Below are positions 1-64,000 of a stretch of 64,000 nt of DNA, piece by piece (positions within the stretch are counted from its first letter, which is position 1; every line of letters begins with the position of its first letter). The notes under the pieces are model-generated. The model saw only the letters and a list, made by a program, of their open reading frames with translations, did not search any database and had not been told where the DNA came from. The DNA is from Ananas comosus (taxonomy: Eukaryota > Streptophyta > Magnoliopsida > Poales > Bromeliaceae), in contig NC_033630.1 in the NCBI RefSeq assembly GCF_001540865.1, forward strand, positions 6,702,338-6,766,337. The letters are read 5' to 3'. Position numbers and translations under genes: made by a program.

Positions 1-530
1 AAAGGGTGAAAACTCACCGAATGCGAAGAAAACTCTCTCGATCTCCAAATGGGAGTTAGAGTCCTTCCAAACCAACCTAAACCAAGATTCTAAACCAATC
101 AATTAGGTTCTAGAAGTTACAAATTCAAAATCTCCAAAATAAATCCTAAGTTCCAATTCTAGGGTTCCAACAAATAAAATCCACTAAAATATGGATCAAA
201 GAGGAGTTTAAACTTACTAACCTCTCCAAAGCACCAATTCAAGCTAGGAAATGAGCTAGGGTTGAAGATCAAACCTCAAGCAAGCTCCAATTCCAAAATC
301 CAAGCTTCTCCCATGGAGGAAACCAACAAAAAGCAAGGAAAAGCAAGAGAGAGGAGATCAAAACATGTAATAATCCATAAAAAATGGAAATCAAACAAGT
401 GGAGGAAGCCTCACCTTGTTTCTCCTCTGGTTAGGGCTCAAAAGAGCTCCTAAGGGGGCTGGGGTGTGTTATATAGGAGTTGCAACAAATGCCAAAACAC
501 CCCTCAACAAAAACAGCTTGCAGAGCAAAG
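1..530. other. Intergenic sequence, no gene recognised
   Basis: AT-rich sequence with short open frames but no recognisable protein. A stretch around 400-480 (TTGTTTCTCC, then a TATATAGGAG box-like segment) resembles in layout the stretch before the palindromes at 27.5 kb, suggesting that both are edges of the same kind of repeat. That link is inference only. Confidence 0.4.
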
Positions 531-695
531 TGTACCGGTACACGGGAAAGTGTACCGGTACACGGGAATACAAATCCTGCGCGACAGCAACCCGAGCCTC
601 GGGTTGGCAGAAAATCCCACTTGTACCGGTACAACCATCGAGTTGTCACCGGTACACTTTCTATACCGGTACAACCATCGAGGTGTACCGGTACA
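531..695. repeat. Cluster of TGTACCGGTACA palindromes
   Basis: The 12-bp perfect palindrome TGTACCGGTACA occurs at 531-542, 551-562, 622-633 and 684-695. Near-matches lie at 644-655 (TGTCACCGGTACA-like) and around 662-673 (TATACCGGTACA). The same word occurs twice more at 27556-27567 and 27578-27589. Such density cannot be chance. It is either the signature of one repeat family or a set of binding sites; the sequence does not say which. Confidence 0.8.
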
Positions 696-699
696 CTTT

Positions 700-1421
700 C
701 CAGAAAACAGCAACCCGAGAGCAGCCTAAGTCCATCGCTTTGGTGACCTTAGCGCTACTTTAAATACTATAATTCTCGGGATATGAGCCATAGGTCGGAA
801 CACTGTCAACGACCTCCAGAATATCTGGAAAAACTCAGAACACTCAACAAACACTCGAACCTCGCAATTTGCAAAGGTCCAGTGTGTTACAGTACCGTTA
901 GGCGATTTCAAACCCGATTTGTGGCGATAACACTTTTACTTCCAATAAGCACCTCTAGCCATCACAAGGCGTACGCCCAACTTTTTCACTTCACTTATGA
1001 CGCTCATATGACACGCTGCAAGATTTGATAAAAATTAGCATTACCATTCGGATATCATATATAATACACAAATATTTAAGTACATCAAGTCAATCTGCAA
1101 ATCAACGAACTTTTACACAGATAACAACACATTGAATCAAAAACAAATACATATACAACGAAAACAGTTTGAAAGAGTACAACTATATAACAGAGTTAGA
1201 AAACAATTACATCTACCAACATGATCTACCTACCAACATTCAAAGCAGAAAATCTCATCACAATTTCTAACATTAATATATGTTCCATAAAAGGCATAAA
1301 TAAGCAAATATTACAAAGCATATGCATCTCATACATCATCATCTTAGAAATGTCAAATAACAATACAACCACTGCACTTAGTTATACCAAATAGCAATAC
1401 AATTATCAAATTTATATAAAA
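700..1421. other. Intergenic, no gene recognised
   Basis: AT-rich sequence flanking the 3' end of the Harbinger transposase relic. Short open frames exist but none resembles a known protein. I could not find a terminal inverted repeat marking the end of the element here. Confidence 0.4.
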
Positions 1422-2792
1422 TTATGTTCTAGTGCTCCACAATTGGTTTGTAATACTAGCACGGAGATCCTCACCATTTTGGGAGTCATTAATTACTCCC
1501 ACTAAATCGTATTCTCCACCTTCATTTTCAGCGTTCTGTTCATCTGGGTCCTCAGAAAAAATGTTATCATTTGCTTGGTGACGACGAATAAAGTTATGTA
1601 TTATACAACATGCCATAGCAATCAAGCATTGAACTTTATACGGAAACGGTGTTGCTACATTAAGAATTTTGAAACGCTTCTTCAAAATTTCAAATGTTCT
1701 CTCGACCACATTTTTTAATTGAGCATGCTAGTGGTTATAAAAATCTCGTGGATTTCGATGAACGCGGGCCCGTGTGTTACCGTCAAATTTACTAATATGG
1801 TAACGCTCTTCTCTATAGGGTGCAAGAAATCTTTCTGTATTTGCGTATCCCGAGTCTACTAAGTAATACTTGCCTGCGAATAAAAATTACTAGTTATAAG
1901 TAAATAGGAATTATCAATAATATTGTTCATATATATTTTAATTAAAACGATAATTAATTAGCAACACTATCTTCGGAAACAATGAAACCACCTGTTTCGC
2001 ACGCCCATCGAAGTACTCTCGTATCGGTAGCAGATCCTTCCCACCCTGTGCATACAAATAAAAAATTTAGATCAAATGACACTGCAGCCAGCATATTTTG
2101 TGAGGTAAACCCTTTTTGACATCGAAATGGTGCTTGTTTGCTCCTTCTGACCGCTACTGGAATATGTGTTCCGTCGATCGCACTAATAGCATTCTGCAGT
2201 TTTAAAGAAAAGATGAAAAACATTAGTAGTAACAAAATATTTTTATACACCAATGTATTATATATATAAGCGTGTTTGAAAGGATGGAAATTTGGATTAT
2301 CCCGAATCCTTGGATACACGGCAGCATTACTTGATGGCAACATTATGTATTCATCTTTTAGTCTCACAATGCCACATACAACGTTGTTAAAATGTCTACT
2401 AATGGTTTTCCGGAATGTTGGAATGTTTCCGCCAAAATTCGGTTTGCCACGCCATGGCCTACGCCATATAGAAATATGGCTAACTGCTCGTCAGCGGTCA
2501 TATTTCTTGTGCTACTTATCAACCCCCTCTCGACTAACGCATCGCGGAGTGCACTCATACGAAAGTGATGGTAGCAGCGTTCATGATGACCAGACAAAAT
2601 ATCATGCAACATTTGATGTTCGGTAAACGGCCGAGTTCGACACCTTTTTCTGGGAACTCTATTTGCAACTGGTTCAGATTCTAGCTCAAGTTGCATCATA
2701 GCCTCGAAAGATTCATCATCGTCATCTAATATTGTCATAACGGTGGCTATGGTTGCTGACGAAAAAATTGTTTTATATAGTGCGTTGGCCAT
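1422..2792 (-). pseudogene. PIF/Harbinger transposase (HARBI1-like, DDE_4), broken
   Basis: This is a cut-and-paste transposase reading leftward from about 2792. The N-terminal helical region lies at 2364-2792. The catalytic domain follows in exons with IDGTHI (first Asp, near 2170), VDSGY (second Asp, near 1855) and VERTF (Glu, near 1700), so all three catalytic residues are present. Introns are visible near 2200-2280 (ends CTGCAG) and 1875-1955 (ends GCAG). Two lesions make it non-functional. One A is missing in the run at about 2405-2409, shifting frame after HSGK. A TAG stop sits at 1728-1730, just before the catalytic Glu, in the otherwise intact stretch reading RDFYNH-stop-HAQLKNVVER. 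The neighbouring Myb-like ORF is the usual second gene of autonomous Harbinger elements. Confidence 0.9.
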
Positions 2793-3076
2793 TATTGTCT
2801 TTCAAAATCCAACTGTTGTAAATACTGAATAAATTAGCACAAAAATAACTACAGAAAAAATTAAGAAATACACACGAACATATAGCTATAGCAAGAGTTA
2901 ATATAAATGGCGCAAACAGATAATAATGTTCCAAACAGCAAAAAAATATGCAAAGCTAAGACTAGAAAAAACATAAACCAAAGCATCATACAACATAATT
3001 TACTACCACAAGCAAGAAACTATGCAAAGCTAAGACTAGAGAAAACATAAACCAAAGCAACATACAACATAATTCA

Positions 3077-4035
3077 CTACCACAAGCAATATAGGTCTAG
3101 AAACGACAAAGAACAACTACCAATACGCAAATGTCTAAAGCCCTGATGTAGATGCAGTATGTGGTTGCTTATTGCTGTGCTCTGGAGATCGAGCTCTTTT
3201 ACCACCAGAGCTATGGCCAGAACCACTTGCACCGGTTGTGCGCAACACGGGAGGGTTTGGGGAGCGTGAGGTATTTGCGCCATCATCGTTAACATTTCTG
3301 GCGCACCCAGACGTCCCTGCTTCGAATGGACACGGTGAGATATTACATGCTGACATTCTAATGCCAGCAAGAGTATCATCCTCACCAGGGGATGACCCGG
3401 AGGAGCTTTCAATTGTATTAGCACAGCAGTTGTAAATGCATATCTTCCTGACGCAGTTATATTTTGGGTAAGAAAGTCAATGTCCTGATAGGCGAGAAAG
3501 GGTTTATCTCTACACCTGGCATACGTCGGATTCTCCTGAACAAATGATATTAACAATTTAATACTATCATATAATCTACAAGCCTTAATAACAAAGTAAC
3601 GCAATTATATAAGCAAATGTATTTACCGCTATTACAGAATCCCAGATTCTTGCGTCACCTGGTGTGGGAATGTGCAAGTCAAAATTCCATCCCCACCCGC
3701 TCTTATTAGCAAGAGAATGGTACAAATTGAAAGTTTTTTTTTAAAACTTTAAATCGATTCTTCAATTGTTTCTTTGTTAGGTTCACATAGTTCCGACTGT
3801 TGAAATCAGTTACCATCCTCTTCCAAGCAATCGGAGTGAATGACCCATTTATGTAATTACCAAATGTATGTTCATCTCTCATTAGCCCCAACAATTGTGC
3901 ATCCAACATGTTGCTCCAATTTTGACTCATTGTTCTTGTATCAATACGAATACCACCGCTAACCTCATTAGGTGAGACATCTGCCAACCCACCTTGCTTC
4001 TGTTTGGACTTAGAAACTTTCTTGAAGGGACGCAT
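3077..4035 (-). pseudogene. Harbinger-associated Myb/SANT-like protein, frameshifted
   Basis: This is the second ORF of a Harbinger element, a Myb-like DNA-binding protein that partners the transposase. The first exon starts at 4035 and carries the domain with key words WSNMLDAQLLGLM, NGSFTPIAWKRMV and LTKKQLKNRFKVLKK. An extra A in the nine-A run at about 3733-3742 shifts the frame. Reading on in the next frame gives FNLYHSLANKSGWGWNFDLH, exactly the expected continuation, up to DARIWDSVIA and a GT donor near 3635. The downstream exon (about 3532-3135) begins ENPTYARCRDKPFLAYQDID and ends in a Ser/Gly-rich tail. It reads the same way as the transposase and lies directly upstream of it. Function is lost through the frameshift. 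Confidence 0.85.
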
Positions 4036-4039
4036 CTGT

Positions 4040-4912
4040 AGTTTATAATTAACGAGTGCATGATGGCTGCATGAATATGAGTTAAATACACAGTATCATT
4101 TACAAAAGATTGCAATAGCCAGGCAACGTAATCGCGAAGTTAGGAAATGTATTATCATTGCGTAGAAAAAAGTAATGCAAGAGTTATGTTCCACTACCAA
4201 GTATAGTGTATAAAGGCTACAAGGCTATAGTAAAAGCAAGCATAAATTAGATGTTTCATTATATATCTGTCTCCTATGTACAAATGCATGTTCTTCCAAA
4301 TAAGGTTTAGATGGTTCGTTCCCACAAAAGGCTCAAGCGGTTTCCAACTAACATGGGGTTGCTTTGATTTTTCAATCGATGCCATCCATCTAATCTTAAT
4401 TAGAACCGTCATCATCGCTGAACCACAACTTTCCAAGTAGTATATCTCTCCCTCAGTTTTTCTACAATTCTTGATCATGACATCCGAGAGTATGAATAAC
4501 ATGGCGATTTCATATAGCAATGAGAATATGCGCAAGTATTATCAGATACCGATATTCAACATGCGGCAGAATATGCAAAAGTATGATCAGATCTACCAAT
4601 ATGCATCATCTTCGTTATACCAACCAGCATGCAAATTCGTTTGGTTTATTTCAGCGGCATTGGATAAATAGAAAAGTTAGGGGCAATGTAACCTGTCTAT
4701 AGCAAATATACCAAGCTCAAGGATGTCCACAGGCAAGCACAGAGATACTTGCGCCTTCACAAAATAATCTGAACCCCAAAACAGGGATCGGCCAAAGCAA
4801 ACTGCGGGGACGAACAGTGGCGGTGTACAAAAAACCCGCAGTTGGCAAGATGTCAACTGAAGGCCTCGATTGGCAGCACGAAGCTGCTCCGACGGCAACG
4901 ATCGTGCGTGAG
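4040..4912. other. Intergenic, no gene recognised
   Basis: Probably the 5' flank of the Harbinger element and adjacent DNA. Open frames here (for example 4194-4535 on the minus strand) have no recognisable domains and biased, low-complexity content. Confidence 0.35.
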
Positions 4913-5068
4913 AAGGCCGGCACAGTTCACAGGTGAAAAAAACCTGAAAACCAAGAATCAACAAGCAAATCGCAGGTTAAGGCCGGCACAGATCGCAGGT
5001 GAAGAAAACCCCAAAACAAAGAATCAACAACCAAATCGCAGGTGAAGGCCGGCACAGATCGAGCATGA
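4913..5068 (+). repeat. 66-bp tandem repeat, about 2.4 copies
   Basis: The words AAGGCCGGCACAG, CAGGTGAA and AAGAATCAACAA recur at a period of 66 bp: the AAGGCCGGCACAG landmark lies at 4913, 4979 and 5045. Copies differ by a few substitutions. It overlaps no convincing gene. Confidence 0.85.
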
Positions 5069-5400
5069 GAAGCTAGATCCGGAAGCGTGGGTTTCGCAGA
5101 AGCGACGAGGAAGAAGTAGCAAGGGGTTTGGCCGGATGCGAGGCACTTACGACCAACGCCGACGAGGAGGGGAGGTGAGGTGACGACGAAGCCCTTTTTA
5201 AAATCCAACGCCGTTGGCTTCAAGCAAAGATGAATCGCATTGGCCGGAGGTGTGATTTCCTATGAGGAAATCGGGGGTAGAAGAAATCGGGGGAAAAGGA
5301 AGGTGAGGATGATCCGATTTGTGAGAGGAAATCGGAGGAAGGGAGGAAACCACTGTAGTTACGCAAGGGTTTGGTCGGAGAAGAGCTACAGTGCTCCAGC
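5069..5400. other. Intergenic, no gene recognised
   Basis: Purine-rich sequence with repeated GAGGAAATCGG-type words around 5260-5345. No protein or RNA gene recognised. Confidence 0.35.
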
Positions 5401-5404
5401 TATG

Positions 5405-5587
5405 ATGCGGAGCTAAGGCGAAAAACCGGGGGGGTAGGGGGTGGGGGGTGGGGTTAACAAACCCCACTTATCCCCTCTAACCCGGTCTGGGGTGGGGTTT
5501 GTTAACCCCACCCCATTAGGCCCCTGTTTGGGAATAAACAGGGGGTTAAGGGGTTATTCCACCCCTTAACCCCCAACCAAACAGGGG
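5405..5587 (-). mobile_element. Tourist-like (Harbinger-type) MITE copy, partial
   Basis: 5519-5587 is a near-palindrome beginning GGCCCCTGTTTGG and ending CCAAACAGGGG, flanked on both sides by TTA (5516-5518 and 5588-5590), the Harbinger-class target duplication. Read on the minus strand from 5587, the sequence GGTTGGGGGTTAAGGGGTGG and the following GTTAACAAACCCCACCCC segment match the left half of the MITE at 45732-46165. The repeat therefore continues to about 5405, where the match fades. Either a short derivative or a truncated longer copy is possible. Confidence 0.7.
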
Positions 5588-5829
5588 TTAGAGAATAATG
5601 GTTCTTTCACATTATTTTTCATAGTTTTAGAGCCAAAAACTCTCTAGGGTAAGATCAACGATCCGCCATCTTCTTCTCTTCCCTGCTGTTGTTGCTAACA
5701 TTTGATTATTCTTTTTCTTCCCTCTCTTCTCTGTGTTGAAGATCTCCTATCTCTCCTCTGTTACTTTACCCACAGCTACAATACCTCCACTACAGTACTG
5801 CTGCTACAGTAATATCAACCTGCTTCAAC
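5588..5829. other. Sequence 5' of the copia gag relic, no gene
   Basis: Pyrimidine-rich sequence (CTTCTTCTCTTCCC and similar) leading into the copia gag fragment. It may be leftover leader or LTR sequence of that element, but no paired LTR was found. Confidence 0.35.
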
Positions 5830-6237
5830 TGTCATGGTGGCAAACATCTCATCTTCTCTTCCAGTTGTTAACATCAATGTCCTAATTCTTATCAAACTTA
5901 CGGATAGCACTATCTTGTTTGGAAACAAGTGTTGGAGAGTTTTGGAGTAACATCTCACATGGATGGCACTGAGATCATTCCTTCTCAATTCATTGAGGTG
6001 ACAGACAAGAAGACTGAACCGAATCCAGCATATTCCACTTGGAAAAAGGTGGATACCACAATTTTGTCTTGGATTAATGCCACACTTATTGAGGTGTGCA
6101 GGTTTCACGCAAAAGAAACTAGCTATGGAAAAAAGATAGAACGAGAGCTCGGCTGTTGTGCGAATGGGGTAACAGAAAACAATATAGTGAAGGTAGAAGT
6201 GCGTTGCTCAGCTGGAATGCCCCATGCTGGAAAGTAA
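5830..6237 (+). pseudogene. Copia retrotransposon gag relic
   Basis: Reading VWKQVLESFGVTSHMDGTE, then NPAYSTWKKVDTTILSWIN gives the conserved start of the copia gag (UBN2/Retrotran_gag type), in which a WK..Q..L motif is followed by a W..D..LLSW motif. Just upstream, KLTDST is in another frame: one base is missing around 5910, after which TYLVWKQ would be continuous. No zinc knuckle, protease, integrase or reverse transcriptase follows, so this is an isolated broken fragment. It lies about 0.8 kb upstream of the first visible FAP3-like exon. Confidence 0.75.
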
Positions 6238-7071
6238 TACCTATAATAGAACATAGACCACAGCTAGATGAGGATGGAGACTACAAGCTGGATATTGATG
6301 ACCCTAGCTAAGAGACAAACACAACTAGTTAACTAAATTAGAATTTCTCAACAGCATCTGAAATTGCAACTATAAGGTGAACTCTATATAAAAATTCTAT
6401 TATCCAACATCATCCTAAGTTAAGGACTACAGACTATTAACTAATGATCAAATTAAGACTTATCCTATTTCACACATAACACAATACAATACAATGCTAT
6501 AAAGTTAGGGTTATCTTCATATCCCTGGCCTCTCCCTTCCATCCAAATAGGTGTTGATCAATTCCACTTTCCTACTAAGTGACTACGAATTGCAGCACTT
6601 TGCCACCTAGTTTAACACAATGTTAGTAGCAGGTCCTTACAAACCAAAAAGCAACCAGAAGGGGGCAAAGTGGAATTGAATTATACTCCATGAAATGTTT
6701 CTGATGTTTTACTAGAAAGTAATAATGCCACTTGTCAAAGTCATGGGGAGATGTCATGTTAGAGAAGATGGCGCTAAGGAACAAAAGAATCTGAACAGTA
6801 AGTGAGAAACAAAACAAAGCTCTACAGGTAATAACCCCCCACCCCCCCAAAAAAAAGAAAAACACACACACCTTTCACGCTTGCAGCACCCACACTCAAA
6901 AGAGCATGACCACATCAGGTCATAGGTCATGAGACATCTGTCGTAAAGCATTGATTGATTCATAGATATGATGCTTACTTTTATCATTTAATAAGTACCT
7001 ATGTCGCTTATATCTACTATTCGTAGATCTGATGCTTACTTTCATCATTACAACATGTACCTATGTCCTAG
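6238..7071. other. Gap before the FAP3-like exons, no exon found
   Basis: I looked here for the missing 5' exons of the chalcone-isomerase-like gene (transit peptide and the first strand before GYREK) and found none in either orientation. There is a C-run then A-run at 6835-6860, and a duplicated word GATCTGATGCTTACTTTCATCATT-like pair near 6968 and 7029. Confidence 0.4.
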
Positions 7072-8384
7072 GCTACAGAGAAAAAGTCTTTGCCATTATT
7101 GGTGTCAAGGTCTATGCTGCTGCATTTTATGTGGGATCTTCTGTTACAGAAAACTTACATTCCTGGAATGGAAAATCAGCAGCTGATATTCTAGAGGCTT
7201 CTTCAGTGTTCACTTTCCTGTACCAAGGTATTGATTAAGATGATTTAGATATTTATGGAAAGAGAAATATCATCTAATAATGTAAGTATGATGTACAGCA
7301 CCCTTGGAGAAGTCACTGAACATTGTACTTGTAAGAGACGTCGATGGCAAGACATTTTGGAATGCCTTGGATGATCTTATAACCCCCAGAATTAAAAGTC
7401 CAACAGCTATTGATAACTCTTCTCTATCAACATTCCGTAACACCTTTCAAGGGCGTGATCTCAAACAAGGAACATCTATAATTTTAACTTGGTTGGAGCC
7501 AACTAAAATGCTGGTATGCAATGTTGTTGGATATCATCATTTATTTATTTTCCTTCGCATGAACTCAAACAAGTCATATTATTTGTTTGTTTTTCCTTTA
7601 TGTGAGTATAATCAGTTTGATTTGTTTTGTGGTGGACTATGTAATGCGGTGGCCTATTGAATATCAATGTTACAGAGATATTGATACAGGATACTGATAA
7701 GATATGATGCGGATATGGCGGTTTGACAAACTCTAAAAATCTTAGGATACGATTTTAGGGGATACAATAATAAAAAATTATTTTTTAATACATATTATTG
7801 TTATATATTATAATAGACATTAAAAGAAGTTTAGAATATTTGGATGATTAGTTAATGTAAAGCAATAAACTAACTTGTGTAAAGATATGAGCACAGTTAA
7901 CTTTTATTCATCAAGTAACAGAAATAATCAGACCAATTGTGATCTTTTAGTTTCTATTAATCACGAATTTGTGGAGTTGTAATCTTATTGCCCCCTATCT
8001 CGCAAGTATACTTAGTGTATCCGTCGTGTATCCATCAAGTATCCGATAATTTTCTAACTTTTCAAAAATGGCGGATACTTCTATAAAGTATCCGACACGT
8101 ATCGGACATGTATTGTGCGAGTATTGGTGTCTGATACATATCTGATACGATACGACTAGCAAAATGTAGTATCTGTGCATCATAGTTGAATATGCATTTA
8201 TTTTATTTTTCTTTCGTAAATACAGATTTCCATCTCAAGTGATGGGGTGCCTTCTAATGTTGATGCTGAAATCACCTCAGCAAATGTCAACTTAGCTCTT
8301 TATGATGGCTTTTTTGGAAATTCTCCTGTTTCTCCTACTCTGAAAGCCTCGGCTGCTCATGGACTGCAGATGGTTCTCAGATAG
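7072..8384 (+). CDS. FAP3: Chalcone-isomerase-fold fatty-acid-binding protein, 3' exons only
   Basis: Three exons with good splice borders join in frame: 7072-7227, 7299-7513 and 8226-8384 (stop TAG 8382-8384). The product runs from [17 protein letters not shown] through [17 protein letters not shown] and TPRIKSP to [18 protein letters not shown]. This is the chalcone isomerase fold of plant plastid fatty-acid-binding proteins, closest from memory to the FAP3 type (Arabidopsis At1g53520). Family members bind fatty acids in plastids and are not thought to be catalytic chalcone isomerases. About 175 residues are visible. The N-terminal transit peptide and first strand are missing, and no exon for them was found between 6.2 and 7.07 kb. 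Either the 5' end lies further away or the gene is truncated. The coding part is free of stops. Confidence 0.8.
7675..8185. repeat. Inserted GATAC-rich repeat in FAP3-like intron
   Basis: The 712-bp last intron contains many GATAC/GTATC words: ATTGATACAGGATACTGATA near 7680 and a dense series from 8018 to 8160 (GTATCCGTCGTGTATCCATC, GTATCCGACACGTATCGGAC). The two sides are roughly inverted with respect to each other, suggesting a non-autonomous transposon insertion. Termini are not sharp enough to define. Confidence 0.5.
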
Positions 8385-9969
8385 AGCCAAAATCAAGTAG
8401 GCTTATTTTCCTTGTTCTATGTTTTGTCTACATCTAAAACATGCTTTTAAGATCTTTATGTGGCCTTTTTTGATCTCAATAATCTCTTAAAACTAAACAT
8501 TTCTAGTGAGGCTACAGAGTAACCTGTGATACTATTCTGAGGCACACTTAATTACATTGTAGATAGTAATTCTTTTATCGTAATCAACTATAGGTATTTG
8601 CTAGAGTAAGTTCGCAAGTCATTATTCATTTTTCTTGATATTTTTAAGCACATTCATACGCCCTAGTCACTATCAAGCACATTGGAACCTGCAGTGTTGC
8701 CTTTGATCCTTTTTTTTTTGGACAGAATTAAGGCTGTTTGTGGGATCATTTGTCAATGTTACAGTTTTTACAGAGAACATAAGATTAAAATTGTTAGTTT
8801 TTACTTTTTTCATTGTTTCTAAGACCAAAACAAACATAGTTGTTAAAATTGTCAATTACAATTTCCAGTTTGTTCCTTCCCCCCCCCCTCCCCAACACAC
8901 ACACACAACCCAAATGTAACGGATGAATAGTCCTTTATATGCTACAACTTTTATTATAAGCTCTCGCAATTTTGTTTTTAATCTTAATGTTTCTGGTAGA
9001 ATTAGTTTAACTATGGGTTCATTCCCCAGTTGGAGAACAAACATATCCTATTACACTTATTTGGGACCTCATTTATGCCAACACCTCAATAAAATATTAA
9101 AGAATTTAGAATTTAACTAGTACACTTCTGCCCTTATGAAAATTTAAGGCTCGGGATCAGCAGTGTTGCCTTTGATTCTTTTTGATTGAATGGAATGAAG
9201 GCTGTTTATGGCATCATTTGTCGACACATATCAGAAGAGAACTTGAGATAAAGATATGTTAGCCAAATTAGACACATTAAAATGATTTTTTTTTTTTTTT
9301 TTTTTTTTAGAACCAGCAGAACCCCAAATTTGTTTCTGCCACTACAAATTCCTGTCATGGACAAGCCACGTGAAATTCAGGATCCTATTGCCAACTTCTG
9401 AATATAAATTGACTTTCTAGGTGATTAAAACTTGTAAATCATCATGTCCTTTCACATTATGCTCTGCATCATTGTTCGGGAAATCATCCGGTCAACATAA
9501 CAGTAGACTATTTATTGGTGCCCTGGAGGAACTCTTTACTTTTTGATATTTAGCATTTGATAAAATGTGTATTACTCAAAATAACTTAAAAACTGTATAA
9601 CGTAAAGTAATTACCTCAATTAAATTCATAGTGGTACTGTAGTGTTATACCGAGCATAGCTATGTTTTCATGCATGTTAGACCTGGCAATAGATATTTCT
9701 TCTTTTTATCTTGAAAGCCCATATTACTGTGGAATCCATAATGACATCAACTTTTGCGGAGACTATTGATGTATAATAGTACATTTAGGTAGTCTTATCA
9801 GTGTTTATTTTCTTATTTCATGATGAATCTAATGAAATTTGGCTGTGACTGAAAACACCGACTAGTACATTAGGCAACATGAGTTGGCAGTTCACTATAT
9901 GTAATGAACTGACACCTTGCATGGAAAAAGGCAACACTACCAAAACCCATATAGGCTTATCGCTCTTGT
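8385..9969. other. Intergenic between FAP3-like gene and kinase; short direct repeat
   Basis: Convergent intergenic sequence. A segment of about 75 bp is repeated: CAGTGTTGCCTTTGATCCTT at about 8692 and CAGTGTTGCCTTTGATTCTT at about 9160, each followed by AAGGCTGTTT and a CATCATTTGTC-type word. Poly-T at 9283-9309 and a C-run at 8880. No further gene recognised. Confidence 0.5.
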
Positions 9970-12786
9970 TTACTCAAGCATCTTGAGAACCTCTGCCATT
10001 GTTGCTCTCTTGGAGGGATCTGATTCTAGGCATTTTTCTGCAACATTGAACACTTTCTTAACCTCTTCAAGAGGAAAACACTCCAAGGCATCATCAATTG
10101 CATGTTCTTCCCTTGTTCCTTCTACAATTTCTTTCACCTGCCACACCACATGTTTTGTAAAAGTTAAGATGTCATCTGACAATTATCAAAATATGGGTTG
10201 ATTGCACCATCGGCCCCTAACCTTTATCCTGATTGTCACTTTGATACGCAGCCTTTTACTTTTTGCAATTAGGTCCCTAAGGTCTATTCGCTCCAATCAA
10301 GTCTCTTCATGAAAAGGCCCATAGACTCAGACAAAAATTGCCATGTCTCAAAGCTCGCTGTTGATGTGGTGAGCAGGTTTGATGCTAACACGGAAATTTC
10401 CATCAGAGCAAAGGGACTTTTTGACTGATGTGACTTGATTGAAACAACTAATAGATCAGAGAACCCACTTTTAAGAATCATAATTTTTGGGCCCAAAATG
10501 GAAACTCAGGTGAAGGATGGAGAACAGTGATGTAATTAACCTTCAAAACATGAAACTGGGAGAAAGAAAAACATCTTCATTGATATTCATTATTACTGAC
10601 AAATTAAATATAACTAATAAATATTTCATTGTGATAGTAGAATTCATGAGATTGAATTTATACTGGTAATCAGGGCTAAGAAAAACTAGCAGAAATGTTT
10701 GTTGTATGAAGAAATACAATTTATTTTATCCTATTGAGCTCATCTATGACTAGTGTAATAGGGCAACTATAAGCTTTCTCAAAGCCAAGGCAACAGTTTT
10801 GTGTGCACATTGCTTGATTAGCTGAACTGTGATTATGTTGATTGTGAACATTAACAGAAATTGATTCTGATATTTAAGACAAGTGATTGGCTGGTAATAG
10901 CATTCCATTTAGTCGTTATCTAGATTGAAAAAATAAAAAGAACTATCGAAATTATTGGGTAATATATATTTGAAGATTCCAATTCAATGCATCAAATTTC
11001 ATACAAAAAAAAATCGGAGAAAATGTTGTCATGCATAAAAGATGACGAGTTTTCTAACTTTGACATGGCTATTTTGTGGTCTACGCTAATTAAAATCTGC
11101 ATAATCTGAATGATTCAACATCTCTAAAGCACAGATTGTAGCATACTACTATTGTTACATAAAATGTTTGAAATGATCTACTGTTTAATTGATTTGACAA
11201 CATACAGGAAGACCCCAGCAGAAAATAGTAACATATTGAGGAACGTGGATAGTTATCACCTCAAGATAAGAACATAATCTTCTAAGGATATATTGGGAAG
11301 ATCCTGTCAGAACATTAATAGCATTTATCGTTGCAAAGTTGGCCTGAAAATATAACTAATCTGTAGCTCAGAGCGCATAACTGAACCTAAATGAAGTAAC
11401 GAAGCAAAGGATTGTTTTGCTCTTTCTTGGTGTTGGTTTGGCATGATTTGTTGTGAATCCAGTTTGTAATATTGAACACTTGATGAAACTGTCAAATGCT
11501 TCGTTCTTTACAGAGATTGATTGTGAAAATTAAGGGTGATATCTTGTAGCTTATTTATTTCTTTTCTAATTTCATGTGTAGGAAGTAACAGGACCTGGAT
11601 GTCATAATGGTTTTAGTTGAATTTCGAGAACATTTAGAAACTGATTAGAGAATGATATAAATATGATTGCATTGAGCTTAATGGATGGGAAAGTTACCCA
11701 GGTTACTAGCTTGGTGCCATTTTCGATAAATGATTCATCTGTTGGTCTTTTACCAGTAAGTAGTTCAAGCAAGACCACGCCAAAGCTATAAACATCCCCT
11801 TTTGTCGTTGCTTTGCCCGTATCGAAGTACTCTGTCAATAATAACAATAAGATTGTAATATCTCAACAGAGAGTGGACCAAAATGTTTTTATGATCATGC
11901 ACTGCACCTGGAGCAAGATATCCGAAAGTCCCCGCAACAACCGTTGAGACGTGACTCTGGTTGGCTTCCATGAGGGTCGCCAATCCAAAATCAGACACCC
12001 TTGCTTCCATGTTTTGATCCAGCAGTATGTTGCTTGACTTGATATCCCTATGGATTATACGTGGAATACAATCATGATGAAGATACGATAAACCCCGTGC
12101 TGCACCTACTGCTATTTTATATCTTGTTGCCCAATCCAACGTTTCTTGTTTGCTTGATTTGCCTGTATTAGTAGGTGTCAGAACTTGAACTTAACTGGTA
12201 TCTTATAAATAACATAGTTTAGATGGTACATCATGGCCACATCAGTACCATGAAGTAATGTATCCAAACTTCCATTGGGCATTAGCTCATAAATGAGAAG
12301 ATTAAACTGAGGTGCTATATAATATCCATGGAGAGGGACAATGTTCCTGTGCTTTATGTCACCCATTGCATTCAGCTCTCTTTCGAATCCACGATCTCTT
12401 TCGCAGTTTCCTTTGTTCAGTTTCTTCACAGCAAATGTTGTAGTATCGTTTATCATCAACCGGTACACAGTGCCGTAACCACCAGAACCAAGGATGTCCT
12501 TGTTTGATAACTTCATGGTTTTCCTCATTAAAAATTTAGCACAAAGAGATTGCGTCGTGGTGGAACGAAACATTACCATCTTCCCACCTGTTGCAAGTGA
12601 TGTCAGTTTGCTCTGTTTTATCTATATATCTGAAATCAAAAGGATACTTTTACCTGATAAACTATTTTCAATGATTCGGCGCTTTCTTGCCCACTTTTTG
12701 TAGAGGAGGCATGAAATGACAATCTTTGATATGACGAATGCTACACAGCAAATCGTAATGTAGAGCACCATAGTTGGCCTCTTCAT
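9970..12786 (-). CDS. Receptor-like Ser/Thr kinase without ectodomain (At1g78530-like)
   Basis: A five-exon model closes exactly: 12786-12654, 12587-12249, 12162-11908, 11831-11698 and 10137-9970. It has GT-AG introns, totals 1029 nt and encodes 342 residues. A membrane segment (about residues 7-29, [20 protein letters not shown]) directly follows a five-residue start, so there is no extracellular domain. The kinase domain has the glycine loop GSGGYGTVY (78-86), ATP-binding Lys99, helix-C Glu115, HRDIKSSN with Asp197, DFG with Asp215 and GTFGYLAPE. It is an RD kinase with all key residues. Sequence and length agree with the Arabidopsis At1g78530 family, whose role is poorly known. Start choice: the ATG at 12786 precedes the membrane segment in frame. 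The 1560-bp intron 4 carries a transposon-like insertion. Confidence 0.92.
10196..10541. mobile_element. Non-autonomous transposon in kinase intron 4
   Basis: The left end GGTTGATTGCACCAT and the reverse of the right end GGTTAATTACATCAC pair as a terminal inverted repeat with several transition differences. The interior has no coding capacity. A clear target duplication was not identified. It lies wholly inside the intron between 10138 and 11697. Confidence 0.55.
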
Positions 12787-13455
12787 ATTTCAATTCTGCA
12801 ACTCTGTGGGTTCACAATTCAGAGACATCTACACTATCAGAATCTTCTTGAATACAAACAAGTTACTATTCTTTTGTTTTTCTGCATAACTCTGCTTCTA
12901 ATTGCATCGAAGCTTATAGATTTAGTTCATATGTAGAAACCTTAGAACACAATATGGAAACAGAAGAGAAATGTCTCATACAACACATTGCCTATTCCTA
13001 CTATTGAATCATGAAATGAGCTTTAGAACACTTAAATGGGCCGCTGATCGCAGCGCGGATCTACTGTTCTTATGTTTGATCAGCAACTATGCAGTTCAAC
13101 TACTACTCAAAGCAACACATTACAAACTTATATTTATTACTTGTTATCGATCAGGGAGGAGGCTTACCACAAGGAGGACAACCGGAGCTGCGGATCCCTG
13201 TGAGAAGCTGCAAATGATATTCCTCAAGAAAAGAGATCAGATCAGCTGAGTGAGAGAGAGAAGAAGAGTTGGAAGATTGAGAGTAAGCTTTTGTTTGTGC
13301 ATGGACTATGGAGTGGCCAAAACAGGTGACAGGCTAGTACGTTTCCCATTTTATGGGCGTAGATGGGCATTAAATTTTGACAAGTGTCCGTGATGAGATG
13401 GTAGGTGTAAAAAGGCAAGGAGCCCAACCAATCAAACTGGTTGAATCATGTGAAG
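12787..13455. other. Upstream region of the receptor kinase, no other gene
   Basis: The kinase promoter and 5' leader should lie here (transcription leftward). The segment 13150-13310 (GGAGGAGGCTT, GAGAGAGAAGAAG) is purine-rich. No TATA box could be assigned with confidence and no other gene recognised. Confidence 0.4.
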
Positions 13456-13654
13456 GCTTGACCTGGAACACTTGCCTTTCTCTATCTCGGCCACCTAATC
13501 ACGTTTTGTCGCCAATATTTCCATTTTTTTCCAATACTACCTGTACGTCGTTTTNGCTTGACCTGGAACACTTGCCTTTCTCTATCTCGGCCACCTAATC
13601 ACGTTTTGTCGCCAATATTTCCATTTTTTTCCAATACTACCTGTACGTCGTTTT
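13456..13654. repeat. Exact 99-bp duplication around an N (assembly join)
   Basis: 13456-13554 and 13556-13654 are identical over 99 bp and are separated only by the N at 13555. This is the pattern of two contig ends that overlap but were joined end to end. It is probably not real DNA structure. Confidence 0.85.
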
Positions 13655-14164
13655 TACACATGTTCTATTACTGCCATTTCTTGGAAGCAGGAATAGGCAG
13701 TTATTGATGGGGATGTCAATGGTCGATTTCGGACCTGAGCGGCTCTTATAGAACTCAAAACAGAACCCCAAAACAAAAAAAAAAAAAAAATAAAATCCAC
13801 GTNTATATCCCTGTCGTAAAAATTCGTTCGAAAAATTTAGTTAATTATAGGTTAAATACATAATTTTGATTATTTTTTGACATTTTTATCTCTTTTATAT
13901 TATATTGTTATGATTTTTAGAGCCACATAGACAAAATTGAAAATAAAACTGTTCTCTTATAGTTCTCTAACGACAATAAACTAAAGGAACATATTTAAAA
14001 ATATTAGAACTTTTATAGGGACAACATATGAAAGTTGAATTTTGTTGGGATATATTTGACGTTTACTATATTTGCAGGAATCTGTATTAAAATTAATCCA
14101 ATTATTTAATATGTATTTATGATTAATATAAATATTTAATTAAGCATATATATATATGGTGTGT
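13655..14164. other. AT-rich intergenic, one N
   Basis: Contains an A-run near 13771-13790 and a single N at 13802. No gene recognised. Confidence 0.4.
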
Positions 14165-14412
14165 GTAGAGTTATTATGCTATCGGAAGTATAGAGGATCT
14201 GATGCTTCCAACTTTTTGACCATTGGATAAAAAATTATACGGTTGAGATGATTGCGGTCCCCCTAGGGTTGAGTAGTACCCCTAGGATTGAGTGGTCCCC
14301 ACAAGGTAATAGTATTAATCCAAAGATTAGAAATAATCAAAGGGTTTGATCTAAGGGCCAAAAAATCGGAAGCACCAAATTCTCTATGCTTCCAATAACA
14401 TAGTAGCTCTAC
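14165..14412. mobile_element. MITE in a TA repeat (copy 1)
   Basis: The left end GTAGAGTTATTATGCTATCG and the reverse of the right end GTAGAGCTACTATGTTATTG form a terminal inverted repeat of about 31 bp with only transition differences. The element is bordered by TATATATA on both sides. The interior word CCCCCTAGGGTTGAGT is shared with the neighbour at 14430-14655. Confidence 0.75.
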
Positions 14413-14427
14413 TATATATATATATAG

Positions 14428-14655
14428 AGAGTTCGGCTGGAATACTATCGATAGCACCAAGGGATTGGTGCTATCGAGTTTTCTATTGTTAAATTTAACC
14501 CTTGATTATTTTTACCCATTAGATTATACTATTCAACCAACCACCCACTCAACCCTAGGGGGCCCACATAATCCTAACCGTATATTTTTCAATCCAACGG
14601 CTAAAAAACTAATAGCACCAATGGCTTGGTGCTATTAATAGTATTCCAGTCTAGT
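14428..14655. mobile_element. MITE in a TA repeat (copy 2, related family)
   Basis: It starts GTTCGGCTGGAATACTATCG, ends with the inverse (AATAGTATTCCAGTC) and has a second inverted set ATAGCACCAAGG/TTGGTGCTAT. It is flanked by TA runs. Its interior is related in inverse orientation to copy 1. A third relative is found at 18481-18684, but only when that stretch is complemented without reversal. Confidence 0.8.
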
Positions 14656-14957
14656 TATATATATATATAAAATATATATATTATATATATATATATATAT
14701 AATGTTTGATAACTCTGATTATGAATTGAGAAAAGTTAATCTCTATTTTAAGAAAGTTATTTATTTATAATCGTTCATTTTTCAACTCTTAAGATGAACT
14801 TGATAATGATTTAAATATTATAAAATTTGTTTCTAAACATTTCTAATTGTGTAGATCAATTTCAATGGTGGCCGATTATCAATTTGAAGTTCCGATCATT
14901 CCAAACGACTTGATAGGACAATGCCTCATCTCTATCTAATAGGATATATAGATGATC

Positions 14958-14988
<31 letters not shown>

Positions 14989-15397
14989 GTTAGACTTGGG
15001 TTTGGATTAGTTTCAAGTATAGACAAAAAGGATAACTGAATCTGAATCTATTAGGATTTTATTTTGTATACTCATAATCGAAATCAAACTTGATTAGCAT
15101 TAGTTAAATCCAGCCATTCGAATTAGATTTTGAACAAAAATTTGAGTGTCCGTATCTATTGAGACATCCCTTGCTATTGAGCGACTGCTTGACCTGGAGT
15201 CTACAATTTAGTTTTTTTTTTTTTTTTTTTTTCTTAGGAATGGGATCCACCTGCTTGAAATACCCTCCATATGCGAAGCGCACAAATCTTAGAACAGTAC
15301 CAGTATCTCCGTGATAAAACATGGAGACGTTCGATTCTTTATATCAATAAATAAATAAATAAATAGTTGGTGGGCACATGATCTCCGTCAACGTGTA
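14656..15397. other. AT microsatellites and intergenic sequence
   Basis: TA runs at about 14655-14702 and 14957-14985, and a poly-T at 15211-15232. No gene recognised. Confidence 0.5.
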
Positions 15398-15506
15398 CAT
15401 GATCATGGAAAGTGAGGAAGTTTTGTTTTTGATGAAGAAATTAAAGTGTAGACGTGATCATGGAAAATGAGGAAGTTTTTTGTTTTTCACGAAGAAATTA
15501 AAGCAT
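15398..15506. repeat. Tandem duplication of about 54 bp
   Basis: The series TGATCATGGAAAGTGAGGAAG...GAAGAAATTAAAGTG and TGATCATGGAAAATGAGGAAG...GAAGAAATTAAAGC follow one another directly. The second copy ends at the truncation point of the gypsy gag. Confidence 0.7.
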
Positions 15507-16773
15507 ATGATGGCACTGACGATGCTGCTCGCGGACAAGCTGCCCTGATGTGTCCCGGCTGGCCACATCCATAACATCTGCCCTCTCGCTGCTCGCACTG
15601 TCTGGCCCAGTGCGGTCCCCCGCAAATCACGCACTGCTGTGTCCGCTGTATCCTCTGTGGCTGCCCCCGCTCACGGGTATCCCTGCCACACTGACGCCCC
15701 GAGGATCCACGACCCTGAAAACGTGATCGTGGAGGCCTCGGCGGACGCCTGCTGCTCGACTGTCCACCGTCCTCTGGAGCGGGGCGCTTCCTGTCCTGGC
15801 TCGGTCCCGGCCCCTGAGTCCGCTCTCGAAGTGTCGCCTCGCCTCTCTCCTCAAACAGTGCCTGCTCGATGGACGCATCCAGGGTCCTCGACCTCCGCGC
15901 CCTAACGAACCTGTAGAGATCCGGCCTCAAGCCCTGCTCGAAAAGGTACACCCGATGTGCCTCATCTCTAGCTACAAAAGGCACACAGTTCAGGAGTCGC
16001 GTAAACTCCCGAACGTACTCCCGAACCGTGCGATCCCCCTGCTGTATCCTCTTCAAGTCTTCTTCAATCGCCTGCTTTACACTGTCAGGGAAATACGTTC
16101 GGTACAGCATCCCGCAAAACTCATCCCAGCTCGTCTGTGAAGCTGCAACTCCCTGGTTGTGTCTCATCCTTTTCCATCAATCACGGGCATCCCCAATTAA
16201 GCAATGGACCCCTAAATGAACCTGGTCCAGATCCTCCAGGACGTACATGTCCTCAAATATCCTCTCCATCGCGCTGATCCAGCTCTCCACTACCCATGGC
16301 TCAGCGCAATCCCCGTCAAACGTCGGTGGGTCTAAGCGGCGGAAACGAAACAGTAACTCCGTCATCCGCTCTTGCTCCGCCGCGGTCGACTGGACTGGTC
16401 CTCGAGCCGGCGCAACTGGTGCTGGAGGTATCTCTGCTGGTGGGGGTATGGCGGCGACTGGTGCAGTAGGTGGAGTAGGGGGAGGTGGAGTAGGCTGAGC
16501 TGGTGCCCCCGATGCTGTACTCGACGATGCGGCTAATCTCTCGCACATCTGCTGTAACAATAATCCCTGCTGCCTCGTCACCTCTGTCAGGGCAGCCAAC
16601 TGGGCGCTCAAGTCGAGCTGCGCACTGGTCCCTGGTTGAGCGCTCGGCTCCACTACAGGGGGTACACCTGTCTCAGGTCGGGTACCCTCCTCCTCCTGCT
16701 CGGGCATCTGGGGCGGTGGCGGCAGTAGTGGGGCGCGATCCCTAAGCGACGGTCGTCCTCTGCGTCGACGCAT
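15487..16773 (-). pseudogene. Ty3/gypsy gag, nonsense mutation, no pol
   Basis: The gag reading starts at 16773. It has a Pro-rich N-terminal part, the retrotransposon gag domain (RLDPPTFDGDCAEPW, LIGDARD, then SWDEFCGMLYRTYFP, REYVREFTRLLN) and a C-terminal CCHC knuckle, CYGCGQPGHIRAACP. A TGA stop at about 16176-16178 replaces the second Trp of the expected ARDWWKR, so the reading splits into 16177-16773 and 15487-16167. After the knuckle the sequence leaves the retrotransposon within a few codons, with no protease or polymerase following. It is an isolated, truncated fragment. Confidence 0.88.
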
Positions 16774-17860
16774 AGCTGCATTTAAAGGACACGGGGGTCA
16801 GAAAAACACAAACACTCGACCCAATCAACGAAAGTCTCGAAGGNCATCGAACACAACCACTATTAGCTATGAACAACCTGCGGCTAAACTGAATCCTCTT
16901 TTGGGGCTTCACTATCTGTCAATGTCCCACAGCCCGCGGCAGCCCCGTCCGCCACCCGGGGTTTCAGCCAAAACCAATGAACCCAAACCGACCAATCCCG
17001 GACTAACTCGAGCTGTCTCGATGCGACGTATGAGCCGACCCATCGAGGGGGCTCACGGTGAGGCCTCAATCCGAAACACGAAAGCGCAGCCACAGCCCAT
17101 CACGTCCAACCTGAACGAGAGGTGACTCCAAATCTCACCCCCATCGACACGTCAGTGTTGGCCCGTGCCCTGCCCACGCAAGTGTCAGGGTCCCTGCCCA
17201 CGCAAGTGTCAGGGGAAGCCTAAGCCAGACCAACTGAACTCAGATATCCACAATCAAAACCCGTACTATCGTATCGCTGAACATCGACATCTCTCAAAGG
17301 TCGAAATAAAAGAAGATAGAACGAATGGGACATCTGAATCACTCACCTGGCTACAACAAATCCCGACGTGGGTGACTCCTGATGAACGAAAATATCATCA
17401 AGAGTGCGGGAGAAAGAAGGTGGCTATAACGTCCCGGAAGACAAAGCCGACGACGAGGAAGACTCCGCCTGGCGCCCTTTCCGCACCGCTCAATCTCGGA
17501 TGGGAGGCTCATGTCACGATCTCCTGAGGGCGACGTCCATCACTGTCAAAAACAAGCCCGCGAAAACATGTATGTCAACTTGAGTGACCTCGCTCATCAC
17601 AAGAAAACATAGGCACCGACTACATCCATATAATTCAAACAATAAAGATGGACGAACAAATAACAAATGAAGTCGAGATATGATGACGAACATCATAACA
17701 TACAAATATGTCCAAGTCGATGCGAAGCATATGGCCTCTTTAAGAGAACATATGCCGCCTAAACAGCCGCACGGGCCCCCTGACACGTCGGGCCCCGCAC
17801 TGTGAGGGAGTGGCTATATTGCAAAACTTTTTTGGGGAGTGAAAAGATAAAAGATAAACT
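16774..17860 (-). mobile_element. Probable leader/LTR remnant of the gypsy element
   Basis: GC-rich sequence upstream of gag, distinct from the AT-rich DNA that starts at about 17825. It includes a small tandem duplication CCTGCCCACGCAAGTGTCAG at about 17168 and 17192, and one N at 16844. It is positioned where the 5' LTR and leader should be. I could not find a second LTR or a clear primer-binding site, so limits are uncertain. Confidence 0.5.
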
Positions 17861-18280
17861 CACCCTGGTGGAGTTGAAGATAAAAAAAAAAACAAACACA
17901 AAAACTTATAATTATTTTAATAATTAACAATCAATTCAATTATAAAATAGTTTAAATTATTGATATATACAATAATTGATAACCAACCAAATTAGAATAA
18001 AAGATTTACACTAAATTAAATAGTTTAAACCACTTCAGTTGGTACGTAAACTATTTTAAAAGTTTTGAAAATTCAATTCACCAACTGACACCATTGTCTC
18101 ATTAATGAGTCTATTTAAAATTAATTAATTTTATTATTTTATTAATTTCTACATACTAAAAAATTTATAAAGTTTAATTTTTAATAAAAGTATTAACTTT
18201 GTTTGTTGCATGTGTTGTTTCCCTAGAAAAAAAACAGTACTCAATAGCTTGAAACGGTATTATAAAAAAAAAAAAGTTTT
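17861..18280. other. AT-rich sequence of undecided orientation
   Basis: Very AT-rich, with too few CpG or GpC steps to tell whether it belongs to the normal sequence or to the complement-only block that follows. No gene recognised. The left edge of that block lies somewhere in here. Confidence 0.4.
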
Positions 18281-18480
18281 ACCCCAAATAAATGTTAATA
18301 TGTAACTAATCACTAACGTAAATCGTTATTTACGCCGATTAAACAATGTACATCATAGTAAAATACTTTACGACCTATAAAGTCACCGTAAGTGATTACA
18401 TATAGTATAAAATGTTAAAATTATCATTTAGTAACGATTTAATAATTTATATTACCTTAACTCGAAAATATACAAATTTT

Positions 18481-18684
18481 CATGATTCAGTAATCACGAA
18501 TAGCCAAAAGCCAGAAACCTAATTCCCTACACGTCAATCTTATTATCACCAGGGGATCCCAACTCACACACAAACTAATTTATCATATTAGATTAATTAC
18601 TTTTATCAGTTTTCTTATCTAGATTGCCATCTTTTGAATATTCGTAGTTCATGAACCACAAAATTTTCGTGGTATCGGCCTGAG
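18481..18684. mobile_element. MITE relative visible only after complementing
   Basis: Complemented in place, this segment reads GTGGTCCCCTAGGGTTGAGT, AAATAGTATAATCTAAT, GTAGAAAACT, CTTGGTGTTT and AGCCGGACTC, in the same order as the reverse complement of the MITE at 14428-14655. It therefore belongs to that family and lies inside the complement-only block. Confidence 0.8.
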
Positions 18685-18817
18685 TTACATTATCGATAAA
18701 TAGTTCATTACAACAATTAATATAATTAATCATACTAAATTTAATTACAACACCTCATCTACGACGATTCAATATTTAAAAAACATCACATATATAGAAA
18801 AAAAGAAAAAAAAGAAA

Positions 18818-19280
18818 AAAACTCTCTATCTATCGTGCGATGGGCGAAGTAAATAAAATATTTCTTTATTTGAATCGACCTTTACTCTTAGTTAATCCTA
18901 AGCTTGAACCCAGAGCCCATAGTTGGTGGTTCGGGAAACGGTGAACGAAATCCCTGCCAGCCAAAAACATCACATATATAGATCCATATGTAAAACGATG
19001 AAAATATCCATGTGTCGGCATATGATGATTTTCTTAAATGTTCAAGTTTTGCAACTTCTTCTTGATCGGTTTATAAGTTTACGATTGATAATCTATTCGT
19101 TTCATCGTTTTCTTACCACTTTTTATACAAAAAAAAAAAAAAAAACTCTCTATCCATCGTGCGATGAACGAAGCAAATAAAGTAAATTTTTATTTGAATC
19201 GATCTTTACACTTAGTTGATCCTAAGCTTGAACCTTGGAACCCATGGTTGGTGGTTCGGGAAATAGTGAACGAGATACAG
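18818..19280. repeat. Direct repeat of about 140 bp inside the complement-only block
   Basis: As printed, the words CTCTCTATC, ATCGTGCGATG, TTTGAATCGA, CTAAGCTTGAACC and GGTGGTTCGGGAAA occur in the same order at 18822-18955 and 19145-19278. A smaller pair, ACATCACATATATAG, lies at 18782 and 18966. Being a direct repeat, it survives the block's orientation error. No gene recognised from 18.7 to 20.4 kb; pyrimidine-rich sequence fills 19790-20060. Confidence 0.7.
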
Positions 19281-20399
19281 TTTATATTCCTCTATACCAA
19301 TTTGAGAACTTGATAAAATACATCTTAGACTCTTTCACGTGTTAGTGTTTATTTTTATTTTATTGTGGTGAACTTTATTATTAATATTTTTATTTCCTCT
19401 TCTGTAGTTCTTCTTAATTTTTTTTATAACATCTTAATCTTTATAATGATTTTGTTTCGTTTTTTATAGTTCTTCTTAAAAATTTTTTATGATGTGTTAA
19501 TCTTTATGATTTTTTCTTTTACATTATCTCTTTTGAAGGTCATATAGATAGAGTTTAAAACATGTCTATACTATAAGAAAAAGAGAGTTTAAACGAATCT
19601 ATGTTAAGTGCTGCCACCGCCGTCGACACCTACTCTTACCATTCCTTTAAAAGCTCCCTTAAATTGATGTTGCATCATTACCATTTAATTGTATTATCAC
19701 AGTCTCTCCTACTTAGTGTTACCTACAACCTCTCCCCTCGATTACTATTATATCATCCCTCGTAACGACAAATTAATTAAAACCTAATCCTAGATTCGTC
19801 ACTTTGTGCTTAGGTAGCATACTTTGTCTCTCCACTCTCCTTTACTTCGTTTCCTCTCCTCTCTCCTTTGCTGTTAAGTAACTCGCTCCTCTCGCTCTCA
19901 TATACTTTGCTACTACCTCCTACTCCACCTCCTCCCTCTCACTCACCGTTGCGTAGCCCACCTCTCTCGGCTAAGTTCCCGTTCCTCTTCCCCTCCAAGT
20001 CAAGTCACTTCTCCGTCTACTCCCACTTCTTCTCTGACGGTGCGTCGTCTCAATAACTTTTAAGTATAACGGATTATCTGTCTAAAACAATTAATACATT
20101 TAATATTTATACGGCATAACAAAACTACATAATATGCATATTCTCACTGAGATAGTACAATACATAGAGTAACTCGAAAATATGTGCCATATTTTTATAA
20201 ATGATAATTAACCATTTAAAAATCGATGTAGGTTCATAGACATTTAGATAGCTGATATAGAAATAGATAATAAAAAAGATAACGTATAAAACTGGAATGG
20301 TGAGAAACTTAATATCAATAAAAAAATTAATTTTTAATCTAAAAACTTTATTTTCATAATCTACCTAACTTTTTACTATTTAAGATGCTACTTGAACCA

Positions 20400-20830
20400 C
20401 GTACGTATTTATGCACAAAAATCCATAAAATTGGCATCTGAGGTGGCATGCATGCATCGCCCTCTCGGTAGCTTGCTTGCTGGTTTTCTTTGCTGAGCAA
20501 GCTCGCGAAGCGAGGAGAGGGAGCAAAAAAGGGAGGTAAAGTTTGGGATTGGGATCGTTCGAGTTGGGGCAGGGGCTTGGGGAGCTTTTTGGGATCGTTA
20601 AGGTTAGAGGAGGAGGCGAAGTAGAGGAGGGGCAAAGAGGTTGAGCAGTAGCAAGAGGCTTAGGGAAGAACTAGGGAGGCTGGGTGGTTAGAGCAGGGGT
20701 AACCTGGGCCACGGGACTTTTGGAGCAGGTGCAAGTGCCTAAATTGGGGCTTAGGTAGGAGGTTAACCACCGCTTTTAGCAGCTAAGCACTGGCCCCCTA
20801 ACCTATAAAATCCAGTTCCACCACGGTACC
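20400..20830. promoter_or_regulatory. EPL1: 5' leader of the EPL1 gene (complement reading), CpG-rich
   Basis: Complemented in place, this segment becomes CpG-rich and contains CAAACCCTAACCCTAGC (20541-20557; includes the telo-box AAACCCTAA) and a second AAACCCTAGC near 20589. It also has CTCCTCCTCCGCTTC-type pyrimidine tracts, typical of plant 5' leaders. It lies 0.4-0.8 kb before the EPL1 start codon, so a leader intron is likely in between. Interpretation is inference from composition and position. Confidence 0.6.
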
Positions 20831-21212
20831 ACCAAGAAAGAAACGAAATGATCTTGGTCCCGTAATGGTCGATTCTCACTTCAACACACAATCCAGTAAA
20901 ATGCAGCTAAAGGGGAGACCCAAAATCATTAACCCTATCCCCTAAGATCTCAAAGGCAAAGAACAACGTAACTCACTCCACAACAAACACGACTAACCCA
21001 ACCGCCGGATAAACTTCATACAACACCACTTACCACTCGATATCACCGAGCGCCCTACTAACTACCTGAAAATTCACTACCCTATCTCATTAAACATCAA
21101 CCAAAACTCACAGCTTAAGTGACTTAACACACAACTCGAAAACAACTAATTTACCACCAACACCTTACTCGTTCCCCTCTCACCAGCCACAACCTTCTCT
21201 CTACTTCACCTA

Positions 21213-24200
21213 TACTCATCCAACAGTAAATCCGGAGCAGGAGAGCTGTAGTTGTTCTTCGAGGGTTATCAATTTAGGTAGTCTCTCAAACTCCTACTGC
21301 TACGTGGTTGGTGGCCTCGAAGGTGCGCGTTGAGCGTGGACGACGCCCGACGCCGTCTTCGGCTATTGCTCCATTTCTACTAGTGAGGAACCGTAAAAGC
21401 TAAACTTAACACAACAAACTTTTTCCGTGCCTTACGTACAAATCGTGGTGAAAACGATGACATCAAACTACGTTGGTGGAGAAACACTTCGCGTTGTTTT
21501 TTCACACCTCGAGAACAACATCACACTTAGACTTTACTCTAAGACTCGACTTTTCGTATTCAAGGCTAAGTAAAAGACAACGTCTTTATCACATAATGTC
21601 ATATCTCGAAGAACGGAAGAAGATTATCGTGATGCGTTCGTGGTGTATTAACGGAAAACGACGTACCCCTTTGGCTTTACTATAAGACTCCGGTTTTTTG
21701 TATTCGAGGTTAAACCTCGAAAATAAAGACGATGTTTCTATTGCCTAATGTAATATTACGAAGAACGGAAGAGGATTATCGAGATGAGTTTGTAGCATAT
21801 CAACTAGTTGTGATTTGGTATGTTGTCCATTGTATAACGGACGTGGGATACATAGGTATCTAAGGTATGTGGAATACGTGCCACATGATTATAAACTACT
21901 GGTACAAAATCTTAGTTTTAGATTAAGTTATTTACACTAGATATGATAAATTTCTCAGATACGTATTTTTAGTGTATAAAACTAGTATATCCTTAGTTCT
22001 TCAGGATTTTTAGTTGTTATCTTTTTCCAGTTAACAAACTAAAATATCCTTTAACTACATATTTTATATATTATAACTATACATCCGGAAAGTTTACAGT
22101 GTATTGAATAGGTTACCTAATCTAGGATTAAAACTCCGGAGGTAGTGTCTCAAAACTCCTCACACCACATACCCTACATGAGTATGGGGGCGTACGTCCG
22201 TTATTAACGAGGATGTTGTCCCGATTTGTCCGGAAACCGATCCAGGTAAAACAACCAATCTCGAAGATGTTTACGTGACAAATTCATCTTGATAAGCTTC
22301 TACGGGTTCGATAAAAATATTTTACCGATCTCGTTATCTTCAAGATTCAGTAAACTTGAAGGACGGTGTGCTTTTCAGAATCTGAAAAACAACGCGTTTA
22401 CGGACCGATAATGAAGGGTGATGTCTTCGACAAGATCTTCAACCCGATCTGTCCCCGATATGTCGATCTAGATTTTGATCCAAAAATTAATTACTCAAGG
22501 TAGAATATATTTCTCTTATGACACTATGTGATAGAAAACTATCTTAGTTGATTAACCGTAGCTATGAAGACGAAAAGATCCACGTATCTCAAGGGCGTTT
22601 CTTTTCGAGTTCACTTTAAGGATGGGGCGTTAAGTTACAACACCTATGTATACTTTCTCTAATACGAGCGTGGAAACGTGTTGGATGTAGCATAAACGCA
22701 CCTTCTCCTCCAAACAAATTGGTAAAGTGAAACAATCATGACATTAATTTATTACGAAGAAGACTCGTAAGTAATGAAAGACGTCGGTCTCGACTCTAAC
22801 CGCTTAAACAACTCATACTATACCTGTTACTCCTACTCCTAACCGAACTTCTCAAATTGGTACTCGCCTTCTAAGAATGCCGACTTTTCATTTTTCTAAA
22901 ACAGAGTCGGATTCGTCGGAAAAAAAATTAATAATAATATTAAAATATGTAGAGAAAGACTAATAAATCACTTTACAGTAATCGAAAGAACTACATTCCC
23001 TTCGATATGTACTACCCGTCACGTCACGTTAAAAACTCTTTAAATAAAACACTCAAAAACCTGAATACAACCAATTACGAAAGAAAGATATCAAACCACA
23101 GAGGTTCAGAAAAGGACCAGTCGAACCAAATAGTTATCAGACAACACACTATGTTTTGACATCGATCGGAAAAGATATTACTTGACGACGTACAAGTTCC
23201 GAAGAACAATCTCAATCAGAAACTTAACAAGTAAATTTTACAGAGTGAATAAATACACCGAACGTTCACCCTTTGAAAGAACATAACGTTCACCATTTAA
23301 TTTAACACATTTGTCACCTTCGGAAAAATACGATTAAAAAGATTAAAAATGGAACTATCAGAAGTTCTTGGAAATATTGATGTCACGAATATCTTTCGTT
23401 GATCATAAATGTAATCTGAAGAAACTCGTCGAAGGAGAAGTACGTATCTTACATTACTTTGGTCATTATCTTATACAATCTACGTTCTTAGATCGATATA
23501 CGAATTTAGTTAAACATCGATCTGTTTGGGGGTTTTCTATCCGAGATTCCTAAGTAGTCGTTCAATGATAATTATTAAAACCTTTCACAAGTACGGAAAA
23601 TAAAACATTAGCTAAAAGAAAAAAAGAAAAAAGAAAAAATGGTTAGAAACACATTTGTTATTATGAGGGAACTAGAAATAAGTACCCTATTAACTAATTA
23701 CTTTCCCAGAAGGATCGATATACCACTTACTATTTAAACATCCGTTACCGTACCACGATTACTATCAAAGATTAAGACAAGCTTGTTAAGATAGTAAGGG
23801 AAACATGACATCAAACATATATTTAGTTAGCTTAGGTACTAGGTAAAATGACCTACGCGAACAAAAACAACGCAAAACGTTGTAATCACGAATACGTTAT
23901 ACAAGTAAAGCACCAGTGTGCTACGACCGTGTCGACGTATACCAGTTCATACACACGTTGTATATCACTAAGAATACTCTTAAAACCTTCCTTGTCACGA
24001 GTCTTTTCACACATCATCCATGTATTACTGTTTCTCCTAACTATTGTTTACCCTTCGTGGCGTCACCCACGATACTTGAGTTCTACCCGAAACGTATAGA
24101 CAATGATTAAGTAAAAAAGCATCATCAAGTTAAAATTAGAAGTGTTACAATCGCTATATAGAGTACAATTTAAGTACGATCTTAGTTTTAAAATACTTGA

Positions 24201-26162
24201 CTTTTAATATTTCCAGTTTTAGTATACTTCGACTCTTATACTTACTAATCTATGACCTTTCTAAAGTATTAAAGTATCTCATCATCTTTCGTTGTATTGA
24301 AAGGTTAGTAAAAAGGAGAGGGAAAGAGTGTAAACTTGAGCACACTGTTCAATTTTGAGGGAAAGATGCTTGTACACGTTCGTACGTTACTACACGAACA
24401 GTCGTTGTTCGTGACACGACTAAACTGAGACCAACCATGCACGACTTCATTTCAAGAAATTAATTGTTATTCGATCGATGTAAACCACTATACACGTAAA
24501 CATCAGCCTTAGGAAGATGCATTATATAGCATCATGGAAAGATTAAAGAACGAAATCAACGGTGAAAAATAAAAGATTTTAACCTTCGATTATTATACTC
24601 TAACCATCTTCAGTCGTTAGTATAGGAGAATCGACTGTTAAATTAAACTGATAACATAAAAGAAATATTATAGTGATTATAATTTTGATCAAGAAGCGTT
24701 AGCACCAATCACGTAAGCTTCAGAAGAAAACTAATGCTTTTAATTAAACTCCGACAATCCAAATATAAAAACGTCCATAGGAAAACATGAACTACTAATA
24801 TTCACATGTAGACAAAAATAGGTCTAAACTCCGGGAAGACAAGTTTAACCTTCAAAACCTAGTATTTTGAGCTCTTTCTCGTCCTCAGTAATGAGGGTGA
24901 GAACCCAGTGGATAAGGTCAGAAAAACGTCGAATTAAGACGATATCTCCACTTCTACTTGGAAAAAAAAGGGGGAGAAAGAAAACTCCTAATATTATTGT
25001 GAACTATTTAAAGAGTAAGAAGATCGAAACATTGAAGTGCGATCAGTACCACAGCTATGTAAATCATATAATACGAGGTATACCAAGAAATGGATCCTGA
25101 GATACAACGATAATTCATACTTGGCACTATATTACCGGTACACAAGTTAAGTAAAATGAATAAGTAAATAAGTTCAAGTATACAAGCTAAATACCAGCCT
25201 ATGAACAATTGTCATAAGAGTAATACATACTCTTAATAATGAACGAGGTACAACACCGGAAAACAAAATTCAAACCGTTTTATAGATTAAACGTATTAAC
25301 TAACCGAAATTGTTATGAGAAATTGTCAAACAGGAAATCGTCAACTTGACAAAATACCAGTAATCAATTGCACAATAAAGTTCTTAAATTCACGGCACCG
25401 TGCCCCAGCACGGTCTTTGAACGGCCGTGCCATGCCATGCCACACACGGCCCGACACGTCTACGCACATCCAGTGTTTTTTATAGACACACGGCTGTGCA
25501 TTACCGTACTTTATAAATAAAAGAAATCGTTGCTTTATACAGTTAATAAATAATACATAAAAATAGTTTAGAAAACTTGAAATAACTCTTTTAAGGAATG
25601 ATTAAAGTTCTTATCTCCCAAAACTCAACACGGTAGCCGTGCCCCCGATATAGCACGGCTATAAAACAACCGTGCTATGCCGTGCCACCTATGCCGGGTA
25701 CAGCTACCCGTGAAATTAGGAACACAATAAATATAGGACGGGAAAGAATCTATGAACCTCTACTCAGAAAATAACTAGGTTAGTTATCAATTACGTTTAA
25801 TATAATTAAACCGATACAACTAAACGTTTATACATGTTAGTCGATTCTAAGAAAACCATTTAGTGGAGACGAATAATATACTACGATTTAGCAATGTATC
25901 ATTCCTTACACAGTTAATGAACCCTGACTTAGAATTTGACATTTCTGAATTAACCAATCATATTCACAATAACGTGATACACAATAACGTAGCCTTTTCG
26001 GGAATTGGGAAAATTAGTAGGAGAATATTAAAACAATCACAATCTTTTCAGGACATTAAGAAAATTAGTAGGAAGATTAACGGAAAAAGAGGGGTCCGTA
26101 ACGTCAGGAATAGACATGCTATACGTCAAAAAGCCAGACATATATTGATGACCTTTCGTTTC
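21213..26162. CDS. EPL1: Enhancer of polycomb-like protein, first five exons, on neither strand
   Basis: Read as the complement in increasing coordinates, ATG at 21213 opens MSRLSFRPRPLDINKKLPIV, the exact style of plant EPL1. Exons: 21213-21371, 22581-22710, 22786-22888, 24825-24948 and 26097-26162. All introns begin GT and end AG, and the joined 582 nt give 194 codons with no stop. Landmarks are IPTPQFNVVDTYERDY, RAEIGEFVEYDMDNEDEDWL, ERAGVITPTLGSPIPV and VYNYWKAK, the conserved EPcA region. EPL1 is the scaffold subunit of the NuA4-type histone acetyltransferase (piccolo) module in the nucleus. The gene stops at a donor site at 26163; the second half of the protein is not in the window in any reading I tried. 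Printed-strand ORFs inside the interval are meaningless. Confidence 0.93.
25391..25710. repeat. GGCACG/CGTGCC-rich repeat in EPL1 intron 4
   Basis: Clusters of CACGGC, CGTGCC and GCCGTGC words at 25391-25500 and 25630-25715 flank an AT-rich centre, forming a loose inverted arrangement. It probably represents a non-autonomous transposon in the last visible intron. It is inside the complement-only block, so its true sequence is the complement. Confidence 0.55.
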
Positions 26163-26190
26163 CATACGAAGTAAACACATTCTACTAAGA

Positions 26191-26222
<32 letters not shown>
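26191..26222. repeat. TA/TG microsatellite at the likely right edge of the block
   Basis: A run of TA dinucleotides followed by TGTGTGTG. It follows exon 5 of the EPL1 gene by about 30 bp. A simple repeat of this kind reads alike in several orientations and would be an easy place for a wrong join. Confidence 0.7.
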
Positions 26223-26700
26223 ACTATCCTGGGTATCCATCGCACAAAGCCCACGACGATACAATGCAACACGGCTCCTAGAGCTAAATCCGGCAGTGTA
26301 TGTAAATGACGATCAATTCGGGGTTTTCTCCTAAGTCAAATCCAAGTCCAACAAGTATCAATTATCACCACTCACTAAGCATGCTCCCAATTCAGGTTTT
26401 TAATATACTAATCCATGAATTTGAGCTACCTCATTTAGTGTTCAACGAACAAAGCATACAAGTCGACTAATATGTACTTAGAGGCAAAAACCGATGAACC
26501 CACCTCTCAAGCAACTCCTGGCAGCGAAGAAAGTGGCCCGGATCCAAATTGATCCCTCGCTGGTCCGTCGAGGTCCCCGGTTCTCCTGCTGCGAAGAAGT
26601 AAACCCAATTACACTCAAAATCACGAAATCTGCCCAGAAAACAGCAGCGAAGAAAATATTAAATCCGACCAAGCTAACCTTATCCAAATTCAGCAAACAA
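26223..26700. other. Intergenic, no gene recognised
   Basis: Orientation is undecided for the first 120 bp. From about 26341 the CpG/GpC balance is normal again. No protein recognised. Confidence 0.4.
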
Positions 26701-26711
26701 AGGTTCTGAAG

Positions 26712-27240
26712 CTTCGTCTCGAAGTCACGAATCCAATGGCCCAGGTTTCGCTGAATTCCGACGCTTCTACGCAGAGAACGGGCCAGAATACGAAACGTCG
26801 ACGCTGGAACCTGCGAAACAGCATCTCTGAAATCTGCTCGGCAAACAGCAGCCTAGTAAAACTAGGGTTCGACAGGGCAAACCTGCTCCAAAAATTGCGA
26901 TCTTGGGCTCAGAATCTTCGTCTCGAAGTCGCGAATCTAGCACGCCAAATTTCGTCGCGTTTCAACACTCCTACACAGAGAACTAGGTAAAACACGGCGG
27001 GTCGATGCTGGAATCAGCAATCAGCACTTCAGAGTCTGCTCGGCAAACAGCAACTCAGTAAAAAGGGATTTCGACAGAGCAAACCTTCTCCAAATCGGGC
27101 GAGTAAGGATCTTATGATTTGTCTTGAAGTCTCGGTTCCAACGAATCAAGTCACGTCACGTTCCGATGCTCCTGCGCGGAATACGAGTCAAAACTCTGCG
27201 GGTCGATGCTGGAATCAGCAGCAGCAGCAGTGCAGTTTGA
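26712..27240 (+). repeat. Degenerate tandem repeat, period about 204 bp
   Basis: The landmark CTTCGTCTCGAAGTC lies at 26712 and 26916, with a diverged version (TTTGTCTTGAAGTC) near 27117. Other shared words are AACAGCA, TCTGCTCGGCAAACAGCA and GGTCGATGCTGGAATCAGCA. Three units are visible and the third ends in a CAG run. Not evidently coding. Confidence 0.75.
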
Positions 27241-28184
27241 AAATCGTAGAAGTTTAAAGCCATAAAAGCGATCTCAAGGAGCCACTCACCTCGACAAACC
27301 CTCCCTGCGAGCAGCACCTCGTCGAAAACTCACTCGATCCGCTCCGCGGCGCGTCGTCGACGAAGCTCGAGCTTCTTTTGAGCTCCTCCAACACTCTAGG
27401 TTGTTAAGGAAAGTAGAAGGAGAGGAAGAAGAAGCACAGCAGCAGCAGCATGAAGAAGCTCCCCTCTCTCTCTCCTCTCTGCTCCAAGGTAAGGGTTAAA
27501 GGGGGGGTGATGTGACAAGATGGCCAAAAAGTCAACTTGCACCCTGCTTCCACTTTGTACCGGTACAAACCCAGATTTGTACCGGTACAGCTCACTGAAA
27601 ATCTGCTATTTCGCAGATCTTCAAGATACACGCTGCTCTCAAGTTCCCACAAGGCCCGTTTGGCGTCCACTTCACGCCAACGCGACCCGGACTTGTCCCG
27701 ACACTCTCCAGAGCTGTCGACAAGCCTCAGCTAAAATTCCAGATCTCTACATCAACAAAAGGCTCGAAGAAAATAGCTCAACAAAATGCTCAATGTGGTA
27801 TAACATTCACCGAATATGTTCAATAAATAAAAGAAAATGGTGCAATCTGTTCAATGTTTTAACGCAAATGGTGCAACGAGTCCATAACCAGTCAAAATTT
27901 TCTTTATATTTGGTGATATAATCTGAAGATAATAGTACAAATAAGTCCATAAATTTTTCTACGGCGACGAACGACGTCCCCTCCAAACGTAGGCGAAGCG
28001 GCGGCGGGGCAGGAGGGTCGGCGGCGGGGGCGGCATTCGAGAGGTACAACATAACACCTAAATGATTAAATAAAATAATAGAGTAACATCTCTTAAAAAA
28101 GCTTACTTCCTTATTTTAACCGTACAATAATAATGCAACGTGAAACGCGAAAAATAGTCCAACGCGGCATAAAAGAGTGCAACT
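27241..28184. other. Repeat-edge sequence with two TGTACCGGTACA palindromes
   Basis: Contains the palindrome at 27556-27567 and 27578-27589, matching the cluster at 531-695. A CAG/GAAGAAG run lies near 27420-27455, and a GC-rich patch (GGCGGCGGGG) at about 27995-28035. It ends exactly at a HindIII site (28185), the cloning boundary of a BAC insert. No gene recognised. Confidence 0.5.
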
Positions 28185-28222
28185 AAGCTTGAGTATTCTA
28201 TAGTGTCACCTAAATAGCTTGG
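28185..28222 (+). other. BAC vector remnant (HindIII site and SP6 promoter side)
   Basis: AAGCTT (28185-28190) is followed by the SP6 promoter complement CTATAGTGTCACCTAAAT (28198-28215) and TAGCTTGG, then the N at 28223. This is the known right flank of the HindIII cloning site of pBeloBAC11/pIndigoBAC-type vectors. It is contamination, not plant DNA. Confidence 0.95.
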
Positions 28223-28242
28223 NTATTATTATTTTTTTTTGT

Positions 28243-28560
28243 AGAAAGGTGCCCGTGAGGCTCCTAAAATATAAATATTATTTTTATCGATTAGTCTTTA
28301 ACTAAAAGTCTACTCTTTGTTAGGAAGAACACACTATTATTTGTGTATTAATTCCTTAGTTATATAATTTTGGGGAAATTTTTTTGGAATCTCTTTTAGT
28401 CATATATAATTATGAATCGATCATTGTTGTCCCAAACAGAGCATGTCATATAATTATGATAATTAAAAAATTTAAGTTAAAATTAAGCCTCAACCATGCC
28501 AGAGGATAAAGTTATAATTAATTATTAAATTAATCACTCCACATAATTAGAAACAAAAAT
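28243..28560 (+). repeat. Left half of a repeat split by captured genes
   Basis: Matches 50112-50390 through ordered words: AAAATATAAATATT, GATTAGTCTTTA, TTTTTTGGAATCTCTTTTAG, AATTATGATAATT, TTAAATTAATCACTCCACAT. The right half of the same repeat is at 33503-33645. Between them lie the MCCA and UFD1-domain gene fragments. Confidence 0.8.
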
Positions 28561-29701
28561 AAGCGAAACCTTAATTAATATTGTGAAAAAGAAATGTGGG
28601 GTGATTTGATTAATTCTTAATTAGAAAATGAACAATTGAATTCAAGGGTTCACTTTTAAGATCTAAATCTGAATTCATGTAAATATGTCATCATGGGATT
28701 TAGAGGTTAATCTTTTCCCATATCATCTACGTGCTCGACTCGTGCCGATCAAAAGCAAGAAGAGCCCACAAAAAAAACCTCTTTTGATGAGAGTGTTTGT
28801 TAATTCCAGTGTACAATGAGCAGATCAAGTAATAAAGAGTTCTTCTTCATCTTGATTTAAGATGAAGCAAAGTGAGCTCTTCCCAGAGAAGGCCTTTTCC
28901 GTGTGCACGTAGAGGCTTATGATAGAGCTTACGTAAGTTGGAGGGAAGAAGAGTAGCTAAAGACGCTTTTAGATTCTCGAGGATCACGAAAAAGAGCATG
29001 GTAATAATCTTCACTAGTTCAGCGAGCCTGCAGATTACATAGCAATCTTGTGCAAGTTGGTTGCGAGATGTCATGTGAGGTGAAATATTAAATTCTGTTT
29101 TCTGGAAATTTAAATAGAGCAGTCGGTAATATTATCATAACTGATCTATTTCTGATCCAAATTGAGTGTATGATACCTCACTAGAAAGGTCGTTGGTGCA
29201 GAATGAAACGGTTTTAGTTTCAAATAAGAGTCCAAATTGTACATCTGTACGGACTGTGATGATGTTTTGAAGAACCATAAGACTATGGTTTGCGCAAAAT
29301 AGAGTTGAAGTTATCAGGTCATATTGTAATTTGGGTCAATTCAAGTCTAGACCAATTAGAATCAGTTGGAACAAGTCAAATATGATTAGAGCGTAGAGAC
29401 GCAAAATAAAACACTGATTTGATCATAGCTTAGACAGACAATATAGGTTTAGAGGCATGATCAATATGATACAGTTTGATAAAGTGGGATATGAGTTGAT
29501 AAGATCTAAATTGATTACATTAACATGATGCACAATTACAAGCAAATGTGTATCTGTCAGATCTGATGACCACAGATTGAATGCTTTTAACCTAAGAGCT
29601 AGTCTTTGCTATTTCTTCCACTTATTTATGGCGCTTTTCGATTTCCCTCTTCCCTATTTCAACTCTTTGATCTTTCTATTTCATGTTCAAATTTCTCACA
29701 G
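28561..29701. other. No recognised gene; possible further captured DNA
   Basis: Between the left repeat half and the first MCCA exon. A minus-strand open frame (28847-29074, 75 residues) is not recognised. The interval may be intron or 5' sequence brought along with the MCCA fragment. Confidence 0.4.
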
Positions 29702-31638
29702 AGTTGGTGCACTTTCATATTTCTTTTTAACTAATTTGAAGGAAGTCGGCTATCACAATGCCGGAACAGTGGAGTTTATAATGGATACGCTTTCTGGACA
29801 ATTTTATTTCATGGAAATGAATACTTGCCTTCAGGTATTAATGCTTTTCTTAACTAATCAGGCACACTGTTATCAGCTATTTCTACCTTAAAATGTTCAC
29901 ATTCAAAATACTTTTCTATGTGCACGATTAAATTTATTCTTGTACACACTGTTTTGGGAAACTTCCATTTTGTATGCATGTGCACTAGAATATACATGTG
30001 CAACTTGATCCTTACATGCAAATTGCTGTTGTGCGACAGAAAATATATACCTGATTTCTTATATCAATATTTTGAAGGTAGAACATCCTGTAACTGAGAT
30101 GATTGTTGGCCAAGATCTTGTGGAGTGGCAAATTCGTGTTGCAAATGGAGAACCTCTTCCCCTGACTCAGGAACACGTGCCCTCGAATGGTAAACTTTGT
30201 TTAATGTGATCACACATTTTCAATCGTGCCCGTTTGACAAACTTGAATTCCTATGTGCAAACTGCTAGAATGAGCTATTGTTCCCTCTTCAAAACTTGCA
30301 ATTCTAGCCATATTATCTACCTTTACTCCATTTCATGACCTGCACTTATTTGACACTGGGCCATTATTTCTCTTCTAGGACATTCCTTTGAGGATCGAAT
30401 ATATGCCGAAAATGTCCCAAGAGGTTTTCTTCCTGCAACTGGAACCCTACACCACTACCGGCCAGTCCCTGTTACCCCAACAGGTAATATCTGCTACTGA
30501 AACATAGTACATATGCTTATTGCTACACACATTAGGTAGTATTAGCTAATAAAGCCAGTACACATCTAGAACTCGACGTCTTCCATGACTCAACAATGAC
30601 CCCTAATCTACATATTGTAAAACAGTGAGAGTCGAAACGGGAGCAGAGGAAGGAGATACTGTCAGCATGCATTATGATCCAATGATTGCTAAGCTTGTGG
30701 TGTGGGGCGAAACTCGCAATGCTGCATTGGTCAAACTAAAGAGCTGCTTGTTAAACTTTCAGGTGCATGTGACATGTCTAGTTGCTTTTGTATGAATATC
30801 AGATCAAGATATTATCATCAAGTTTATTTAGCATTTTCTTGTAAGTTCCAGCTGCTTGATGCCAACGAGCACTGTTGCTTAGTAATAATAGATGGATTGT
30901 AATTCTTGTATAGTCGTATCTCACAACGTCTTATTGTTTGTCTTAGCAATGCTACAATTTTGATTGAAGACATGTGGTATATAAATTTCTAACAGATGCC
31001 AACTAATAGTTGTCTTGTATAATCTTAAGGTAGAGAATCTACTTCCAGAATGATGCACTTTCGATATATTTTTGTATCGTGAACAATTTCATGCTGTTCG
31101 CTTTATATTGAAGCATCTGAAGTTATTTCATCATGGTAATATATTACTCTTATAAATGCGTCAAATTGTTCGAGTTCACTTCTATATTTGTCAGTGATAA
31201 GAGATCTGAAAATTCTGATATTTCAGTTTCTCTCAACGGCCAGATTGAAGATAGTAATTCTCCTGCTTTGGATGTCAAAGCTGTGCGCATAGGAAACAAT
31301 TATTTCAGAGTTGAAGCTGGTGGTCTGCATATGAATGTTACTTTAGCATCTTATTCTAAGGTCTGCTTGTCAAATATAACGTTATTACTCCTAAAATCTT
31401 TTTTATTTCATAAAAATTGATGAATCAAATTGTTTTATTTCATTATCTCTTAAGTTGATTTGCTGATTCGCTGCCATTAGGATAGTAGCACGCGCGCACA
31501 TACATATCTGGCATGGCGAGCATCATCATCATTACAGGCAAACTGTGAAGTTTGACCAACCCAGTGATGATGTCTGCTGGGCTAAAGGTTACTGCTGGGC
31601 AGCAAGTGTTTGACACTAGCGTCCTTTTCACTGTTAAG
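29702..31638 (+). pseudogene. MCCA: Methylcrotonoyl-CoA carboxylase alpha subunit, partial pseudogene
   Basis: Exons with splice borders remain at 29702-29834, 30078-30189, 30379-30483, 30626-30762, 31195-31360 and 31481-31638. They encode [80 protein letters not shown] and FRVEAGGLHMNVTLASYSK. MCCA is the biotin-carboxylase and biotin-carrier subunit of the mitochondrial leucine-degradation enzyme. This copy cannot work. The N-terminal half of the carboxylase is absent, and exons after KSCLLNFQ are missing. The catalytic Arg of EMNTRLQVEH is Cys (TGC), and the last exon is frameshifted. There it jumps from KFDQPSDDV straight to GLKVTAGQQVFD, deleting the whole biotin-attachment (MKM) segment. 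Confidence 0.9.
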
Positions 31639-32888
31639 GTATGTCTGCTGTGTTAATAGTGACTTCTTCATGAGATACCACGTCTTAAGGCCCTTTTATC
31701 ATGCTCAAGATTGGATTGAATAGAATTAGACTAGAGAGTTATGTCGGAGGAGAGCGTTGTTTTAACAACTTGGTAGTGCTAAGGTTCGCGGCGCTAGGGC
31801 TTGGTCCAGTGGATACAACAGAATTTCTGAATTCAATCTTGTTCAATCCCAGTCCTAACCTCTTTCTTGTGTGGGATCAATATTCCCAGCCTAGTGGGAT
31901 TATTTGACCCGCTCCCCTTTCGCAACCCCTAATGCATTTGAGTTGCTAAACCCTCCTACCCAATATTGCTCTATCCTCTAATTTCATCCAACCCACTTCT
32001 GGGTGCCGAACAGCCCATAAAGTAAATTTGATGATGACTGATCTTTACCTGCAAAATTTTATCTACTAGTTGTGTTATGCTGAGCCCCATAATTTTTCTA
32101 TCTCCAGGAAAAATAAAGCGAATTGGCATCAGGAAATGCTGACGGTATCAGATGTCGACTGCAAATTTATTTAATACATATTTAAGCATTCAATGCAAGG
32201 AGGGAACAAAGTTGCTATCCGGATGTTCTAGTCCAAGGAAAGAATTCCTGTCCAGGTGAGAATATGCGTTGAATAATTGAAGTGGGAGTTTGTATTGAAA
32301 TTGGATTCATCTTTTCGCACTTTGCTACCAAGTGAGAATATACTTGAATGAGAAAATTGAGGTTATATGGAATTCTTACTCATTGGTCCATCGCCGTTAA
32401 GTACTTGAAGAAAGATCCCTGACCTTATTTCTCTTAATTGCAATCGAATTACAGCCTCAGTATTTAAATGATGCTTCAGAGTGTAAGACATCTAGAACTG
32501 GAAAAAAGAAAAAGAAAATGATAGTACCTGTTGATCTTTCTCTTAACTGCAATTGAATTACAGCCTCAATATGTAAAGGATGCTTCAGAGTGCACGGCAT
32601 CTAGAATGAATGATAGTACCTGTTGATGTTTCTCCAGGCTTCTGTGCTCTGTTAGCATATATTTTTCTACTGTGGATGCATAGCCTTAAGTATTTGCTGA
32701 TATTTCTCTATTGTAAGATAATTGAAAAGATTGCAAGTTTGCAACTTAAACAAACTCAGCAGTTTAATTAAGTATGGGGGATTTTGTGGCTTTTCTTGTT
32801 CCCATTTTGTCTGGCTAATATTTAGATAGATCTTACTTATCAGTAGTCGTGCTCTTGTGAGGTTGTTAATGTTTGGTCTATTTGACAG
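31639..32888. other. Spacer between gene fragments, with a local duplication
   Basis: No coding exon recognised. A direct repeat of about 105 bp lies at about 32426-32535 and 32536-32632 (CTTAATTGCAATCGAATTAC / CTTAACTGCAATTGAATTAC, both followed by AGCCTCA, GATGCTTCAGAGTG, CATCTAGAA and ATGATAGTACCTGTTGAT). A segment starting GGCCCTTTT at 31690 and ending GAACAGCCC at about 32013 might be a MITE, but its ends pair poorly. Confidence 0.5.
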
Positions 32889-33504
32889 GCAGAGCAACAG
32901 ATGGAAGAAAACATGCTTCTAGGCAACGGGATTGTCTTTTCAAGGTTATTCGAAGCCCTACCTTATGATGGTTCTGGAGACAAGATCAAGCTACCGCCTT
33001 CTTGCTTCAAAGAGCTATCTGATCAAGGAGCCCTGTATAAAGGTTCTATGTACTTTAGGTTGTCCAAAGTTAGTGAAGGAGGTCCCCCAACTTCTAATTC
33101 CAGCGAAAATCAAGATATGAAAACAACAACTCATTCAGGAGTCCTCGAATTCACTGCACGAGAAAATTCTGCAGAGCTGCCTCGGCATGTCTGGACAAAA
33201 TTATTCCCTGGTAACAACGTTGAAGTTCCTTTAATTGAGGTGCGGTATGTCAGCTTGCCAAAAGGAACTTATGCGAAGCTTAAGCCCGAAGCAGTGGGCT
33301 TCTCTGACCTTCCTAACCATAAAGCTTCAGTACTCGTGCGACCCTGTCAGAGGGCGATGTTATCACAGTCTATTATGGAGAGCTGCAGTACAAGTTAAGA
33401 GTTCTAGAGCTCAAACCTTCTTCGAGTGTTTCAATTTTAGAAACAGATATCGAAGTCGATATAGAGGGATCTGATTCTGTTTTGGACAATGAAAATGAAC
33501 AGCA
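32889..33504 (+). pseudogene. UFD1-domain zinc-finger protein fragment (PRLI-interacting factor K type)
   Basis: After the acceptor TTTGACAG (32881-32888) the frame reads AEQQMEENMLLGNGIVFSRL, KIKLPPSCFKELSDQGAL, THSGVLEFTAREN, VPLIEVRYVSLPKGTYAKL and GFSDLPNHKA. That is the UFD1 domain as found in the plant UFD1/zinc-finger family (Arabidopsis At4g15420 type), whose members are linked to Cdc48-dependent ubiquitin processing. About 20 bases are missing near 33328-33340; reading resumes in another frame as TLSEGDVITVYYGELQYKLR and LETDIEVDIEGSDSVLD. At 33503 the exon stops in mid-frame and joins the right half of the dispersed repeat. No zinc fingers and no upstream exons are present. It is a broken captured fragment. 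Confidence 0.85.
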
Positions 33505-33645
33505 TCCATATTCAAATTCAATTCAATTAGTAGTAAATGAATCATATATTATATATTGTAATATTGTAGACACCAGCCTAAAGAAGTGGTTTACTAAAAA
33601 CAATTAATATATTTTTTAAATCAATCTATTTATAAGAAAAGGTCG
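33503..33645 (+). repeat. Right half of the split repeat
   Basis: Matches 50568-50710 closely: ATCCATATTCAAATTCAATT, CAATTAGTAGTAAATGAAT, ATATTATATATTGTAATATT, AATATATTTTTTAAATCAAT, AAAAGGTC. The junction with the UFD1 exon is sharp at about 33503. Confidence 0.85.
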
Positions 33646-33659
33646 AAAGACTTATAAAA

Positions 33660-34214
33660 CTTTTGAGCCAACTCGCCAAAGGTTTCTCTCCTGGGTACTC
33701 CCAAAAATGGTACGGAGTGTGTCAGTTTTGCTGGTTCGGCATGTTTGTTCCTCGTTTTATTTAAACCTTTTTGGGTAATTTGAAAGGTGGTACATAGTGT
33801 GTTTTATCGTTTGCTTCGGCGTGTTGTTCCTCGTTTTGTTTATGTTCGACGCAATACATGTTGAAAAAAAATAATAGAAGGAAAAGAAAAATTGTGCTCG
33901 ACGAAACTTGGATGTGTCTGCCGCGAACGAACCGGCCCCGCCGTAGGTTGTTTCTAAGGCGAGTGGTCATTCATGGTAGAGATAAAATTTATTTATATTT
34001 TTATTTTGAAATCAGGATTATAGGTTCATGGCTTCCAACAGACTCAAGAATCTGTTGTTAATTACCCCACACTTTCGGTGTTAAGGAACCCTCGATTAAG
34101 AGACCAAATATAAATGCTGATAATAAAAGAGACAAAACAGGCAAATTAAATTTTATTGATATGATTTGCCGTTTACATGGCTTAAGCAGGGGTATACCCC
34201 CACTGTACATAAAT
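33660..34214. other. Short duplicated segment, no gene
   Basis: GGTACGGAGTGTGT...GTTCGGCATGTTTGTTCCTC at about 33709 is echoed by GGTACATAGTGTGT...TTCGGCGTGTTGTTCCTC at about 33789. No gene recognised. The composite tandem-array region starts after this. Confidence 0.5.
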
Positions 34215-35545
34215 TGAATCCTAAGTATATGTATTAGGATTCAGTTGGATTTGAGATTGACTAGGTCCTAAGTATATGTATTAAGATCTAGTCAATATTA
34301 GACTCTATGTATTAGAGTCTAATTGGCTCTAAGTATATGTCTTAGAGTCCGATTATGTCCACCTTGGTTATATGTTCCAAGATGGAGATGTGACCAGACC
34401 TCAAGTATATGTATTGAGGTGGGTCGAACTAGATCCTAAGTATATGTGTTAAGATCTAGTCGATATTAAACTCCATGTATTAGAGTCTAATTGGCTCTAA
34501 GTATATGTCTTAGAGTCCGATTATGTCCACCTTGGTTATATGTTCCAAGATGGAGATGTGACCAGACCTCAAGTATATGTATTGAGGTGGGTCGAACTAG
34601 ATCCTAAGTATATGTGTTAAGATCTAGTCGATATTAAACTCCATGTATTAGAGTCTAATTGGCTCTAAGTATATGTCTTAGAGTCCGATTATGTCCACCT
34701 TGGTTATATGTTCCAAGATGGAGATGTGACCAGACCTCAAGTATATGTATTGAGGTGGGTCGAACTAGATCCTAAGTATATGTGTTAAGATCTAGTCGAT
34801 ATTAAACTCCATGTATTAGAGTCTAATTGGCTCTAAGTATATGTCTTAGAGTCCGATTATATTCACCTTGGTTGTATGTTCCAAGGTGGAGATGTGACCA
34901 GACCTCAAGTATATGTATTGAGGTGGGTCGAATTACCCGAAAGTGGAGAGTGGCTAATTCCCGAGTATATGTATCAGGATTAACCGAGTTTCACTCTAGT
35001 TATATGTGCTAGAATGAAGGTCTGACTAAGCCCTAAGTATATGTATTAGGGGTAGTCGGATTTGAACTCTAAGTATATGTATTAGAGCTCGATCGGGTAA
35101 GGATTTCACTCTAGGTATATGTGCTAGAGCAAAAGGCTGACTAGACCCTAAGTATATGGGTTAGGACTAGTCGAGCACGGTTTGACTTCCACTCTAGGTA
35201 TATGTGCTAGAGCAAAAGACTGACTAGACCCTAAGTATATGTGTTAGGGTTAGTCGGGCATGGCTTGACTTCCACTCTAGGTATATGTGCTAGAGCAAAA
35301 GACTGACTAGACCCTAAGTATATGTGTTAGGGTTAGTCGGATGAACTCTAAGTATATATGTTAGAGTTCGAATAAAGTTGATATCATTTGACTGAATTCT
35401 AAGTATATGGCTTAGAACTCTGTCGATTTGGAGATGTTTCGCCTTAGTTATATGTGCTAAGGCGATTGACTTAGCCCTAAGTATATGTATTAGGGGTAGT
35501 CGATATTTAATTTTTACTCTAGGTATATGTGCCAGAGTAAAAAAA
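34215..35545. repeat. Array of hairpins: constant 9-nt loop, varied matched stems
   Basis: Many units have the form stem-(G/T)TATATGTN-stem. Examples: 34215-34243 TGAATCCTAA/TTAGGATTCA, 34398-34420 ACCTCAA/TTGAGGT, 34864-34888 CACCTTGG/CCAAGGTG, 35109-35129 CTCTAG/CTAGAG, 35343-35369 GAACTCTAA/TTAGAGTTC and 35441-35463 GCCTTAG/CTAAGGC. The loop is always 9 nt, while the stem sequence changes on both sides together. Part of the array (34264-34935) is a higher-order repeat of 168 bp in four copies. No coding capacity. Confidence 0.88.
34264..34935 (+). repeat. 168-bp higher-order tandem repeat, four copies
   Basis: The landmark GATCCTAAGTATATGTGTTA recurs at 34432, 34600 and 34768, exactly 168 bp apart; a diverged first copy begins at 34264. 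Each copy contains several hairpins of the array described for 34215-35545. Confidence 0.9.
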
Positions 35546-38500
35546 GGGTTCACGATGAGATTTGGGTATTGGTTCATGAGATTTGAGTATTGGCTCATGA
35601 GATTTGGTTCATGAATTTGGATATGGTTCATGAATTTGGTGTATGGACTTGGTTCATGAACTTGGATATGGTTCATGGATTTGGTGTATGGATTTGGTTC
35701 ATGAACTTGGATATGGTTCATGGGTTTGGTGTATGGATTTGGTTCATGAACTTGGATATGGTTCATGGGTTTGGTGTATGGATTTGGTTCATGAACTTGG
35801 ATATGGTTCATGGGTTTGGTGTATGGATTTGGTTCATGAACTTGGATATGGTTCATGGGTTTGGTGTATGGATTTGGTTCATGAACTTGGATATGGTTCA
35901 TGGGTTTGGTGTATGGATTTGGTTCATGAACTTGGATATGGTTCATGGGTTTGGTGTATGGATTTGGTTCATGAACTTGGATATGGTTCATGGGTTTGGT
36001 GTATGGATTTGGTTCATGAACTTGGATATGGTTCATGGGTTTGGTGTATGGATTTGGTTCATGAACTTGGATATGGTTCATGGGTTTGGTGTATGGATTT
36101 GGTTCATGAACTTGGATATGGTTCATGGGTTTGGTGTATGGATTTGGTTCATGAACTTGGATATGGTTCATGGGTTTGGTGTATGGATTTGGTTCATGAA
36201 CTTGGATATGGTTCATGGGTTTGGTGTATGGATTTGGTTCATGAACTTGGATATGGTTCATGGGTTTGGTGTATGGATTTGGTTCATGAACTTGGATATG
36301 GTTCATGGGTTTGGTGTATGGATTTGGTTCATGAACTTGGATATGGTTCATGGGTTTGGTGTATGGATTTGGTTCATGAACTTGGATATGGTTCATGGGT
36401 TTGGTGTATGGATTTGGTTCATGAACTTGGATATGGTTCATGGGTTTGGTGTATGGATTTGGTTCATGAACTTGGATATGGTTCATGGGTTTGGTGTATG
36501 GATTTGGTTCATGAACTTGGATATGGTTCATGGGTTTGGTGTATGGATTTGGTTCATGAACTTGGATATGGTTCATGGGTTTGGTGTATGGATTTGGTTC
36601 ATGAACTTGGATATGGTTCATGGGTTTGGTGTATGGATTTGGTTCATGAACTTGGATATGGTTCATGGGTTTGGTGTATGGATTTGGTTCATGAACTTGG
36701 ATATGGTTCATGGGTTTGGTGTATGGATTTGGTTCATGAACTTGGATATGGTTCATGGGTTTGGTGTATGGATTTGGTTCATGAACTTGGATATGGTTCA
36801 TGGGTTTGGTGTATGGATTTGGTTCATGAACTTGGATATGGTTCATGGGTTTGGTGTATGGATTTGGTTCATGAACTTGGATATGGTTCATGGGTTTGGT
36901 GTATGGATTTGGTTCATGAACTTGGATATGGTTCATGGGTTTGGTGTATGGATTTGGTTCATGAACTTGGATATGGTTCATGGGTTTGGTGTATGGATTT
37001 GGTTCATGAACTTGGATATGGTTCATGGGTTTGGTGTATGGATTTGGTTCATGAACTTGGATATGGTTCATGGGTTTGGTGTATGGATTTGGTTCATGAA
37101 CTTGGATATGGTTCATGGGTTTGGTGTATGGATTTGGTTCATGAACTTGGATATGGTTCATGGGTTTGGTGTATGGATTTGGTTCATGAACTTGGATATG
37201 GTTCATGGGTTTGGTGTATGGATTTGGTTCATGAACTTGGATATGGTTCATGGGTTTGGTGTATGGATTTGGTTCATGAACTTGGATATGGTTCATGGGT
37301 TTGGTGTATGGATTTGGTTCATGAACTTGGATATGGTTCATGGGTTTGGTGTATGGATTTGGTTCATGAACTTGGATATGGTTCATGGGTTTGGTGTATG
37401 GATTTGGTTCATGAACTTGGATATGGTTCATGGGTTTGGTGTATGGATTTGGTTCATGAACTTGGATATGGTTCATGGGTTTGGTGTATGGATTTGGTTC
37501 ATGAACTTGGATATGGTTCATGGGTTTGGTGTATGGATTTGGTTCATGAACTTGGATATGGTTCATGGGTTTGGTGTATGGATTTGGTTCATGAACTTGG
37601 ATATGGTTCATGGGTTTGGTGTATGGATTTGGTTCATGAACTTGGATATGGTTCATGGGTTTGGTGTATGGATTTGGTTCATGAACTTGGATATGGTTCA
37701 TGGGTTTGGTGTATGGATTTGGTTCATGAACTTGGATATGGTTCATGGGTTTGGTGTATGGATTTGGTTCATGAACTTGGATATGGTTCATGGGTTTGGT
37801 GTATGGATTTGGTTCATGAACTTGGATATGGTTCATGGGTTTGGTGTATGGATTTGGTTCATGAACTTGGATATGGTTCATGGGTTTGGTGTATGGATTT
37901 GGTTCATGAACTTGGATATGGTTCATGGGTTTGGTGTATGGATTTGGTTCATGAACTTGGATATGGTTCATGGGTTTGGTGTATGGATTTGGTTCATGAA
38001 CTTGGATATGGTTCATGGGTTTGGTGTATGGATTTGGTTCATGAACTTGGATATGGTTCATGGGTTTGGTGTATGGATTTGGTTCATGAACTTGGATATG
38101 GTTCATGGGTTTGGTGTATGGATTTGGTTCATGAACTTGGATATGGTTCATGGGTTTGGTGTATGGATTTGGTTCATGAACTTGGATATGGTTCATGGGT
38201 TTGGTGTATGGATTTGGTTCATGAACTTGGATATGGTTCATGGGTTTGGTGTATGGATTTGGTTCATGAACTTGGATATGGTTCATGGGTTTGGTGTATG
38301 GATTTGGTTCATGAACTTGGATATGGTTCATGGGTTTGGTGTATGGATTTGGTTCATGAACTTGGATATGGTTCATGGGTTTGGTGTATGGATTTGGTTC
38401 ATGAACTTGGATATGGTTCATGGGTTTGGTGTATGGATTTGGTTCATGAACTTGGATATGGTTCATGGGTTTGGTGTATGGATTTGGTTCATGAACTTGG

Positions 38501-41500
38501 ATATGGTTCATGGGTTTGGTGTATGGATTTGGTTCATGAACTTGGATATGGTTCATGGGTTTGGTGTATGGATTTGGTTCATGAACTTGGATATGGTTCA
38601 TGGGTTTGGTGTATGGATTTGGTTCATGAACTTGGATATGGTTCATGGGTTTGGTGTATGGATTTGGTTCATGAACTTGGATATGGTTCATGGGTTTGGT
38701 GTATGGATTTGGTTCATGAACTTGGATATGGTTCATGGGTTTGGTGTATGGATTTGGTTCATGAACTTGGATATGGTTCATGGGTTTGGTGTATGGATTT
38801 GGTTCATGAACTTGGATATGGTTCATGGGTTTGGTGTATGGATTTGGTTCATGAACTTGGATATGGTTCATGGGTTTGGTGTATGGATTTGGTTCATGAA
38901 CTTGGATATGGTTCATGGGTTTGGTGTATGGATTTGGTTCATGAACTTGGATATGGTTCATGGGTTTGGTGTATGGATTTGGTTCATGAACTTGGATATG
39001 GTTCATGGGTTTGGTGTATGGATTTGGTTCATGAACTTGGATATGGTTCATGGGTTTGGTGTATGGATTTGGTTCATGAACTTGGATATGGTTCATGGGT
39101 TTGGTGTATGGATTTGGTTCATGAACTTGGATATGGTTCATGGGTTTGGTGTATGGATTTGGTTCATGAACTTGGATATGGTTCATGGGTTTGGTGTATG
39201 GATTTGGTTCATGAACTTGGATATGGTTCATGGGTTTGGTGTATGGATTTGGTTCATGAACTTGGATATGGTTCATGGGTTTGGTGTATGGATTTGGTTC
39301 ATGAACTTGGATATGGTTCATGGGTTTGGTGTATGGATTTGGTTCATGAACTTGGATATGGTTCATGGGTTTGGTGTATGGATTTGGTTCATGAACTTGG
39401 ATATGGTTCATGGGTTTGGTGTATGGATTTGGTTCATGAACTTGGATATGGTTCATGGGTTTGGTGTATGGATTTGGTTCATGAACTTGGATATGGTTCA
39501 TGGGTTTGGTGTATGGATTTGGTTCATGAACTTGGATATGGTTCATGGGTTTGGTGTATGGATTTGGTTCATGAACTTGGATATGGTTCATGGGTTTGGT
39601 GTATGGATTTGGTTCATGAACTTGGATATGGTTCATGGGTTTGGTGTATGGATTTGGTTCATGAACTTGGATATGGTTCATGGGTTTGGTGTATGGATTT
39701 GGTTCATGAACTTGGATATGGTTCATGGGTTTGGTGTATGGATTTGGTTCATGAACTTGGATATGGTTCATGGGTTTGGTGTATGGATTTGGTTCATGAA
39801 CTTGGATATGGTTCATGGGTTTGGTGTATGGATTTGGTTCATGAACTTGGATATGGTTCATGGGTTTGGTGTATGGATTTGGTTCATGAACTTGGATATG
39901 GTTCATGGGTTTGGTGTATGGATTTGGTTCATGAACTTGGATATGGTTCATGGGTTTGGTGTATGGATTTGGTTCATGAACTTGGATATGGTTCATGGGT
40001 TTGGTGTATGGATTTGGTTCATGAACTTGGATATGGTTCATGGGTTTGGTGTATGGATTTGGTTCATGAACTTGGATATGGTTCATGGGTTTGGTGTATG
40101 GATTTGGTTCATGAACTTGGATATGGTTCATGGGTTTGGTGTATGGATTTGGTTCATGAACTTGGATATGGTTCATGGGTTTGGTGTATGGATTTGGTTC
40201 ATGAACTTGGATATGGTTCATGGGTTTGGTGTATGGATTTGGTTCATGAACTTGGATATGGTTCATGGGTTTGGTGTATGGATTTGGTTCATGAACTTGG
40301 ATATGGTTCATGGGTTTGGTGTATGGATTTGGTTCATGAACTTGGATATGGTTCATGGGTTTGGTGTATGGATTTGGTTCATGAACTTGGATATGGTTCA
40401 TGGGTTTGGTGTATGGATTTGGTTCATGAACTTGGATATGGTTCATGGGTTTGGTGTATGGATTTGGTTCATGAACTTGGATATGGTTCATGGGTTTGGT
40501 GTATGGATTTGGTTCATGAACTTGGATATGGTTCATGGGTTTGGTGTATGGATTTGGTTCATGAACTTGGATATGGTTCATGGGTTTGGTGTATGGATTT
40601 GGTTCATGAACTTGGATATGGTTCATGGGTTTGGTGTATGGATTTGGTTCATGAACTTGGATATGGTTCATGGGTTTGGTGTATGGATTTGGTTCATGAA
40701 CTTGGATATGGTTCATGGGTTTGGTGTATGGATTTGGTTCATGAACTTGGATATGGTTCATGGGTTTGGTGTATGGATTTGGTTCATGAACTTGGATATG
40801 GTTCATGGGTTTGGTGTATGGATTTGGTTCATGAACTTGGATATGGTTCATGGGTTTGGTGTATGGATTTGGTTCATGAACTTGGATATGGTTCATGGGT
40901 TTGGTGTATGGATTTGGTTCATGAACTTGGATATGGTTCATGGGTTTGGTGTATGGATTTGGTTCATGAACTTGGATATGGTTCATGGGTTTGGTGTATG
41001 GATTTGGTTCATGAACTTGGATATGGTTCATGGGTTTGGTGTATGGATTTGGTTCATGAACTTGGATATGGTTCATGGGTTTGGTGTATGGATTTGGTTC
41101 ATGAACTTGGATATGGTTCATGGGTTTGGTGTATGGATTTGGTTCATGAACTTGGATATGGTTCATGGGTTTGGTGTATGGATTTGGTTCATGAACTTGG
41201 ATATGGTTCATGGGTTTGGTGTATGGATTTGGTTCATGAACTTGGATATGGTTCATGGGTTTGGTGTATGGATTTGGTTCATGAACTTGGATATGGTTCA
41301 TGGGTTTGGTGTATGGATTTGGTTCATGAACTTGGATATGGTTCATGGGTTTGGTGTATGGATTTGGTTCATGAACTTGGATATGGTTCATGGGTTTGGT
41401 GTATGGATTTGGTTCATGAACTTGGATATGGTTCATGGGTTTGGTGTATGGATTTGGTTCATGAACTTGGATATGGTTCATGGGTTTGGTGTATGGATTT

Positions 41501-42825
41501 GGTTCATGAACTTGGATATGGTTCATGGGTTTGGTGTATGGATTTGGTTCATGAACTTGGATATGGTTCATGGGTTTGGTGTATGGATTTGGTTCATGAA
41601 CTTGGATATGGTTCATGGGTTTGGTGTATGGATTTGGTTCATGAACTTGGATATGGTTCATGGGTTTGGTGTATGGATTTGGTTCATGAACTTGGATATG
41701 GTTCATGGGTTTGGTGTATGGATTTGGTTCATGAACTTGGATATGGTTCATGGGTTTGGTGTATGGATTTGGTTCATGAACTTGGATATGGTTCATGGGT
41801 TTGGTGTATGGATTTGGTTCATGAACTTGGATATGGTTCATGGGTTTGGTGTATGGATTTGGTTCATGAACTTGGATATGGTTCATGGGTTTGGTGTATG
41901 GATTTGGTTCATGAACTTGGATATGGTTCATGGGTTTGGTGTATGGATTTGGTTCATGAACTTGGATATGGTTCATGGGTTTGGTGTATGGATTTGGTTC
42001 ATGAACTTGGATATGGTTCATGGGTTTGGTGTATGGATTTGGTTCATGAACTTGGATATGGTTCATGGGTTTGGTGTATGGATTTGGTTCATGAACTTGG
42101 ATATGGTTCATGGGTTTGGTGTATGGATTTGGTTCATGAACTTGGATATGGTTCATGGGTTTGGTGTATGGATTTGGTTCATGAACTTGGATATGGTTCA
42201 TGGGTTTGGTGTATGGATTTGGTTCATGAACTTGGATATGGTTCATGGGTTTGGTGTATGGATTTGGTTCATGAACTTGGATATGGTTCATGGGTTTGGT
42301 GTATGGATTTGGTTCATGAACTTGGATATGGTTCATGGGTTTGGTGTATGGATTTGGTTCATGAACTTGGATATGGTTCATGGGTTTGGTGTATGGATTT
42401 GGTTCATGAACTTGGATATGGTTCATGGGTTTGGTGTATGGATTTGGTTCATGAACTTGGATATGGTTCATGGGTTTGGTGTATGGATTTGGTTCATGAA
42501 CTTGGATATGGTTCATGGGTTTGGTGTATGGATTTGGTTCATGAACTTGGATATGGTTCATGGGTTTGGTGTATGGATTTGGTTCATGAACTTGGATATG
42601 GTTCATGGGTTTGGTGTATGGATTTGGTTCATGAACTTGGATATGGTTCATGGGTTTGGTGTATGGATTTGGTTCATGAACTTGGATATGGTTCATGGGT
42701 TTGGTGTATGGATTTGGTTCATGAACTTGGATATGGTTCATGGGTTTGGTGTATGGATTTGGTTCATGAACTTGGATATGGTTCATGGGTTTGGTGTATG
42801 AATTTGGTTCATGGTTCAAGGAATT
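35546..42825. repeat. 45-bp minisatellite, about 160 near-identical copies
   Basis: The unit contains GGTTCATGAACTTGGATATG, GTTCATGGGTTTGGT and GTATGGATTT. From about 35690 to 42795 I saw no variation. Diverged units (GTTCATGAATTTGG, ATGGACTTGG) sit only at the left edge (35546-35690) and the last unit on the right. The period is a multiple of three and the unit lacks stops in several frames, which produces open frames of about 2400-2500 codons on both strands; these are artefacts. GTTCATGAAC in the unit is a perfect palindrome. The copy number may be an assembly estimate. Confidence 0.97.
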
Positions 42826-43004
42826 TGGGTTTAGTTTAACGACTTTTCGGTCGTTTGGATTTGGGTTTAGTTTAACGACTTTTCGGTCGTTTGGATTCAG
42901 GTTTAGTTTAGCGACTTTTCGGTCGTTTGAATTTGGGTTGTTTAGTTTAACGACTTTGCGGTCATTTGATTTGATTGTTTAGTTTAACGACTTTACGGTC
43001 GTAG
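42826..43004 (+). repeat. Tandem repeat of 37-43 bp (TTTAACGACTTTTCGGTCG)
   Basis: Five units built on GTTTAGTTTAACGACTTTTC plus GGTCGTTTG follow the minisatellite directly. Units diverge progressively to the right (TTTTCGG, TTTGCGG, TTTACGG). Confidence 0.85.
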
Positions 43005-43140
43005 GTTTTATTTGTGGACTTTGGGTTTTGGCATTTTATTTGTGGACTTTGGGTTTTGAAATTTATTTGTGGACTTTAGGTTTTGGGTTTATTTGTGGAC
43101 TTTGATTTTGGGATTTATTTGTGGACTTTGGGTTTGGGTT
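43005..43140 (+). repeat. Tandem repeat of about 27 bp (TTTATTTGTGGACTTTG)
   Basis: Five units of TTATTTGTGGACTTTGGGTT(TTGG) with small length changes. Confidence 0.85.
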
Positions 43141-43149
43141 GGCTTAATC

Positions 43150-44265
43150 CTCTTGTATTTGATTTGGGATGAATCGCCTTAGGTTTTCATTTGGTTTACC
43201 CCTTTCAGGTTTGGTTTGGGCTGAACCGTTATGCTTTGGTTCGGGACCCATCAAGACTTGGTTTGAGTTGAACCGTTATGCTTTGATTCGGTTCGAGTCA
43301 GATCCTTCATGGTTCGATTCGAGTCGGGTCCTTCATGGTTTGGTTCGAATCGGATTCTTCATGGTTCGATTCGAGTCGGACCCACATTGGTTCGAGTCGG
43401 ACTTTGATCTAATTGAACCGAATTCAACTCGAGTCGGTTCAGGTCGGATCCTGTTCGGTTCGGGTTGAACCCGCTTCAGTTCGAGTCGGATCCTTCATGG
43501 TTTGGATTAGACCCACTTCGGTTCGAGTCGGATCCTTCATGGTTCTGATTGGATTGGATTTACTTTGGTTTGGTTCGGACCGGATTCGGTTCGGTTCAGT
43601 TCGGATTCACTTTGGTTCAAGTTGAATCCTGTATGGTTCTGTCCGGATCAGATCCACTTCGGATCAAGTTGAATCCATTTGGTTTGGTTCGGATTGGATC
43701 CGCTTCAGTTCGAGTCGAATCCTTCCTGGTTCGAATCAGGTCAAATCCACTTTGGATCAAGTTAAATCCATTTGGCTCGGTTCGGATCAAATCCACTTTG
43801 GTTCGAGTCGAATCCTTCCTGGTTCGGTTCAAGTCGGATCCACTTCGGATCGAGTTGGATCCTTTATAGCTTGGTTCAGACTGGATTCGGTTCGGTTCAG
43901 TTCGGATCGGATCCGCTTTGGGTCAAGTTCAAGTCGAACCCATTATGATTTGGTTCAAACGGGATCGGTTCGGTTCAGCTTGGATCGGATCCGCATCGAT
44001 TCAAGTCGAATCCTTTATGATTCGGTTCAGTTCGGATCCGGTTCGGTTCAGTTCAGATCGGATTCACCTTGGTTCAAGTTGAATCCTTTATGGTTTGGTT
44101 CAGACGGGATCCGGTTCGGTTCAGCTCGGATCGAATCCGCTTCGGTTTAAGTCGAACCCATTATGATTTGGTTCGGTTAATGTCTTTAATGGTTCAATTA
44201 GACTTATTGATTAGACTTGATCGGCTTATCATCCGATTTGATTTGTCATCATGGTTTGGTTGACT
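43150..44265 (+). repeat. Degenerate GGTTCGAGTCGGATCC-type repeat
   Basis: Rich in GGTTCGAGTCGGATCCTT, CATGGTT and GGTTCGGTTCAGTTCGGATC modules in changing order and spacing, with no fixed period. Long open frames on both strands follow from the repeat and are not genes. Confidence 0.8.
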
Positions 44266-45040
44266 CGGGTCAAGCCTATTACGAAGACGGCGACCAGGTT
44301 TAATGAACTGAACTCAGGTCAAGCCTATCACGAAGACGGCGACCCAGTCTAAATGAACCGAACTCGGGTCAAGCCTATCACGAAGACGGCGACCCGGTTT
44401 AATTAGCCGAACTCCGGTCAAGCCTATCACGAAGACGGCGACCCGGCTCAATAAATCGGACTCAGAACCGAACCCGGGTCAAACCTATCACGAAGACGGC
44501 GATCCGGTTTAATTAACCGGACTCGGGTCAAGCCTATCATGAAGACGGCGACCCGGTTTAATTATCCGAACTCGGGTCAAGCCTATCACGAAGACGGCGA
44601 CCCGGTTTAATTAATCGGACTCGGGTCAAGTCTATCACGAAGACGGCGACCCGGTTTAATTATCCGGACTCGGGTCAAGCCTATCACGAAGACGGCGACC
44701 CGAGAAAAATATTTGTTATCATTTTTTATTATTTTATTTTTGTTGTTCTCATTTTGGTCCGAATCGAAGTTCAACCGTGTCGAGCCTATCACGAAGACGG
44801 CCGCTCGGTATGATCATAAGTCCAATAAGGGTAACGATCCAACGTCGAGATTGAAAGTGTCGAGCCTATCACGAAGACGGCCGCACAATCAAATCGGTTG
44901 GAGGCTCGTCGTCACGTCATCCGCCCGCTCGTGTAGATCTTTCGTCGGCGTTGGGGAGATGGACGTTTAGTGAATACGCACGCATGATATAGTAACGATC
45001 CAATGCCGGATTTGATCGGGTCAACCTATCACGAAGACGG
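44266..45040 (+). repeat. Hairpin repeat with conserved 20-nt core AAGCCTATCACGAAGACGGC
   Basis: At least nine units spaced about 48-60 bp lie between 44267 and 44702: CGGGTC, core, GACCCG, separated by GTTTAATTAACCGAACT-like spacers. Three further units with altered stems lie near 44780, 44858 and 45018 (for example CGAG/CTCG and CAAC/GTTG around the same core). The core barely changes; the arms change in pairs. Confidence 0.85.
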
Positions 45041-45425
45041 TCGTGTTGATCAAACCGACAAATAAATCGCTACTATACGTTTGCACGTATACACTAATCC
45101 GCCGTCGTCGGAGAAGAAGAAGAAAGAGGCCATGAGGCCTCCTCGCGCGCCATTGTCGTTGTCAAAGTCGTCACAACGCCGCTACCGCCGCCGCCGTCGC
45201 CGTTGCGCGTCCTCGTGCGCCATTGTCGTGGTCGAAGTCGTTGTCAGCGCGCCGTTGTCGACGTCGTCGTCGTCGTCATCGCCGCCGTCATCGCACTGTT
45301 GCCGTCGCTCTCTTCTTTTTTTTTTATCTTTTCTTTTCTTTTGCTTTCTTTTTCTTTTCCTTTTTTTTCTTTTCATTTTCTCTTCTTTTTTTTTTTTCCT
45401 CCCTCCAAGAGAGCCTTTATTTTGA
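45041..45425. repeat. Low-complexity GCCGTCGTC and poly-pyrimidine tract
   Basis: CGCCGCCGTCGCC-type trinucleotide runs (45180-45300) pass into long T/C runs (45310-45405). Open frames here are low-complexity (Arg/Ser/Phe runs) and not believable genes. Confidence 0.7.
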
Positions 45426-45731
45426 ATCTCATGGTCCAATTTATAGTGGTTCTAGGACCTCTTCAACTTGGAAATGATTCAAAAATTTTTAAAAATAAGG
45501 CAATAATATAATTTTTTATTTCTTTTCCTTTTTGATGGTTGGCCATCTAAAGAAAGTAGCAATCATTCCCCATTAATTCTATTGCCTTCCATATTTTCAA
45601 TTTGAAATTCAAATTTGAAATTTTTTTTGTTTTGATCCCAACAGGATGGAATTTGATATTTGAATGATGTTATATATTCTAAAATTGTACTGTTCTATAT
45701 GAATTTGTGTCAGGTTATTGATAGAGTTTTA
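45426..45731. other. Intergenic, no gene recognised
   Basis: AT-rich sequence between the repeat block and the MITE. Confidence 0.4.
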
Positions 45732-46165
45732 GCCACCGTTTGGTTGGGGGTTAAGGGGTGGAATAACCTCTTAACCTTTAATTTATACCCAAACACCACT
45801 CTTAAGGGGTGGGATTAGTAAACCCCACCCCAAACCGGGTTAGTGAGGTTTACTAACCCCACTCTCCCTCCCAACTTTAACCCCGCACGTATTCCGAGCT
45901 CTCATCTTTTTCTTCTTTATCAATCATTAACCCCACTCCCCCTCCCAACTTTAACCCCGCACGCATCCCGAGCCCTCACCTTTTTCTTCTTTATCAATCA
46001 TTATCTTTTTATCCCACCTACTCCAACCAAACACTTTTTTTCACTATCCTAGACTAACTCCAACCTCCAACCAAGCACAAAAAAACTTTAATCCCATTTT
46101 AACCTTGAACTTAACCCTATCCCTGGTATAGCTACTTTTTCCTTAACCCCGAACCAAACGGAGGC
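45732..46165 (+). mobile_element. Tourist-like (Harbinger-type) MITE, 434 bp, complete
   Basis: The terminal inverted repeat GCCACCGTTTGGTTGGGGGT at the left pairs with GCCTCCGTTTGGTTCGGGGT read from the right (two mismatches in 25 bp). TTA target duplications lie at 45729-45731 and 46166-46168. The interior carries a 74-bp tandem duplication starting near 45854 and 45928 (AACCCCACTCTCCCTCCCAAC-like). It has no coding capacity. It is related to the copy at about 5405-5587 and could be mobilised by a Harbinger transposase such as the broken one at 1.4-4.0 kb. That link is inference. Confidence 0.88.
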
Positions 46166-46168
46166 TTA

Positions 46169-46665
46169 GAATCTTGTCTTCCTGATTTTAATGTAATATA
46201 GTGTACTTTGGCCTTGGGTTATTTGACAGGACTCGAATGCTAATATGGAAGAAATTCTAAACATGGGTATAAGTTGCAAAAAGAAAAAAAAAATTAAATC
46301 GTAAATTTTATGCAAAAAATTGAATGCAAATGTTCTACTGGTTCATTTTATTTTTGAGCAATACTATTTGTACACTTGAAAGTTGGGTTCATCTACGAAC
46401 CAATTTTTTCATGTTAGTCGTAAATCAATTAACATGCACAAAGTGTAATTATCAGTAAGTCATCAGCTTTAGAAGAGATTTAGCTCCGTGTCCAATCTCG
46501 TCTTGGTGATTAGAATTCCGTGTACATGTTTTTTTATCTTGATATGGATCCGTACTTATAATTTATTTATAACAAAAATAACACCCCAAACTAATTTCTC
46601 TTGCTTTTTATTTCTTTATTTGTACTCACTTTTTTCAACTCATGGTTTATTTCCTTTCTTGTTTT
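46169..46665. other. Intergenic, no gene recognised
   Basis: AT-rich sequence between the MITE and the LINE 3' end. Confidence 0.4.
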
Positions 46666-46779
46666 ATTTGTTTTTTTTTGTTTTTTTTTTTTTTTTGCTA
46701 GAATCGTAGTGACGCTACCTGTCATTCATTGATTATAATTAGGCGCTAACAGAGAGTAGGGCAACCCAGCGCGAGAAAA

Positions 46780-46821
<42 letters not shown>

Positions 46822-49800
46822 GAGTGTCTTTCCAAGAATCAATCAAGTACTTGAGCCTACGCACCGCTACTTTGGGGTCAAACTGAATATCGCGAAAGAT
46901 AAGGTTGTTCCTGGCCTTCCAAATGGTCCACCAGCATGCGGCCAATTCAGCTAGGCCGTCCCTTCTACTTTGTCCACCATCCCTTCCCCTCCACCTATCC
47001 CAGACAATATGTACATCGTCACCCAACTCTTCCGACTGAACGTCCTCGAGTCCCGTGACCATGATAAACTTGATAAAGGCGCATTGGGTGAATAGGTGGT
47101 CCACCGACTCGTCATAAACCCCGCACATTGCACAAGCCGTACTTCCTGACCATCCTATCTTCCTGAGATTGTCAGTCGTAAGTGTTCTTTTCTTAAGAAC
47201 TAGCCAACAGAACACTTTGATCTTGAGTGGAATTCGGAGTCTCCAAATAATGTTAGCCCGTCTGTCCCTCGTGCCCCCGTCGTTCAACATCCGATAGGTC
47301 GATTGGACTGAGAATGTACCATTACTGCCCCATCTCCATCCTAACTTGTCCTCCCTATACGTAATATTAAAACTCGTAACTCTCCTTTTGAGCTCCGAAA
47401 GAGTGGGGCACAGGTGCGTTGGAATCGAGGATTCATCGCCCAGAATTGTACTCCAATTCCAGCCGTCACTGCCGACGTCACTGCCAAAGCAATCCTTAAC
47501 CGATGTTGGTTTGCAATCCAGCAACGCGTACACCTCCGGGAACGCCGCTTGAAGTGTGGTGTCCCCACACCATCTGTCCAGCCAAAAATCCACCGACCGC
47601 CCATTGCCCAGAGAATAGTTGATCCCCCATTTAAAGATATCTTTAATGGTTAACACCCCTCTCCACCAATGGGATGGAGGCCTGAATCCTCTTCCCTCCC
47701 ACAGCGGCCTTCTTCTGCGGTATAATAAAGCCCGGATAATCTTGATCCATGGTAGATGAGGTGTCGTATGGAATCTCCACCACCATTTGACTAGAAGAGC
47801 CTTATTCATGTCAGCTACATCTAGGATGCCTAACCCACCTGCCCTTTTACTCAAACAAACGTTTTTCCAAGCAACAAGGCACCCCTTGCCAAGGGAGTTG
47901 CTATGGCCAGTCCAGAAGAAGTCTCTGCGTAGAGCTTCGATGCGCTTAATCGCCCAAACAGGTGCCTTGAACACTGACAGGAAGTAAATTGGTAGATTGG
48001 TGAGCACCGCGTTGACCAGGATAAGTCTACCCCCTTTAGAGAGAAGCTTAGCCTGCCATCCGTCGATTCTGTGCTGCAGCTTCTGAATAACCCCTCTCCA
48101 CACCTCCTTTGTGGGAGGTTTAGGTGAAAGAGGGAGGCCTAGGTAAGTGGTGGGGAGGGTACCAACTTTGCAGTCGAGCAACTGTGCGAGTCTCTCCGCT
48201 TTGCCCTCAGTCTCACCCAGATAATATAACTCGGACTTTTCTCTGTTGATTTTCAATCCTGACGCCCACTCGAATAGTTTCCACATCAGTCTTAGGTTTC
48301 TCATATATCGATTTCTAGCCACAGAGAAAAAGAAAGTATCATCCGCAAACTGTGTTAGTGTCGTTAGGCTCTCATGTGAAGGACCAATTCCCTTGAAAAG
48401 GTTGTTTGAGGTGGCATTGCTGGTCAATCTGGCGAGGCACTCCGCCACTAACAGGAATAGGAATGGCGAAAGTGGATCTCCTTGTCGTACCCCTCGCTTA
48501 GTTTTGATCCAGTTCGTCGCCTCACCGTTAACCAGAATAGCTACTTTAGCATTACATACACATTGTTCAATCCAGCTACACCATCGCTCCTCGAAGCCCC
48601 ACCATCGGAGAATACTGAAGAGGAAGGGCCAATAAATCCTATCGTAAGCCTTTTCGAAGTCCACTTTTATGCCTACCCCTTCAATAGCCTCCTTGCTACC
48701 CCATCGAATTAGTTCTGACACAGTGACATACGCGTCGGTAATATTTCTCCCTTTCAAGAAAGCGGATTGGGAAGGTGAGATTAGCTCATCCATACCCACT
48801 GCTAGTCGATTCGCTAGGACCTTCGAGATTATCTTTTGAATACCATTGATGAGACTGATAGGTCGATACTCGTTAGCTCTTTTTGCCCCTTCTTTCTTTG
48901 GTATTAGGCAAATAAAGGAATAATCTAAAGGAGCAGTAGTAATCCCGCCCTCGTACAACTCCTGGAAGACATTGAGAAGGTCTCCCTTTAGGGTGTCCCA
49001 GAAAGTTTGGTAAAATCTTAGAGGGAAACCATCAGGTCCCGGTGCTTTATCACTACCCAACTGAAAAACCGCCTCTTTAATTTCCTCGACACTGAACTTC
49101 TCCGTTAATCGCCTCATCATGGGAGCCGTAACCCGTCGAGAGGTAAATAGCCTACTCCAATCGCCGAAGGAGTGCGGGGCTGAGGCTTCCGCTGAAAAAA
49201 GTTCTTTAAAGTATTGGAAAAAATACTTCTTCTTATCATCCTCTGATTGGTACACATGCCCATTATCGGTAACGACTCCAATACCATTGGCCCGTCTTCT
49301 CCCGTTAGCAATACTATGGAAGAATTTAGTATTGTTATCCCCCTCCTTCAACCAGTGCTGATTAGCCCTGGCTCTCCACATGGCGGCTTCATCGTTAAGG
49401 ACACCCCGTAACTTACCTTTCAAATCCTCTCTTCGCACTACCCATTCCTCAGCAAGCGTTCCGTGCTCCTCCGCTGTATCAATCTGATAAATTTCCTCCA
49501 TGAGACATTTCTTAAGGTCCCGGATACTGTAGAATTCGCTTTTGCACCATTCTTTGATCCTTTGTCGGCAGTATCGCAGCTTTGCTGTGAAAGTAAGCAC
49601 AGCAGAACTTTTATTCCTTCCCTCCGTCCACCATCGTGGTACTTTGGTTAGGAAATCGTCATGATTGAGCCACGCTTCCTCAAATCGAAAGATTTTCTGC
49701 CTTCCCTTGGGTCCTCGCTCAGCCGTAAGCAGTATAGGACAGTGGTCCGAAGTGACTCGAGGTAGCGCAACAACCTTGGATAGCGGAAAGTCCTGGTCCG

Positions 49801-49831
49801 AAGTGACTCGAGGTAGCGCAACAACCTTGTT
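46666..49831 (-). mobile_element. L1-type LINE, 5' truncated
   Basis: The element reads leftward. Its poly-A tail appears as T-runs at about 46666-46696, preceded (in element order) by a 3' UTR of 120 bp that contains its own T-run just after the stop codon (46782-46816 as A on the plus strand). The 5' end stops at 49831 inside the endonuclease, where 49744-49778 is repeated exactly as 49797-49831. Endonuclease remains include TSDHCPILL. No clear target duplication was established. Confidence 0.85.
46817..49600 (-). CDS. LINE ORF2 reverse transcriptase and zf-RVT region, 5' truncated
   Basis: An uninterrupted frame of 927 codons, continuing without stop upstream to about 49831. The reverse transcriptase shows YRPISLINGIQKIISKVLAN (about 245-264), VDFEKAYD (313-320), GVRQGDPLSP (370-379) and the FADD catalytic box (418-421). 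The C-terminal zf-RVT region has CWLVLKKRTLTTDNL and CAMCGVYDESVDHLF. The N-terminal endonuclease is nearly all missing, and no ORF1 is present. The frame is intact for its whole length, so the insertion is probably young, but the copy cannot move on its own. The first codon shown is not a true start; the real protein began further upstream. Confidence 0.93.
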
Positions 49832-50111
49832 TATTTCTCTTAATAATTATTTGTTTTGTATAGAATGCATAATAAATAAATGATTGTTATGCACATAATG
49901 ATCTCATGTCTCTTGAGATCTCTCAGACTCTCTTTATGTTGTGGGATATGCTTAATTATTTTTCCCTTTATAATTGTACTTTTCATTTCCAACATACAAT
50001 CTGTTGAAATGAGTTTTATTTATTTGCCATACCATCATACGTAACTTATTCATTTTAACTCGTCACGCTATGGTACCCTTTTTTCTTTTTTTCTTTTTTT
50101 TTTTTAAAAAA
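49832..50111. other. Intergenic, no gene recognised
   Basis: AT-rich right flank of the LINE insertion. Confidence 0.4.
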
Positions 50112-50710
50112 AAAGGTGCCCATAGGGCTTGTAAAATATAAATATTGATTAGTCTTTAGATAAATGTCTATTCTTTGTACGGGAAAAAAAAAAACTTTGG
50201 GAAAAATTTTTTGGAATCTCTTTTAGTCATATAATTATGCACCAATTAACCATAGTTATTCAAAACAGAGTATATGATATAATTGTGATAATTCAAATTT
50301 AAGTTAAGATTAACCCTGAATCATGCTGTAGAATAAAGTTTTAACTAATTATTAAATTAGTCACTCCACATAATTAAGAACAAACCTATGCTCCTCTTTT
50401 GATAGAAAATTTTTTGAGAATTAGCGGAAGATTTCTTTTGATAGAAAATTTTTTCAGAATTAACAGAAGAAATCAGAATTCAATGCATATTCCAACTCCT
50501 CTCTTCTTTCAGATAAATATAAATATAGTAGGATTGGCATGATAATTTTATCTATATGTACATTAATCCATATTCAAATTCAATTCAATTAGTAGTAAAT
50601 GAATGATATATTATATATTGTAATATTATAAACACTAATGTGAAGCAGTGGTTTATTAAAACTAATCAATATATTTTTTAAATCAATCTGTCTATGAGAA
50701 AAGGTCAAGA
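50112..50710 (+). repeat. Uninterrupted copy of the repeat split at 28-33 kb
   Basis: 50112-50390 matches 28243-28560 and 50568-50710 matches 33503-33645, in the same order and strand, with only about 180 bp between the halves. No gene fragments are present here. The copy therefore shows either the empty state or a deleted state of the element that carries MCCA and UFD1 fragments. Confidence 0.8.
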
Positions 50711-51558
50711 GAGAGACTTTGATTTTTATTTTAACAATTATGATGATACGAGTTGCAGATGCGAATTAAAATTAATTGGCTAACAAGTTGGGCATCATTA
50801 TTTCAATATAATCGACCCTTCTGATTTACTAAATACTATTTAATTGAGAGTTTAATTAATTCCCTCCTCTGGCCGTACATCTTGTATGTAATGAATGTGT
50901 CAAATGAAGAGACTAATTAGAACTCACAGTCCAATTAGATTCTTAATTAAACTCTATTTATGTTTTAATAAAACTAAATCTCATCTTATCCTAATTAAAG
51001 TAGAATTTGACTTTAATTTAAATAACTATAAATTTAAATCGAAATCTAACAATAGATTTTCTCACTAATCGATCTGTTAAACAACAACATTTGTGAAACT
51101 ACCTCTTCTATTTACTCTAATTTTATCTTGTTATATCAAGTCCTATTTTTCTTAGGATTAACTCAACCTAGTCAAGAACTGAAATTTGCTTTTATCCTTT
51201 CAGACATTATACGAAAGCTTTTTCTTCAAATTTTTTTTTAATCTTTTTAATAAGGGTAAAATATAGAAAATTCTATGTAAATACTTATTTTTTCACTTCC
51301 TCCACTTGCTTTCAAATATATATATATTTTCTCTTCTCAAAATTTCAAGTTCATGAATTTACACGCTCTTCGCCAGAGTTCTGTTACTACCATTCCGTCC
51401 ATTTCTTATAATTTATATTGAATATACCCTTAAATTGTTAGAAATGCATAAAAAAAAAATTTATTTTTTCCTTAACAAGTAAAGAAAAGTTAGTCATCTT
51501 AGAAAGTAAAAAAATATGAATATTCACAAGGGAAGGTTTTTTTTTTATTTTAGCCAAT
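50711..51558. other. AT-rich intergenic, no gene recognised
   Basis: No protein or RNA gene seen; several T-rich runs. Confidence 0.4.
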
Positions 51559-51692
51559 AAATAAAGTTTTAAGGGTACAAAGCATTCTCCAAATACATAA
51601 ATAAATAAAGTTTTAAAAGGGTACAAAGCATTCTCCAAATACATAAATAAATAAAGTTTTAAAAGGGTACAAAGCATTCTCCAAATACATAA
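51559..51692 (+). repeat. 46-bp tandem repeat, about 2.8 copies
   Basis: GTACAAAGCATTCTCCAAAT recurs at 51575, 51621 and 51667, with AAATAAAGTTTTAA between. It lies downstream of the NLR stop codon. Confidence 0.9.
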
Positions 51693-51976
51693 TACGAGTA
51701 GCTGAAAGCATGCACCAACTAATTTGATGCATCCACTTTTACACACACATACATTGAGAATAAAATAAAATAAAATACACATGCTATAAGATAACATCTG
51801 CATATATCGATCATCATTTTCAAATTTCCTCGAGCACGCACGGACGGATTGTTTAGAAGATCCGAGGCGGAAAATATGAAAGCATCAAGCTCGGTCGGTG
51901 CCTTGCAAAAAGTGCACAAGCTCACCTACATGATATGGAATTATTGAATCCTTTCTTCGACAACCTTGCCCTCTCG
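51693..51976. other. 3' flank of the NLR gene
   Basis: Probably 3' UTR and flanking sequence of the NLR gene. No other gene recognised. Confidence 0.4.
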
Positions 51977-54808
51977 TCAGAACCGAATAGTAAAATTTGG
52001 GATGTGGCGAACCCTCGTGCGCCAGTCATTGCTGTGGTCGCCTTCTCCTCCTCCTCCTCCTCCTCCTCCTCCTCGTCGAAGCAGCTCAATAAGTTCCTCT
52101 GCTGGATACTCAATGTATAAATTCTTAAGGGTGGTAAGGTACTCGATGCCGTGGGGCAGCTCCTTTAGCTCTGGGCAACCGTATAGCCGAAGCTCATTCA
52201 GGCTTGCCATTGCTCCTCTTTCTATTTCCACCTGACTGAGCTTCGGGGAATGTGCTATTTCCAATTCCTTTAGCTTCGGGAATGATGTTGCTTGGAAGTG
52301 CAACATCATGCCATCATATGCCTTATAAAGTTCAAGAAGCATCAACGCGGGCAGTGCTTGCAGGTAAGGAAATGTATCTTCATCCAATTTTGCCCTTGAA
52401 AGTGTTAATCTGGTTAGGTTTGTTAGAGACCCAAAGGACGTGGCAAGCTCAAGGAGTGAGGTTTTGTCTAATTCACCACGCAGATATAATCTTTGAATTC
52501 GTAGAGGTAGGCGCAGGATGCCCAACTGCTGTAATTCTTCCCCATCTTCACTTTCGACACATAATTTGCTAAGATGGTTCATCTTTGTGATACTATTCCA
52601 CAAGTCTGCACAGTGATGGGTTCTTACGCCTATTATCCCAAATTCCCGCAACTCTATCAAAGCTTTTACATTCCGCACAATCTCCTCAGTTGCACTAATA
52701 TTTGCCAAACTCTGCAAGTCCTTCAAGCGCCTTATTCCCACCGGTGCCTTGATGCTCTTATCCATATTGTCGGGCAAATATAGATGTCTCAACTTTTGAA
52801 GCTCTGTTATTCCTTTTGGCAGCTTTTCTATTTCACTTCCATATGTATCTAACATTTGCAGATTTCGTAGCTTTCCAATTGATCTTGGAAGCTCCTTAAT
52901 TTTTGTAGCTCTCAAACTAAGATAATGCAGGTTGAATAGGTTACAGATCTCACTCGGTAGTTTCTCGATTGGTGCTCCTTGTAGTTCCAAGACACGTAAA
53001 AATTTTGATGATCTTAAGACCGACTTCAGTAAATCATAGCTCATGGAATTTTTGAAAACAAGTACTGAACGCAAATGAGATTCGTCTTCAGGACGATAAT
53101 TAGTTATATTGCATATGATTGACAAGCGGCGTGCTTTGGAACTCTGCAATTTTTTCTGTGAATGCTCGTAGACCATGCAGAAACTTAACTCCTTTGACTC
53201 CGAGAGAGCGAGGACTCGAATGATGTCATGCATTCGACATGCACAAACTCCACCGAATTCATTCCTCTTAACCACTTGTAGTAGGCAGCGATGAACAAGT
53301 TCGTTAAGGTAGTCCTCGGCCACTTCCTCCATCGTTCTTTCAGCTCTTTCTTCAATGAACCCTTCGGCCACCCAAAGCTGTATGAGCCTGAAACTTCCAA
53401 TTTGACAATTTTCCGGAAAGCTAGAACAATATAAGAAGCAATTTCGAAGGTAATGGGGAAGATCGTCCAAACTAAGTTTCAAAATGTCATATACTTTTTC
53501 ATGGATCTTTGATTCGCTCTTAGTTAGATACCACTCAAGATCTTTGTAAACCTTCTCCCACTCAGAACCGGTTTGTTCTCGAAATGATAAGAGACGGGCT
53601 ATAGATACGATAGCAAGGGGCAAGCCACCGCACTTCTCGACAATTTTTTTACCACATTGTTCTAAAGGTGGCGGGCAAATCTTGTTTGCACTTTTCCAAA
53701 ATACGTTTTTACAAAATAGATCCCACGAATCATTTGCCTTCAGTGTCTCTAGCTCAAACAAACGGTACTCGTCAGCTAGTAGTGCTACATTGCGAATTCT
53801 TGTTGTGAGAACTATTCTACTCTTGCTATTACTATTCAGAAGTGCATATTTTATATTGTCCATTACATCAGTACTCCAAACATCATCTAGAATGAGTACA
53901 TACTTTTTATCCTGCGAGTAAGTGCGGATAGTCTCAACCAAGCTTCTGTAATCCATGGTATCAATGTTGTTAGGTGCTTCTCTTTTCTCAACCAAGCTTG
54001 TGTAATCCATGGTATCAATGTTGTTAGGTACTTCTCTTTTCTTACGATCTTCCCTATGAAACTCTTTTAAGATTTGTCTAAGCAAATCATGAGTCTCATA
54101 ACTTTGAGATACAGCAACCCAGGCACAAGCATCAAAGGAAGCTTTGATGATATTGAACACATGAGTCACGAGAGTGGTCTTCCCTAGACCACCCATCCCA
54201 AACACTGAGATTATCACGTGCTGCCTTTGCTGCTCGTCCTCATCTTTTAACCATCTGAGCAATAAGTCCCTGTACTCGTCAAAACCCACGATATCATCCT
54301 CCTCGACAAAATGTGCTAATTCTGCACGGCTTTTGCTACCGCCAACAGCTATTAGAGGTCTTGCTTCATTTTCCATTCCTCTTGTATCATATCGCTTACT
54401 TCTTTCAATATTGCTTTGGAGCTTAATTTTGATCTCTTTAAGCCTCTTGCTAAGGTGATGCCAGGTTTTTATATTAATGCACCTCTTGATTGCTGTGGGT
54501 AGAACCCCTCCTTGCGCCTCACCCAGCTTGTACGTGAACTTATCTATAATATCCTCAATGTCGAAAGCCAAGTCTCTTGTTTGTTGTATAAAAATTTTTA
54601 TGCTCTGATCCTTTTCTTTTAGTCTTTCTGCAGTCTGTAGGAAGGATTGCATGCCCTTAAGTTCATCCTTAATGTCACATATATCCTTCATGAGTTCTTT
54701 CATTGCTGATATCCGTGTTAGTAGTCGTGATGTTGCTGATTTAGTTGCTTCACTAGCTATGATAACGCCGATCTTCAGGAGTAATGAGCTAATCACAGCC
54801 TCCGCCAT
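51977..54808 (-). CDS. CC-NBS-LRR disease resistance protein (RPM1/Rx type)
   Basis: A single intronless frame of 943 codons starts MAEAVISSLLLKIG. The Rx-type coiled-coil (about 1-130) includes DIEDIIDKF. The NB-ARC carries the P-loop GMGGLGKTT (204-212), kinase-2 VLILDDVW (304-311), RIVLTTR (331-337), GGLPLA (394-399) and MHD (526-528). Leucine-rich repeats follow from about 600 (FLRVLELQGAPIEKLPSEI and onward). All nucleotide-binding motifs are present, so it should be a working intracellular immune receptor that detects pathogen effectors. Two oddities are visible. An 18-residue tandem duplication lies at 257-274 and 275-292 (KREVPNNIDTMDYTSLVE / KREAPNNIDTMDYRSLVE). A run of nine glycines near the C-terminus is encoded by a CTC/TCC microsatellite. 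Confidence 0.95.
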   Translation of the reverse strand: MAEAVISSLLLKIGVIIASEATKSATSRLLTRISAMKELMKDICDIKDELKGMQSFLQTAERLKEKDQSIKIFIQQTRDLAFDIEDIIDKFTYKLGEAQGGVLPTAIKRCINIKTWHHLSKRLKEIKIKLQSNIERSKRYDTRGMENEARPLIAVGGSKSRAELAHFVEEDDIVGFDEYRDLLLRWLKDEDEQQRQHVIISVFGMGGLGKTTLVTHVFNIIKASFDACAWVAVSQSYETHDLLRQILKEFHREDRKKREVPNNIDTMDYTSLVEKREAPNNIDTMDYRSLVETIRTYSQDKKYVLILDDVWSTDVMDNIKYALLNSNSKSRIVLTTRIRNVALLADEYRLFELETLKANDSWDLFCKNVFWKSANKICPPPLEQCGKKIVEKCGGLPLAIVSIARLLSFREQTGSEWEKVYKDLEWYLTKSESKIHEKVYDILKLSLDDLPHYLRNCFLYCSSFPENCQIGSFRLIQLWVAEGFIEERAERTMEEVAEDYLNELVHRCLLQVVKRNEFGGVCACRMHDIIRVLALSESKELSFCMVYEHSQKKLQSSKARRLSIICNITNYRPEDESHLRSVLVFKNSMSYDLLKSVLRSSKFLRVLELQGAPIEKLPSEICNLFNLHYLSLRATKIKELPRSIGKLRNLQMLDTYGSEIEKLPKGITELQKLRHLYLPDNMDKSIKAPVGIRRLKDLQSLANISATEEIVRNVKALIELREFGIIGVRTHHCADLWNSITKMNHLSKLCVESEDGEELQQLGILRLPLRIQRLYLRGELDKTSLLELATSFGSLTNLTRLTLSRAKLDEDTFPYLQALPALMLLELYKAYDGMMLHFQATSFPKLKELEIAHSPKLSQVEIERGAMASLNELRLYGCPELKELPHGIEYLTTLKNLYIEYPAEELIELLRRGGGGGGGGGEGDHSNDWRTRVRHIPNFTIRF
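52041..52076. repeat. CTC trinucleotide run inside the NLR C-terminus
   Basis: A run of CTCCTC units, read on the minus strand as GGA/GGG/GAG, encodes the poly-Gly tract and the following Glu. Length changes here would change the protein without shifting the frame. Confidence 0.9.
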
Positions 54809-56529
54809 TGGGAATTCCTATGAAGTGAGCCCGGAATTAATAAATGGTCCTTTCAAACTATCATGTCTCTTCAAATGTACCACTAGAGAAAATGATTATT
54901 TTTTAGCGCTCTTATGATTCTAGGCAATTTTTGCAAAAAATATGTAATTGTCTCAACCAAAATAACTCTGTAGTGCACTGAACAAACATTTGTTAAAATC
55001 CTCAGTTAAAAGGAAGAAACACCAGTAACAACATTGTAGTCTCTAAGAACAAAAAATAATAACTTGTTTGAGAAGCAGTTTAACAAAATTTTCAGATAAA
55101 AGATTCATCATAACTAATCATACTAAACTCCTATATGACCTCAATGTATATTTGTAAAGCAAGATGTGGAATAGTCCTTAATTTAGAGGATTATGAAATC
55201 AATGAAGAGTTGGAAAGCAAATGAATCTACTGCCAGTCACTAAGTAGAGCGAATTGTATTAAGAGCGATTGTAAATTATTGTGCAATTAACCATTATAAG
55301 CCTAGTTGCCCTTGAAGGCCTCTTCTAGTTTATAATTAAGTTTATATCAGGACTCTTTAAGTCATTTGAGCAAGAAACTATTAGTGCTTATTCAAATAGT
55401 TTTGTTTTGACGGAAATATAAGAACTTAATTTTAGACGTGAACTTCCATATTTCTGAGGAGTCATAGTGGCTATTGGTCTTGTTACCCACAAGATTGATC
55501 TGATGGTAATCTATTAAAGACTTGAGATCTTTTACTCATTTACATAAGCCTTAAGATCTTGTACTCATTTACATGTTAAATAACTTGCGAATGATGTCAG
55601 TACACTGGTAGAAGATGTAAATAGGAAAGACAAACAAACTAAATTTGAATGTCATTAAACTGCATATATTAGTTGAGCTTTTGATATTAAATAAAATTCT
55701 CTCAACTATCTAGATCAATATCTATCCAAGATTATGAATTTAAGAATTTTTTTTTTAAAAAAAAATGTATTTAGAAGGTTTCTAATTTTGACCATTCGCA
55801 TTAATGTGCCCTCTTGGTGATCCAGAAATTAAATTTTAAATATCACAAAACTCTTTTTCTATAAAGTTTGTGTATCTTTAATCATCTTTCATGGTATTGA
55901 TCATCGAATTAAGTGCTCAATCATCAACAATAAAATGAAAGTATTATATAAGGCCAAATTATTCTAGCTTAGTTATTAGCTCTTGTCATCTCGTTTCCTA
56001 AGATGAAGTGAATCCAAACTATATATTGAGCCAAAAAGAATTACTCTCTATGCTTTATTAGAGAATTAAATAGCTTATAGCGAAGAAAATAAAAAACAAG
56101 AACACTTGGAACTTAAAAATTAATTAAAAAGAATAAGTGGAAGAAGAACAAATGACCACAGATCTCAGGAAGAGATTGAAGAGGGGGTTGCTCCAAATAT
56201 CAAATTTGATAAAGAAATAAATAATTGGGAGCAAATAATTTGGACAGTGCAGCTACCGATGGAGAAACTTCTTCCCTCTTTATTATGAGAGATTCTATTA
56301 TACATCAAATGTACCGCATCATCAATTAAAAGTCAAATATATCTCTTCTTTTGAGTAAAATATATAATAAAAATATTTTTCTATTAACCATGATGTAATG
56401 GATGAACATAAAGGAACAATTTGATTGGTAGGTGATGACACATCACCAATATAACTAATGCATACAAGATTTTTTTTTTTCCTTTACTGTTCCTAGCAGC
56501 ACTTGATTGCAGTGGGCCATGATGAATTA
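54809..56529. other. Intergenic, no gene recognised
   Basis: AT-rich upstream region of the NLR gene, whose promoter should lie at the left side of it. No other exon or RNA gene recognised. Confidence 0.4.
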
Positions 56530-56679
56530 TGGGCCTGTTTGGCCAATATTCTGAAAAAAAATAATTTTTACCGAATTAATTTTAATTTAGAAAATTAATT
56601 TTAGCTAAAAATTGTAGAGCGCTTAGCTGAATCTAACAAAAAAGCGATTGTAAAGACTGAGATTTTGGCAGTGCAACTA
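56530..56679 (+). mobile_element. Possible transposon end interrupted by the copia element
   Basis: GGGCCTGTTTGGCCAATATT at 56530 looks like the terminus of a MITE and is followed by AT-rich sequence. The copia element is inserted 150 bp further on, and I found no matching right terminus beyond 62337. Tentative. Confidence 0.35.
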
Positions 56680-57450
56680 TGTTGGAAACCGGATGGATCG
56701 TCCGTCATGTGCTACCAACAAAGATGCACGAAAAATAGAGAAAATCGACCGAACGGTAAAAGAAATAAATGCAGAAAGAAGAAACCAAGATTTACGTGGT
56801 TCGGCAATTGCCTACGTCCACGGGGAGAGCGAGAGAGATGTATTCCACTATATGAAGAAATAGAAGTACAAGCTTACACCTTATGTCTTCTCCGGATAAA
56901 AAACCAAGAACCTTATGGTGAATCCCACCTTCTTGTTCCAACGAAAACTCCAAGAAAATACCGAAAAAGCTTTTCGTAAAACCAAGAAGACCAAATTAGA
57001 GAAGTATAGAAACTCTAACCAAATTCCTTTATGCCGTTGCTTCGAAGAATCCGAACCGCTCAGGCAATTGGTTGAGAACCGCCGCTCCGCCGCCAACGTC
57101 AATCCGTCGCATGCGTGCTACCGCGCATCTCTTTTTCTTGCTACCGTACGGCTATAGGAAGCTGTGAATTAATTAGCCCGATGCTAATTAAATTTCTACC
57201 ACATGACGCATCGTACGGTTCACCCCAGCATGAATATATAGTGCTAATTAACCCGGTCAAAAGTCAACCAATGTTAATTGGAGTCGGTTTGAGAAGTATA
57301 AACCGAATATGGTTTTGATGCATGCAATCCCAATATTAATTAGATTCAGCCTCATCTCTTACACCAACGTGAATCAACTTTAAGAATTAATATATTCCGT
57401 AGACCCGGTGCATGGACAAAACCAATAAAAAAGAAGGCATATCTTTAACA
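56680..57450 (-). repeat. Copia element, 3' LTR (771 bp)
   Basis: Bounded by TGTTGG at 56680 and TTTAACA ending 57450 (TG...CA on the minus strand). The part 56680-57110 is almost identical to 61512-61945 of the other LTR. The part 57115-57417 does not match it. The last 33 bp match again. Confidence 0.93.
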
Positions 57451-57461
57451 TTCTCCACCTT
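57451..57461 (-). promoter_or_regulatory. Polypurine tract of the copia element
   Basis: On the minus strand AAGGTGGAGAA lies directly before the 3' LTR. It serves as primer for plus-strand DNA synthesis. Confidence 0.8.
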
Positions 57462-57526
57462 GACTTCTTTTTTACTTCATTACTCTCTCTCATCTTATCG
57501 CCCCCTCTCCCTGAGGCATTCAGTCA

Positions 57527-60500
57527 TTAGCAGTCATGCAAATTAGCCAAGTTTAGACAGTGTCTAAACTTATCCGCTGTTACCGGCTTTGTCATGATGT
57601 CAGCTACATTATCCTTTGTGGAAACCTTTATAAGCTGAATTTCTCCATCATCCTCATTAGTGAGCTCCCGTAATTTGTGATACTTGATTTCTATGTGCTT
57701 TGTCCTCCCATGGTAAACTGGATTCCTGGCGAGACATATAGCACTCTGACTATCACAACCGATAATCATTTTTTCCTGCATGATCCCGAGTTCACCAACC
57801 AAGCCTCTAAGCCAGACTGCTTCCTTAGCTGCTTCAATTGCCGCCATATACTCCGCTTCTGTAGTTGACAAGGCTACAGTGCGCTGCAACGTAGATTTCC
57901 AACTGATAGGTCCGCCGCCCAGCAGAAAGACGTAACCTGTAATAGACCTACGCTTGTCCAAATCACCCGCATAGTCGGAATCTACAAACCCCTTCACTTC
58001 ATCATTACCAGAATCTTTCGAGTAGAGAATACCTTTATCTGATGTGCCCTTCAGATACCGCAAAATCCACTTCACGGCCTCCCAGTGTTGTTTTCCTGGA
58101 TTCGACATATACCGACTGACAACACTAACTGCATGTGAAAGATCAGGCCTAGTGCAGATCATAGCATACATCAGGCAACCGACTGCACTAGCATATGGTA
58201 TCTTTGACATAGAAGTAATCTCCTCATCCGTCTTGGGACACATCTCCTCAGAAAGTTTGAAGTGTTGGGCTAATGGAGTCTTGACCGCCTTCGCCTCTGA
58301 CATATTAAATTGCTTTATAATAGCTCGTATATATGTCTTCTGCGATAACCATAACTTACCCTGTATGCGGTCGCGTCTGATCTCCATACCTAGGATTTTC
58401 CTAGCACCTCCTAGGTCCTTCATGTCAAATTCTCGGCTCAACTGATCCTTTAATTGTTGCACTTCATTCGGATTCTTAGCTGCTATAAGCATATCGTCTA
58501 CATATAGCATAAGCAGAATAAACGAACCATCTTCAAGCCTCCGATAGTAGACACAACTGTCATATAAACTTCTGCTATAACCATGCTCGATCATAAACCC
58601 GTCAAACCGCTTATACCACTGCCTCGGTGCCTGCTTCAACCCGTAGAGAGATCTTTTCAGTTTGCACACCAGATTCTCCTTCCCCGGCTGAACAAAACCT
58701 TGAGGTTGTTCCATATAAATTTCTTCTACTAGATCCCCATGAAGAAATGCGGTTCGAACGTCAAGCTGCTGAAGCTCTAAATCAAACATAGCCACCATAG
58801 CTAGAAGCATCCTAATTGACGCGTGTTTTACCACCGGTGAGAAAATCTCATTGAAATCAACTCCCTTTACTTGCGCATAGCCCTTGGCTACTAACCGCGC
58901 CTTGAATTTTTCTGGTTCTCCATCTGCACCCTGCTTCTTTTTGTAGATCCACTTGCAACCGATAGATCTCTTCCCTTCCGGTAATGGAATCAGATCCCAT
59001 GTCTGATTCTTCTGTAGAGACTCCATCTCTTCTGTCATAGCCGCCATCCATCTGCCACTATCTCTGTCCTGCATCGCCTCCTGATAGGAAGTGGGATCAT
59101 CTGATGTAATTAATAAGGCATAAGATACTATATCCTCCAACCTGTACCGTAAAGGTGGACGAATCTGTCTCCTTTCCCTTCCTTTAGCGATAGAGTAGGG
59201 CTCCTCCGAAGTGCTTTCAATCGGATCGCTTTGTGTACCATGATCATCCTGATAGTGGGGCTGCTCCACCTGATCATCTACACCCTCTTGCCGCTCCACC
59301 TGGATCTGCGTAGTTTTTGACTGTTCTTCACGTTGAGCCTCCTGATGATCCTTACGCGGCATAGCTTTTTCGTCAAAAACTACGTCCCTGCTAATCACCT
59401 TCTTCTTGGCGATAGGGTCCCACAGCTTGTATCCTTTAACACCCATATCGTACCCAAGAAATATGCAGGGCTTTGACTTCGAATCTAATTTTGTGCGCTG
59501 ATTTTCCTGGATATGGACATAAGCAGGACAACCAAAGACCCGTAAGGAGGAATAATCTGCAAGTTTACCTGTCCATACTTCCTCCGGTGTTTTGAGTTCG
59601 ATTGCTGTGGCGGGAGATCGATTAATAATATAGCACGCCATATCTACTGCTTCAGCCCAGAACTCCTTTGGCAAATCTGCACATAACCTCATGGATCTGG
59701 CACGTTCTAGCAATGTCCGGTTCATCCTTTCTGCTACCCCATTCTGCTGTGCAGTACCTGGAACCGTGTAATGACGTACAATACCTTCATCCTTGCAGAA
59801 TTTCTTAAACTCCCGAGAAGTGAACTCTCCACCATTGTCCGTTCGAAGAACCTTGACCTGCTTCCCAGTTTGTTTCTCCACCTCATTCTTCCAATGTCTG
59901 AACTTTATAAATGCCTCAGACTTTTCCTTCATGAAGAATACCCAAACCTTACGGGAGAAATCATCGATAAATGTAATAAAATATCGCGCACCACCTTTCG
60001 AAGTCACCGGAGCCGGTCCCCACACGTCCGCATGGATATACTCAAGTATACTTTTACTTTTATGACTGGAGGTCCTGAAACTCAACCTTTTCTGTTTTCC
60101 AAATAAACAAAATTTGCAGAAATTAAGTTTACAGGATTTAATACCTTTGAGTACTCCCCTTTTATGCAGTTCCAACATCCCTCTTTCACTCATGTGGGCT
60201 AGTCTCATGTGCCAGAGCTCCGTATCATCAGCATCATGATCTTCTGAGGATGTTACCGCAACGCCTCCAATCACCGACTCGCCGATCAGCCTGTACAGAT
60301 TCCCTTTCTTCTCTCCCTTCATGACGACCATGGCACCCTTTTTAACCTTGACGACTCCACCTGAAATGCTAATAGAACAGCCAGTAGAGTCAAGAGTACC
60401 AAGTGATATAAGATTTAACCTGAGATCCGGAATGTGTCTCACATCCGTTAACGTCCTCACCACACCATCAAACATCTTTATTTTTACTGTTCCGATACCG

Positions 60501-61474
60501 ACCATCTTGCAGCTAGTGCGATTACCCATCATAACACTACTGCCTTCACAAGACTTATAAGTATCAAATAAAGACCTGTTTGGAGACATGTGATAAGAAC
60601 AACCAGAATCTAATATCCAGTCACCGTGAGAGTCAGAATCTGTTGTAACCGTCAAGACGTCCTGACCGGAATCACTGGCTACGCTCGCCGTATCTGCAGA
60701 GGAATTCTGATTTCGCAGCCAAGCCTTCCTCTTTTCGCAGTTCTTTTTCATGTGGCCCTCTTTCTTACAGAAGTAACACTTCACCTTTTTCGATTTTGAC
60801 TTGGAACGGGATCTTCCTTTACCTGCATCACGTTCTCTTGATCGTCCCCTTCCTCCACTTGTATCATTTACGACCAAACCTGCACTGCTTTCTTCGGTAC
60901 TCGCCTGCAACCTGATCTCTTCAGATAAAAGTGTCGATGTAACATCTTCCATCTTTAGAGTTTGCTTCCCGTACAGTATGGTGGTCACCAAGTGATTGTA
61001 GGACGACGGAAGTGATGTAAGAAAAATCAACGCCTTATCGTCCTCGTCAACCTTGACATTAATGCTGAGCAAATCCGCAATAATTTTATTAAAGGTGTTC
61101 AAGTGTTCCGTTATTGCCGTACCTTCCTTCATGCGTAGCCCATATAATTTTTGCTTTAGGTACAGCACGTTCGAGAGGCTTTTGGTCATGTACAGCTTCT
61201 CTAGCTTGTTCCACATGCCGACTGTAGTTTCTTCATCCATTACGTTATACATCACCTCATCTGCTAGACACAATATAATTGTATTCACCGCCCGCAGATC
61301 AATATCCTCCCAATCTTCGTCGCTCATCGATGTCGGCTTTTTCGATTTTCCGAGCAACGCCTTATGAAGGCCCTGTTGAACCAGAAGGGCTTTCACTCTT
61401 CTCTGCCAGAGACCGAAGTTTCCTTTACCGTCAAATTTCTCCACCTCAAACTTAGAAGACGAGACTTTCGACAT
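57527..61474 (-). CDS. Copia (Tork lineage) gag-pol polyprotein, intact
   Basis: One frame reads gag (FDGKGNFGLWQRRVKALLVQ), the CCHC knuckle CYFCKKEGHMKKNC, protease WILDSGCSYHM and integrase (HMRLAHMSERGM, DVWGP, RTDNGGEF, VAERMNRTLLE). It then reads reverse transcriptase (VRTAFLHGDLVEEIYMEQPQ, LYVDDMLIA) and RNase H (DSDYAGDLDKRRS, STTEAEYMA, KHIEIKYHKLRE). Domain order with integrase before reverse transcriptase defines copia, and the gag resembles the Tnt1/Tork group. The open frame extends upstream to 61540 through the primer-binding site into the LTR. I take the Met at 61474 (MSKVSSSKFEVEKF) as the likely start, giving 1315 residues. No stop or frameshift is seen, so the element may be able to move. 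Confidence 0.93.
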   Translation of the reverse strand: MSKVSSSKFEVEKFDGKGNFGLWQRRVKALLVQQGLHKALLGKSKKPTSMSDEDWEDIDLRAVNTIILCLADEVMYNVMDEETTVGMWNKLEKLYMTKSLSNVLYLKQKLYGLRMKEGTAITEHLNTFNKIIADLLSINVKVDEDDKALIFLTSLPSSYNHLVTTILYGKQTLKMEDVTSTLLSEEIRLQASTEESSAGLVVNDTSGGRGRSRERDAGKGRSRSKSKSKKVKCYFCKKEGHMKKNCEKRKAWLRNQNSSADTASVASDSGQDVLTVTTDSDSHGDWILDSGCSYHMSPNRSLFDTYKSCEGSSVMMGNRTSCKMVGIGTVKIKMFDGVVRTLTDVRHIPDLRLNLISLGTLDSTGCSISISGGVVKVKKGAMVVMKGEKKGNLYRLIGESVIGGVAVTSSEDHDADDTELWHMRLAHMSERGMLELHKRGVLKGIKSCKLNFCKFCLFGKQKRLSFRTSSHKSKSILEYIHADVWGPAPVTSKGGARYFITFIDDFSRKVWVFFMKEKSEAFIKFRHWKNEVEKQTGKQVKVLRTDNGGEFTSREFKKFCKDEGIVRHYTVPGTAQQNGVAERMNRTLLERARSMRLCADLPKEFWAEAVDMACYIINRSPATAIELKTPEEVWTGKLADYSSLRVFGCPAYVHIQENQRTKLDSKSKPCIFLGYDMGVKGYKLWDPIAKKKVISRDVVFDEKAMPRKDHQEAQREEQSKTTQIQVERQEGVDDQVEQPHYQDDHGTQSDPIESTSEEPYSIAKGRERRQIRPPLRYRLEDIVSYALLITSDDPTSYQEAMQDRDSGRWMAAMTEEMESLQKNQTWDLIPLPEGKRSIGCKWIYKKKQGADGEPEKFKARLVAKGYAQVKGVDFNEIFSPVVKHASIRMLLAMVAMFDLELQQLDVRTAFLHGDLVEEIYMEQPQGFVQPGKENLVCKLKRSLYGLKQAPRQWYKRFDGFMIEHGYSRSLYDSCVYYRRLEDGSFILLMLYVDDMLIAAKNPNEVQQLKDQLSREFDMKDLGGARKILGMEIRRDRIQGKLWLSQKTYIRAIIKQFNMSEAKAVKTPLAQHFKLSEEMCPKTDEEITSMSKIPYASAVGCLMYAMICTRPDLSHAVSVVSRYMSNPGKQHWEAVKWILRYLKGTSDKGILYSKDSGNDEVKGFVDSDYAGDLDKRRSITGYVFLLGGGPISWKSTLQRTVALSTTEAEYMAAIEAAKEAVWLRGLVGELGIMQEKMIIGCDSQSAICLARNPVYHGRTKHIEIKYHKLRELTNEDDGEIQLIKVSTKDNVADIMTKPVTADKFRHCLNLANLHDC

Positions 61475-61498
61475 CTCTGATGTAGCACGAACCTTACG

Positions 61499-61509
61499 CT
61501 CTGATACCA
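61499..61509 (-). promoter_or_regulatory. Primer-binding site (initiator tRNA-Met)
   Basis: TGGTATCAGAG on the minus strand lies two bases from the end of the 5' LTR. It matches the 3' end of plant initiator tRNA-Met, as usual for copia elements. Confidence 0.92.
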
Positions 61510-61511
61510 TT

Positions 61512-62332
61512 TGTTGGGAACCGGATGGATCGTCCGTCATGTGCTACCAACAAAGATGCACGAAAAATAGAGAAAATCGACCGAACGGTAAAAGAAATAA
61601 ATGCAGAAAGAAGAAACCAAGATTTACGTGGTTCGGCAATTGCCTACGTCCACGGGGAGAGCGAGAGAGATGTATTCCACTATATGAAGAAATAGAAGTA
61701 CAAGCTTACACCTTATGTCTTCTCCGGATAAAAAACCAAGAACCTTATGGTGAATCCCACCTTTCTTGTTCCAACGAAAACTCCAAGAAAATACCGAAAA
61801 AGCTTTTCGTAAAACCAAGAAGACCAAATTAGAGAAGTATAGAAACTCTAACTAAATTCCTTTATGTCGTTGCTTCGAAGAATCCGAACCGCTCAGACAA
61901 TTGGTCAAGAGCCGCCGCTCCGCCGCCGACCTCAATCCGTCGCATGCGAGCAAACTTCTCTTCTTTAACCGTACGGACGGGGCACCTTTAATTAATTAGC
62001 TAGGCACCGAATGCTAATTAATTGGGCCTCCACACCATGCACCCACGAAGCCGTACATCCCTCTATTAGAGCCGGACACCTTTAATTAATTAGCATCTCT
62101 AATTAATTTTGGCCACCACTCGACACCCTTGCCGTACATGCATATGCATGTATATATAGAGAGGGATTTGGCTCAATCCTACTCTAATTCAATTGAATAT
62201 AGAGTCATATATGGAAAACTAATCCTAGTCTATCTAGGATTCCAATTTAAATTAGGATCCACCAAAATAAATCCTCATGAGATCCTTTTTATTTTTCCAT
62301 AAACCAATAAAAAAGAAGGCATATCTTTAACA
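61512..62332 (-). repeat. Copia element, 5' LTR (821 bp)
   Basis: Runs from TGTTGGGAACC to ATCTTTAACA. With the 3' LTR it is flanked by the 5-bp target duplication AACTA (56675-56679 and 62333-62337), showing a single insertion event. The right-hand portion (about 61946-62299, the U3 part) differs from the 3' LTR. Confidence 0.93.
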
Positions 62333-62337
62333 AACTA

Positions 62338-63154
62338 AACTCTCTGTTGATGATGTTCCTGTGTGTAATTGAATTACATAAGCACTCGTCAAGTTTCAGG
62401 AGAAAATGAGCTAGAATGGAGAAGTTACGCGATTATTACTAATCACTTAAAGTGAATAGTAACACTGATTTTCCGGAGAAGCCACAGAGTAGAGTTGGCT
62501 TTCGGCGCGTATCGGACTCCGTTTATAGTGATCCAATAGCTCGTTTCGACCTATTCAGCTATTCTGGAACCAATGGCACTGACGAATTTCAAATCTGATG
62601 CATGGTTTTTGAGAAAAAGGGATTTTATCGAAAGGAGGGTTTTCGCTTTTTGCTATTCTTGCATTGTGAAACCCCTCGTGCTCCATGCTTGTGATCTGGA
62701 GTAGGGTGATGGACGTTTCGGGTCCCTACTAGCAGTAGGGAAGTCAAATTCAGATTTGAAATTAGGGTTTTCGGGTTTACACATTAGTATATGTGTAATT
62801 TTGGGAACTTTGGAGAGCGGACAAGTTTCAGTGCGAATCCGTGACCGATCGAGGTGAACCAAAATCGTAGCTTTGTTGTTTCCATCGTGCTGATCGCACT
62901 GGTACAATCCGTTCGCAAATCCGACGGACGGATCTGCGGAGATTGCGTGTTGATTGACGAGAGGTCGGTGATGGCAAAATGGTATTTTTGCAAAAGTTGC
63001 GACATTTTATGTATCATTTCGCGTGAGATCGCACGTGGAGGGGTATTCACGTGTTTTACTCGTGCTGTGAGGGACTTGGAATGAAATAATCTGTTTAGAG
63101 GGTCTTGTGCGCAAATTTGCCATTTGCTTATAAGTGACCACTTAGGGTTTCTCC
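62338..63154. other. No gene recognised
   Basis: Sequence to the right of the copia insertion. Words such as GCTAGAATGGAGAAGTTACG and GAGATCGCACGTGGAGGGG suggest retrotransposon-derived DNA, but no coding domain or paired LTR was found. Confidence 0.35.
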
Positions 63155-63991
63155 ATGGAAACCCTAACCCTTGGCCTCCCTCTTCCTCAACTGAACCCAG
63201 CCACCTCCCTCTTGTTCCCCTGCCCTAGCTCTGCGCGCACCCCGGCCATCGGCAAGGTCCCCCGACTGTCGGAAAAGCTTGGGTGGCCTTTCCTCCACCA
63301 ACCTCCTCCACTTCTGTCCGAGGGCAACCCAGGAGGATCATCGCTGTTGGGCACCATTTCTGGCAGTACCTCAGAGCACAGTCAACCCGCCGTGCCGGCC
63401 GCCGTCGTCCCTGTGGGCCTCAAGCAGCCGCCGTGTCTTCTTGCAGCCACCTGGTGCAGGTTCGGTCCACGTCATCTCCGCGTGGCGCCGTCTCCCTTGG
63501 CCGGTCGAGACGCCCTCCTGCGACCTCCGGCGAGCCCCCGCCACCGGACGGGGCCGCCCCCGAGCGCCGCGCCGCCGCCCTGGCAGGCTGCGGCCGGATC
63601 TGGGTAGATCCGGCCAGGGAGCTTCAGCCCCCTTATGCACTACCGCCGCCACTTTGGGTCGGCCGAGTTGCCTTCCCCTGAAGCTCCAGCGACCCTCGCG
63701 CGCTGCCACCGCCTCCTCCGTTGGTCGCCGCCATCGCATTANCGCCGTCGTCCCTGTGGGCCTCAAGCAGCCGCCGTGTCTTCTTGCAGCCACCTGGTGC
63801 AGGTTCGGTCCACGTCATCTCCGCGTGGCGCCGTCTCTTTGGGTCGGCCGAGTTGCCTTCCCCTGAAGCTCCAGCGACCCTCGCGCGCTGCCACCGCCTC
63901 CTCCGTTGGTCGCCGCCATCGCATTAGCTCTCCGCGGCCACTCCTGACTAGCTCAGGCTGAGGCTGGGTCCTCTTCGTCCCCTGCGCCGCC
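63155..63991 (+). other. GC-rich region, possible first exon of an unknown gene
   Basis: From the ATG at 63155 a frame reads METLTLGLPLPQLNPATSLL for 150 codons, in a Ser/Pro/Ala-rich context that could be an exon or chance in GC-rich DNA. I do not recognise it. The region is further confused by an unmerged duplication around the N at 63742, so no gene model is reliable here. Confidence 0.3.
63400..63926. repeat. Duplicated segments around an N (assembly join)
   Basis: 63400-63493 equals 63743-63836 and 63652-63741 equals 63837-63926. The copy after the N lacks the 158 bp between the two parts. This suits two overlapping contigs, one carrying a deletion allele or a collapsed reading, joined at the N at 63742. 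Confidence 0.85.
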
Positions 63992-64000
63992 GCCGCTCTG

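Follow-up and report, generated by a model that had tools for sequence, protein, structure and literature searches.

The question raised by this locus is in which strand polarity about 8.5 kb of the pineapple (Ananas comosus) assembly is written. The window, i.e. the whole stretch of DNA that was analysed, spans 64,000 nucleotides. A first-pass annotation had claimed that within it neither printed strand of a long block is natural, and that natural DNA appears when each base is complemented and the printed order kept. Composition, gene homology and repeat homology all agree with that claim, and the block reads as natural DNA only once it has been complemented and left unreversed.

Composition and k-mer polarity

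In the printed sequence of 17900-26260, CG/GC was 1.83, (CA+TG)/(AC+GT) was 0.78 and TA/AT was 1.12, whereas five natural stretches of equal length gave 0.65-0.87, 1.22-1.34 and 0.80-0.85, respectively. The three ratios thus turn over jointly in the block, which is the pattern demanded by a polarity flip. The CpG:GpC counts reported earlier proved exact on recounting (19:3 in 22201-22500 and 19:0 in 23161-23520).

Inverted misassemblies are common, and the block resembles one in being a multi-kilobase, wrongly oriented segment within a contig. A true inversion, however, is readable on the other strand, whereas this block is readable on neither. The polarity ratios are unchanged by reverse complementation, so an ordinary inversion cannot cause their turnover. 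Moreover, a six-frame search (E 1e-6) found the gene described below, EPL1, in neither printed strand. We therefore regard a proper reverse complement, whether a genuine inversion or an inverted misassembly, as extremely improbable.

A 4-mer polarity score, trained on the flanks with the tested stretch excluded from training, was calculated in 500-base windows. It was negative in 14 of the 16 windows of 18001-26000, with a minimum of -50.2; the exceptions were 20001-20500 (+8.3) and 20501-21000 (+2.9). In the natural training flanks, 6 of 82 windows scored below zero (minimum -11.7) and 71 reached at least +10. The remaining 30 windows, belonging neither to the block nor to the training flanks, included eight negatives, namely those starting at 17001 (-4.1), 26001 (-0.9) and 33501 (-9.0) and five inside or adjoining tandem arrays. 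A two-state HMM also assigned natural polarity to 20407-20526 inside the block. The natural-scoring segment 20001-21000 lies between EPL1 on its right and a MITE-like repeat on its left, both found in the complement only. Reversal-sensitive composition is therefore turned over in the block except at 20001-21000, and the gene and repeat homology of the block needs complementing without reversal.

An unusual natural composition, such as that of CpG-rich repeats, could in principle be mistaken for polarity, and the HMM indeed called three further segments reversed (34299-35378, 42826-43112 and 44262-45277). These overlap tandem arrays, and five of their 500-base windows scored from -18 to -45. 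In tandem arrays, k-mer polarity mirrors the repeat unit, and the reversed-looking score of these arrays probably reflects the unit's own composition. When the complement was searched against the window (E 1e-4), no match was listed inside the three segments, and one low-complexity self-match was found at 45308-45405. The block, by contrast, has no reported tandem array, and its gene and repeat homology is independent of composition. A purely compositional origin of the signal is vanishingly unlikely.

The tandem arrays themselves (34260-35340 and 42823-45400) adjoin a 45-bp satellite array at 35601-42813, with about 160 copies and 99% matches. CpG:GpC was 101:48 in 44501-45500.

EPL1 exons and repeats in the complement

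The complement, read in printed order, contains five exons of the chromatin gene EPL1 (enhancer of polycomb-like), located at 21213-21371 (with ATG at the start), 22581-22710, 22786-22888, 24825-24948 and 26097-26162, the last followed by a GT donor. Joined, they form 582 bases in a single open frame of 194 amino acids, and each of the four introns starts with GT and ends with AG. The EPL1 gene with five in-frame exons and GT-AG introns proposed in the first-pass annotation is thus present, and a Pfam EPL1 match accompanies it. The 167-residue join of the first four exons in the complement matched positions 79-164 of the 166-position EPL1 profile (PF10513) with 56 bits (E 9.5e-15). The curated cut-off is 25.4 bits, which places the fragment in the family. 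The same join retrieved nothing at E 0.001 in a search of solved structures. Relatives comprise about 450 residues, and the window holds only the first 194; the EPL1 at the block is a gene fragment, with no full family member at this place. The part of EPL1 after residue 213 of protein P0001 was absent from both polarities of the 64-kb window, where only 3-4 chance-level matches (E 0.39-0.79) were obtained.

A homology search with the EPL1 query retrieved 440 proteins. Of the best 120, the first came from Ananas comosus (87% identity, query coverage 100%) and the second from A. comosus var. bracteatus (99% identity, query coverage 89%). The alignment with the var. bracteatus protein contained one difference in 172 aligned residues. 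Against isoform X2 of Ananas comosus, the differences were N72S, Y188H and one at the isoform joint. Judged by protein similarity, the EPL1 of the block is closest to that of pineapple among the best 120 of the 440 relatives. It shares with the Ananas comosus gene LOC109718652 (PF10513) the five exons and near-identical protein residues. Unlike that gene, it is written complemented without reversal, and the exons past the fifth are absent from the window.

The correspondence extends into the introns. Pineapple isoforms X2 and X3 include stretches that are intronic in the main form, and these correspond to the complemented sequence at 22982-23050, with 22 of 23 residues in agreement, and to that starting at 24778. 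Such intronic agreement identifies the source as pineapple or a very close relative. A biological process reversing polarity, or the natural evolution of a mirror-like sequence, would have to account for a complement in which exons, splice sites and intron fragments are preserved almost base for base, and no mutation path gives that. To our knowledge, no enzyme changes strand polarity. We found no evidence in favour of such an origin, and its probability is practically nil.

Polarity was also compared between loci by matching 360 listed relatives of three genes against the print and against the complement (E 1e-6). All 120 EPL1 relatives (the best 120 of 440) matched the complement and none matched the print. 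The opposite held for both flanks: the 120 listed relatives of the UFD1-like gene on the right (32886-33505) and the 120 of the At1g78530-like kinase on the left (9973-12786, minus strand) all matched the print, and none matched the complement. The relatives were recruited by queries taken from the tested readings, so these counts give the polarity locus by locus and are no unbiased survey.

Two repeats are likewise readable only after complementing. The first, at 18475-18659, matched 14638-14455 with 72.4% identity over 185 bp (E 4e-22). It had been reported as a MITE of this window that reappears in the block, and the repeat of 14455-14638 was indeed recovered there; its copy outside the block is associated with an inverted repeat (14417-14485 / 14669-14602). 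The second, at 26301-26380, matched the minus strand at 16925-16848. Over its first 70 bp (26301-26370 versus minus 16925-16856), blastn gave 88.6% identity and E 2e-19. The alignment score of the complement was 112, versus a maximum of 67 among 100 shuffles. The printed, reverse-complemented and reversed readings scored 25, 47 and 28, respectively. In the copy outside the block, the match runs to 16848, close to a contig end marked by the N at 16844.

We also observed AAACCCTA boxes at 20542 and 20588 in the complement, shortly upstream of EPL1, and none in the printed block. This motif is common close to plant gene starts.

Block edges and the surrounding contig

Taken together, composition, the 4-mer score, the HMM, change points, the gene and the repeats delimit a complement-only block at 17835-26440 (~8.5 kb), with edges that are uncertain: the left one lies within about 17.4-18.1 kb (more narrowly, about 17.8-18.1 kb) and the right one within 26.38-26.7 kb (more narrowly, 26.4-26.5 kb). 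Change-point models of order 2, 3 and 4 placed the left edge at medians of 17748, 17937 and 17826 (widest 5-95% range 16949-18139) and the right edge at 26479, 26448 and 26437 (widest range 26383-26699). The repeat matches served as constraints in these estimates, confining the left edge to positions before 18475 and the right one to positions beyond 26380. The second repeat matches as far as 26380 (16848 in the other copy), so the block must extend to 26380 or further. The interval of 17900 to 26260 given by the first-pass annotation is therefore right about the location of the block and too short at its right end, by at least 120 bases. The right edge of 26194 suggested by the HMM was dropped for the same repeat match.

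Single Ns occur in the window at 13555, 13803, 16844, 28223 and 63742. The contig containing the block (16845-28222) lies between the Ns at 16844 and 28223, and its natural-polarity ends measure ~1.0 and ~1.8 kb. Its last 38 bases, 28185-28222 (plus strand), comprise a HindIII site and cloning-vector sequence identical at 38 of 38 positions to plasmid record NZ_CP135179.1, just before the N at 28223. We take this segment to derive from a widely used cloning vector, on its SP6 side. Vector sequence at a contig end points to BAC data, and the sequencing of pineapple F153 relied in part on BAC pools (PMC6139296). Exact duplicates flank two of the five Ns, with 99 bases at 13555 (13456-13654) and 95 bases at 63742 (63644-63926), as when overlapping contig ends are joined and the overlap is left unmerged.

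The window may also combine sequences of different loci. Among the listed pineapple proteins, that of EPL1 is encoded on a contig of 12,612,916 bp. The kinase of the left flank, which was 100% identical to a pineapple protein across the 243-residue query, belongs to one of 13,112,115 bp. In the F153 reference, the two contigs presumably correspond to separate linkage groups. The kinase, however, lies in another contig of the scaffold than the block does, and the best hit of the right-flank UFD1-like gene carries no contig assignment. In its vector end, its pieces of possibly different loci and its single-N joins with exact duplicates, the scaffold resembles a BAC-derived chimera. The difference is that chimerism alone leaves strand polarity unchanged.

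Origin of the block

The best explanation, and almost certainly the right one, is a sequence-handling artefact in the pineapple assembly. On the simplest account, ~8.5 kb of correct DNA carrying the first five EPL1 exons probably underwent a half-done reverse complement, and it probably stands at the wrong locus. The complement reading, the identity of EPL1 and the locus-wise polarity control all support the data error in assembly or file handling that had been suggested before. A correct pineapple piece of ~8.5 kb would have been joined into the contig during one of these processes, possibly when BAC-pool contigs or long reads were being joined. Reverse complementation would have been needed at that step and one half of it done, leaving in the file a complement without reversal. 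If the complement alone was taken, the true plus strand would be the reverse of the print; if the reversal alone was taken, it would be the complement of the print. The later EPL1 exons, which were sought to tell these two apart, were absent from both flanks of the block.

That the block is probably misplaced as well as flipped is suggested by the different pineapple contigs of EPL1 and the kinase and by the absent EPL1 end. The alternative is a flip in place, in which the block is native to this locus and was wrongly written there, without misplacement. Consistent with it, the block edges carry no N and the block lies inside one contig. The kinase is in another contig, separated from the block by the Ns at 13555, 13803 and 16844, and the fault may accordingly lie in the scaffold joins and not in the placement of the block. 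The EPL1 remainder (after residue 213 of P0001), however, is missing from the 64 kb in either polarity, and EPL1 and the kinase sit on contigs of 12,612,916 and 13,112,115 bp. We consider a flip in place rather unlikely, while giving it appreciable weight.

The half-done reverse complement favoured here has a parallel in database records mistakenly entered reversed or complemented, in which one of the two steps was likewise omitted. Such slips are known in general for whole records, whereas here an internal block of a contig is affected. Phrase matching in 5.39 million open-licence papers yielded a few papers, none of which, judged by title and start of the abstract, dealt with reversed-but-not-complemented blocks; the phenomenon may nevertheless have been described.

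The artefact carries no new biology, and its interest lies in assembly quality. At this place, gene models, read mapping and searches of both strands all miss a real piece of EPL1. Strand polarity is testable by composition alone, since CpG was below GpC and CA/TG above AC/GT in the five natural stretches and both relations were turned over in the block. Composition polarity could therefore be a cheap check for plant assemblies. It is conceivable, albeit somewhat doubtful, that the flip was a repeatable fault of a joining tool or script and that further multi-kilobase, gene-bearing blocks of a public plant genome escape homology searches. If so, a scan of CpG/GpC and 4-mer polarity would reveal them genome-wide and in other assemblies.

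Elsewhere in the window, tRNA and Rfam scans of the 64 kb gave nothing. To the right of the block, the var. bracteatus protein P0202 matched two carboxylase-like exons together with the UFD1 gene (30390-33505), as well as 51857-52045, 18 kb beyond. Judging from these matches, the public gene model of P0202 looks like a fusion of neighbouring genes. A copia-like retrotransposon, labelled as such by eye from its translation, was located at 56680-61951. Its single open frame on the minus strand (57530-61543) comprises 1338 codons and lies between direct repeats of 440 bp that are 97.5% alike.
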